Positions 1-64,000 of a DNA stretch of 64,000 nt are shown piece by piece. The stretch is from Cephalotus follicularis (Eukaryota > Streptophyta > Magnoliopsida > Oxalidales > Cephalotaceae). A program made the translations under genes and the position numbers. The notes under the pieces were generated by a model. That model worked only from the letters and a program-made list of their open reading frames with translations, did not search any database and was not told where the DNA came from. Numbering within the stretch: position 1 is the first letter of the stretch; each line of letters begins with the position of its first letter. The stretch covers positions 62,001 through 126,000 of the forward strand of contig BDDD01001502.1 of assembly GCA_001972305.1 (NCBI GenBank), given 5' to 3'.

Positions 1-787
1 TAAAGTGCAAACGCTTAAGGCTTCTCTACACCAGACAACATTCTCTGCTCCGTTAAACGCTATCTCTGGTATGCTTCTCTGCCATCCTAATTGCTTTGCT
101 CAAATATGCTAAGTTTGGTCTTGTCCTCTATCAACACTCCATGCTCCGCTACCCATATGTTCATAGTCTGCACTAAACTCCATACCAAGTCTACTAGGAA
201 AGTTTGGTTTGGTAGTCTATCGATTGCTATGCTCTGCAAGTCCACACCTCAAGAACTTCGTAGTCTGGCATTCAAGTGTTTAATGGTCTGCTCTGCTGAC
301 GAATTCTACAAGTCTGTAAAGATGTGCTATGCATTAATGAAGCAAGTCTGCATTTCATCTCTGGTCTGACCATCATCAAAGTGCTGCTTGGCAAGTCTGG
401 CTGCTACCAATATTCAAGTGTGCTCGGCATTGATGCATGTAGATGGTCTGCTCTACTAGTCTAGTGCTTTGCTTTCAATCCTTACGAAGTTTGCCTCAAC
501 TCAGAAGCCTTGATTTCACATTTCAAAGAGTCTATGGTCATAGGGAAACCAACAACGCTTAAATGTTAAAGCGACAGTGCTTAGAGGTCAAAGCGTCGAT
601 GCTCACTTGCAAACCGGCAACGCTTAGAGCAACACATGTCAATATTAAGTCAACGCGCGCAGCAGAATCTCAGCAATTATTGGAATATTCTAGAATTTTG
701 ACTTTGCATTTTAGGAAAGTTTTATGTTGTAATATTTACGAGAATATTGGTGGGTTTTCTTTCCTTTCATGCATAGAGCTGTAAGGC

Positions 788-795
788 TATATAAA
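788..795 (+). promoter_or_regulatory. TATA box of LTR M1
   Basis: TATATAAA lies in GGCTATATAAAGTG. The related LTR M2 has a TATA box in the matching place (52102-52110, minus strand), with similar sequence downstream. It probably marks the U3/R boundary of the LTR. Confidence 0.5.
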
Positions 796-1090
796 GTGAA
801 GAAAATGCCATAATCAAAGGGCAGCCACCTTAAGACGTTTTCTCTTTTCTTTTTACCAGTTTTTATTTACCATGTTTTGTCGCTAAACTTTCAAGGTTTT
901 GATGGTTAGTACAAACCATTAGATGTATTGATACAACTCCATTAATAATATCCTTGAATCTTTGATTTGTTCTTCAAATTTTTGACATTTCCCACACTAT
1001 CTATGTCTAATTAAAATCCACATACACTGTGTCGGTGAAGAAGAAAGTTGCTGAATGAATGGTGCTTACATGAAATCAATGGAAGTCTAT

Positions 1091-1245
1091 TCATACAGTT
1101 TGTCACACTGAACACACACTGTATAGACATATCATGACCACTCATACGATTTGTCGTCGTTACCACACTCCGTACAGATCTAGCATGACTACTCATGCGA
1201 TTTGTCATCACATCACACTCCGTATCGATCTAGCAGCTGTTGATT
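1091..1245 (+). repeat. Three copies of a ~51-bp tandem repeat
   Basis: Units start near 1091, 1142 and 1194 with TCATACAGTTTGTCA, TCATACGATTTGTCG and TCATGCGATTTGTCA. Each continues to a shared CACACT-CGTA block and a CATGAC-ACT end. It lies inside LTR M1 and is absent from M2. Confidence 0.7.
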
Positions 1246-1885
1246 ACCAAGGTTTGAGCAATCACGTACGTGAGTTCTCAATATAATCTATGGTGAGTTT
1301 CTATACCCTAAAAACGATTTAATCTTACATATTTTAGTCAGTTTATTTCTTGTTCTATTAATTCAATATTGCATGTTTTATCTCCTGCATAATTTTGATT
1401 CAGTTTTCTTAACCGTCGAAGCTTCTCTTGATAGCGTCGACACTTTTAGTGTTATTTCATAGTTACGTTGACGCTTAACGTCGATGCTTTCAGTGCTTTT
1501 GATTGTAACGTCGACGCCTTGCCTTTAAGCGTAGACGCTTAAGACGTTTTCTTTACTAGTAAATTATTTTTGCATGTTTAGGAGTTGAAATCATAAATCA
1601 AGCTCAATTTTGCATACTTCACCTAGGTTGGATAGATTAAAACTGATTTAACTTGTTTCCTAGTGTTCGACCTGTTACTATACAACCATGAACTTGTGGT
1701 ATAAATTTAATTCTTTTCAAAATTCGTGAACAACTAGAGATTGTTCAAAGGGTGCTTTTCATAGGAGAGAAACATAGAATTCAAAACCTTGAGCACCATA
1801 GGGGCAGACATATCAGGGGTAGTATGACAACACACTATCGACTTCCCGTGGGACTCCTTAGTCTAAGGGGAAGCAGGTCGTAAGT

Positions 1886-2356
1886 TATACCACGACCGTT
1901 CAGGCCAAATTTTTTGACATGGATTCGGGTGTTACTGCTAGGTCTAACTTAGTGATTAGAGGTATTCTCTAACTTTTTCCACTTTCAGCATGGGTTCTTA
2001 TAGATCTGGGCTCATCCCATTCATATATTGCATCATATATTGTCCATAGCTTGGATTTGAGACCTGATTGTTTACCTTTCCATTTCAGCGGGACCTTGGA
2101 GCCACATGCTACACCAGTGATTACAATACTTCATGTAGACAGACTACTGAGACAGGGTTGCCAAATATACATAGCAAATGTGATCGACACCGACAGACGA
2201 CAAATGAGTCTGAAGGATATTCCAGTTGTATGTGAGTTCGGAGTTATTTTTCCTCAAGACTCGGCATCTTTACCACTTGATCGTGAGATGGAGTTCATTA
2301 TTGACCTTCTACTAGTGACAACTCCAGTATCCAGACCCACGTACCGTATGGCATAG
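1886..2356 (+). pseudogene. A: gag-pol protease region, decayed
   Basis: The frame containing 1988-2356 reads through the aspartic-protease active-site region as AWVLIDLGSSHSYIAS. The active-site triplet (D-T/S/P-G in relatives) is DLG at 2003-2011. Upstream in the same frame is a TAA stop near 1966. Downstream it reads LPFHFSGTLEP, HADRLLRQGC-like sequence and the linker FPQDSASLPLDREMEFIIDL that joins protease to RT in gypsy polyproteins. The family role is cleavage of the gag-pol polyprotein. This copy cannot work because of the stop and the altered context. Confidence 0.75.
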
Positions 2357-3150
2357 ATCGAATTGAAAAATCTAAAAGTATAGTTACTGAACCTCCTTAA
2401 CAAATGTTTCATTGGACTGAGTGTTGAGCTTGGGGAGCACCAGTGTTGTTTATTAAGAAGAAGGATGAATCCTTATGGATGTGTATTGATTACAGACAAC
2501 TCAATAGGGTTACAATGAAAAACAAGTACCCTCTGCCTCATATCGATGAGTTGTTTGACCAGCTGAGGGGAGCTATAGTGTTTTCTAGACTCAATTTGAG
2601 GTCGGGTTATCACCAACTGAGAGTCAGATAGTCAAATATTATGAAGAGTACCTTCAGGTCCAGATACGACCACTATAAGTTTCTAGTTATGCCTTTCGAC
2701 ATGACTAATTCACCTGCCGCTTTCATGGACTTGATGAACCGAGTGTTCAGCCCTTATTTATGTAAGTTTATAGTGGTCTTCATTGATGACATCATGTTCT
2801 ATTCTAAGACTGAGGAGGAGTGTGCCCAACACCTTTTTATGGTATTGTAGACATTGAGAGAACGTTGCATGTATGCCAAGTTGAACAATTGTGAATTTTG
2901 GCTATCGAAGGTTGCTTTTTCTGGGCATATCATATCTAGCAATGGTTTGTCAGTTGATCCATCAAAGATAGAAGCAGTGAAAGATTGGAAACGTCTTAAG
3001 AACGTTTCTAAAGTTAGCAATTTCTTAGGACTAGCAGGTTACTACCACAGATTTTTCGAGGGTTTTTAATGGATTGCCACACCATTGGCTCGACTTGCTT
3101 AGAAACAAGAAGTTTTCGTATGGGATTTTGGCTACGAACGAAACTTTCAA
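2357..3150 (+). pseudogene. A: reverse transcriptase, decayed
   Basis: Pieces of a gypsy RT occur in order and mostly in one frame: [19 protein letters not shown] (2446-2502), [29 protein letters not shown] and the catalytic box FIDD (2779-2790), then AKLNNCEFWLSKVAFSGHII and [13 protein letters not shown]. The catalytic aspartates are kept, but MPFG has become MPFD. In-frame stops occur at about 2629, 2848 and 3067. Several are TAG where relatives have Gln, which fits C-to-T decay. RT would copy element RNA into cDNA in the virus-like particle. This copy is a pseudogene. Confidence 0.9.
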
Positions 3151-3165
3151 GAGCTGAAGGAGCAT

Positions 3166-3570
3166 TTGGTTCTTGCCCCTATCTTGGCTTCACTTGATGG
3201 GAATGAAGACTTCATGGTATATAATAATGCTTCAGGGAAAGGACTTGGATGTGTCCTTAAGCGGTATGGGAAAGTAATAGCTTATGCATCTAAGAAGATA
3301 AAACCTCTTGAACAAAACTACTTGGTGCATGATCTTGAGTTGGCTGCCATCATCTTTGGTCTTCACAAATGGCGTCACTACTATTATTACACAAAGTTTA
3401 TAGTTTATACGAACCATAAGAGCTTGAAGCACCTATTCTCATAGAAAGGGTTGAAAATGAGACAAAGGAGATGGTTTTAGCTACTTAAAGACTGCAACTG
3501 TGATATTGAGTATCATCCAGGGAAGGCTAATGTAGTTGGGGATTCCTTGAGTCGCAAGATAACTGGTATG
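3166..3570 (+). pseudogene. A: RNase H domain, decayed
   Basis: The sequence reads [52 protein letters not shown] and YTNHKSLKHLFS, then after a TAG reads KMRQRRWF, a second TAG, and [19 protein letters not shown]. This is the gypsy RNase H layout that follows RT. Relatives have YTDASG and YTDH where this copy has Asn (NNASG and YTNH), so two of the usual Asp residues are lost. Stops lie near 3442 and 3478. Confidence 0.85.
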
Positions 3571-3729
3571 ACACCGTCTTCTTTTTATGCACAACCATAT
3601 TTGCTTAATTAGATCCGAGATTCTTAGTTTTCTAATGCAGAGTTACAAAAAGTAGCTACAACCACAGATGGGGACTTGAAACCGGATTTTACTCGGACTG
3701 CAGATGGTATATTGAGATACCAAGGCAGA

Positions 3730-4470
3730 GTTTGTGTTCTAGCTGATAGCGAGTTAATGGAAGAGCTTCTATCTCAAGCACAAATATCTCGTTCCTCCAT
3801 TCGTCTAGAGAGTACGAAGATGTATCAAGATCTTAAGATAGGTTATTAGTGTAACAGTATGAAGCGATAGATTGTAGTACTCATTAAGAGTTGCCTTACT
3901 TGTCAACAGGTCAAGGAAGAGCACAAGAGGCTGGCGGGTTTGCTTCTGCCCTTACCTATTCCCAAGTGGAAGTAGGAAAATATGACAATGGATTTTGTTT
4001 TCGGATTGGCTTTGACAAGTAACATGCATGATGTCATATGGGTTATGATCGATCGGCACACAAAGTCGACTCACTTCATACCGATTCGGATAACTTATTT
4101 TATGGATAGATTGCCACGGTTGTATGTGAAAGAGATAACCAGGCTTCGTGGAGCTCCACTTAGCACAGTATCAAACAGATATAGCTGTTTCACTTCTACA
4201 TTTTGGAAGACGTTGCAAACCGCTATGGGTACACAGTTGAGTTTTAGCACTGTTTTTCACACGCAGACATATGGATTGTCTAAGAGGACAATACAGATGT
4301 TGGAAGACATGCTTCGGGCATGTGCTATCGACTTCGGACAATGTTGGGATGAGGATATGCCCTTTATCGAGTTCTTTAATAATAACGGTTATCATGAGAG
4401 TTTTCATATGGACCCGTACGAAGCACCGTATGGTAGGAAGTGTGGATCGCCAATTTGTTGGGATTAGGTT
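3730..4470 (+). pseudogene. A: integrase, decayed
   Basis: The zinc-binding region ends with CLTCQQVKEEHKRLAG (about 3893-3940). The core follows from 3982 with MTMDFVFGLALT, DVIWVMIDRHTKSTHF, a second Asp region (SNRYSCFTS, where relatives have SDRD) and LSKRTIQMLEDMLRAC. The codon at 4282-4284 is AAG (Lys) where gypsy integrases have the catalytic Glu. Stops replace Trp codons in GY*CNSMKR and PKWK*EN. The family product inserts cDNA into the genome. At least two catalytic positions are lost here. Confidence 0.88.
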
Positions 4471-4554
4471 AGCAAAAGTAGCCTGTTCAGACCGAAGATG
4501 GTTCAGATCATCTCGAACAAGGTAAGACTTATTCAAGACAAATTAATGGTAGCA

Positions 4555-5030
4555 CATGATTGACAGAAGAAGTATGCTAATGTTCGTCATAGAGGATTTG
4601 AATTTGATGTTAGTGACCATGTGTTTCTGAAGGTGTCACAAAGCAGAGGTGTTAAGAGATTTGGGAAGAAAGGGAAGCTTTCTCCACGTTTTATTGGAGC
4701 TTTTGAGATCTTGGAGCGGATTGGCCATCTTGCTTACAGACTTGCCTTACCTCCAACATTGTTGAGTGTTCATGGTGTGTTTCACATTTATCAGTTGATG
4801 ACGTATTACCGGGTTCCTTTGAACATCATCAAGTACAGGCAGATTCAGATCGAGCCAATCTTGTCCTATACAAAGATGCCGGTTCAGATCCTCAATAGAG
4901 AGGTAAGAGTTCTCAGGAACAAGACCGTCCCCTTGGTCAAGGTTCTTTGAGAGCATCATGGTACAGAGGAGGGCACCTAGGAGTAAGAGGATGACATGAG
5001 AGAGAGACATTCTTTCTTGTTCCGATTGTG
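4555..5030 (+). pseudogene. A: integrase C-terminus and chromodomain-like tail
   Basis: It reads GFEFDVSDHVFLKVSQSRG, KRFGKKGKLSPRFIGAFEI, LAYRLALPP and VFHIYQL, the GPY/F-type end of gypsy integrase. It then reads EPVQI-like sequence, LRNKTVPLVKVL, a TGA, EHHGTEEGT, TAG, E, TAA and EDDMRER up to about 5025. The last block resembles the chromodomain-like tail of Del/Tekay chromoviruses, which directs insertion to particular chromatin. Three stops interrupt the tail. Confidence 0.8.
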
Positions 5031-5050
5031 AATGTGAGGACCAAATTCTT

Positions 5051-5066
5051 AAAAAAAAGGGGAGAA
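5051..5066 (+). other. Polypurine tract of element A
   Basis: Eight A, then GGGGAGAA, directly precede TGTAACAACCCC at 5067. This is the usual order of plus-strand priming site and 3' LTR start in gypsy elements. Confidence 0.85.
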
Positions 5067-5432
5067 TGTAACAACCCCAATTAATCTATTGTACTTTGTT
5101 GTATGCTTGGTACTTCTCGTGCCCTATTTCTATTTGTTTGGATTGGAGTATTTTATATTCATCCAATTTGTTATTGATATTCATGTCTATTGTTATTTTA
5201 TTCGGGTTCGTTACATTTGAACTTTGTAGTGTAGGGCCACTATTATTGTAGAGCGTCTGAGTTAGACCAATTGTTGCCACTTAAATGCTTTATGGTTGGC
5301 CGCACATCATCACAAAATAATTATCATGCATGATCTCCTATCTCACGCTCACCCATTCATTTGGATTGCCTCCTCTTTTAGCCTTGCATTTTATCCCCTT
5401 ATCTTCACTTTGCTGGACCTATATGATACACA
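5067..5432 (+). repeat. A 3' LTR, first segment
   Basis: It begins TGTAACAACCCC after the polypurine tract and stops at the ACACA target copy (5428-5432) of B. The LTR continues at 22811. No coding sequence is seen. Confidence 0.75.
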
Positions 5433-6837
5433 TGTTGCGCCTCGAACCATGGGGAAACCCCCACGATCCGACACGTGATCACAACCCATTTAATCTATGC
5501 AATTCCATATATATATCATATAAATCATACTCCAAAAGTGCTATTAATTGAATTTGAACTCTTAAAATTTTTTACGAAAATCGGGCATTTAGTGTCCTTT
5601 TATCGAACTATACCCACTATAAAAGAAAACACAATTTATAAAATTGGCTCAGCCTCCAGCAGACCACAACCTGAACCAGAAATATACAATACGCATGCGG
5701 AGGTCATCATTCCAATACCTCAATAGATGTACCCATCCATATCCATACATCAACACACAAATATGCATCTTAAGCACTGCCACAAGTCGACAGGTCGATA
5801 GCTGAAATAAAACATGTCTCTTATACAACATCTGTGCATTTATATTAATCACATTTATACAAGGTAGGTCAGAGGAGATGTAGATCCTTACTCTGCGATT
5901 TAGCCCGGTTGATCAGTGATGCGTGTCACCTGGACCTGACCCATCCATTAAAATGAATGAGTCAGCAACCCGAAGGTTGTGCACAATATACATATGCAGT
6001 GAATATACAGAGTGAAGCAGATATATGTATGTGACAAGAGAATGCATGATAAAGCAGGAATATCAATTGCTCATAATATAACTCATGTCATATTTAGCAA
6101 TTTACAATCATACTATGTCACACTACACGTAACATTCCATTTCATCTATTTATTAACAATAAAGAGGTGAACTAAATAAATATACTGTCCCATACAAACA
6201 TATATAAGTAGTTAACTGAGATACCATCTCATTTCAATCTTAACAATTCATTCCCAGACATATAGGGTCTGTCCCAGCCTCCCCTGCCATGGCGGCAAAT
6301 TACAGGCGCTCAAAACTCCTCTTAAATTCAATACAGGCTCTTTTCGTCCTTCTCTACATCATTACAACAGGCTACCTATGTTCTACGTCGTCTTAGAACA
6401 TATGTAGGCTCTTTTCAGCCTCCTCTGCTCAAGGTAGAGTGGACCACGGACACTCCTAGTGTTGTGGTAGAGGAGTCAGTATAGGGATAGTATAGTGTTA
6501 CTGGCAGACTAGGTCATTATTCTCTTATGCGCCTACGTATTCTCGGGTTGTATCAATTCACCAGACTCTGCTTGCTAGAGTTGAGCATTAATATTGTTTG
6601 TGTACAGACTGAGCTGTAGAGGAGGAAATCTAAGATATCACTGGCCTAGTGGACTCTTCCCTTTTAACACTTGTCGCTTGGATCAAGTAGTAAGGGTGGT
6701 GTGCTTATTTAAGCATTGTCGGGGCCCTTACAGTAAGCTCTTCGATAAGGCTAGTATTATATCGACAGTATCCCCTAGATTTAATCACACTTAGTGATTC
6801 TCATTAGCCAAAATAGTTGGTGTCATATTTCATACAT

Positions 6838-6981
6838 CTCGAATGGTGCCATGTCTCAGATATCTCAATGGGTGCCATATCTCAGACATCTCAATGGGTG
6901 CCATATCTCAGACACCTCATTTGGGTGCCATATCTCAGACATCTCGATAAGTGCCATATCTTAGACATCTGGATGGGTGCC
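6838..6981 (+). repeat. ~28-bp minisatellite in LTR B, split by C
   Basis: About five units of GGTGCCATATCTCAGACATC type occur with small changes. After solo LTR C the array resumes at 9771 with GTGCCATATCTCAGACAT, so C landed inside a repeat unit. Confidence 0.85.
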
Positions 6982-9770
6982 TATCACACCCCGTTTTAAT
7001 AACAATACTCAGGCCATGGCAATTGAACATATATCAATATCCAGCTTATATAAAATACGAAAAAATTAAAACTTTTCAAATGGTTAATATCTGCGGAAGC
7101 ATTCAAGATATAAGATGACAACATAACATAACATGCATCCCATACTAGATGTTACTAAAATACAACATTTCCATTGTTAATTGCCCTCAAAACGGAGCAT
7201 GATCAAAACATTATCCATAAAATATCTCGTTCAATACAGTAATCCATACTTAACAATTATCCATCAAATACGTTAAGCATTATTCCACTGGTTTACAAAA
7301 CGGTTTAACAAGCCTCAACAGGAACTACAATATTATTACAACTTTAACTTTTCCGAGCTTGCCCATAATGGTCCCACTGCATCAATCTATAATTGTTGGG
7401 GGTTAGCCTTTGTCCTCACTCGGCTAAGTAGAGAATTTATAAATACATTTTGGGGTCAATGATAATGAATGTAATGTATGAATGCATCGTGATGCAATAC
7501 ATAGTATATAACAATATATACATATATATCTATATATGTATATCTATCAATAGGAAGCAAACATGCCAAATGGCTACAATCCAACAATACACGAAGGCAT
7601 CGCCATCTCCTGGCCCAGATACACAATTCCTCACTCCAGTCCCGTCTCCGGACGACTTGAAGTAGGTCACAATCCAATGTTACTTTGGCACTATGGCTAA
7701 GTAACCAGCAGAATGGGTTCGTCCAGCCATGTCCTGACCCCTAGAGTCCAACCCTGCCATTAGCGTCAGTGGCATCTCCACCACTGCGACTAATGCGACA
7801 ACAATCCACAATCACAATCCAATTCAAGTAATTTATATATAATAATTACTTGAAACCATATACTTGTCCAAAATATATAACAATCCTTTTTTTTTTCAAG
7901 AAATTTCATAAAATTCTTGAACAATACATTTTCAAAATGTATAACAATCCTGTAAGACAATTATTTCAATTTGAAATAACCTTTCAATCCCTTTTTAGAA
8001 ACTGTATTTCGATCTTTGAACATAGCAGTTTATAAACAATGATTTGTAAAATCATTAATGCAACTCTCAAAAATGGTAAATCATTTTAAAAGCAATAAAA
8101 ATCCAGGTACAATCCAATTCAATCCACAGCAAAATGCAATGCAAACATATGCTCAAATGCATCGCAAATCGTTTCGAGGTCAACACACGTCATCTAAGCG
8201 AAACCGTACAAAATAGTGACTTAAGCGTCGACGTTTAACCTCTAGGCGTCGACGCTGATGTCCTCCAAGCGTCGACGCTCAATACCATAGCGTCAGCTCT
8301 TCATAGTACTCTTAAGGCATCGATATCCAACTCTTTAGGCATCGACGCTCAAGGAAATGGACCTTAAGTGACAGCGCTTTATTGAAAGCATCGACGCTTT
8401 AACATAGGAACCTCAGGCATCGACGTTTATCAAGAAACTAGCATTTATTCTACGAACAACGGCCAAAGCGTCGACGCTTCCTTTCTCAGAGTCGACGGTT
8501 CTGGAGTTTAGAACATCGTCTTCTACATTTCAACGCAAAACCAGTAGCATCCAACCAATTATACATGCAATCCAGTTCGATATTCACACAGAATATGACA
8601 TGCATGGACAGTTTACATATCAGGGTGATCATGGAATCAATCACATAGTCCAAACAACCCATAACAATCATGCAATTCATGCATTTCATCAATGGCCATA
8701 CATTATTCTTGAACTCAAATGTGCAAGTATAAGTTACCCTACCTTTGAAGTAGTAATAACAGTACAGCCGAGCTGCAAGTTCAATTGCCGAACATTTCCA
8801 ATTACCGTTGAACCGAATCAGGTTCTTGCCAATTGATCCATTGCGCACTGCCAAATTCAATTGCCAACTCACACACTGCACATACAAAAAATTTCCATTA
8901 TGCTCACCCAGCTCGTGCAACACCCATAAACAGCCTCCACAATGGACGATCTACACAGAACCGTCGGAGACTCGTCAAGACTACGCGCCAAACTCCGTGT
9001 CACGGCCGGCAGTGAGTTCGACTTATTGAGTCGACGGGGGGAACTTCAACAGCTCTGGCCACTACCCAAAAATGCCGCAACCCCATTTGTTCTGCACACC
9101 ACTATCCAAGGCTCGCCAAGACTCGGTGCAAAACATCGTGTCATAAGTGCAAGTGAGTTAGAACGGCTGAGTTGACTCAGTCGACCAATTCAAATCAATT
9201 CCGGCCGAACAACGCCCTAACGGTGGTCAAAGTGGGAAGAGCTAGCCTTGTAGATGAAGACTCGGGTCAATAAAATGTATAACTGGTCTGGGTTGCTCGC
9301 CGTCCCTTCCTGGTTCGGTGGCTAGCTCCGGCATCGTCTCCGGTGCTCTCTCTCTCTCCCCCTGGTGTGTTCTCTCTAACGCTCTCTCGTGCGCTCTCTC
9401 CCTTTGTCTCATTTCTTGTTCTTTTACACGGGTTAATAATACGCCCGTGTCCTTCCTTTTTTTCCTTTTCTTTGTTCTTCCCCATTCTCTTTATTGGTAT
9501 TTACCAGCAAAATATTTAGGCCTGGGTCCCAATTATTCCGTGCATTGCGATATTAATTAATCCAGTCGCCACTAAAATAATCAAAATAATAATGCGAACA
9601 CTAGGCCTCACGGGCGCGCATTAAAAATAGCCTTTATTAGCCATTTCAGGCTTTATAATTGCAGCTTCGATTCGCAATGCCTTTTATTGCTCCATCCTAT
9701 ATCGGCTTTATTACGACAATACATTGCACCAATATCGCAATAATTATTTATGAAATTCTGGGGCATTACA
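6982..9770 (-). mobile_element. Solo LTR C
   Basis: It starts TATCACACCCCG and ends GGGGCATTACA, flanked by GTGCC on both sides (6977-6981 and 9771-9775). The minus strand therefore reads TGTAATGCCCC to the right-hand end, where the last base of the usual CA has decayed to TA. Length is 2789 bp with no internal region. It holds AT-rich dinucleotide runs (7500-7545), a cluster of GCGTCGACGC-like motifs (8225-8500) and a pyrimidine-rich block (9310-9490). ORFs here are short and match nothing I know. Confidence 0.88.
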
Positions 9771-10046
9771 GTGCCATATCTCAGACATATTAGACTAGGG
9801 TCATACATATGTTATACAATGCCATCTCCCCATTCCTTGATGCCTTAGCAGAGAATGGAAGTGATTATCTCATTACAGCTCAATTATACTGAGCAAGGTC
9901 TGAGACCCTTTAGGTCTTTTGACCATAAGGTCTTTTAGAAAGCCTGGTATCATTGAGATTGAAACCCATGGGATTTAAGGATCGACACTATCGCGCTAGG
10001 CGTTGATGCTTCAACTACTTGTAACACGTAAGGCATTCACGCTTTA

Positions 10047-13000
10047 TGTCACGCCCCGAACTGCGAGACTAAACCCCCACGATCCGACGCGTGAAATACC
10101 AATCCGTTCAGTCATTCATCATTATATTCGTCATACTCCATAAGTGCTATATATAAAAGCCTTTAAACAATCAAACAACATCAGCGGAATACTCAATTCA
10201 GATAAAAACTAACTCTTAAAATCTCCCGAAAAACGGGCATGATGTATTCGTTTATCGGACTTAACCCCCTGTAAAGAAAAACACATTTTTATATATTCAC
10301 ACTCCCGAAGGAGGAATCGACAGTTTATATACATATGGGGCTCAACCCTCAGCAATCACAACCTAACTCATTATTACATCATTCTAATGCCTCAAATGAT
10401 GGGCCTGTCCCTGTTTAATACATGAACACATATATCATAAGCACTGCCACATGTCGGCATGTCGATAGCTAAAATAAAACATATCTCTTATATATCTTTA
10501 GATCTGTCTCTTTACATAACAAGTCTTATATATCGATACAGTTCAACTACAAACATAAGGCCCCTTTTCATACAACTCTTTATAAACAAACTCATATCCA
10601 TTACCATAAGTAAGATCATATACAATATGGCAAACCAAAATATATGCTATAGAGAATCTGTCATCCTAGCCTGTCTCATTTAATACAATTCATATAAGTA
10701 AATCCATAATATGATCATAACGAAGGCATATACAATAACAATACAATCCCAACACCACTACTATTCAAGATCCACCTTAGGTATCCATCCATCTCGATCC
10801 ATTTTACTGTGATCCATCACCTGTGTCTGAGCCTGACCCATTCCGCACACAGGGGAAATGGATCACCGACATAATGTCGTGTAGGATATACTATGTGCCA
10901 TGTATGCAATAGTTATAACAATATGCAATGTATGCATCAATACAATAGTGTGACAGTGTAACGGTTTGCCGTGTAACGGTACTGTGACAGTACAATACAG
11001 TAACAGTACCGTACAGTGCTCAGTGAACAGCAACGGTGTACAATAACAGTGGAAGTAACAGTGCAATGCAGTATATCAGTGTACAGTTGTGGACAGCTTC
11101 GATATACCAACCGTCCCTAAGCGGGGTATATCTAGCTAGTCCTAATCACATCCAAGGCCATAGGCCTGCAGACACTCAGCAAAACAGTCAGTAACAGTAC
11201 ATGGGAACAAACAGTTGTAGGGTCAAGTACTTCTCTGCCACTCTGCCCCGAGATAGTACCTCCATCGACTAAACACAACCCTCCCGTGTTATAGTCGTAT
11301 GGAGCGTAGGATAACACTGGCCATGAAAATAGTACAGTAGCGCTAGACCCGAAGGTGCCAGCCAGTAACAGTAACAGTAATGCTAGACCCGAAGGGTACT
11401 AGCCAGTAACAATAACAATAGAGCTATCAGTAACAGTAACAGTATCAGTGACAGTAACTGTATCCATCCCTCAGGCGGTGACTCCCGTAGGTCACAAAAA
11501 AAGGAGGATTGACAGTGGTGTGTGGCCAAACACCCATAATACTTCATGACGAAAATGAAGATTATGAATGGGATATCTCGAACAGTCTCAACAATAACAG
11601 TAAATAGTAATCATACAGTAGTCGCACCCAGTAACGGTAACAATAATAGTAAAAAGTGGAAATGATAGGGACCTAAAGGACCGATGTGATCCACATCCGT
11701 CAAAACAGTTGTAAAACAGTTTTCAGTACAGTTTCAATACAGTATCAGTAACAGTTCAGTAATAGTTGGTTGGTCCCTATCGAGTTTGTAAAAGAATTGA
11801 GAGGAAGTCCAATGAGATCATCTGCGTCCAAATGTCCCAAAGGAGCTATCCTAACAATTCTGGAAAATCGTTTGTATGAAAACTCTTTTGTTGCACTTTC
11901 TTCAAGAATCACTTTGAAAACTCGATTCAAAGCTCTAAAAGTGTTAGAAGATGATTCACATAGGATACAAGGCCTTAGGGAGGCTTCCTAAGGAATCAAT
12001 TTAAAAGAGAAACAGTTTGAATTTGAAAACAGCGAGAAACAGTGTCATTTCGCAAAATAGGGCACTAAGCGTCGACTAGTTTAGTTTAAAAGCGTAAAGT
12101 TTCGACTATTCAATTTAACACACAAAAGAGTCGACGGTTTTAGAAAGCATAAGTATGAAACATCGACTACTCAGTTTAAAAGCATGAAAACGTCGAAGGG
12201 TCAGTTTTGGAAGCAGTAAGGTGTCGACGGTTTTATCAGAAACAACGGTTCGCAAGTAGTTCGTAAATCAATGGAACTAAGTCCAAAGTCCATGAAATTG
12301 GTTTCAATCTCAGTGAAAACAGTTTATAGATCCACACCCAGTTCCCAGTCAGTGCAATAACCAGTAAACAGTAGCAGTTTCAATAATAGTATAACAATTA
12401 ATCAATCAACATGCAGTAACAGTATCACAGTAACAATTCACACAATTCATTGAAATGCATGAATGCAGTGCAAATAGTATAACCTACCAGTTGAAGCAGT
12501 AGCAACAATTGCGCTTGCTATTTAAGGGATTATGTAGCGGAACTGACGAACCGTCAGCTCCTCCAAGCTTGAACTGGCTATCGAATCACCATCGCTTAGA
12601 AACCTCCTATCCTTGATCACTTCATTCACCCTGCATATACAACACGTTTCCGTTACACTCTACGCACGGAAACCAAGCACAGCCGCCATCGGAGCTTCGG
12701 CCAGTTCTCGGCCACTCACATAGCTCCAACCACACCCATAAACAGACTCCACATTGGTCGATCAATTCATATCCGTTGGAGACTCAGCGCCGACCGTCGT
12801 GTCGTAGGTGGCGGCGAGTCAACTCACTGAGTCAACTCGCCTGTCATCCACGATTTCAGTCACCACCCAAAAATGCCACACAATCATCAGTTATAGGCGT
12901 CACAGTCAGAGACTCGCCGAGACTCGGCAAGGAATCGACAGTCACGGCCGGCAGTGAGTTCGACTCACTGAGTCGACTCGCCGGACTTCAACAGTTACGA

Positions 13001-13709
13001 TCAACACTCAAAAACGCCATAAACAACCCTAAAATCCTTCAATCAGTCCATTGGCGATCGAGACTCGCCGCGACTCAGCGTCAAACACCGGGTCTCAGGC
13101 GACAGCGAGTCGAGGCGACTCAACTGACTCAGCCGACACAAAAGGAAGATTTACGCAAGAAAAATGCTTAAACCGTCATCACCGTGGGTAGAGCTAGTCT
13201 CCTGGACAAGGACCAGCTCTAACCACGGCGATAGCAGCGGCGAAAACGGGGTCGACAGCGACCCTCGTGCGACATAAAAAAAAAAGAAGAAAAGAGGGTG
13301 AAGGAGGAGGAGGAAAATAGGTTACCGTTGGCAATGTCGACTCCGTCAGACGAGCTCTCCTTTCCCAGTGTCGCGCCACGCCGGCGTCTCTTCTTTCTCC
13401 TCTTGCCCGCCCACGCTCTGCCTTCTCTCCCTTTCTCAATTCTCACGAGCCTAGCGGGTTTTAAGAGTAATGAGTTGCCTTTGTCTTTTGGTAGCTAATT
13501 ATTGGTGTTTGGGTCCCATATGCCACAATGTGTCTTTGCTCCCTCACTTATTCAATGATGCTTGGTCGCGATAATTCATAAAAGAATTATACCATACATT
13601 CCAATGCAACTCAATAATATAACATGTGTAAAACACCACTTCACAATATCATTTATCGTAAACAATTACAAATTATTATTATTATCATTTTTTTTAGGGG
13701 GGGCATACA
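10047..13709 (-). repeat. D 3' LTR (3663 bp)
   Basis: It reads TGTCACG to CATACA on the plus strand. It is rich in CAGTAACAGTAA microsatellite-like sequence (10950-11480), has a repeated TAGACCCGAAGG unit (11349-11400), a weak cluster of CGTCGACT motifs (12060-12240), and a block of ACTCGCCGAGACTCGG and GAGTCGACTCG motifs (12770-13130). The GC-rich end (13190-13460) gives short ORFs on both strands, which I do not accept as genes. Confidence 0.88.
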
Positions 13710-13724
13710 TCCTCCCCTCCTTAA
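13710..13724 (-). other. Polypurine tract of D
   Basis: The minus strand reads TTAAGGAGGGGAGGA directly before the TGTATGCCCC start of the 3' LTR. Confidence 0.85.
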
Positions 13725-13849
13725 AGAAATCTCGTCCCGAGATTCTCTAAGTATCAAAACAAGGGTACAACACCCTCATATCACTCTCACTCTTTTGCCA
13801 CTCCTTAAGCCCATGGTGCTGACACAAGATTTTAATCCGAGTGGTGTTC

Positions 13850-15385
13850 CTATTCCGCATCCCCAGCAGCTGAGGCGGGTCCAGCGACATACCACTGGCC
13901 CATAGCATAGGCTCTACCCTGCACGGTGGGTGTCGATCCCATAGGCTGTTTCCCCCGATCTCCCCCTACCACTGAAGGCGAACTGGCACTAGGACGGCCC
14001 TGATACTGTTGTCTGGAACCACGGCCTTGCTGGAAACTAGCACTTTGGTTCTACTGCGAACCTCCCTAGAATCGATCCATACTCTGCTTTGGCTGGCTCC
14101 CTGATCTGTATCTGTCATAAAGGCAATCTCTCACCACATGATCGGTTGCTCCACATCTCAGACAGTTACCATCTCTCCACCAACAATTATCAGATGTGTG
14201 GTTAGTGCGCCCATAGTGCACGCACGGCTCAATGGAAGCCTGATCACTACCACTGGAAAATCTAGAGCGACCTCTTTGAGACACAGACTTGCTAAGCTCT
14301 CTCTGGCTAAGAACACGACTACTGCCCATTTGCTGTGAACCTCTGGACTGGTCTCCTTGGTTAGGAAAAGTAGGTGGACTACCAGTATACTGAGGCGAAT
14401 CACCCTGACTTGGGCTGTTGTTCCCTGACCTCGGGGACTTGTTGCTACACCCAGAACTCTTCCCTAATTGCCTACCGGAAGAAGATGGTCTTTTAGTACC
14501 AGTCTGGATCCTCAAATTCCGCAACTGATCAATTAGTAACTCAATTTCCCTGGCTCTACTAGCTATCTCTGGAAAAGATCTCAACCGTTGCGGTACCAAC
14601 TTCAGCCTGATATCTGGCCTCAATCCATTTAGGAACTTCTTAGCCCTTCGAGTCTCTGAGTTAACCATGTGAGGAGCAACTCTTGCCAGCTCGATAAACT
14701 TGGCTTCATACTAGAGTACTGTCATATTTCCTTCCGTCAAACCAAGGAATTCTGCTTCCATCCTGTCAGTCTCTGTTTCGGGAAAGTATTTCTCATTAAA
14801 TTCCTTTACAAATAAGTACCAAGATCTCTGCACCCCTGATTCTTCCCATGAGGATTTAACCATTTTCCACCAGTGTTCTGCCTCGCCTTGTAGCATATAA
14901 GAGGCAAAGGCAATTTTGTCTAAATCCAAACATCCCATTACATCAAAGATCTTCTCAATCTGCATCATCCATCTGTCAGAAGACATAGCATCTGGATCTC
15001 CCGTAAAGACTGGAGGTTTCAACTTCAAAAACCTGAGTAATGGATCCTCCCTCCGTGAAGTCATATCAACAGATCTACTTGCTCTGTCTACAAGCCCAGA
15101 TGGTCTTCCTGTTGGGATTTGCTCCTGTGCTTCAGCTGCACGCCTTACCGGTTCTTCGGATGGGGTATGCTCTGATGCAGTCCTAGGACGTTGCATGAAT
15201 TCATTCATTTTGGGCATCATAGCACGCACCTCTCTTAGAAAACCCCTAGGCCTTTCTTGGGCAGGGGCAACATTCTGGGCTTCACGGGCTGCACTTTCTT
15301 CTTCTGCAGCTCTGTTAGCTCAGGTACGTCTAGTCGTCGGCCCAACTCTATCTCCTCTAGCAACTCCCTTTCTTCGGCCTTCCAT
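13850..15385 (-). pseudogene. gag: D: gag polyprotein, nearly intact frame with two stops
   Basis: One minus-strand frame runs from ATG at 15385 (MEGRRKGVARG) to about 13850. It carries the capsid-type block FLKLKPPVFTGDPDA, SYMLQGEAEHWWKMV and FVKEFNEKYFPETE, then KKFLNGLRPDIRLKLVPQ, a Ser/Gln/Gly-rich stretch and two zinc knuckles. The second knuckle, CLRCGATDHVVRDC, is complete (C-X2-C-X4-H-X4-C). The first, CVHYGRTNHTSDNC, has Tyr for its second Cys. Stops are a TGA near 15320 and a TAG near 14708 (MTVL*YEAKF). Gag would form the particle that packages element RNA. The frame ends close to where protease would begin. Confidence 0.88.
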
Positions 15386-15644
15386 ACCTACCTCGTATAA
15401 GAGAAAAAAGTCAGCTATCGACTTCCACAATCATAATCCAAGACAATTACGAAACCACAATTCATCAATATGACTAAATTCCATTAGGGGCAAACTTGTC
15501 CATATCACTTAATCCCTAAGAATTCAACATAACACTCATTATTATTCCGCAACTCCAATTAACTCCAAATAGCACTTTATTCTATTAATCACTTTTAATT
15601 CCCAACAGCTGACGATCCTATCCTGATGTATCTAGGATAGACCG

Positions 15645-15656
15645 TCTCTGATGCCA
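15645..15656 (-). other. Primer-binding site of D
   Basis: The minus strand reads TGGCATCAGAGA three bases after the end of the 5' LTR. It matches the initiator tRNA-Met type site (TGGTATCAGAGC) apart from two changes. Confidence 0.85.
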
Positions 15657-16341
15657 AGATGTCACGCCCCAAATCGCGAGAGTAAACCCCCACGATCCGA
15701 TGCGTGAAATACCAATTCGTTCAGTCATTCATCATTATATTCGTCATACTCCATAAGTGCTATATATAAAAGCCTTTAAACAATCAAACAACATCAACGG
15801 AATACTCAATTCAGATAAAAACTAACTCTTAAAATCTCCCGAAAATCGAGAATGATGTATTCGTTTATAGGACTTAACCCCCTGTAAAGAAAAACACATT
15901 TTTATATATTCACACTCCCGAAGGAGGAATCAACCGTTTATATACATATGGGGCTCAGCCCTCAGTAATCACAACCTAACACATTATTACATCATTCTAA
16001 TGCATCAAATGATGGGCCTGTCCCTGTTTAATACATCAACACATATATCATAAGCACTGCCACATGTCGGCAAGTCGATAGCTGAAATAAAACATATGTC
16101 TTATATATCTTTAGCTCTGTCTCTTTACATAACAAGTCTTATATGTCGGTACAGTTCAACTAAAAACATAAGGCCCCTTTTCATACAACTCTTTATAAGC
16201 AAACTCATATCCAATACCATAAGTAAGATCATATACAATATGGCAAACCAAAATATATGCTATAGAGAATCCGTCATCCCAGCCTGTCTCATTTAATACA
16301 ATTCATATAAGTAAATCCATAATATGATCATAACGAAGCCA

Positions 16342-18309
16342 TATACATTAACAATACAATCCCAACACCACTACTATTCAAGATCCAGCTTAGGCATCCA
16401 TCCATCTCAATCCATTTTACTGTGATCCATCACCTGTGTTTAAGCCTGACCCATTCCGCACACAGGGGAAATGGATCAGCGACATAATGTCGTGTAGGAT
16501 ATACTATGTGCCATGTATGCAACAGTTATAACAATATGCAATGTATGCATCAATACAGTAGTGTGACAGTACAATACATTGACAGTAACAATACAGTAAC
16601 AGTACCGTACAGTGCTCAGTGCACAGTAACGGTGTACAATAACAGTGGTAGTAACAGTGCAATGCAGTATATCAGTGTACAGTTGTGGACAGCTTAGATA
16701 TACCAACCGTCCCTAAGCGAGGTATATCTAGCTAGTCCTAATCACATCCAAGGCCATAGGCCTGCAGACACTCTGTAAACAGTCAGTAACAGTACATGGG
16801 AACAAACACTTGTAGGGTCAAGTACTTCTCTGCCACTCCAGCCCGAGATAGTACCCCCATCGACTAAACACAACCCTCCAGTGTTATAGTCGTATGGAGC
16901 ATAGGATAACACTGGCCAAGAAAATAGTACAGTAGCGCTAGACCCGAAGGTACCAGCCAATAACAGTAACAGTAATGCTAGACCCGAAGGGTGCTAGCCA
17001 GTAACAGTAATGCTAGACCCGAAGGGTACTAGCCAGTAACAGTAACAGAAGAGCTCTCAGTAACAGTAACAATATCAGTGACAGTAACTGTATCCAACCC
17101 TCAGGCGGTGACTCCCGTAGGTCACAAAAAAAGGAGGATTGACAGTGATGTGTGGCCAAACACCCATAATACTTCATGACAGAAATGAAGATTTTGAATG
17201 GGTTATCCCGTACAGTCTCAACAATAACAGTAAACAGTAATCATACTGTAGTCGCACCCAGTAACGGTAACAGTAACAGTAAACAGTAGAAATGATAGGG
17301 ACCTAAAGGACCGATGTGATCCACATATACATTAACAATACAATCCCAACACCACTACTATTCAAGATCCAGCTTAGGCATCCATCCATCTCAATCCATT
17401 TTACTGTGATCCATCACCTGTGTTTAAGCCTGACCCATTCCGCACACAGGGGAAATGGATCAGCGACATAATGTCGTGTAGGATATACTATGTGCCATGT
17501 ATGCAACAGTTATAACAATATGCAATGTATGCATCAATACAGTAGTGTGACAGTACAATACATTGACAGTAACAATACAGTAACAGTACCGTACAGTGCT
17601 CAGTGCACAGTAACGGTGTACAATAACAGTGGTAGTAACAGTGCAATGCAGTATATCAGTGTACAGTTGTGGACAGCTTAGATATACCAACCGTCCCTAA
17701 GCGAGGTATATCTAGCTAGTCCTAATCACATCCAAGGCCATAGGCCTGCAGACACTCTGTAAACAGTCAGTAACAGTACATGGGAACAAACACTTGTAGG
17801 GTCAAGTACTTCTCTGCCACTCCAGCCCGAGATAGTACCCCCATCGACTAAACACAACCCTCCAGTGTTATAGTCGTATGGAGCATAGGATAACACTGGC
17901 CAAGAAAATAGTACAGTAGCGCTAGACCCGAAGGTACCAGCCAATAACAGTAACAGTAATGCTAGACCCGAAGGGTGCTAGCCAGTAACAGTAATGCTAG
18001 ACCCGAAGGGTACTAGCCAGTAACAGTAACAGAAGAGCTCTCAGTAACAGTAACAATATCAGTGACAGTAACTGTATCCAACCCTCAGGCGGTGACTCCC
18101 GTAGGTCACAAAAAAAGGAGGATTGACAGTGATGTGTGGCCAAACACCCATAATACTTCATGACAGAAATGAAGATTTTGAATGGGTTATCCCGTACAGT
18201 CTCAACAATAACAGTAAACAGTAATCATACTGTAGTCGCACCCAGTAACGGTAACAGTAACAGTAAACAGTAGAAATGATAGGGACCTAAAGGACCGATG
18301 TGATCCAAA
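16342..18309 (-). repeat. 984-bp tandem duplication in the D 5' LTR
   Basis: Unit one is about 16342-17325 and unit two about 17326-18309. They look identical by eye, including identical ORFs at an offset of 984. The join reads GTGATCCACATATACATTAAC, with a short CCA overlap between the two ends. The 3' LTR has one unit only, with several differences. Confidence 0.9.
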
Positions 18310-19350
18310 TCCGTCAATACAGTTGTAAAACAGTTTTCAGTACAGTTTCAATACAGTATCAGTAACAGTTCAGTAACAGTTGGTTGGCCCCTATCGAGTT
18401 TGTAAAACAATGGAGAGGAAGTCCAATGAGATCATCTGCGTCCAAATGTCCCAAAGGAGCTATCCTAACCATTCTGGAAAATCGTTTGTTTAAAAAGTCT
18501 TTTGTTGCACTTTCTTCAAGAATCACTTTCAAAACTTGATTCAAAGCTCTAACAGTGTTAGAAGATGATTCACATAGGATACAAGGCCTTAGGGAGGCTT
18601 CCTATGGAATCAATTTAAAAGAGAAACAGTTTGAATTTGAAAACAGTGAGAAACAGTGTCATTTCGCAAAACAGGGCACTATGCGTCGACTAGTTTAGTT
18701 TAAAAGAGTAAAGTGTTGACTATTCAGTTTAACACACAAAAGAGTCGACAGTTTAAGAAAGCATAAGTATGAAACATCGACTACTCAGTTTAAAAGCATG
18801 AAAACATCGACGGGTCAGTTTTGAAAGCAGTAAGGTGTCAACGGTTTTATCAGAAACAAAGGTTCACAAGTAGTTCGTAAATCAATGGAACTAAGTCCAA
18901 AATCTATGAAATCGGTTTCAATCTCAGTGAAAACAGTTTATAGATCCACACCAAGTTCCCAGTCGTTGTGATAACCAGTAAAAAGTAGCAGTTTCAATAA
19001 TAGTATAACAATTAATCAATCAACATGCAGTAACAGTATCACAGTAACAATTCACACAATTCATTGAAATGCATGAATGCAGTGCAAATAGTATAACCTA
19101 CCAGTTAAAGCAGTAACAACAGTTGCACTTGCTATTTAAGGGATTCTGTAGCAGAACCAACGAACCGTCAGCTCCTCCAATCTTGAACCGGCTATCGAAT
19201 CACCATCACTTGGAAACCTCCTATCCTTGATCACTTCATTCACCCTGCATATACAACACGTTTCCTATATATACACATATATGCAAGAACCTCAATTCCT
19301 CATCCTCCTCCTCCATAAAATCTTATGAAACTTTGAAAACACACAAGATC

Positions 19351-19540
19351 GGTCTTTTTATTCATTTAACATTTTAATTTTCGCACAAAATTCCTACCTC
19401 GAGATGCATTCCTTTTCTTTTCCTTGAAAACAAAATTTTTATTATGGTCTTTTTATTCATTTAACATTTTAATTTTCGCACAAAATTCCTACCTCGAGAT
19501 GCATTCCTTTTCTTTTCCTTGAAAACAAAATTTTTTATTA
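19351..19540 (-). repeat. 95-bp direct repeat
   Basis: Two neighbouring copies (19351-19445 and 19446-19540) start GGTCTTTTTATTC and hold CTACCTCGAGATGCATTCC. They lie next to the G-run that looks like a polypurine tract. Confidence 0.85.
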
Positions 19541-19763
19541 TCTCCCATGGGGTTTTTCTATTATTTCTAAGCATATCAACACTTATTCCTACTTTCAAAA
19601 TTAAAATGAACTTTGGTCTAAAGCCCCCCCCCCATACTTAAATCTTGCATTGTCCTCAATGCACTAGAAACACACTAAATAAAAGAAAAGATGCATGATC
19701 ACATAAAGATAAGGAACAATGCAATAAAATAAAGAACAAAGGGGTAGGTTTTACCGGATATGA

Positions 19764-20336
19764 TCATGGAGGTTTGAAATAACGAGGCTCACGAAAGTCC
19801 ATGGCCTCTTCAATCAATGCAGCTTTAAATTTGAAAAATGTTAGTGCTCGCTTCCTTAGTGCTTGCTTCCTTTTCACTTTGAACGTGTCTCCAATACCTG
19901 TCTTAACAAACTCAAACACACCACGTGAAGGCATAGGTTTAATAATATAAGCATCATCCCAAAAAGATTGCCACCAATAAAATTCACCATCAAGAGAACC
20001 ATAAAAGTTAGAAACATTTTCAACAGTAAAATAATCGTCCCAATATGATTTCCACCAGTAAAAATCATGAAGAGAACACGAATAATCACAGCATACCAAC
20101 CAATTACACACATGGTCCATATGAATGCACACCCTCCATCCTAATAAATCTTTAATAAAGAAAAAATTATTTTCGAGGATGGTATGAGGGTGGGATGGCG
20201 TGCTAAGTTTGTAAGTGAAACGGGAAAGATCGTCCCATTGAACTTCAAAAATCGAATCAACGTCCCCATCGTCCAACCAACTCAATATCTCCTTTTGTGT
20301 GGCCTCCAATTCCTCGAACTCCCTCAAGCATTCCAT
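19764..20336 (-). CDS. Unrecognised 190-aa tryptophan- and aspartate-rich ORF
   Basis: I do not recognise this protein. It starts MECLREFEELEATQKE and opens with an acidic stretch (SWLDDGDVDSIFEVQWDD). In the middle it has an internal repeat, DFYWWKSYWDDYF then EFYWWQSFWDDAYI, about 39 residues apart. It ends basic and then FREPRYFKPP. There is no signal peptide or clear membrane segment. The frame is probably longer upstream: minus-strand codons before the Met (20440-20337) read on without an obvious break. It sits directly before a polypurine-like stretch, where Athila/Tat elements carry extra ORFs. It could be the tail of such a protein or chance reading of old DNA. Confidence 0.35.
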   Translation of the reverse strand: MECLREFEELEATQKEILSWLDDGDVDSIFEVQWDDLSRFTYKLSTPSHPHTILENNFFFIKDLLGWRVCIHMDHVCNWLVCCDYSCSLHDFYWWKSYWDDYFTVENVSNFYGSLDGEFYWWQSFWDDAYIIKPMPSRGVFEFVKTGIGDTFKVKRKQALRKRALTFFKFKAALIEEAMDFREPRYFKPP

Positions 20337-22815
20337 GAAGTTGTTATCAAAATCTTCGTCAAAGTACGTTTGGTCAGGCGTGGCCAGTTTGTGTGTGTAA
20401 TGGGATAGATGATCCCATTCACTATCCGATGTTGGCTGTAAAAGTCGCGATTTGCTGAGATGCGAGTGAAAGACGTCGACTCCTATGGCTTAAGACGTCG
20501 ATGCTTTTGCTTCAAAAGTTACAGGTCAATTTTACACAAAGACGTCGATGTGAATGTTGAAAGACGTCGATCCCTTGTTCATAGCTCTTTGAAGATTGTT
20601 GCATTTTCCAGATAAGACGTCGACTTATAACCAAAGACGTCGACGCGTTTGATGAAACCCAGAAAAGACATCGATGTGAATGAAAGGCGTCGACGCTTTT
20701 GGTCTGTTTTCTGCAGATTTTGGCAATTCTTCAATCTTTATACTTTCAAACTCCAATTTGCACAACTTTGGGTAGTATTCTTGCACTTTGGTCATTTAGC
20801 ACTTGTACCTGAAAATCAATATAACACAACAAAAGTAGTCTATTCCAAGCATAAAAATATCACAAATAATACATTAAAAACAACACATTTTTATGCTAAA
20901 CAGTCACAGTCAGAGACTCGCCGAGACTCGCCAAGGAATCGACAGTCACGGCCAGCATTGAGTTTGACTCACTGAGTCGACTCGCCGGACTTCAACATTT
21001 ACGATCAACACAAAAACGCCATAAATGACCTTAAAATCCTTCAATCAGTCCATTGGTGACCAAGACTCACCGCGACTTGGCGTCAAACACCGGGTCTCAG
21101 ACGACAGCGAGTCAAAGGGTCTCAGCTGACTCAGCCGGCACAAAAGGACGATTTTTGCCAGAAAAATGCTTAAACCGTCATCACCGTGGGTAGAGCTAGT
21201 CTCCTGGACAAGGACCGGCTCTAACCACGGCAATAGCAGCGGAAAAAACGGGGTCCCCAGCAACCCTCCAGCGACAGAAAAAAAAAAAGAAGAAAAGAGG
21301 GTGAAGGAGGAGGAGGAAAATAGGTTACCATTGGCAATGTCGACTCCGTCCAACGAGCTCTCCTTTCCAGGTGTCGCGCCACGCCGGCGTCTCCTCTTTC
21401 TCCTCTTGCCCGCGCACGCTCTGCCTTCTCTCCCTTTCTCAATTCTCACGAGCCTAGCGGGTTTTAAGAGTAATGAGCCGCCTTTGTCTTTTGCTAGCTA
21501 ATTATTGGTGTTTGGGTCCCATATGTCACAATGTGTCTTTGCTCCCTCACTTATTCAATGATGCTTGGTCGCGATAATTCATAAAAGAATTATACCATAC
21601 ATTCCAATGCAACTCAATAATATAACATGTGTAAAACACCAATTCACAATATCATTTATCGTAAACAATTACAAATTCTTATTATTATCATTTTTTTTCG
21701 GGGGGGCTTACACTTTAACCAAAGCATCGACAGCTTGCTCATTTCCTTAAGAGTTAATAGGCTTTATGATTCATTTTAACACATTGCATCAACTAGTGCA
21801 AAAATGGAAAGGTATCACATAACGCGTTGACAGGTCATCCTCAAGGCATCAACTGGGTGCCTTGGATGTCGACAGCCAGTCTTAGGCGTCGATTGGTTTC
21901 CTTGGGCATCAACAGCTAGTCTTAGGCGTAGACTAGTTACATTAAGCATCGACAGAGCACTCTTAATGTGTCGACTGATTGCTACAAGCATCGACTCTCT
22001 TTGCCGAGGCGCGCCTAAGCATTGCCGGTTAGAAGGAGAGCGTCGACTGTTAAGGCGTGTTTCTTCAGGAAGTGTCGACAGTCCACATTAGGTCCCGACA
22101 GAGCACTATCTAAGTGTTTACTGCACTCTCAAGGCGTCGCCGGTTTGACCATGGCAGAGGGTTCGTCGAACAACATCAAAAACCATATTAAGTCCATCAA
22201 AGCATATGTAAATCATACATGTTAACAATTCAGCTTGCGAATTGGGAGGACTTGCAGTGTAATTGACGAACTACCACCTCCTCCAAGCTTCACTCACTAT
22301 CATGAGCACAACTCCTTCTTGTGCCAATAGAGTTCTCTTTCTCTGCTTCAACCGCTCTCTTGTTCTCTTCCTCCCTTCCTTTCTTTTTTCTTTCTTTCTT
22401 TCTTCTTCTCTTTCTATATTCTCCCATTCTTTTCTCTTCTCAATTGCAGGTGGCGAGGAAATAAAACAAGTGAGCCGAACTCTCTAGAAAAGAAAAGACG
22501 AGAGGCGTTCTCTGTCTCATTTCTCTTTAATTATGTGCCTTTTCCTCACAAAACTATGAGACATGGGTCCCATCTACTCCACATAGTGATATCAATTATT
22601 CTAACCGCCCACTAAATAAACATGATGGTAATGCAAATATTGGCCCCTACGGATGCGCATTAAAAATTGGCTTTATTAGCCATTTGGGACTTATAACTGT
22701 GAGCTTCAACACACAATATCTTTTATTGCTTCAGCTTCTATTAGGATTTATTAAAAAAATACACTATTCCATATATTACAACAATTATTTATACATTTTC
22801 GGGCATTACAACACA

Positions 22816-25012
22816 TATAAAAAAAACACATTTATCCTCACAATCTAAACTTCCTCTCGCAGTCACATCTCTAGATTTACTTGTTTCGAAATGCCTCACC
22901 ACACAAGCACTACTACAATACTTTACTGCCTACTCATATATGTCTCTACGCTAATATACAAGCACATCACTTCTACTGACTTGAAGCCTTACCATACAAA
23001 GAGCACCTCTCTCTCTCATTCTCACAACCGTCGATGCCTCCACTAGCAGCCAAGAGGGGTTTTGAAGTTCCACTTCATTGCTACATCTACACACTAGAAA
23101 CTCCATTGAAGCTTGCTCAAAAAAGGTAATTTTAGACTTGAGTCTAATCTTCAATTTCTGTTATTTCAATAAACCACAAGCTCCAAGAATTTTTGTAGCG
23201 TTTCTCTAGCTAAAATGCTATTGATTATACACAATATACATATATATTTGACTACATGAACTGATTGAATGCTATCATGGTTGATAGTGCTATTGAGGTT
23301 CTTTGTGATATTTGGTGTAGAATTAATTCTAGGGTTTAAATCCTTGAAACAATGAATTGTAAACTATTAAGAGGACCCTAAAACGCCTACATGAACTCTT
23401 ATAAATAGTAGAAAATGACTTAACAAATATTTGGATTGAAAAATGGACTAAAAACTCAAACAAGACTATGCTACTGTCAGCCTAAGAGCTACCCAAAAGT
23501 GTCGCCGCTTAGTGTTGTTTACACTTGAAACCTAACGAAACCCGATCAAAATGCTGACACTTTGATATTAAGCGTCACCGCTTAACCTGGGTTTGTATAA
23601 GTACTAAGCGCTGCTGACACTGCTAAGCGTTATGACCAAAGTGCTGATATACAAAGCGTCGTATCCTAGATCAATTGTTTCCACTTATTACATTTTCCAC
23701 AAAATTGAATTAAGGCCCAAAGCGTTGCCGCTTTCGACAGAAGCGTCGCCTAGGCCTTGTTTAATAGAAATTAAACCATTTTCAATACTTTTCAAAACAA
23801 TTGCTTGGACAAATCAATTCTTGAGATCACTCAATCCTTTTAAATTGTTTTCTCTCTAGTTAGGCAGGTCATGTTCAATCTTTCTGTAGACCAATTGATT
23901 TTCCAGCACTATCAATTGACACGATTGGCTAAGTGATCCATTGACCACTAGATTGCTTAACTAACTTATTTGAGACCATGGTCCACCCTTCAACCGACTC
24001 TTCATATTACACAATTATGCAGTTGCATTGATTAACACTTGATTTGATTTAACTGTGACCATAGGTGCTCGGCGATCTATATTTGGGCCAATCAAAAGAT
24101 GGTTATGTCCATTGTTCCCGTTGTTAGATCTTCTCTACCGATTTGCTTTACTGTTGATTTGGTTTGTCTTTGACTTGATGTGATTGATTGTTCTTATTAG
24201 AGCTACCTCGTGAACCTAGTTAGGCTGTGTGAGGATTGTCTTTACCATCCACTCTCCCTGATTAGATTGTTACAACCCTTCAGGCTATAGTTGAATACTT
24301 GTATCGTCTAAGGGCAAAACTACTACCATCCAGTGGCACTTACCGCTGTGAACACGCTATATGGCACTTACAGTCGTGTACACGATGGTACATACTATTG
24401 AGCATGCACTTTGGTGGCCCTTACCACCAACTTTGCGCACTAGTGGCATTTACCACTGTTCATGTGCTCAGCCAGAACTTACCACTGGGTAGACACTTAG
24501 TCGGCACTTACCATTGTGTAGTTGTAGTAGGTTTAATCTATTGATCTAAGTCTACTAGGCCGATATAGTCATCCTTTTTATAGGACTACCCTCCATGGGT
24601 TAGATTGCCACTTGATATTGACTTGACATGATTTGACTTGCACATAGATGAGGTCACACAATCTATAGGATTTACTTGATTTGATTGGATCTAATGTGAG
24701 TCTACTCGCACTCTACCATTGATTTTCTGTTAGATGATTGATAGGATGATAGTGTATCCCACTCTTATGCACCGGTATGGGACGATTGTATACAACTGGT
24801 AGATAGCAATTGGCATTCAAGAATTTTACATGCCATACACAATTACTGTGTAGTGATGTCTGACAATGTGCTCCTACACACATATAATAATGCATACATG
24901 TATATGGAATAATTTGTGCATGGGGATGTACCTGCGTGGTCCTATGGCTAACCCATCATTCGGGATGGGAACTCTATTGTGTTACAGGTGGTGCAGCTGG
25001 GACCAGTTCTCG
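22816..25012 (+). repeat. A 3' LTR, second segment
   Basis: This LTR A sequence lies between insertions B and E. It holds a TATA-like stretch near 22815 (CATATAAAAAA), a loose cluster of GCGTCGCCGCTT-type motifs (23495-23750), and diverged repeats containing GGCACTTACCACTGTG (24310-24520). No gene or RNA is supported in these 2.2 kb. Confidence 0.65.
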
Positions 25013-25017
25013 AGGAT

Positions 25018-27317
25018 CGTAAAACCCCACACATGGAGAACAAACAAGTGGCATTACTCTCAATCCAACATACAACACAATGGTCGGGACTAGCAATATA
25101 AAAATGTGAAAAAACTAAAAACTTCACAATAAACCATCACTGTGATACAATCATTCTTTCATATCAATCTCTTCAATACTGGCTCTGTCAAGTCGTGACC
25201 ATCATACGATGACAATGAATCTTCAATCCTTCTGTCCGTTACCACTTGCTGCCCTACCTATGCCGTACACAAAAATGCACAACACAGCCCCACCCTAAAG
25301 GATGGGGTTAGCCACAAGGCTAGCCAGAAACCCCATGCAGCGTGTATGCATGTACAATGTGTAATATCTGTGACCGTCTATACAATATCAACGTGAAGTA
25401 TACAATATCAATGCATGATATGGTAAATGCATGCATACGATTGGCGATCTACTATCCATATGACACTGGCCCATAACATCGCATATGGATAGGATCTGTA
25501 ACAATCAATCAATGACAGACACTCAGTGGTGGTGTAAAAAACACCCAATCAATCAATCATATCCTATAGAGCATGAGACCTTAGGTCAATAAAATGTCAA
25601 TCATTAATCCCACGGAAGGTAGTCCTCGAAAAAGGTGGGAGATCTATCTACTTTCCTTAGACTGATCAGGTCTGGGACTCGTAGATCTTCCAGCCTACGG
25701 CTGGGTCAATACAGTATCGATGAGCATTAACCATGGGGGAGCTTCTACCGTCCAGGAGCTACGGCCCTCTGGGTCCATCAATCATTAGTCGGTAACAGCA
25801 CTGATCGTCAGCAGGTCAATACAATAAATAACACGATTGACAAAATAGGTGGACAAAGTCGACAGCCTAACATGCTGATGCAAGTCATAAAGTTGCTCTA
25901 TAGGATCCATACAATACAATCAATCTGTCTATACAATACCTATAAGTGGTTATATCTAATGGAGAAATGGGAATGTGCTTCCAACATTCCGAACTTAGAT
26001 TCACGACACTTATGGCTCAATCAATCAATAACCAATAGACGGTGACAATCAAATTAACGAGATAGGAAGGAACATCTATCTGGTCAAAGGAAGTCATTGG
26101 GTCGTCGCCTATGGCTCAATCTATCAATTTATCAATATATGTCAATTCAATCAATAAAAACCATGGAAAACTGTGTTTCAAATGCTTGAATACCTCAAGC
26201 GAGGCTCCGGTCAAGCGGCAATGTGAAAAGAAGTTGAAAACTAGCTTTAAAACATCAATTTTCCAAAACGGGGCGTTAGGCATCAATGCTATGGATATAC
26301 GCATCGACGCTTAACATTTACTTTCAACAGTAAGTTGATGGGCATCAACGCTCTTACAGAAGGTGTCGACGCACATCACATTTCTATAAACCAGTAGGTT
26401 TAGGCGTTGACATCCTTGGATCAAGGCGTTGACGCGTAAATAGAAACGTCGACACTGAGATGGCCTATATGATTTACATTGATGTCTTACCTGGGAGAAA
26501 GAAATCCAAAGTCGTACGCGTCAACACCAAGAATACGCGTTGACACTAACGTAAGATGAAACCTTAGTAAAATAGTTCAAAAGCTCAAGGCATTGACGGC
26601 AATGGGCTAGGCATCGACGTCTGTGCTGGGAAAAACTAGTTTTTTAGCAGAAAATGTTGTCGATCTCAGGTCAAATTCAAATTTAAAGAAATTCTTTGAA
26701 AACTAATGGTTAAAATCACTCCTTTAAGGTTCGCAAAACTTGTTACAACCTTCAATTTACAGTTCACATCTTCCTAGATCAGTTAGATCAAGGAATCAAT
26801 CAATCAATCAGTCTAGTAGTAGGGAAATCAATACAATATAATCACTCAATCATTAAATTCAATCAATCAATCAGTCTAGTAGTAGGCAAATCAAGTAGAG
26901 AAATCCTACCTATAATTGGAGCTTCAACAGCTGAGCTTCCAATCAATCAATGGCTGGAAACATCCAAGAACCCGCGGTTTTCTTGTTCAATCGACAAAGA
27001 GGAGACTTGAAATTGCTATTCACTACTGGTGTGGCAAATCTGGAGCTGCTGGAGGAAGAGAAGGGCTGCTCGGATGGGAGAGAGAGAGAAGGATAGAGAG
27101 AGAAGGAGAAGAATGGAGAAAATGAGAGAATGAGGGAAAATGGTTAAGGAGTTGGCTTACTATGCATGCATATTATCAATACCATAAGCAATAGGTATAA
27201 GAATACCTCAATTAAATCATCTATCAATACCCAATACAGTTAAATACAATCTAATACAGTACAATGTGTATGCATGAACAGTGTTAAGAAGAATAAAAGG
27301 GAATTTGGGTCGTTACA
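25018..27317 (-). repeat. E 3' LTR (2300 bp)
   Basis: It starts CGTAAAACCCC and ends GGGTCGTTACA. It aligns through with the right LTR, including the motif cluster at 26280-26620. Near 27152-27165 it lacks about 50 bp that hold the TATA box in the other copy. This LTR gives the empty site for the MULE-like insertion (ACTTCACAATAAACC near 25123). Confidence 0.88.
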
Positions 27318-27334
27318 TTCTCCCCTCCTTAAAA
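27318..27334 (-). other. Polypurine tract of E
   Basis: The minus strand reads TTTTAAGGAGGGGAGAA immediately before TGTAACGACCC. Confidence 0.88.
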
Positions 27335-27539
27335 CAATCTGGTCCCCAGATTCATCAGTCGATCGATCAATAAAATAGAAAGGGATATTTTTCTCTCATA
27401 TCATCCTCGCGCTCCCAGGTGTGCTCCACTGAACCATGATACTGCCATAGAACACTAACCAAGGGAATGGTCTTGTTCGTCAATACTATGATCTGTCTGT
27501 CAACAATCTGTATAGGAGTCCCAAAAAAGATAAGTCAGG

Positions 27540-27840
27540 TTATAGCTGAATCTGACTGTACTCAATGATGTGTGAGGGATCTCTAACATATTTCCTCAAC
27601 TGAGAAACATGGAACACCTCATGAACTCCCGACAAGGTTAGAGGCAAAGCAAGCCTATACACAAGTCGACCAATCAGATCCAATACCTCGAAAGGTCCAA
27701 TAAAACGGGGAGAAAGCTTCCCTTTCCTCCCAAATCTCACGACTCCTTTAGTGGGTGACACTTTGAGAAAAACATGGTCACCAACAATGAACTCCAAGCC
27801 TCTACGATGAACATCAGCATAGCTTTTCTATCTTTTATGT
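27540..27840 (-). pseudogene. E: integrase C-terminal domain
   Basis: It reads GLEFIVGDHVFLKVSPTKG, VRFGRKGKLSPRFIGPFEV, GRLVYRLALPLTLSGVHEV and FHVSQLRKYVRDPSHI, the C-terminal part of gypsy integrase. About 85 codons are open. Further C-terminal sequence towards 27340 is broken and I cannot read a chromodomain there. Confidence 0.85.
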
Positions 27841-28059
27841 GCTATAATCAATCGGTCTTTAATCAATTTCACTTTCTCTGAGGTAATCAGTACTATCTTT
27901 GGTCCCAAAATGCTCCTCTCACCAACCTGATCCCAATAAACCGGTGATCAGCACTTCCTACCATATAGGGCCTCATAAGAAGCCATATGTATGCTCTCGT
28001 GAAAACTATTGTTCTAGGAGAACTCAATCAAATGTAGGTAGTCATCCCAATTACCTCCA

Positions 28060-28650
28060 AAGTCGAGAATGCATGCTCAAAGTATGTCCTCCAAAGTCTG
28101 AATGGTCCTTTTAGATAATCCGTCTGACCGGGGATGAGAAGCAGTGCTGAAACTAAATTATGTACCTATAGCTGCCTGTAACTTCCTCCAAAAACCGGAA
28201 GTGAAGCGAGAGTATCGATCCGAAACAATGCTAACAGGAGCTCCATATGCTTTAACAATCTCTTTTATGAAAAATCTGGACAACATTTCTCTGGAATAAG
28301 TCATCCGAATCAGTAGAAAATGGGCCGATTTCGTAAGTCGATCAACCACAACCCAAATAGCATCATGTCTGTCACGAGTTAGAGGTAGGCCGGACACGAA
28401 ATCCATGGTAATATGCTCCCATTTCCACTCTGGAATGAGTAGAGGCTGAAGCAAACCTGTCGGTCTCTGGTGTTCCGCCTGGACTTGCTGACAAGTGAGG
28501 CATCTCGATACAAACTCTGCGATCTCTCTCTTCATGCTAATCCACCAATAGCTAAGTTTCGGGTCATGGTACATCTTCGTACTCCCAGGATGGATGGAGA
28601 TATGACATTTATGAGCTTAAAAAAGAAGCTCCTCCTTTAACTCACTATTG
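28060..28650 (-). pseudogene. E: integrase zinc-binding and catalytic core
   Basis: An open stretch (28158-28574) reads the end of the zinc-binding domain (CLTCQQVQAEHQRP), then WKWEHITMDFVSGLPLT, AIWVVVDRLTKSAHF with the first catalytic Asp kept, and VSIVSDRYSRFTS with the second kept. After a frame change it reads SDGLSKRTIQTLED. The codon at 28110-28112 is AAA (Lys) where the third catalytic residue, Glu, is expected. Element A has the same change. Confidence 0.88.
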
Positions 28651-28798
28651 GCTGGAATGCGAATCCTGTTCCTGTATCTCAATAACCCATCTGAAGAAAG
28701 AGAGAAATTGGGTTTCAAACCCCCGTCTATAGCAGCGCCACTTTCTGTAATTCCATGTCCAACCTCTGAGCATCTATAATATGATCAAACAATGAAGG

Positions 28799-29205
28799 TC
28801 ACACATGAATATAAGAAAGTGTCATACAGGATAGCTTGCGACTCAATGCATCTGCGACGACATTTGCCTTTCCTGGATGATATTCAATGTTGCAATCATA
28901 ATCATTAAGATGTTCAAACCACCTTCTTTGCCTAATGTTCAATTCCTTATGTGAAAAGAGATATCTCAAACTCCTGTGATCCATGAAGACTGTAAACTTG
29001 TTCCCATAAAGGAAGTGGGGCAATTTCCCAAGAGCAAAGACAATGGCCGCCAACTAGAAGTCATGCACTAGGTAGTTTTCTTCATGTGGTTTGATCTTTC
29101 TTGATGCATATACTATTACTTTACCATATTGCATAAGGACGCAACCAAGACCTTTCCCAGAAGCATCGGTATACACCACAAAGTCCTTGTTCCAGTCTGG
29201 CAATG
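28799..29205 (-). pseudogene. E: RNase H domain
   Basis: The minus strand reads [39 protein letters not shown], a TAG, then [34 protein letters not shown] and [16 protein letters not shown]. Active-site Asp positions (YTDASG, MDH, VADAL) are kept. One stop splits the domain. Confidence 0.88.
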
Positions 29206-30000
29206 TTAGGACAGAAAGGAAACCAATCTATTCTTTAACTCTTGAAAACTCCTTTCACAATCACTATCCCATATAAAAGCAGCATTCTTATGTGTCAATC
29301 TAGTCAAAGGTGCAGCAATTCGGGCAAATCCCTGCACAAACAGACGATAATACCCTGCTAAACCCAAGAAGCTACAGATCTCAGAAGCATTCATCGGTTG
29401 TTTCCAATCTTTCGCGGCCTCATCCTTTGACAGATCCACTGATAAACAGTCACCAGAAACAATATGCCCAAGAAAAGCAACCTCCAATAACAAAAATTTG
29501 CACTTGTCGAATTTGGCATACAATCGATGATCTCTCAATGTTCGCAATACAATGTAGAGGTGATAGGCATGCTCCTCATCGGTCCTGGAATAGACCAAGA
29601 GGTTGTCAATGAAAACCACAATAAACTGATCCAAATACTGTCTGAAGACTTGTTTCATAAGGTCCGTCAAAGCTGTGGGAGCATTAGTTACACCAAAAGG
29701 CAAAAAAAGAAACTCATAATGACCATATCGTGATATGAAAGAAGTCTTATGAATATCCACTTGTCTGACTTTCAGCTGGTTGTAGCCCGATCTCAAGTCG
29801 AGCTTAGAAAACAATGTCGCTTCTCTAAGCTGATAAAAAAACTCATCAATATGCAGTAGAAGGTACTTGTTCTTCACTGTAACTTTTTTGAGCTGATGAT
29901 AGTCAATACACATTAAGAGCGATCCATCCTTCTTCTTGAAAAAAAGAATAGGTGCTCCCTAGGGTGAAGCACTAGGTCTTATGAAACCTTTGTCTATAAG
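29206..30000 (-). pseudogene. E: reverse transcriptase, longest open stretch
   Basis: An open frame of 235 codons (29913-29206) plus upstream [17 protein letters not shown] covers most of the RT fingers, palm and connection. Motifs are [39 protein letters not shown], the catalytic box, AKFDKCKF and [16 protein letters not shown]. The catalytic box reads FIDN (29602-29613) in place of FIDD, so one metal-binding Asp is lost. The stop before GAPIL is TAG where relatives have Trp. Confidence 0.9.
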
Positions 30001-30057
30001 ATTCTGTAGCTGTATCTTTAACTCCTTCAATTCTATAGGTGCCATTCGGTACGGTGC

Positions 30058-30660
30058 TCAAGAAATCGGTGCAGTCCCTAGTATCAAATCAATTAAAAAT
30101 TCTATCTCTCTATCAGGCGGCAACGAAGTCAAATCCCGAGGAAAAACATATCCAAATTCGAAAACCACCGGAATATCTTCCAGTTCTGGTCGCCATCTAT
30201 ATGTATCCAGAACATGTGCCAGAAACCCCTGGCATCCCTCTCTCAACAATCTGTCCGCATGCAAAGCCGAAATCATTGGAACAATTGATGGCTCCAAGGT
30301 GCCAAGGAATAGAAAAGGTAGTCGTCCCGGAGGACTGAAAACCACCACTTTTCGATAACAATCCACCTGAGCAAAACTAGCAGACAACCAATCCATGCCA
30401 AGAATCACATCTAGGCTATCCATAGGAAGAACAATAAGATAGGCTAACAAGCTAAGATCATCAATTTCTATAACACAATCTCTACACACTGGATCGGTAG
30501 TCGCTGACTCACGGAGAGGTGTGGATACCTCCATCAAGAAAGGAAGGTATTAGTGTCTCAAACCAACATGGGAGACAAAAAGCAATGCAATGAATGAATG
30601 GGATGAACCCGGATCAATAAGAACCCGTGCTGGAAGCTGAAAGAGTCGAATGGTACCTCC
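30058..30660 (-). pseudogene. E: protease and linker to RT
   Basis: The active site reads LPARVLIDPGSSHSFIA near 30600-30650, followed by a TAA. The open frame from 30537 reads DVILGMDWLSASFAQVDCY, HADRLLREGCQGFLAHV and FPRDLTSLPPDREIEF. This is the aspartic protease and the linker seen in gypsy polyproteins. The active-site triplet is D-P-G. Confidence 0.82.
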
Positions 30661-30779
30661 GATCACTATGTCAGACCCTGATACAGCACTTGGTTCCATG
30701 GAAAAAACTGTAGCCTGAACTATTGAAGTAGAACTCGTAGGCTATTTCCCTCTGCACTGCGAAGTCCCACGAGAAGAAG

Positions 30780-31971
30780 ACGGTGCACTATCAATCAATC
30801 TCTATGGAGGCGGTGACCACTGTGTCTGATCCAATCCTCCATAAAGGGAACTCCGAGGACAATCTCTAGCAATGTGGTTGGAACAACCCCAAGCCAAGAA
30901 TGGCCCAAAAACTGCCTACAATTTTCAGAAGTGTGGTTGGTCTTCTGAGAATGTATACAAGGAACCAAGGCACTATGATTACCGGTCCCAGAAAATCTAG
31001 AGGGTGTACTCTGACTGGGCACTGAAGATCGGCATCCTCAATGTGCGTTCCTTGATCTGCCTCTCCCCCGAGAACGGGACTGGTTCCCCTCTATCCTGAC
31101 TGCTACCTTGAGAACCAGGAGAGGGGATACTGTCATTTTTTTTGCGATTTAGCACTGCCGCTGTCACTACCACTCTGCCAAGCGGAAGGAGTAGGCCTGG
31201 TGCGGGCTCTAACTCTCATTTGTGTAGCCTCCTCTGCAATATCCTCAATTTGCATAGCTTGGGAAGAAATATCTGATATGGAGGAGAATCCCAAAGGAGT
31301 CAATTGTCTGCTCAAATCCAATTTCAGTCCCGTAACGAAATTCTTTGCTCTACGCTCTTGGCCTTCTACTAAGTATGGGGCATATCAGGCTAATTGCATA
31401 AATCTCGCCTCGTACTCAGCAACTGTCATTTTCCCCTATACCAAGTTAACAAATACAATCTCTCTTCTGTCTTCCTCTACCTGAGGGCAGTACCTTGCAT
31501 AGAATTCTCTCTTGAAGGCATCCCAAGAGCGGACTGTACCATTTCTCGTCCAATCTATGTTTACCATAGCCCACCAGTGTTCAGCTTCCCCTTGGAGCAT
31601 ATACATTGCCAATACCAATTTATGTTCATCATCACATCCCATTGCCTCAAAAATTGTTTCCAATTGGGTTAGCCAAGACTCAGCGAGGGTAGGATAGGAA
31701 GTCCGACGAATGCTGGAGGCTACAACTTAAGGAAGCGGCCCAACATGTCTTCCCTCCTTGGTCTACGTTCCACTTCAGCATGTTGGCGTCCAATCAGAGT
31801 ATGCATCTGTTCCATAGTGGCACACAATTGTCTCCAAACCTCGAGGTTAGCCTCGGCTGGTGGAGCATTAGGATCATACTCTAGAAAAACATTACCATTA
31901 ACCGGTTCATTATCAATAGGGGCAGGGGCATTCCTTCCACCCCTACGTCCATGCCTTCCTCTATTGTTCAT
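30780..31971 (-). pseudogene. gag: E: gag polyprotein, broken
   Basis: The probable start is MNNRGRHGRRGG at 31971. Blocks in order are an acidic stretch with EYDPNAPPAEANLEV, QMHTLIGRQHAEVERR, then after frame changes MGCDDEHKLVLAMYMLQG, EAEHWWAMV and FKREFYARYCPQVEED (31663-31436), and MDLSRQLTPLGFSSISDI. Near 30950 is a zinc-knuckle remnant, CIHSQKTNHTSENC, with Ser in place of its second Cys. At least three frame breaks separate the pieces. It is related to gag of D but not a recent copy of it. Confidence 0.82.
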
Positions 31972-32143
31972 CGCTATAAGAAGACAACAATGGGATGATC
32001 AGATGCAATATCTTTCAATTCCAATACCAATAATTATTCCAAATAAACAATAGCATGAATAGGCAATAACATATATCATGTAAATCCATTCAGTCAATAT
32101 CAATCAACGCAATAGTATACTTCGCTAACAGGCCAACCAATGT

Positions 32144-32154
32144 ATCTGATACCA
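32144..32154 (-). other. Primer-binding site of E
   Basis: The minus strand reads TGGTATCAGAT a few bases after the 5' LTR end, matching the initiator tRNA-Met type site. Confidence 0.85.
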
Positions 32155-32266
32155 TTCCATAACACCCCGCGCCTGGAGGATGGACACGTGGCATTACTCT
32201 CAATCCAATATACAATACAATGGTCGGGACTACCAATATAAAAATGTGAAATAACTACAAACTTTA

Positions 32267-33242
32267 GGGACAATTACAAATGCCTCCCTAAGGTATCACT
32301 CCACAACTTTTTCCTCCCTCTATTTTAAGATACTACAAAAACCTCCCTGGGGTATTAATCTATCCAAAAAAAAATTCTAATTCTTAACATTTTTAAAAAA
32401 ATAACTAAAATACCTCTAATCTTATAATCACTTAATATACCTATGAAACTCTTCTTCCATTATTTCGCTCACATCTATCTAACCTCTCAGTGGCCATTTC
32501 CACCGTTGAACCATCACCACCCATAAGTGGGCATGCCACCACCAGTGGTGCTGGGGGTGACCTTGATAAGGTGCAGTGTGTTGTTTGTACGACAAGCAAC
32601 AACACAACTGTAGCCAAGGTTTTCAACCGAATTGACCATAAATTCGATCTCATGTACACCAAGCGGGCATTTGTCCATTGGCATGCTGGTGAAGGCATGG
32701 AGGAAGGTGAATTCTCTGAAGCACGTGAGGATCTTTCTTATACTTTACAACAACTTCCATTTGCAAGTTAAATACCCATATTTGATTCTAAAGTCTAAAC
32801 ATTATTGGTGATCGAAACTAAAGCAATAGCATAACCAATGTCAATCTCTTCTAACATTTTTTCACTTCAGCCTCAAGATGGTTTACTAATCCCATCTAGG
32901 GATGGGTACGGCAAGGCGGGGGCAAATTTCGCCTATCCTACCTCTCCTAAGACTGTAGTGGTGGCATGGTCACTGGTAGGTGGTGATGGTTTGATGGTGG
33001 CAAGGATAGTTAGATGTGGGAGAAATAATGGAGGAAGGGTTTAATAAATTTATTAAGTGATTATAAGGTTAGGGTATTTTGGGTATTTTTTTAAAAAATA
33101 TTAACAGTTGACCAACTAAGACTAATTATTGAACTTTTTTATTGGATACATTAATACCTCAGGGAGGTTTTTGTAGTATCTTAAAATAGAGGTAGGAAAC
33201 AGTTGTGGAGTGATACCTCAGAGAGGTATTTGTAATTGTCCC
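32267..33242 (+). mobile_element. MULE-like non-autonomous DNA transposon with long inverted repeats
   Basis: The ends are long, imperfect inverted repeats of roughly 270 bp. The left end reads GGGACAATTACAAATGCCTC and the right end, reverse complemented, reads GGGACAATTACAAATACCTC. Similarity continues past ACTCCACAACT, TTTTAAGATACTAC, CTTATAATCACTTAATA and the blocks CCATTATTTC and CACATCTA, to CCATGCCACCAC. Flanks are CAAACTTTA and AAAAATTTA, a possible 9-bp target duplication with two changes. Long inverted repeats and a 9-bp duplication fit Mutator-like elements. No transposase is present. The interior carries an alpha-tubulin fragment. Confidence 0.8.
32490..32771 (+). pseudogene. Captured alpha-tubulin fragment in a chimeric 93-codon ORF
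   Basis: Codons at 32553-32735 read [40 protein letters not shown] and [21 protein letters not shown]. This is the conserved C-terminal block of alpha-tubulin, where the usual sequence has [13 protein letters not shown]. Sixty-one codons are in frame with no stop. The first 21 codons (from 32490) come from the transposon inverted repeat and the last ten are unrelated to tubulin. Similarity stops at EDL, just where the normal protein goes on towards its acidic tail. It lacks the GTPase part, so no tubulin function is possible. I infer capture from a host gene, as in Pack-MULEs. Confidence 0.88.
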
Positions 33243-35343
33243 AAAAATTTACAATAAACCATAATTATGATACAATCATTCTTTAATAAGATACAGTGCG
33301 ATGCTTTACAATGATAGTCTTTTACAATACGATGCCAGTCATTTCAATACAATACAATTATCAATCTCTTCAATACAATTTTTCAATACCAACTCTGTCC
33401 AGTCCTAACGATCATACGATCATTATGAATTTCAATCCTTCTGTCCGCTACCACCTGCTGCTCTACCTATGCCGCACACTAAAGTGCACAACACAGCCGC
33501 ACCCCGAAGGATGGGGTTAGCCCCAAGGCTAAGCAGAAACCCCACGCAGCGTTTATGCATGTACAATGTGTAATATCTACGACAGTCTATACAATATCAA
33601 CATGCGGTGTACAATATCAATACATGATATGGTAAATACATGCATACAATTGGCGATCAACTATCCATATGACACTGGCCCATAACAGCGCATATGGATA
33701 GGATATGTAACCATCAATCAATGGCAGACACTCAGTGGTGGTGTATAAAACACCCAATCAATCAATCATATCCTATAGAGCATGCGACCTCGGGTAAATA
33801 AAATGTCAATCAATGGCAATGATCAATCCCACGGAAGGTAGTCCTCGAAAAAGGTGGGAGATCTATTTACTTGTCTTAGGCTGATCAGGTCTGGGACTCG
33901 TAGATCTTCCAGCCTACGGCTGGGTCAATACAGTATCGTGAGCATCAACCATGGGGGAGCTTCTATGGTCCAGAAGCTACAGCCATCCGGGTGCATCAAT
34001 CATCAGTCAGTAACAGTACTGATCGTCAGCAGATCAATACAATAAAAGACACGATCGACAAAATAGGTGGACAAAGTCGACAGCCTAAGATGCCGATACG
34101 AGTCATAAAGTCTCTCTATAGGATCCATAAAATACAATCAATCTGTCTATACAATGCCAATAAGTAGTGATATCTAATGGAGAAATGGGAATGTGCGTCC
34201 AACGTTCCGAACTTAGATTCATGACACTTATGGCTCAATAAATAACCAATAGACGGTGACAATCAAATTAACGAGATAGGAAGGAACATCTATCTGGTCA
34301 AAGGAAGTCATTGGGTCATCGCCTATGGCAAAATGTATCACTTTATCAATATATATCAATTCAATCATTAAAAACCATGGAAAAATGTGTTTCAAACGCT
34401 ACAATACCTCAAGTGAGGCTCAGGTCAAGCGGCAATGTGAAAAGAAGTTGAAAACTAGCTTTAAAACATCAATTTTCCAAAATAGGGCGTTAGGCGTCAA
34501 CGCTATGGATATACGCTTCGGTGCTTAAAATTTACTTTCAATAGGAAGCCGATGGGCATCGACACGCATCACATTATTAAAAGCCAGTAGGTTTAGGAGT
34601 TGACATCCTTGGATCAAAACGTTGATGCGTAAACCGAAAAGGTCGACACTGAGATGGCTTATATGATTTACGTTTACGTCTTACCTTGGAGAAAGAAATC
34701 CCAAGTCGTACACGTCAACACCAAGGATACGCATTTACGCTAACATCAGATAAAAACTCAGCAAAACAGTTCAAAAGCTCAAGGCATTGACACCAATGGG
34801 CTAGGCGTCAACGTCTGTGCTGGGAAAAACCAGTTTTTCAGCAGAAAATGTAGCCGATCTCAGGTCAAATTCCAATTTAAAGCAATTATTTTAAAACCAA
34901 GGGTCAAAATCACTCCTTTAAGGTTAGTAAAACATGTTACAACCTTCAATTTACAGTTCCAATCTCCCTAGATCAGTTAGATCAAAGAATCAATTTAAAA
35001 ACCCTTATAACAAAATTCAATACAATACAATCACTCAATCATTAAATTCAATCAATCAGTCTAGCAGTAGGCAAATCAAGTAGAGAAATCATACCTATAA
35101 TTGGAGCTTGACTAGCGGAGCTTCCAAACAATCAATGGCTGGAAACGTCCAAGAACCCGTTGTTTTCTTGTTCAAGCAACAAAGAGGAGACTTACAATTG
35201 CTATTCACTGCTGTTGTGGCAAATCCGGAGCTACTGGAGGAAGAGAAGGGCTACTTGGCTGGGAGAGAGGGAGAGAAGGATAGAGAGAGAAGGAAAAGAA
35301 TGGAGAAAATGAGAGAATGGGGGAAAATGGCTAAGGAGTTGGC

Positions 35344-35352
35344 TTATATAGT
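35344..35352 (-). promoter_or_regulatory. TATA box of the E 5' LTR
   Basis: The minus strand reads ACTATATAA, about 200 bp inside the LTR start at 35551. The segment holding it is deleted in the 3' LTR. Confidence 0.5.
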
Positions 35353-35556
35353 CAATACGGCCAAAGTTCCGAAACTCATCCCAAATCTCCCGACTATGCA
35401 TTCATATTATGAATACCATAAGCAATAGGTATAAGAATACCTCAGTTCAATCATCTGTCAATACCCAATACAGTTTAATACAATCCAATACAGTACAATG
35501 TATATGCATGAACAATGCTAAACAGCACAAAAGGGAATTCGGGTCGTTACAAGGAG

Positions 35557-35703
35557 ACTGCTACATTCTGTTTTATGTTTCAGACTCAAAGATTGTAATG
35601 ATCAAGTCTCTTATGCTTTATTTATGACATGTATTGTAAAGTATTGAATTTGGATTAAGTGATGTACTTTATTTGGGATTTGTAATATGCAATGGGGTGA
35701 ATG
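35557..35703 (+). repeat. A 3' LTR, third segment
   Basis: GACTGCTACATTCTG and following sequence to 35703 continue LTR A after E. F begins at 35704. Nothing else is seen here. Confidence 0.55.
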
Positions 35704-35901
35704 TGTCACGCCCTGAACCATGGGAGAACCGCATGGCTCGACGCATGGCAAACTGCCCATACAATCCATCCATAGACACAACATAATACCCAAAAGTACT
35801 ATTCAAATTAAAACTTTAATCATCAACCATACAGTGGAAAAATAACCAATCAGATACTTGCATAAATATACCCAAAGGTTATACAAAACATTCAACACAT
35901 A

Positions 35902-38900
35902 TGTAACACCCCCGATTCGGAACCAGAATCACTCCCGATTCGGGATCGGTGTGTCACACAAAACTGAACTAAAAACATATCAAAGATCTTAATCTTGATC
36001 ATCATCAATACGTGGTGGTTCCAAAAATCTGAAAACATGTATAATCATGAAACATAAACTCAATCTGAAACATAATCTGAAAACTATCATAAATCAAAAA
36101 TCACAATACTATTTAGATAACTGCCCTATACACGACCATATCACTACTAAAAACATAACTGGATCGAACTCCTAGATGATCCTCTGACATAGGATAACTC
36201 TCTCATCACACTTGCCCAAGCTGTCCCTGAAAACCTGCCACATGGAAACAAAAAAACGGCTGAGCAAACCTCAGTACGGATATAGAATCATAAAACAGTT
36301 TACGAACAGCTTATGAAACAAATCAATTATGAAACAACATAAATACGAATCAAAACAGAACGGTTTACGAAACAAAATAGAACAGTTACGAGTCATAACA
36401 GATCAGTTACGAATCATAACAGAACGAAACAAAACTGTGTCCAAAACAAAACAGTTTACCAAAACGAAATAGTATCCGAAACAAAATAATATCATGCTCG
36501 ATACAGTATTTGAAACAAACACAATACGATACAAAACATTTTATGAAACAATACACTTTACGAAACAGAAAAGAACAGTTTACGAAACAAAAGAAAACAG
36601 TTTCTGAACAGTATGAAACAAACAGATTACGGAACAAAACAAAGCAGTAAACGATAAACGATAATTTTAAAGCAGTAAGATTTCAAAGTTAACTCAAACC
36701 AGAAATCTTAAGCAATAAATTAGTTTAAACATTCTTTGAAGTCACATATGAATTTTCATAAAAACCAAATCCATAACTTTCAAAACATACACGAAACCTT
36801 TCAAAACATAAGTTCCATAACTTGAAACCATAAAGTATACATTTGCAAAACATAGGTTCCATAACTTTCAAAACATACACGAAAGCTTTCAAAACATAAG
36901 TTCCATAACTTGAAACCATAAAGTATACATTTCCAAAACATAGGTTCCATAACTGAGTACTAAAACCCATAACATATCAGAAACACATAGTAGCAAGGGA
37001 GTAGCTAATTCCACATTGCCAAATAGAATTGCAGTGCACGGCACTACACATACAATTCCCATATCCCAAAACATATCCCAAAACATATAACTAGGATCGA
37101 TCCATACGCCTCTATCCCAAATCCTATCTAAGGATATCCCTGAGAGACGCCGTAAACAAATCACACTGTTACGGAAAGTGTCATGCCCCCGTGCTAGGCT
37201 CACATCATGCCTATGGTACCCCCATAGGTGGTTATAAAAACTCAGTATATCACCATTTCAAAAAATATGATTTCATCAAATCATTTCAAACGCATAGAAA
37301 AGTTTTCCAAAACATAATCATAGATCGTTCTCAGACGATTTAAACACATGCTTTCATAATCGAAAAATCAACTCATTTAATTTCACAATAAAGAGATGAT
37401 TGCATAACGTTTCGTAAACCATCATAACCGAATTCATAAAGTCAGAAATATTACCTCATAAAATATCAAGTGACTTTATTTTCAAAATCCAAATATAACG
37501 AAGTTCATAAACCAAAAGGGAACATATTCATAAAACCGAATAACCCAAAACAAAGAATCTGTATTTATTCTCAAAACAGATCGAAACAGTAAGAGTGTGT
37601 CAAGAATCGAAAATCCATACATTTTCCCAAAAACATATAACTGATTCATTTTTATAAAATCACCAGAGTATATCAAGGAACGAAGATTCGTACTTCATTT
37701 ACTAAACAAAACCGAATGATCACCAAAACGAAGAATTCGTATTTTGAAAACGGGAACTAAATTTATTAAAACCCAAACAGCAGATGATAATCGAAGACCA
37801 AGAAATCCGTACTTTTTTTTTTAACATATTCCAAGTTCATTTCAATAAAATCGGAGGATAATGACCCAAAAACGAAGGAATCCGAACGTTTTCACAATCA
37901 GAAATCAACTCATTTTAATTCACCATAAAAGAGATGATCGCATAGCATTTCATAAACAAATCATGAATGAGCATATATAAAGTCAGAACATTTAATTTCG
38001 TAAGAATGTCAAAACTGACTTTAGTTCCAGAACGTGCAAAACCCGAAACATAACAAAGTTCATAAAATCCAAAGGAACATACTTATAAAACCGGGTTTAT
38101 TTCAAATAAATTTGATAGCCCAAGAACGACAAAATCCGTACTTCCAAAATAGAAACTGAATTTATTACGATCAAATCAGAAAGATAGCCAAAGAACGAAA
38201 GCATCCGTACATTAAAACATAACCAAGTCTATAAAACGAGATCATAGAATAAAACTGATTTTAGTTTGATAACTAGATAGCCAAGGAACGATAGAAATCC
38301 GTACCTCATGCGATCACTAAAACAACCTCAAGAATATATATCGAGACTTCTCTAGACCGCTCATCGGTTGTTGCAAATATCTAACAGAAATAAAATCGTT
38401 CTCATAAGGACTTGAAATAAAATCAGACCTCGTAAACCATCATAACCGAATTCATAAAGTCAGAAATATTACCTCATAAAATATCAAGTGACTTTATTTT
38501 CAAAATCCAAATATAACGAAGTTCATAAACCAAAAGGGAACATATTCATAAAACCGAATAACCCAAAACAAAGAATCTGTATTTATTCTCAAGACAGATC
38601 GAAACAGTAAAAGTGTGTCAAGAATCGAAAATCCATACATTTTCACAAAAACATATAAATGATTCATTTTTATAAAATCACCAGAGTATATCAAGGAACG
38701 AAGATTCGTACTTCATTTACTAAACAAAACCGAATGATAACCAAAACGAAGAATTCGTATTTTGAAAACGGGAACTAAATTTATTAAAACCCAAACAGCA
38801 GATGATAATCCAAGACGAAGAAATCCGTACTTTTTTTTTTAACATATTCCAAGTTCATTTCAATAAAATCGGAGGATAATGACCCAAAAATGAAGGAATC

Positions 38901-40481
38901 CGAACGTTTTCACAATCAGAAATCAACTCATTTTAATTCACCATAAAAAAGATGATCGCATAACATTTCATAAACAAATCATGAATGAGCATATATAAAG
39001 TCAGACCGTTTAATTTCGTAAGAATGTCAAAACTGACTTTAGTTCCAGGACGTGCAAAACCCGAAACATAACAAAGTTCATAAAATCCAAAGGAACATAC
39101 TTATAAATCTGGGTTTATTTCAAATAAATTTGATAGCCCAGGAACGACAAAATCCGTACTTCCAAAACAGAAACTGAATTTATTACGATCAAATCAGAAA
39201 GATAGCCAAAGAACGAAAGCATCCGTACATTAAAACATAACCAAGTCTATAAAACGAGATCATAGAATAAAACTGATTTTAGTTTGATAACCAGATAGCC
39301 AAGGAACGATAGAAATCCGTACCTCATGCGATCACCAAAACAACCTCAAGAATATATATCGAGACTTCTCTAGACCGCTCATCGGTTGTTGCAAATATCT
39401 AACAGAAATAAAATCGTTCTCATAAGGACTTGAAATAAAATCAAACCTCGACTCATGGGTCATTGTACACTAATCATGGCCATATAAGATAACAATAGGT
39501 TTCATACATCCAATTCGCAGAAGTCTCATCTAAGCATATTTTCGAATTCGCTAAGGTAAGTCCAATTTGTCTAATTCGTCCAATTTCGAATCATAATACT
39601 AGTTCAGCTCATAATATCTTAAAACGATTACAGAAATACATAATTGAATCGAAAACAGAATTTAACGGAATAGGTTCAGAGTTTACCGAAAGCAGTCAAA
39701 ACAGAGCACAGAGCCATAATCACATCGCGAAAACAGAGCGGATCACACGTATGCAGAAAACGGAGTCGGAAAATTGTCCGAAAACATGTCGCCGGAAACA
39801 GCCGCACGTGGGCCCACGCGCCGCCGATGGCCGGCGTGTGTCTGTCACGCGTCACCGGTCAGACACCAAAAGGGGCCGATCTAGAGCGTTTGAGGCCGGG
39901 GATCACACATCCAGGGCGCGTTTTCCATGAAACCGTCGCGTTTGGCCGGAACAGACGCCTTTGACCGCAGTTGGACTTTGCGCCGATCTACTTTTCCGGC
40001 GTCGCCAAGGGTCGAGGCTGGTCAGGTTCGCTTCCTCTCGTCGCGAGGATGCTGAATATGTGATTGTCTTATTGTGACGATCACCGGAGAGGGGGAATCG
40101 ACGCCAAACAGATTGGGGAAGAGAAGACGTCGCGCACGCCGGTGGGGACATGGGCCGGTGCAGGGGTTGGGTGCGGTGGACTCAGGACGTCATGGGGGTT
40201 CGACCGGTGCCTTCACCGGCGCCATATCGGCACCAACGCTGGCGACAGCGGGTGAGAGGGGAGAGAGAACGGGAGAGAGAGGATGGGTGGCCGGGAGAGA
40301 GAGAGAGAGTGGGAGAGAAATAATTTTTAATACAAAATAGGGTTTCTTTTGTTTTACAATGCTGAAATGGTTTTAACACAAAAATAAAAATCCAACAAAT
40401 TGTTTTATTTATTCATGGACTTAATATCAAAACCCACTAGGCTAAGGCGAAAACCCGCTTAGCCTAGCCAAAAGCAAAACA
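35902..40481 (-). repeat. G 3' LTR with a 1018-bp tandem duplication, end truncated
   Basis: It matches the LTR at 42030-45599 and lacks the last 102 bp. Units 37413-38430 and 38431-39448 are tandem copies present only once in the other LTR. Near 36779-36955 a block with AACATAGGTTCCATAAC is repeated twice, shared by both LTRs. A GC-rich segment (39780-40330) ends in a GA-run. The many 60-100 codon ORFs reflect AT-rich or GC-rich bias. Confidence 0.88.
37413..39448 (-). repeat. 1018-bp tandem duplication in the G 3' LTR
   Basis: Both units begin CGTAAACCATCATAACCG. The join lies at ACCTCGTAAACC, with a TCG overlap shared by the two breakpoints. The units differ by a few substitutions, so the duplication is older than the one in D. 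Confidence 0.88.
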
Positions 40482-41380
40482 CACTTACATGCGAAGGATA
40501 GTCCTTTCAATACTCTAAAAGATTGGCTTAATCATATCCAATACTAATACAAGCATGCAAAAGATAATCATGTCAATGAAATAATCAATTGAGTACATTC
40601 TAACTCTTATAATCTCCCAAAAATTGGGCATGTAGTATTTGTTTATAGGACATATGCCCCCTGTAAAGAAAACACAATTTATATCCACACTCCCGAAGGA
40701 GGAACAATCAGTTATAAATGGGCTCAGCCCTCAGTAAACAACAATTTAAGTCCGAATCATCATTTCAATCTCTCAAATGTGAACTCATGCATATCCAATA
40801 CATCAACATACATCTCATAAGCACTGCCACATGTCGGCAGGTCGATAACTGAATAAACATATCTCTTAAGTTACCTCTTATACATAACAAGTCTCATAAA
40901 TCTATACAGTTTAGTTTATAAACAAAAGGTACTCTTCACAAACCACATACTCTTCACAAACCAACTAAACAAATCCATAGCCATGATCATAAGCAATAAA
41001 TGTGTGAAGAGGTGTAGCAGATATATATAAAATCAATCATGTGAGATATATATCTAGCATAAAATATGTGAACAATGTCATATCATATCCATATAAGCCA
41101 TAACACAACCTGTCATTAGTAACTCCACCATATGTCATCACCCAAAGCCTTTTATCCATATCAATCCATGACCATGCTATATCTATTACATTTCCTCTCC
41201 GTTTACGGTCCATATCCAATTACAATCCATATCCGTTTGTGATTCACAGTCATATAGCACTCCACTAGGAATGTAGAAGTAAACTCCATATGTAGTTGAC
41301 ATCGAGGGGTTGACTAAATACATATACTGTCACATACCAGCATATATAAGTAGATAACTGTCACATTAGTTTATCCACAA
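40482..41380. repeat. B/D-like LTR fragment inside G
   Basis: Blocks match LTR B (5540-6230) and LTR D (10130-10480): CTCCCAAAAATTGGGCAT, CCCCCTGTAAAGAAAA, CACTCCCGAAGGAGGAA, GGGCTCAGCCCTCAGTAA, AAGCACTGCCACATGTCGGC and CATATATAAGTAGATAACTG. It lacks the LTR ends and joins G sequence directly, replacing the end of the 3' LTR and the polypurine tract. Confidence 0.7.
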
Positions 41381-41399
41381 ACTATTTCGAGTATCCATG

Positions 41400-41610
41400 C
41401 AATGCCCATCCATTCAATAACAGTCCATCCGATCACTAACAGTTCAATAACGACCCATTAGATCACTGTCTTATCAATAACGATCCATTCGATCACTGTT
41501 CGTTCGATAACAGGTCACACGATCACTATTAGTTTAACAACGGTCCTTACGATCAAGATATGTTAAATAACGGTCCTTAACGATACGATGCGATCGATAA
41601 CGATACACTA
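41400..41610 (-). repeat. Diverged ~29-bp tandem repeats in the G leader
   Basis: Six to eight units of AATAACGATCCATTCGATCACTG type, with changes, lie between the B-like fragment and the primer-binding site. The rest of the stretch to 42009 shows nothing coding. Confidence 0.65.
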
Positions 41611-42009
41611 GCCATCAATACACTATCCATTCACAATGACAATTCGTATTCTATCTCAATCAACCACTATTCGATACGGAAGCTATTCAGGCAACACTTA
41701 TGCTTTTCGGCCCATTCGATCGATCGCTTAGCATTACGGCTCGTTCGGTCAGTCTTTTAATTGCTATACAGTTGGCTCATACCGTGCATCCTCTTGTGAA
41801 ACAGCTGACTCAGCTTCCGGATTAACATTCCTTAGTCGTCGGTCTCTTCGTGTCATCAAATAAACAAAACTGACACGGAGTAAAACAAAGAGAGACAGAA
41901 AACTAGAATACAAAGGACATATCGAAACGACTGTTAAGGAATAGCCCTAACCCAAATGTCTACCCATCTCACAGGTCAAACCTAGATAGGTCTTATAAGG
42001 AAAGAAAAA

Positions 42010-42025
42010 CCTGTCTCTGATACCA
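42010..42025 (-). other. Primer-binding site of G
   Basis: The minus strand reads TGGTATCAGAGACAGG four bases after the 5' LTR end, an initiator tRNA-Met type site. Confidence 0.9.
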
Positions 42026-42029
42026 TAAC

Positions 42030-45000
42030 TGTAACAACCCCGATTCGGAACCGGGATCACTCCCGATTCGGGATCGGTGTGTCACACAAAACTGAACTAA
42101 AAACATATCAAAGATCTTAATCTTGATCATCATCAATACGTGGTGGTTCTAAAAATTTGAAAACATGTATAATCATGAAACATAAACTGAATCTGAAACA
42201 TAATCTGAAAATTGTCATAAATCAAAAATCACAATACTGTTTAGATAACTGGCCTATACACGACCATATAACTGCTAAAAACATAACCGGATCGAACTCC
42301 TAGATGATCCTCTGACATAGGGTAACTCTCTCATCACACTTGCCCAAGCTGTCCCTGAAAACCTGCTGCATGGAAACAAAAATGCGGCTGAGCAAACCTC
42401 AGTACGGATATAGAATCATAAAACAGTTTACGAACAGCTTATGAAACAAATCAATTACGAAACAACATAAATACGAATCAAAATAGATACGAATCAAAAC
42501 AGAACGGTTTACAAAACAAAACAGAACAGTTAGGAATCATAACAGGTCAGTTACGAATCATAACAGAACGAAACAAAACTGTGTCCGAAACAAAACAGTT
42601 TACCAAAACGAAACAGTATCCGAAACAAAACAATATCATCCTCGATACAGTATCTGAAACAAACACAATACGATACAAAACATTTTATGAAACAATACAC
42701 TTTACGAAACAGAAAAGAACAGTTTACGGAACAAAAGAAAACAGTTTCTGAGCAGTACGAAACAAACAGATTACAGAACAAAACAAAGCACTAAACGATA
42801 AACGATAATTTTAAAGCATTAAGATTTCAAAGTTAACTCAAAACAAAAATCTTAAGCAATAAATTAGTTTAAACATTCTTTGAAGTCACATATGAATTTT
42901 CATAAAAACCAAATCCATAACTTTCAAAACATACACGAAACCTTTCAAAACATAAGTTCCATAACTTGAAACCATAAAGTATACATTTCCAAAACATAGG
43001 TTCCATAACTTTCAAAACATACACGAAAGCTTTCAAAATATAAGTTCCATAACTTGAAACCATAAAGTATACATTTCCAAAGCATAGGTTCCATAACTGA
43101 GCACCAAAACCCATAACATATCAGAAACACATAGTAGCAAGGGAGTAGCTAATTCCACATTGCCAAATAGAATTGCAGTGTACGACACTACACATACAAT
43201 TCCCATATCCCAAAACATATAACTAGGATGGATCCATACGCCTCTATCCCAAATCCTATCTAAGGATATCCCTGAGAGACGCAGTAAACAAATCACACTG
43301 TTACAGAAAGTGTCATGCCCCCGTGCCAGGCTCACAGCATGCCTATGGTACCCCCATAGGTGGTTATAAAAACTCAGTATATCACCATTTCAAAAATTAT
43401 GATTTCATCAAATCATTTCAAACGCATAGAAAAGTTTCCCAAAATATAACCATAGATCGTTCTCAAACGATTTAAACACATGCTTTCATAATCGGAAAAT
43501 CAACTCATTTAATTTCACAATAAAGAGATGATTGCATAACGTTTCGTAAACCATCATAACCGAATTAATAAAGTCAGAAATATTACCTCATAAAATATCA
43601 AGTGACTTTATTTTCAAAATCAAAATATAACGAAGTTCTTAAACCAAAAGGGAACATATTCCTAAAACAGAATAACCCAAAACAAAGAATCTATATTTAT
43701 TCTCAAAACAGATCGAATCAGTAAGAATGTGTCAAGAATCAAAAATCCATACATTTTCACAAAAACATATAACTGATTCATTTTTATAAAATCACCAGAG
43801 TATATCAAGGAACGAAGATCCGTACTTCATTTACTAAACAAAACCGAATGATAACCAAAACGAAGAATTCGTATATTCAAAACGGGAACTAAATTTATTA
43901 AAACCCAAACAGCAGATGATAATCCAAGACGAAGAAATCCGAACTTTTTTTTTTAACATATTCCAAGTTCATTTCAATAAAATCGGAGGATAATGACCCA
44001 AAAACGAAGGAATCCGAACGTTTTCACAATCATAAATCAACTCATTTTAATTCACCATAAAAGAGATGATCGCATAGCATTTCATCAACAAATAATGAAT
44101 GAGCATATATAAAGTCAGAACATTTAATTTCGTAAGAATGTCAAAACCGACTTTAGTTCCAGAACGTGTAAAAACCCGAAACATAACAAAGTTCATAAAA
44201 TCCAAAGGAACATACTTATAAAACTGGGTTTATCTCAAATAAATTGGATAGCCCAAGAACGACAAAATCCATACTTCCAATACAGAAACTGAATTTATTA
44301 CGATCAAATCAGAAAGATAGCCAAAGAACGAAAGCATCCGTACATTAAAACATAACCAAGTCTATAAAACGAGATCATAGAATAATACTGATTTTAGTTT
44401 GATAACCAGATAGCAAAGGAACGATAGAAATCCGTACCTCATACGATCACCAAAACAACCTCAAGAATATATATTGAGACTTCTCTAGACCGCTCATCGG
44501 TTGTTGCAAATATCTAACAGAAATAAAATTGTTCTCATAAGGACTTGAAATAAAATCAGACCTCGACTCATGGGTCATTGTACACTAATTATGACCATAT
44601 AAGATGACAATAGGTTTCATACATCCAATTCACAGAAGTCTCATCTAAACATATTTTCGAATTCGCTAAGGTAAGTCCAATTTGTCTAATTCATCCAATT
44701 TCGAATCATAATACTAGTTCAGCTCATAATATCTTAAAACAATGACAGAAATACATGATTGAATCGAAAACAGAATTTAACGGAATAGGGTTCAGAGTTT
44801 ACCGAAAGCAGTCGAAACAGAGCACAGAGCCATAATCACATCGCGGAAACAGAGCGGATCACACGTATGCGGAGAACGAAGTCGCAAAACTGTCCGAAAA
44901 CATGTAACCAGAGACAGCCGCGCGTGGGCCCACGCGCCGCCGCTGGCCGGCGCGTGTCTGTCAAGCGTCGCCGGTCAGACACCAAAAGGGGCCGATCTGG

Positions 45001-45701
45001 AGCGTTTGAGGCCGGGGATCACACATCCAGGGCGCGTCTGCCATGAAACCGCCGCGTTTGGCTGGAACAGACGCCTTTGACCGCGTCTGGACTTTGCGCC
45101 GATCTGATTTTCCGGTGTCGCCAAGGGTCGAGGCTGGTCAGGTTCACTTGCTCTCATCCCCAGGATGCCGAATATGTGATTGTCTTATCGTGAAGATCAC
45201 CAAAGAGGGAGAATCAAAGCCAAACAGATGCGGGAAGAGAAGACATCGCGCACGACGGTGGGGACGTCGGCCGGTGCCGGGCTTGGGTGTGGTGGAATCA
45301 GGACGTCATGGGGGTTCGACCGGCGCCTTCGCCGGTGCCATAACTGCACCAACGCCAGTGACAAAGTGTGAGAGGGGAGAGAGAACGGGAGAGAGAGGGT
45401 GGGTGGCCGGGAGAGAGAGAGAGAGTGGGAGAGAAATAATTTTTAATACAAAATAGGGTTTCTTTTGTTTTTACAATGCTGAAATGGTTTTAGCACAAAA
45501 ATAAAAAGCCAAAAAAATTGTTTTATTTATTCATGGACGTAATATCAAAACCCACTAGGCTAAGGCCAAAATCCGCTTAGCCTAGCCAAAAGCAAAACAA
45601 ACCGAAAAATGGGCAGTCCACAAACCGAAAAAAAAATTGACAGCCCACACGAAAAAAATCGAAAAGCCCGAAAATTCTATACGAAAAAACGGGATATTAC
45701 A
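42030..45701 (-). repeat. G 5' LTR (3672 bp)
   Basis: This is a complete LTR from TGTAACAACCCC to GGGATATTACA. A GC-rich block (44880-45370) and GA-run (45375-45437) lie near the transcription-start side. Its ORFs correspond only loosely to those in the other LTR. Confidence 0.9.
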
Positions 45702-45761
45702 ACATATGTCTGCAGAACTACCAAAAGCCTGCAGGTTGATGCAGCTGGAACACAATAAATC

Positions 45762-46896
45762 TGTTGGGTCTTAGTCCCTATCCTAAGTTTTAATGATTAA
45801 AAATTTGCATTTAACATGTTTGTTTAATGTGTAAGATATTAGAATGTTTGCTGTCAAGGCAAAAATCTTCTGCAGAGCAAAAGACATATCCATACAGTCA
45901 AAGAAGTCGACGTCCGTACAAAAGAAGTCGATCCCTTTCATAAGACATCGACGTCTTTCAAGACCAACCTGCAAAAACCAGAAAAGACATCGACCAAGGA
46001 AGAAGAAGTCGACGTGATGTTCAAAGATTCAAAGCCTGGACATTTCCCAGAAATGACATCGACGCCTTTAAAAAGACATCGACGTCTTTTTAAATGGACA
46101 AGACCCGAGAAACATGGTACGGCTAGTTGGCGCACTTTCAACGGCAAATATCAGAAAAGACATCGACGCCTTTTGGAAGACATCGATGTCTTTCTGCCAG
46201 CAGAGACTAAAACAAGGTTGCATCAACATATTGTTATATCCAAACTGCCCAAAGACTTTTGCAACGGCTATAATCTGAATGAGGCTATAAATAGAGGTCA
46301 AGAAACAAAAACAAAGTGACTTGAACATACTTTTGATCATCTAACATCCAAGCTCAACTTGCACATCTTTAAAGAGAAAAATCATCAAGCTAGAGTATAC
46401 ACTTTCACATTCAAAGCTTGCAAACTAGTTTACACTTTCATATCCAACCTTTGAGAAGTTACTTGTAAACACAAACTTTCTTTACAAAATCCTTCTGTGT
46501 AAAAAGGGTGTTAAAACCCTTGGTGAGAATTTAGAGGGGAGTGAACCCTTGTAAGGTGTTTGATTGACTTGCTCCCGGAACCCAAAATCAAGTGTAAGGT
46601 GTTCGTTTGATTTGCACCCGGAACCCAAAATCAAGTGTAAGGTGGTTTCTTTGATTTGCACCCGGAAGCCGAAAATCAAAGGTTGCTAGTGGTGGCTAGT
46701 GGAATCTCAAGGGGTTCTTGAGAAAGTGGACGTAGGCACGGAATTTGCCGAACCACTATAAATTCGTTTGCACACTCTCTATCCCTTAACTCTTTATTTA
46801 ATTGTTCTTGTGTGATTATTTATGTTCATTGCTCAATTTGTATTTTCCGCATACAAATTAACTTTGTTGTTAAAGGTTGCCATACATTATCTTTCA
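45762..46896 (+). mobile_element. Solo LTR H, copia-like
   Basis: It starts TGTTGGGTCTTAG and ends TTATCTTTCA, with AAATC on both sides (45757-45761 and 46897-46901). Length is 1135 bp. It has a cluster of AGACATCGACGTC motifs (45905-46200), a TATA box (46285-46295), and near the end GAAAGTGGACGTAGGCACGG and CCGAACCACTATAAATTCG, a block I associate with SIRE/Maximus-type copia LTRs. It is a solo LTR in the 3' LTR of F. Open frames over the motif cluster come from the repeat, not a gene. Confidence 0.85.
46285..46295 (+). promoter_or_regulatory. TATA box of LTR H
   Basis: CTATAAATAGA lies in GGCTATAAATAGAGG, about 90 bp after the motif cluster, where an LTR promoter is expected. Confidence 0.6.
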
Positions 46897-46901
46897 AAAT
46901 C

Positions 46902-47949
46902 TTATACCACAATTCTTATACAAATTAGATAAAAGCGAAACTAAACTGCAACTAGAAGTCCAGTCCTGAAGGTCCAATCCAACTCACTTCGACGCATTCT
47001 CAACACTCGACCCTAAAAGGTTGTCCCCATTTTGAGAATCAGCCAAACACGGCTATGTAGGCAATACTATAAACAATGAAGTGGGCATATATATATAGAA
47101 ATATTCATCGCATGTGAAATGCATGAATGCCAATTATGGACAATGTTAGTACGTTGACCATCCCTAACCGGTGGCATACTTAACGAGTCTGAACCATAAA
47201 AATTACCATCCATACACCCTAGGTCTACAGACACTCCATAGTCAATCCATAACCATCCATGCGTACAAACAATCCATAAGATCTAAGTACCACTCTACCT
47301 CTCCAGCCCGAGATAGTACCTCCACCGTCTAAGAACTCTCCTTGTCATAGCCGATAGAGCCGAGATAACACTGACCACATCAACCATACCATAATGCTAG
47401 TCCCCAAAAGTTGTAGCCCATAACCATATTTCCATTAGTCCATAATCATATTTCCATTAGTCCACTTAATAATGTGTTCTCATAGGTCAATCCACAATGT
47501 AGTGTCCCCCATGGGTTCACCCCTAAAGTAGGTTCCTATAGGTCCATACAACTTCCATACTATGTGGTATAACACCCCTAACCTTCATGACAGAATGAAG
47601 ATTAGGAATGAGTTATCTCTTCATGTCTCAAACAATATCAGACCATTTAAACCATAAACATATAACAATTTAAAGGATAGAGACCTAACCATAAAGGATC
47701 ATGTGGGATCCATCCGTCAAAACCATTTCCATAACCATCCAAACCATTTTTCATAACAATCCAAACAATTTTCCATATCCATACATAACCATTTTTCATA
47801 ACTATCCATACCATATTCATACCATTAATACCATTTTTCGGTCCCTATCAGAGTTCATAAAACAATGGAGAGGAGGTCCAACTAGGAGATTCATGTCCAA
47901 ACATCCCAATGGAACTAACCTAACCATATATTGAAAACTTCATTGAAAT
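46902..47949 (-). repeat. F 3' LTR, middle segment
   Basis: This LTR F sequence lies between H and F2 and is homologous to F2 at about 48230-49130 (CTAGGTCTACAGACACTCCA, CCAGCCCGAGATAGTACCT). No gene is seen. Confidence 0.8.
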
Positions 47950-50329
47950 TGTTATGCCCCAAATCATGGGAAACCCCATAGTCTGACACGTTGCAACAGT
48001 CCATGCAATTCATCATATATCATCATATCATAATCCAAAAATACACTATAATTTAAAACTTGATGCATAATCATGCATGCGGAAACATCCATACAAACAT
48101 TCATGTAGATAAGCCCATTGATATACAAAACAACATATATCTGAAGCGCTGCCACAAGCCAGTAGGTCAACACAACTGAAATACATTAATTCATACACAT
48201 CCAATCTTATATATTCGAATCTCATATAAGGTAGATAACAAAATAAAGAACTACTATATGAATCCTGTCATGGAGGTCCAATTCGTCACTTCGAAGCATC
48301 CTCTGCACTTGACCCTATTTGTTGTACCCATTTAGAGAATGGGTCAGCCAAACATAGCCACGCAGGTAATACTATATGCAATGAAGTGAGCATGTATATA
48401 CAGTTATATATGCATGGCATGTGAAATGCATGAACATCAAGTGTGGACAACGTTAGCATGTCAACCGTCCCTAAGCGGTGACATACCTAGACAGCACTAA
48501 CCATACAATTTACCATCCATACACCCTAGGTCTACAGACACTCCATCAATCAATCCGTAACCGTTCATGGGTACAAACAATCCATAAGGTTTAAGTACCA
48601 CTCTACCTCTCCAGCCCGAGATAGTACCTGCACCATCCAAACACCCTCCGTGTCATAACGGTGTGGAGCTGAGATAACTCTAGCCACATAATTCGTACCA
48701 TATCGTAATGCTAGTCCAGATAGGTTCTAGCCCATAATATAAGTTCTCTGTAGTCCGTTCCGTACCATACCCATCCATAATGCGCTGATCCCCGTAGGTT
48801 CACACCTAAAGGGATGGATTATTTACTGTCGTACAATGTGGCCTAACACCCTTAACCTTCTTCATGGAAATGAAGATCACGAATGGGTTATCTCGTTAAG
48901 TCTCAACCATAACAAATCATATATAGCCCGTAACCAGTGACCATATAACCATTTAAATGATAGAGACCTAATATAAAGGATCACATGGGATCCATCCGTC
49001 AAAACCGTCTCGTAACCAATTTTTTTGTCCATATCAAAGTTATAAAAATAATAGAGAGGAGGCCCAACTTGGATATTCACGTCCAAACATCCCAGTTGAA
49101 CTAACCTAACAATTTATTGAAACCCTCATTGAAATCATTTTGAATGTTAATAAAACTCTTTTATTGAAACTTCTCTTTAAAGGTCATGTTGAAGATGGAA
49201 CGTGTTAAAAGAGGGTTCACATAGGCTACAAGGCCTTGAGGAGGCTTCCTATAGAACCCATTTGAAGATAAAAGGATTTGGGGATTGAAAAGGGTTGAAA
49301 ACAATGTGATCCATAGAAAACACGACGCTAAGAGCCAACTGCTTGGCTAAAGTGTCGACAGTTAGCATTCAAATCGTCGCCAGTTTCGTGCAAGGCGTCG
49401 ATGGTTAAGGCATTACACCTTAAGCGTCGACCATTGCATGAAGCGTCGACCATTTTACAATACATGAAGCATTGACACTTTAATCGAAAGCATCGACGGT
49501 TTAGCCATTTTTCTTTAAGCGTCGACCATTTACATAAAAATGTCGATGATTATCCCGCACAAAGTGCCGACACTTCTAGCCAAAGTGTCGACGATTTGAC
49601 AGTAGTAGGGACTTCGTCAAACAGTATGAAAATCCATTTCAATAAGTTTAAACCGTTTAAAACCCGATCCAAAGGAAGCTATAAGCCCCTAAGTTTGATT
49701 ATAACTTAAAAACAAGCTTAAACCTTCAAATCCATACCCGTAACCCGTGAATGTAGAGAGAGAAGAGATTAGGCCTATAAACCTGAAACTCTCAATTCTC
49801 TCTCTGATTTCCATTTCAATCTGTTTTAAAGCACAACAAATACCTTAGTCCATTCATCTAGTATATATACAGCTATCCATAACCATAAGATCCATTAAAT
49901 TCAATTAAAATGCATGGATTCAAAGCGTATACGTAGAACCTACCTCAAAACTGTTAAGAATGAAGAACAAGCTGATTGGTTGCTTCAATCCTTGTTCTGG
50001 TTCTCCCTTCAAGTTCTACACTCTGCCACGATCCCAAAGACTCATTCCTTGCTCAATTCTAAGCTTTATCTCTCTAACTCCCTCTCTCACTATCTTTCTA
50101 GAAATGGAAAGAGAATTGAAAATTAGAAGGAAAGAGAGTTACTCACCTATATATAGGCTCCTTTAGGTTAAAATCTCAAGGAAGTGCCTTAGGTTCCATT
50201 GAACCCCTACTACCCACAAACAGACATAAAATGGAAAATACTATATATCATATACAATCCATGCCATCCGTACATAAAATACCATATAAATACAAACAAA
50301 ATACATACATCAGTAGCTCGGGGCTTACA
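47950..50329 (-). mobile_element. Solo LTR F2, same family as the F LTR
   Basis: It starts TGTTATGCCCCAAATC and ends GGGGCTTACA, flanked by GAAAT and GTAAT (four of five match). It is 2380 bp and aligns along the host LTR into which it inserted. It contains a GTCGAC-type cluster (49330-49600) and a TATA box on the minus strand (50147-50158). An element inserted into a relative of itself, then lost its interior by recombination. Confidence 0.85.
50147..50158 (-). promoter_or_regulatory. TATA box of LTR F2
   Basis: CCTATATATAGG is in the same place as CTATATATATG (51191-51201) in the host F LTR. Confidence 0.5.
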
Positions 50330-50334
50330 GTAAT

Positions 50335-51383
50335 TCATTTTGAAGATTGATTTGAAGATCAATTGTGTTAAAAGAGGGTTCACGCAGGTTAAACGACCTT
50401 GGGAAGCTTCCTATAGAACCCATTTGAAGATAAAAGAGTTTGGGGTTGAAAAGATGTTGAAAACGTGTTGTTTTGTGTAAAACAGGGCACAAAACGCTGA
50501 AACTTTACATAAAGCGTCGATAGTTAAAGGCTTAGGCCAAAGCGTTGACAGGTTACACTAAAGCGTCGATGGTTTAGAGACCTCATCTAAAGCGTTGAAA
50601 GTTTAACCATATGCACCAACGTTTTAAGAGTTGTTGTATCGACGTTTAATAGTTCAAATTTGATGAAATTGCGTTTAAACTCCATTTAAATTGTTTAAAA
50701 CTTGATCCAAACAAAGCTATAGGCTCCAATGGTTGATTATAACTTAAAAACATCTTTAACACACTGAAATTAACACCCGTAAACCATAACCAAGAGAGAA
50801 AAGAGATTATGGTCAAAATACACAAACCTCTCAATTCTCACTGATTTCAATTTTAATCCATAATTAGCCATATTAATCACCCTAACTCATCCATCTAGAA
50901 GATATATATCCATCCATATCCATTAAAACATGCAATTCAATTCAATATGAAAGTTCAAAGCATATATGTAAAACCTACCTGCAACTATTGAAAACGAAGA
51001 ATGGATGTGATTCGTAGCTTGAATCCTTTTTCTGATCCTTCCTTCAAGTTCAAAACTCTACCACGAATCTAACAAGCCCTTCATTGATCAATTATGACTT
51101 CTATCTCGCTCTCTCTAACACACTCACTCACTCTCTCTCTCTCCAGAAAGGGAGAAGAAGAAAAGAATAAGAAGAATAGAAGGAGTTAACCTATATATAT
51201 GCTCCTTTAGGGGAAAAACCCAAAAACACACCCTAGGTTAGATTGAACCCACACAAGGCATAAACAACCATAAAAGTGAAAATACGATAATACCATATAC
51301 ATTCCATGTCATAAATAAATACAATACAGTTCAATACCATATAAATACAAACAATTACAAACATCTATAACTCGAGGCTTACA
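50335..51383 (-). repeat. F 3' LTR, last segment (LTR start on the minus strand)
   Basis: It carries a second motif cluster (50500-50650), a TATA box (51191-51201) and a CT-rich run (51110-51145). It ends GGCTTACA at 51383, next to the polypurine-like GAGGGAAGGG (51384-51393, minus strand). Confidence 0.82.
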
Positions 51384-51705
51384 CCCTTCCCTCATTATAG
51401 AAATCTCATCTCGAGATTCTTTAAGGTCAAAACAAACAAGGGTATAATGCTCTCATGTCTTCCTCATGCTCCAACTTGCTTCCTCAAGCATGTGATACTA
51501 CCATAACACTTTAACCAATATGATGCTCTTGTTCTTAACTTCCTGACTCGGTAATCTAAGATCTGAACAGGTGTCCCCTCAAAACTCAAATCTGTCCTCA
51601 ACTCCAACGCCTCAAACTACAATACGTGCGAAGGATCTGGATAATACTTCCTCAGCATTGACACGTGGAAGGCATTGTGCACTTCTGACCAGCCAGGAGG
51701 TAAGG
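51384..51705 (-). pseudogene. F: end of pol and part of the integrase C-terminus
   Basis: After the polypurine tract, the minus strand holds decayed pol tail sequence. At 51640-51705 it reads the LALPPGWSEVH region of the gypsy integrase C-terminus, where M2 is inserted. The frame is broken. Confidence 0.6.
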
Positions 51706-51709
51706 CAAT

Positions 51710-52686
51710 TGTTCACGTAAAAAGAATGTTTAAAATTTATAGCCGCAAGTGCACGGATCATGCAGTAACGGGTCGAACGCAGGGAAACGATAAACTAGTT
51801 GTAATCTATCCAACCTAGGCGAAGTATACCAATTTTGAGATAAACTATCAAAAACTAATGAATATAAACTAAGAAAAAAATATAATTAAAAAGCGGTTTA
51901 GGGTATAGGGATTTTTATTGATGGAATTGAAACAATAACAATCTAGGCTTTGTTCTAACCCAAAACCTTGAAAAACTAGCCATAAAACATAATGAAACTA
52001 AACTAAGGAGGGAGGTGGCTACTTCCATACACTCTCTCTAACCTACCCTAATCTACCCTACTTACTACTCTACTTACTTGATTTGGCCGAAATTACATTG
52101 CTTATATAGTACAAAACTAATAAAAAACGGAAATAAAGCAATCACAGTTACAAAATCTGGCAAAAATCTAATCTTTCTATTTCTGCTGCAGAGGAAGACG
52201 TCGACTTCTTTTGAAAGACGTCGATGTCTTCTTGTAAAAGTCGCGTTTTGCTGAGATGCACTTGAAAGACGTCGACCCTTTAGATGAAAGACGTCGATCC
52301 CTTTTGGTCCAAAAGTTACAGGTCGATTTTGCTCAAAGACGTCGATCCCTTTGTTGAAACACGTCGATCCCTTGTTCATAGCTCTTGAAGGTAAGTTGCA
52401 TTTTCTAGAAAAGACGTCGATCCTCATAGAAAGACGTCGACGCTTTTTATGTAAACCCAGAAAAGACATCGATGTTAATGATAGACATCGACGCGTTTAC
52501 TCTATTTTCTGCCGAATTTGTCCATTCTTCAATCCTTACAATTTTAAGCTCCAATTTGCACACTTTTGGGTTTGGTCATGTTGCACTTATATCTAAAAAT
52601 CAACATAACACAACCAAAGTAGTCTATTCCAAGCATAAAAATATCACAAATAACTCATTAAAAACAACACATTTTTATGCTAAAAA
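51710..52686 (-). mobile_element. LTR M2 inserted in F pol
   Basis: It starts TGTTCACGTAAAAAG and ends TTATGCTAAAAA, with GCAAT on both sides (51705-51709 and 52687-52691). It is 977 bp. It is homologous in reverse to M1, and its U3 part is homologous to the patch at 20440-20902. A GACGTCGAC motif cluster (52195-52500) lies just upstream of a minus-strand TATA box (52102-52110). On the minus strand its start is TTTTTAGC rather than TG, so the end may be decayed or the family unusual. It is probably a solo LTR or very short element. Confidence 0.75.
52102..52110 (-). promoter_or_regulatory. TATA box of LTR M2
   Basis: ACTATATAA on the minus strand is placed as in M1. Confidence 0.5.
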
Positions 52687-52691
52687 GCAAT

Positions 52692-52850
52692 CATGTAGGC
52701 AACTGAACCTACTCTCTCAAGAATCTCAAAAGGTCCTATATACTGTAGGGGTAACTTTTCTTTCTTGCCAAACCTCATAATTCCTTTGGATTGTGAAACC
52801 TTGATGAACACATAATCTCCCACTGAGAACTCTAAGTCTCACATCCTAAG
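52692..52850 (-). pseudogene. F: integrase C-terminus, remainder
   Basis: The minus strand continues the C-terminal integrase domain beyond M2, with sequence corresponding to the FLKVS..GKKGKLSP region and LPYSIGPFEIL-like readings. The M2 insertion splits the domain. Confidence 0.65.
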
Positions 52851-52994
52851 ATCTATAGAACTCTTCTATTGACTCTAGGATGTTAGAAGCCTTTCCCTGA
52901 TAACCTTGGCCTTTTCCATTGTCTCTTCCAAATGACTTGGCCCTAAAAGACTTTGCTCACCTACCTCAAACCAACGAACTGGGGTTCTACACTT

Positions 52995-53700
52995 TCAACC
53001 ATAAATAGCCTCAAATGGTGCCATATTAACGCTAGAATGATAACTTTTAATGTATGAGAACTCCACTAAAGGTAGATGCTTCTCCCAGCTCCCACCCCAA
53101 TCAATCAGACATGTTCGGAGCATGTCCTCAAGAGTCTGGATTGTCCGCTCAGAATTACCATCTGTTTGGGGATGAAAAGTCATGTTGAAGCTTAACTTAG
53201 TAGCAAAAGTTGCTTGCAATTTCTTCCAAAACTGCGAAATAAACCGTGGGTCCCTATCGAACATAGTACTAACAGGTACTCCGTGAAGCCTAACAACCTC
53301 CTCAATATACAAGGAAGCCAACAGTTCAAGCGAATAAGTCATCTTGATTACTAGAAAGCGTGGAGACTTCGTAAAGCGATTACCGATTACCCATATGGCA
53401 TCATAGTTAGTTCTTATCCTTGATAACCCTGTCAAGAAATCCATCGTGATGTGCTCCCACTCACACTATGCTACTGGCAACGGCTGAAGCAATCGAGCAA
53501 GTCTCTGGTGTTCAACCTTAACTTGTTGACATATCAAGCAGGAAGAGACATACTCTGATTTCTCCCTCTTCATGTCATTGCACCAATACCTGAGCTTCAG
53601 GTCTTGGTACATCTTGGTACTCCCTGGATGTACTGAGAAACTAGAGTGATGAGCTTGCAAATAAAAAGCTCATCCATCAACTCTTTACAGCTAGGAACAC
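52995..53700 (-). pseudogene. F: integrase
   Basis: The zinc-binding part (53660-53466) reads AHHSSFSVHPGSTKMYQDL and CLICQQVKVEHQRLA, so the H-H-C-C pattern is present. The core (53444-52995) reads MDFLTGLSRIRT, AIWVIGNRFTKSPRF with Asn for the first catalytic Asp, VSTMFDRDPRFIS with the second kept, and TDGNSERTIQTLEDMLRTC with Glu kept. A TGA/TAG break separates the two open pieces near 53450. It is the best-preserved third catalytic position of the three integrases here. Confidence 0.9.
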
Positions 53701-53889
53701 AAACTCTACCCTGAAACCTCAACAATCCATCACCATGAAGAGAGAACTTGGGTTTCAACCCTCATTGAACATCTGACACAACCTTATGCAACCCTTTATC
53801 CATACCTTGAGCCTCTCTGATTCTATCCAACAATCACAGTCGTGTCTGAATCTGAGCGACTGTCAAGCAAGCTAATCGGTGACTTAAGG

Positions 53890-54300
53890 CATCTGCAACC
53901 ACATTAGCTTTTCCTGGGTGGTACTGTATCTCACAGTTGTAAACATTAAGTAACTCCATCCACCTCCATTGTCTAATATTCAGATCCTTTTGGGAGAAAA
54001 GGTGCTTCCAACTTTTATGCTACTTGAAAACAACAAACTTGGTACCATACAAGTAATGCCTCCATTTACGTAATGCAAAGACGATCGCTGCTAACTCTAG
54101 GTCATGAGTCGGATAAATCTATTCATGAGGCTTTAGCTTCCTTGAAGCATAGGCGATCACCTTCCCAAACTGCATTAGGACACAACTCAAATCGTTCCCT
54201 GATCCATCACAGTACACCATGAAGTCCTCCCTACCTTCGGGAAAAGACAAGATCGGCACAAAAGTCAAACGTTGTTTTAACTCCTAAAAATTCCTTTCAA
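53890..54300 (-). pseudogene. F: RNase H domain
   Basis: Minus-strand readings match the domain order seen in A and E: an FMVYCDGSG-like start near 54220, IAYASRKLKPHE near 54140, [19 protein letters not shown] near 54070, and [15 protein letters not shown] near 53900. Stops and frame changes break it, so no long open stretch remains. Confidence 0.7.
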
Positions 54301-54329
54301 ACTATCATCCCAAACAAACACTGTCTTCT

Positions 54330-55021
54330 CTATGCCAAGAGGGTTAAAGGTGTAGCTATCCGTGAGAATCCCTCGACAAAATGGAAGAGTAACCCGCTAA
54401 TCCGAAGAAACAATGAACTTCTATCATGTTTGTCGGCTGTCTCCAATCCCTCACTACTTCTATCTTCTCCGGGTCTATTGATAAACCAGCACTGGAGATG
54501 ACGTGACCTAGAAAAGTCACCTATGAACACCAAAACTCACATTTGGTGAACTTGGCATACAACTGGTGGTCTGTCAAAACTTGCAATGCCAAGTGCAAAT
54601 GTTTCCCATGCTCCTCCATAGTCCTTGAATACACCAACATATCATAGATAAAGACTACGATAAACCGGTCAAGAAATGGATTAAACACCCTGTAAATAAG
54701 GCTCATGAATGCAACAGGGGTATTGGTTACCCCAAACATCATTACAACGAACTTATAGTGCCCATACCGTGACCTGAGGGTTGTCTTTGAAAAAGCTTCA
54801 GCTCTAACCATTAGCTGATGATATCCTGACCTCAAATCCAACTTGGAGAGCACCGAAGAACCTCTCATATAGTCAAACAATTCATAGATATGTGGTAGAG
54901 GGTACTTATTCTTAACCGTTACCATGTTGAGCTGCTGATAGTCGATACACATCCGTAAGGATCTATCTTTTTCTTGACAAACTGGATATTGGCGTTGTCC
55001 TTGGCAGGAGAACAATAACAA
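54330..55021 (-). pseudogene. F: reverse transcriptase
   Basis: An open frame (55021-54521) reads [61 protein letters not shown], the catalytic box and [11 protein letters not shown]. The box is FIYD (54642-54653), with Tyr for the first Asp. The connection continues in another frame to 54330 (GFSRIATPLTLLA). The enzyme cannot be active. Confidence 0.88.
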
Positions 55022-55099
55022 ACTATGTATCCCTCACTGGAGGAAAGGATGTCAACTCCTCTAGAAACACATCCAAATACGCACTGACAATTGGGACAT

Positions 55100-55560
55100 C
55101 ATCCAACCTCGGTACCCATCTCCTACCATTTGTCACATATGCTAGGTAACCACTACAACCCTATCTCATAAGCCTGTCAGCATGAATGGCCAACTTTATC
55201 TGAACTGGCTGGTACTGTAAGGAATCAATATATTGAAACTGGGACTGCCTCAGCATAGTGAAGGTCACGACCTTCCCATAACAATCCACTTGAGCATAGT
55301 GTGCCGCTAACCTATCCTTTCTGAGGATTACATCCAACTCATCCATCAGCAACATTATTACATATGCTATCAGGACACAGTGGACGATTTCTATTGCACA
55401 AGACTTCCACACCTACTGGGAATAAACAAGCTCTCCTACTGGGGTGATAACTTCCATAACACAACATAAGGGTTCGGGTTCCACATTAAAATAGCATAGA
55501 AAATGCAATGAAACGTATGAGTGTGATGAACCTGGATCTATACGAGTCCGTGGTATATGT
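55100..55560 (-). pseudogene. F: protease remnant, cut by I
   Basis: The open piece 55412-55161 reads DELDVILRKDRLAAHYAQVD, CYGKVVTF and HADRLMR, the end of the protease region. Near 55520-55560 the minus strand approaches the active-site area (RIDPGSSHS-like), and I begins at 55588. No gag is visible. Confidence 0.72.
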
Positions 55561-56083
55561 TGAGAGATACAAATAGTACCTCCAATATGTAATACCCCAT
55601 GATTCTTTAGGGTGGACCCCCTCTATTTGATAGAAACCTCTGTCTCTTTGTAGTAGACACCACAGTATGGAATTGAATCTCCAGGAGAGTTTGTGTGAGT
55701 TATACGGGTATGGTTATGGTTATTCTCTTTGGAATATTTGAGGATCCCTATATTTAAGTGTCCTAGAAGTTTCATTGCGGGTACACCCTAGGATGGTTAG
55801 CTCGATCTGGGTGCTAACGTCAAGGGATGAGCGACGCATGGAGCTTCAGACATAATCCTAACAAGAGACGAGCTTGGGTTTGCTTGTTTGAGATGCTCAG
55901 CTTCAGAGTAGACTTGAGTTTGTTGCAGATCTCGTGAGGTGCCCCTGCTGTGGGGTCAGATTTGAGTTACGCTGGTTAATGCATCAGCTTCAGGATGTAA
56001 TGTTTTGCATAAAATTGTTGCGGAGCAGACCTGGTCTTAGAAGTGCAGACTAGTGCAGAGCAAATCAGGCCAAGACATAGCAC

Positions 56084-56179
56084 GCCAGAGCAAAGCAAAG
56101 CAGACCTGGTCTAGGATGAACAGACTATAACGAGCAGACCTGTTTGGGCAGACTAGAATGAGCAGAGCTGGTTGAGTAG
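56084..56179 (+). repeat. 96-bp direct repeat, copy 1
   Basis: It runs from GCCAGAGCAAAGC to GGTTGAGTAG and is identical by eye to 57135-57230. The two copies bracket fragment J. The 3' LTR has this stretch once. Confidence 0.92.
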
Positions 56180-57134
56180 GTAGCAGTGTGATTCGACTAC
56201 GACGTCTCTCTTTGTTTTGAATAAATCCCATGAGGTGGATTTATGGATCCGATTTTGTGATAGAGGCGTATAGGTATACTCTAGTATCTGATATGTTAAG
56301 GATTTGGATTTTGGGGATTGAATGTGTAGTGCCGTACACGTCTTTCCGTTTGGCATGTGGGCCTTGCAAACCCCTTGCAACTTCGCATATGTGTATGCGC
56401 TCTGGATCTTGGTAATGAGATTATGGATTCGGATAAGTCTCTGTTTTGTTGTTTTTCATTTTGAATATGTTTTGGGGTTTTGAACTTATATTAGATTATA
56501 AAATTGAATAACGCTTGAAAATTTAATACTCGTTTTGAATTGATTGTATGACTACTTACCCTCGCTTTTTGAAAATAACGTTAATTTATTTATGAATAAA
56601 GTATATGATATTTGAAGATTAAGGTATTTTCTATCTTTCAAATTATCGTTTTATGTTTTATGATTCTATATCCGTACAGAGGTTTGATCAGCCGCGATTT
56701 TGTTTCCATGCGGCAGGTACTATGGGACAGGATTCGGGCAATGTGTGATGAGCGAGACGACACCTATGATAAGGACCACTTAGGAGATGGAGCAGTTTAT
56801 GCCTAGTTATTTTATGGTCATGTTAGAACCCCTATTTGAACAACATTATGTCTTTTAGTTTATGACCTTGGATTATGTTTAAGTTTGGGCTATGTTTAAC
56901 TTTTAGATTTTGATTAAAGTTGCTAGACCATTATTAGCTTATATATATATATATTGACCATCACGCAATTTGAATTAAAGATGAGTTAATAATTTGATAG
57001 TAAGAATAAACGCAAACCTTGATTTATAGTTAAATAGTAATATATGCTAAGTTAATAAATTGATAAAAAGGAATAAAATTGAGCCATGTTTCGTGATAGG
57101 TTATGTTTAGTCTCGGATTAGGAACCGTAACGAG
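56180..57134 (+). mobile_element. Fragment J, a truncated G-like LTR
   Basis: Its plus strand is similar to the reverse complement of LTR G (about 37190 down to 35905): GATAGAGGCGTAT, GTGTAGTGCCGTACAC, ATATCCGTACAGAGGTTTG, TTTCCATGCGGCAGGT and TGTGATGAGCGAGA. It ends at a decayed GGAACCGTAACGAG. The first part of the LTR is absent. Its AT-rich interior includes a TA run (56939-56954). It has no terminal structure of its own and no short target duplication. Confidence 0.72.
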
Positions 57135-57230
57135 GCCAGAGCAAAGCAAAGCAGACCTGGTCTAGGATGAACAGACTATAACGAGCAGACCTGTTTGGGC
57201 AGACTAGAATGAGCAGAGCTGGTTGAGTAG
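57135..57230 (+). repeat. 96-bp direct repeat, copy 2
   Basis: This copy continues into ACTTGGGAG as the 3' LTR does, so the original LTR order is copy 1 flank, one repeat, then this right flank. Confidence 0.92.
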
Positions 57231-57949
57231 ACTTGGGAGTTCACCCAGAAGTTTTTGGAGTAAGAAAACATCGGCTTGGGACTGTTTTATTAAAGTCCAA
57301 AACTCTGGCCCATTACTTAGGCCCATTATCTTTCAAATTCTCCTAAATTCTGTAAGGCTCTTGACACTCACATAAATACACGGATGGTACGAAAAATGGA
57401 GAGGGAGGAAGGTGACGGGCCTCTTTTCATTCTTGTGTTGGCCAAATTCCACTTTCTTTAGTTCTCCTTATACTCTTGGCCAAAGTTTAACCATCAAGAA
57501 GGCAAACCTAGAAGTGAATTCTCTTCCATTATTGTACCATATTCTAACTTGGATCCAAAAGCCAATCCGGAGTATCCAAGGGGTTAGTTCATGATAGTGG
57601 ATTGAATAAATCTATGAGTGAGACACTCCTTCCTCATTCTCGTCATTGAGATTCTTATATATATATATCTGTGTGTGTGTGTGTTATCCTCAGTTGTACT
57701 CTGATGCTGGGTGCCTTGTGACCTGTCATATACGATACCATTTTGGTTGATGGTGAGGTTAACGTCAGATGCCCACTCTCCTAGCATACTCGTTCGTCTA
57801 TGACTGGATGTTATGTGGGACTGCCCCAAGGATTCCATGACCTGGATCTATAGCATACCATTGGTCTATGATGGTATGCTGAGTGTGAGTGTAGCGGGCC
57901 ATCCATTACTCACCAATTAGACTGTGTTTGGTTATCTGATGTTATATTA

Positions 57950-58640
57950 GCCTCTTAGCAGAAACTGAGGTATGGTTATATTGCCTTTGTGGCTGCAGCC
58001 TGGATGGCTGGTCTGATTAGCCTCTCGGCAGAGACCGAGGCATGGTTATATTGCCAGTGTGGCTAGTATTATTAGCCTCTCGGCAGAGATCGGGGTATGG
58101 TTATATTACCTGTGTTGCTGGTCTGTTTAGCCTCTTGGCATAAACCGATGTATGGTTGTTATGATTCCCTATGTGGCTACAGCCTTTGTGGCTGGTTTCA
58201 CCAGATACATCGCCTGTGTGGCTATTTTGCACCAGAGTGTGAAGGATGAAGATATTACACAGCCTGTATGGCTTCTCTGATATTATATGCACCTTGTGTG
58301 GCTGGTCTGACGATATGCAGCCTGTGTGGCTGGTCTGACAATATATAGCCTATGTGGCTAGTTAGAGGAGATACAGCCTGTTTGGCTACTCTGACGATAT
58401 TCAACCTGTGTGGCTGGTCTGACGATATATAGCCTATGTCGCTAGTTAGAGGAGATACAGCCTGTTTGGCTACTCTTACGATATTCAGCCTGTGTGGCTA
58501 GTCAAAAGAGATATTGCCTGTGCCACTAGTCAGAGGAGACACAGCCTGTATGGCTAGTATGGCGATATTCAGCCTGTGTGGCAAGTTTGAGGAAATGTAG
58601 CTCATGTGACTGGTCTGTTGATAAGCCGCCTGTGTGGCTA
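57950..58640 (+). repeat. ~28-30-bp minisatellite in the I 5' LTR
   Basis: About twenty diverged units contain CCTGTGTGGCTGGTCTGACGA, preceded by larger units with AGCCTCTCGGCAGAGA and ATGGTTATATTGCC. Units vary in length and sequence, so this is not a CRISPR array. Confidence 0.85.
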
Positions 58641-58803
58641 GTCTGCATGGATGCATGAGGATATTGATATGAAGATGATGTATGGGATATGATGAGCATT
58701 TCTGGAAATTATTGGACACGTTCTTCGATCACCTCTACTAACTTTGATGCTATTAGGTGCTCTGATGTTGCGGAGCCCAGGATTATAGCCTCGATGTTGT
58801 CAT

Positions 58804-59145
58804 ATGGAGCTTAAAACCGAATTGATCACAGCTTCATTGGCTATGGCATATTTCTTATGCAATGCATCCATATTCTCCCATTCAGAGCATCCAGTTCTTC
58901 TCGTATGGAAGCAACAGGGAATCATTTGTCACAACACACTTCGTCATCTGGACTATTCCTCTCTTATCTATATTTCAGTTGATACAGTAGTTGGTGAGCT
59001 ACTTGATTCACCTACCATGAAGCAGTTGGATCGACAGAGGCAGACCACGGACATGGACATTACTCACTGGCAATTCAGGCCAGTTTCATCAGCATGCATT
59101 GGGGAGTATGGGTTGATATTCTTGAGTGAATATGCTATCCTATAG
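58804..59145 (+). CDS. Unrecognised 113-aa ORF
   Basis: It reads MELKTELITASLAMAYFLC at the start, SVDTVVGELLDSPTMKQLDR in the middle and FLSEYAIL at the end. I recognise no domain. The first 25 residues are mildly hydrophobic. It lies between a minisatellite and an H-like LTR stretch in a part of LTR I without a visible counterpart, so it may be a piece of a foreign insertion. The TATA-less context and lack of a conserved second copy make a real gene unlikely. Confidence 0.15.
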   Translation: MELKTELITASLAMAYFLCNASIFSHSEHPVLLVWKQQGIICHNTLRHLDYSSLIYISVDTVVGELLDSPTMKQLDRQRQTTDMDITHWQFRPVSSACIGEYGLIFLSEYAIL

Positions 59146-59194
59146 CTAAAATGATCATTCCATACATGTAAAAAGGACTCTACACTGGTGAAAC

Positions 59195-59300
59195 GTCAAG
59201 GATGCTTGAGGAAGTGGACGTAGCCACAGTTGGGCCGAACCACTATAAATTCTCTGTCTCATTTTCTAACTCTTTTCTTTCTTGATGCATATGATGATTT
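59195..59300 (+). repeat. H-like copia LTR fragment
   Basis: GAGGAAGTGGACGTAGCCAC and GGGCCGAACCACTATAAATT match the end region of solo LTR H (46712-46770). It is part of the foreign stretch in LTR I. Confidence 0.6.
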
Positions 59301-59773
59301 ATGATTCAATAATCTGTTGATTCCTTCTTAGGGAGTAAGAAAATATAATTATGATTTGAATTGCAGATTTTAGCAACAGTTGACAGTGTTCTGCTAAGGT
59401 AAAGCTCGGACTATGGAAGTCAAAGCTCAGACTATGGAAGGTAGAGCTCCAAATGCCTGAGGAAACCTCGAGGAAGAGGCCAGAGAAAGAGATCAGAGCT
59501 CAAGGCTCAAATTCAGACCTCCATGCATGAAGGTAGACCTCAACTGTAGAGGTCAGACCTTAGAGCAAAGAAGCTAGAACGAGCTACGAAGCTTATGGCA
59601 AACCACGGCGCTTTGCGTCCAGTTCTCTGCAAACACACTATTTACCATTACAATTATAATGGAGGTCAAGGATAAGGATTAAGTTGGAAGAAATAAAATA
59701 ATAAAATAAAGTTTTAATTTTGCACTGCTCTTCCGGTGGAGTCACAAACTAGTGGGGCGGGTTGTGTAAGTTT

Positions 59774-59790
59774 TTGTATCAGAGCATAGG
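59774..59790 (+). other. Primer-binding site of I
   Basis: TTGTATCAGAGCATAGG is an initiator tRNA-Met type site following GGGTTGTGTAAG. Confidence 0.75.
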
Positions 59791-59850
59791 TTTGGGATTC
59801 TACGGGATATGATGAATGGTGACATCTTGTTATAACATGCGAAAGAAATT

Positions 59851-60411
59851 ATGCCATGTGATCGTGAAGAAGAACGTCAAAGACCCAGGGATACAGGAAT
59901 AGGAGTCTCAGTAGACGGTAGTTTCCAATATTCCAGAAGCGCAGTCTGCTACATATATGTTACAACCACCTCCTTCAGCAGCTACAGGTGGTTAGTCTAT
60001 GTCGAAGCAAGCGGTCACCTTAATATTCAGGCATTGACCCCAGCTCTTACAGAAAGGGCTCATGCAGCCTGTAGGAACTATAGTTTTCGAAGAGACAGGA
60101 GATCCTGCTAATATAGAGGCATTGTTGAGCCGTCTAAAGCAGAGATTGAGCAGGTTGGAATTGCCGATAATTCTAGAGTTCGGCATGCATTTTTCCAGAT
60201 AGAAGTGGGTGACCTTCGCTAGTGGGAGGTCCTCAAGGCTAGATACGAGGACCCAACAGAGATTACTTGGGTGGTGTTCAAATGAAAGATTTGTCAGCAT
60301 TTCTTTCCTCCCACATATGTCCAGGAGAGGTGGAAAGAGTCCATCCATTTGTGTTCGGGCAGTATGTCAGTGACGCAGTATCAATACAGATTCAATGACC
60401 TATTCTATTAG
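59851..60411 (+). pseudogene. gag: I: gag remnant
   Basis: The frame from 60121 reads IVEPSKAEIEQVGIADNSR, VRHAFFQIEVGDLR, a TAG, WEVLKARYEDPTEITWVVFK, a TGA, KICQHFFPPTYVQERWKES and SGSMSVTQYQYRFNDLFY, then TAG. This is the capsid-type gag block of gypsy elements (compare FVKEFNEKYFPE in D). Upstream sequence from 59851 is in other frames and may be the gag N-terminus. No zinc knuckle, protease or RT follows before the 3' LTR. Confidence 0.75.
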
Positions 60412-60654
60412 TCTTCCTCTCTAGTAGCAGATCAAACAGAAAAGTATTGGTACATACAGTACAACTGATAGGCTTGCTAAGGAGTTGGACTTACAATACC
60501 ACAGATAGTAACCCCAAAGCTTGCAGTGGCAGGAGGCTAGGTAAGTCTACGGCGATGACCATAGTTTATGCTTTGACCAGAGATGAGACCTTGGCAACTC
60601 CCGATATGGCAGTATGAGAATTTTGACGACAAAATTCTAAAAAGTGGGGGATAT
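60412..60654 (+). other. I: short spacer to the 3' LTR with polypurine tract
   Basis: About 240 bp without recognisable coding, ending AAAAAGTGGGGGATAT (60639-60654) directly before TGTAATACCCC. This is where pol would be in a complete element. Confidence 0.75.
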
Positions 60655-61683
60655 TGTAATACCCCATGTTTCTTTAGGGTTTACCGTCTCTGTTTAATAG
60701 AAGCCTTTGTCTCTTTGTAGAAGACCCCACAGTATGGAGATGAATCTCCATGAGAGTTTGTTTGAGTTATACAAGTATGGTTCTTGTTATTCTCACTGGA
60801 ATATTTGTGGATCCCTCTATTTCAGTGTCCTGGAAGTTTTGTTGCGGGTGCACCCCTGTGGTGGTTAGCTCGATCTGGGTACTAACGTCAAGGGATGAGC
60901 AACGCCTGGAGCTTCAGACATAATCCTACTAGGAGACGAAATGCGTTTGCTTGGTTGAGATGCTCAGCTTCAGAGCAGATTGGTTTTTGTTGCAGAGCTC
61001 GTGAGGTGCCCTAGCCGTGGGGTCAGATTTGAGTTACGGTGGCTAATGCATCAGCTTCAGGATGTGATGCTCTACATAAAATTGTTGCAGAGCAGACTTG
61101 GTCTTTGAATAGAAGATCAGAGCAGCACAGACCAGACTAGGGCATAGCAGGCTAGAGTAGAGCAGAACAGACCTGGTCTAGGATGAGCAGACTATGATTA
61201 CTAGACTATGACGAGCAGACTAAGTTAGACATGTTTGGGAAGACTAGAACGAGCAGAGCTGGTAGAGTAGACTTGGGAGATGACCCGAAAGTTTCTGGAG
61301 TAAGCAAACCTGGGATAGGGCCTGTTTTATATAATAAAGCCAAAAATTATGGCCCATTACCTTTCAAATTCTCCTAAATTCTCTAGAATTCTAGAAGGCT
61401 CTTCACACTTATATAAATACACTAATGAGAGGGAAGAAAGTGACGGGCCTCTTTTCATTCTTGTGTTGGCCAAATTCCACCTCCTTCAGTTCTCCTTATT
61501 CTCCTGGCCGGAGTTTAACCATCAAGAAGGTAAGCCTAGAAGTGAATTTTCTTCCATTATTCTACCATATTCTAACTTGGATCCAATAGCCGATCCAGAG
61601 TATCCAAGTGGTTAGTTCATGATAGTGGCTTGAATAAATCTGTGAATGAGACACTCCTTCCTCATTCTCGTCAGTGAGATTCT

Positions 61684-61733
<50 letters not shown>

Positions 61734-61955
61734 CTTGAGTTGCACTCTAATGTTGGGTGCCTTGTGACTTGTCATATACGATACCATTTCGGTTAATGGG
61801 GAGGTTAATGTCCGGTGCCCACTCTCCTAGCATACTCGTTGGTCTATGACGGGGTGCTATGTGGGACTGCCCCCGGGAATCCGTGGCATGGATCTGCAGC
61901 ATACCGTTGGTCTATGATGGTATGTTGAGTGTGAGTGCAATGGGGCATCGGTTAC
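60655..61955 (+). repeat. I 3' LTR, visible part
   Basis: It aligns with the 5' LTR. A clear TATA box (TATATAAATA, 61410-61419) lies ahead of conserved GACGGGCCTCTTTTCATTC. A GT run of about 18 units (61697-61731) is much longer than in the 5' LTR (57664-57681). It is interrupted at 61956. Confidence 0.85.
61410..61419 (+). promoter_or_regulatory. TATA box of the I 3' LTR
   Basis: TATATAAATA occurs in CACTTATATAAATACAC. The matching place in the 5' LTR reads CACTCACATAAATAC, so that copy has lost it. Confidence 0.5.
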
Positions 61956-63677
61956 TGTAACGCCCGAAATTTCACGTATTATGATTTCATAATGTAAATG
62001 TACTTCATTTGTGGAAATTAATAAAATGATGGTTTTTCCAAAATTGATGATGTCGATGTCGATATGAAGTCAATTATGTACTTAGAACCGTAATTACTTG
62101 GTAAATTTACTGGAGGCAGTCGACTGGCACAGAAGACCAGCCGACTGGATGGCTGCGTGTGGAAGCAGTCAACTGGTGGGATGAACCAGTCGACTGACCA
62201 ATTGTCGTGACACTTGGCAACTGACTGCCAGGCGAACAGCCGACTGCCAGGGAAAGGCAGCCGACTGGATCGTGCTCTGTTTTATATGCATGTGACGAGA
62301 TCACATGCAGCCACTGACAAGACATCTTGCAGGGGCCATCTGATTATAGATGAAACGTGTATGCCATGCACATGACTGCTAGAACCTGCAGAAACTGAGG
62401 GGAAGGGGTGGAATGACATGTGTGTGTGCATGCAAGTGTTAGAAGGGAGGATGGCATTTAGTGCCATGTGAGGGAGCTAGGGGGAAGGCAAGAGAAAAGT
62501 CTCTGCATAAAACGTCTCCCCTCACTGCTCTCATGCAGATACTGAAAGAGAAAAGAACCAGAGTTATTGAGAGAGAACATAGTGAAAAATTGAGAGGATT
62601 CTCCTTTGTTGAAGCTTGGAGCTCGGGTGGGAGCTGTTGGGCTGTCCTTGGAGCTACTGGGCTTGGAGTTGGAGCTACTGGGAGGGTCAAAGATACTGGA
62701 AAGGAGACACAAAGTGGTGGACTTCCGATTTCTAACTTGAAATCAAAGGTAGGGGAAAATAGTAGGAATTCTATGCATGCAATTTGAGTTTAAGAGTAAT
62801 GATGTTATAAATGAATGGTCTAGTTGTTTGGCTGTGGATTTCTGTGTCAATGTTGTGGTTAATGTTAGTAAATAACCTAACATGCACACTGAGTTTTGGA
62901 TGGAGTTTTGGTTGGTTTTCATGCAATGCCATGTTTGGGTGTCATTTGAATTATGATGAAAACGGAGAATAACACTTGAATTGAGTTGTGTTTTAAACTA
63001 GTGTATGATTGCTGATGATATTCTGAAGTTTGAATACGTGTGGATATGTTCCAATGGTTTGCAGAATGGATTAGCAGTGAATTGCTGGCACTGTCCAGCC
63101 CAGAACAGCCGACTGTTTAGGTAAAATAGTCGACTACTCGAACATCCAGTCGACTGTGCATGCGTTTTTACCCAGAACAGTCGACTGTAGAAGGAAGGCA
63201 GTCGACTGCCGAATGCTAGCGATGAACAAGTTGACTGTTGAGGAAGAACAGTCGATTGTCTCAAGGATCCAGCCGACTGTTATGGAAAACAGCCGACTGT
63301 TATAATAGAAATTGAACCTTTAGAAAAGGTGTTAGGCCTAGGTTAAATACCCATAACCCTAGGTGCATTCTGAGCATATGTTTGTCCTGCATTTGAACTG
63401 CTACTGTACTATGAATTGCATTATGGTTGATTTCTAAAATGTATTAACCATCTTGGAAAACTTGCATGATTACAAAAATCATTATTGTGCGAAAATGTAT
63501 ATTTGTCAACATATGATTTTATATATTTTTGAAATGACTGGGGAAGTAATTCCAAAGACGGAGAAATGTTTTAAAGGATTGATTACACAGTCAAATGTAT
63601 GGTTTTAAGTTTTATAACTTATCACAACTTGTGAATGGAGTAATATATTTTAAACAAATATATGTGATCAAGTAATC
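61956..63677 (+). mobile_element. LTR K, left part
   Basis: It begins TGTAACGCCCGAAATTTC directly after GTTAC in the 3' LTR of I, at a point where the 5' LTR of I continues without a break. It carries two clusters of CAGTCGACTG and CAGCCGACTG motifs (62115-62270 and 63105-63300). No CDS or primer-binding site is seen, so it is an LTR. Its right end is not found before L2 begins. ORFs of 60-108 codons near 62440-62790 are unrelated to known proteins. Confidence 0.65.
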
Positions 63678-64000
63678 TGTAATACCCCGTTCGTTCACGT
63701 GCATATTTCGGATTTTAAATTTGATTTATTGGTTGTGTTGGCATATTTTGTTTTGGCATAATGTGTTTATGACGACTGGTTTGTCTGGTTCCTTTTGGGA
63801 CATATTTATTGCTTGTGTTGATATAACTTATGAGGTTATACTTGTACTGTGAACATGCACATATTTTTATATGTATATACGGAGATATGATTATTCTGAA
63901 AATTACATGTCCTACTGCATCACTATGCATTCACTCATGATACGCATTACCTTGACCTTGAACTGTATACATAAAATTTTCTACTTAGCCGAGTGAGGAA
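63678..64000 (+). mobile_element. LTR L2, related to C, runs off the window
   Basis: It begins TGTAATACCCCGTTCG. Its last 100 bases (CTGCATCACTATGCATTCA to TACTTAGCCGAGTGAGGA) match the reverse complement of LTR C at 7410-7500. The distance from the LTR start to this block is about 320 bp here and over 2 kb in C, so it is a deleted or distinct subfamily. Confidence 0.6.

Follow-up and report, generated by a model that had tools for sequence, protein, structure and literature searches.

What is the 976-bp stretch that interrupts one LTR of a retroelement in the Cephalotus follicularis genome, and does the piece of an alpha-tubulin gene that it carries belong to a new gene or to a dead copy? 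The locus was studied in a window of 64,000 nucleotides (contig BDDD01001502.1, positions 62,001 to 126,000), which is the whole stretch of DNA that was analysed and to which all coordinates below refer. Our analysis indicated, with a probability of about 85%, that the stretch is a non-autonomous Mutator-like DNA transposon of the Pack-MULE type, carrying a tubulin fragment that has decayed and is most likely untranslated.

Insertion into a Retroelement

The element extended from 32267 to 33242 (976 bp, no strand assigned), beginning with GGGACAATTAC... and ending with ...GTAATTGTCCC. It lay inside an LTR retroelement, here called retroelement E (25018..35551, minus strand), whose LTRs occupied 25018-27317 and 32158-35551, the latter containing the transposon. 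The retroelement was flanked by the 5-bp sequences AGGAT and AGGAG, a PBS-like site (TGGTATCAGA) adjoined its right LTR, and a polypurine tract adjoined its left LTR. A reverse-transcriptase frame was located at 29206-29958 on the minus strand, and the retroelement is probably Ty3-like. Given its minus-strand orientation, the right-hand LTR that received the transposon is the 5' LTR. Divergence of the LTR pair was K2P 0.109, calculated with the two LTR parts joined around the insertion.

The element was bordered by CAAACTTTA on the left (32258..32266, plus strand) and AAAAATTTA on the right (33243..33251, plus strand), which agreed at 7 of 9 positions and thus formed an imperfect 9-bp target duplication with two differences. 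When lengths from 2 to 12 were tried, 9 gave the best match, and agreement at 7 or more of 9 positions occurred at a rate of 0.002145 between random 9-mer pairs in 200,000 draws from the window. In the left LTR of retroelement E, the corresponding site, AAAACTTCA (25118..25126, plus strand), was present as one uninterrupted copy. The unoccupied site in the sister LTR shows that the retroelement came first and the transposon afterwards. The coordinates, the 976-bp insertion, the likely 9-bp duplication, the empty site near 25123 and an insertion later than the retroelement had all been proposed in an earlier note on this DNA, and each of these proposals held.

No further copy of the element was found within the window. 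Other repeats were observed there. At 16340-18310, two head-to-tail 984-bp copies were identical at 984 of 984 positions; they belong to a repeat whose partner at 10046-12651 contains just one copy, judged by the match pattern, and the duplication is either very recent or an assembly artefact. A second tandem duplication of about 1 kb, at 37412-39450, had a period of 1018 bp with 998 of 1018 positions identical; it lay in another repeat, whose partner at 42030-45602 likewise contains just one copy, judged by the match pattern. Dense tandem repeats with periods of 28, 55 and 84 bp occupied 58005-58645.

Terminal Inverted Repeats

The ends of the element aligned as terminal inverted repeats (TIRs) of 276 bp on the left (32267..32542, plus strand) and 285 bp on the right (32958..33242, minus strand), in keeping with the roughly 270 bp first estimated. 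Identity of the pair was 84.1% over 264 ungapped columns, corresponding to K2P 0.18, and 77.9% over 298 columns when gaps were counted. The window as a whole had a CpG observed/expected ratio of 0.69, compared with 0.32 in the left TIR and 0.0 in the right TIR; low CpG is usual for methylated repeats. The TIR pair was more divergent than the LTR pair (K2P 0.18 versus 0.109), and therefore the TIRs were probably already unequal when the element inserted, the alternative being that change was quicker at methylated sites. In young elements, TIRs are often near-identical (PMC3310237), and in this respect the divergence counts against the Pack-MULE reading.

A 22-bp motif was present twice near the right TIR end, at 33154-33175 and 33213-33234, 59 bp apart and 91% identical. 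This subterminal direct repeat might represent a doubled transposase-binding site. The TIR patterns gave 0 matches in viral and prokaryote contig collections, a result uninformative about plants, and a search of the literature for the letters of the TIR ends returned no plant-transposon title among the matches listed.

The Captured Tubulin Fragment

Between the TIRs, 61 stop-free codons (32553..32735, plus strand) matched residues 365-425 of alpha-tubulin by phmmer over their whole length, with a best E of 4.4e-27. The 61 uninterrupted codons of alpha-tubulin C-terminal sequence that had been claimed for the element are thus real. At E<=0.001, the fragment matched 153 distinct PDB sequences, and the best 60 of the 153 were all named tubulin. 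Pfam-A returned 0 families at E<=0.001 for the tubulin frame, whether it was queried as 93 or as 61 residues.

Compared with chain 9e78_AA, 14 of the 61 residues differed, and 11 of these 14 changes fell where three printed tubulin alignments agree, although the first two of them do not differ from each other in this region and the three alignments thus represent two sequences. A part of the 14 differences may be ordinary between-species variation, since the comparison was made with solved tubulins, none of them from a plant, and not with an identified parent gene.

Beyond 32735, the tubulin frame read 11 further residues before a stop, and these do not fit what we take to be the continuation of tubulin. 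The remaining internal sequence, up to the right TIR, measured 222 bp (32736..32957, no strand assigned). On the other side, around the inner boundary of the left TIR, a stretch at 32536..32550 (plus strand) read PPPVV in another frame, resembling PPTVV, presumably the tubulin motif to the left of the joint. Among random 15-mers from the window, 11 of 100,000 reached at least four of the five residues of this motif, with the caveat that the TIR also accounts for the first part of the reading. PPPVV is only suggestive: it could be tubulin reached through a one-base frameshift, or chance combined with TIR sequence. Together with a possible CCACCA match at the left joint, it gives a weak hint that the tubulin part may begin a few codons earlier, with such a frameshift.

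Probable Assignment to the Mutator Superfamily

MULEs make target duplications of about 9 bp, and a duplication of that length flanked the element, matching at 7 of 9 positions and having one copy at the empty site. Long TIRs, typical of most MULEs (PMC3310237), were present at both ends. The alpha-tubulin piece placed a host gene fragment between them, as in Pack-MULEs, and the element had no transposase of its own, the longest of its ORFs being at most 93 aa (11 ORFs of at least 40 aa in 32000-33500). An ORF of 93 aa is too short for a MULE transposase; of the ORFs of the element, the Pfam scan covered the tubulin frame.

Membership in Mutator is read from the duplication length and the long TIRs, which are its whole basis. 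The element could instead be a long-TIR member of another DNA-transposon superfamily, for instance hAT or Merlin, since the ends by themselves leave the superfamily unsettled and the class assignment draws on no transposase. However, the duplication fitted 9 bp and not 8 bp (5 of 8 positions) or 5 bp (1 of 5), and the long TIRs that characterise most MULEs (PMC3310237) likewise argue against another superfamily, an origin that we consider improbable.

Pack-MULEs are non-autonomous MULEs containing genes or gene fragments (PMC3310237), and more than 3,000 have been counted in rice (PMC8903248, PMC13317346). The present element resembles those of rice, maize and tomato in its long TIRs, its size of about 1 kb, the host gene fragment between its TIRs and its non-autonomous nature. 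The tomato Pack-MULE PM-ZIBP-1 is 944 bp long, and tomato Pack-MULEs are commonest at 1000-1200 bp (PMC3310237). The difference is that the gene captured here is alpha-tubulin, and the likeness is one of structure, seen in one copy. Pack-TYPE transposons such as Pack-CACTA also combine a TIR element, a gene fragment and flanking target duplications, but CACTA elements make 5-bp and hAT elements 8-bp duplications (PMC8903248), whereas 9 bp was found here. The Pack-TIRs of PMC8277862 share the capture of a fragment inside a TIR element, but they are animal elements.

A tubulin-carrying MULE was not named in the titles and abstract openings of the open-licence PMC papers among the matches listed, a weak negative because a published table could name one, and the word tubulin was absent from the main text of PMC8903248. 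The element is an ordinary example of a well-known kind, a gene fragment in a long-TIR transposon.

Coding and Regulatory Potential

The Pack-MULE type suggested in the earlier note agreed with the structure, namely the long TIRs, the 9-bp duplication and the host-gene fragment; the chimeric ORF beginning at a start codon was not supported. The tubulin fragment had been described as fused to a start codon and 20 TIR-derived residues. The tubulin frame was open from 32436 to 32768, 111 codons that span the TIR-tubulin joint, with an upstream stop at 32433 and its first in-frame ATG at 32652, which is within the tubulin part. Between that stop and the tubulin part, no ATG in frame with the captured exon was found; the ATG at 32533 belongs to a different frame. 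The start first proposed presumably corresponds to a GTG at 32490, which precedes 32553 by 21 codons. A chimeric protein with a start codon was therefore rejected, as the tubulin frame has no ATG ahead of the tubulin part.

A functional chimeric gene could still be imagined in which the fragment is translated from a spliced upstream exon or from a non-ATG start, giving a small tubulin-like peptide. The 111 open codons across the joint would allow it, and some rice Pack-MULEs are expressed as chimeric transcripts (PMC13317346). Against it stand the missing ATG before 32652, the alteration of 14 of 61 residues in a very conserved protein, and the location of the element within an LTR. The length of the frame also counts against it: 36 of the 7151 stop-to-stop frames in the window reached at least 112 codons, and a frame of 111 codons is thus not exceptional here. 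We consider such a gene very unlikely.

Selection read from the open frame was also rejected, as neutral decay would often leave the frame open too. When mutation was simulated free of constraint up to 8, 12 or 15 residue changes, 54-73% of copies remained stop-free (2000 runs for each of six settings), figures that are indicative only, as the present sequence and not the parent was mutated and indels were left out. Because so many neutral copies stay stop-free, openness of the frame is no evidence of selection.

A regulatory role, in which the element yields small RNAs that act on the alpha-tubulin parent gene, was weighed in the same way. One strand was predicted to fold very stably, at -448 kcal/mol where 20 shuffles averaged -238 (z -21), which speaks for such a role. 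However, the coordinates place the tubulin part between the TIR arms, and processing of the long hairpin would therefore give mainly TIR small RNAs; the region 32100-33400 gave no Rfam hit even at E values up to 1. A hairpin-derived small-RNA role for tubulin was rejected on the position of the fragment between the arms, and regulation of the parent gene by the element has very little probability. We give equally little credence to a wider scenario in which the element belongs to a family that has spread tubulin fragments, some of its copies being joined to host transcripts by splicing or producing small RNAs that act back on alpha-tubulin.

Proposed Origin and Significance

The Mutator-like, Pack-MULE-type element may have arisen from an ancestor with inverted repeats of about 280 bp that took up part of an alpha-tubulin gene between them. 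Capture would perhaps have occurred when repair synthesis switched templates at the left joint, where there is a possible short CCACCA match. Of the animal Pack-TIRs, 190 (67.6%) were reported to have microhomology at one breakpoint at least, to which the possible CCACCA match may be likened, and gap-filling models involving microhomology have been described; the same source considers such models worth exploring for plant Pack-MULEs (PMC8277862). Transposase supplied in trans could then have moved the element. It entered the 5' LTR of the probably Ty3-like retroelement and generated the 9-bp target duplication, the step that the flanks and the empty site record. Silencing of the inserted element may have followed. 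Decay after insertion would be reflected in the 14 of 61 residues that differ from solved tubulins and in the lack of an upstream ATG.

By this account, the tubulin piece most likely goes untranslated, a dead fragment rather than a new gene. The evidence for spread as a tubulin-carrying unit is this one insertion, present as one copy in the window. The locus is one clear instance of a long-TIR transposon with a gene fragment inside it, and the empty site establishes the order of events. It adds an example and not a principle, and would carry more weight only if the fragment were expressed or present in many copies.
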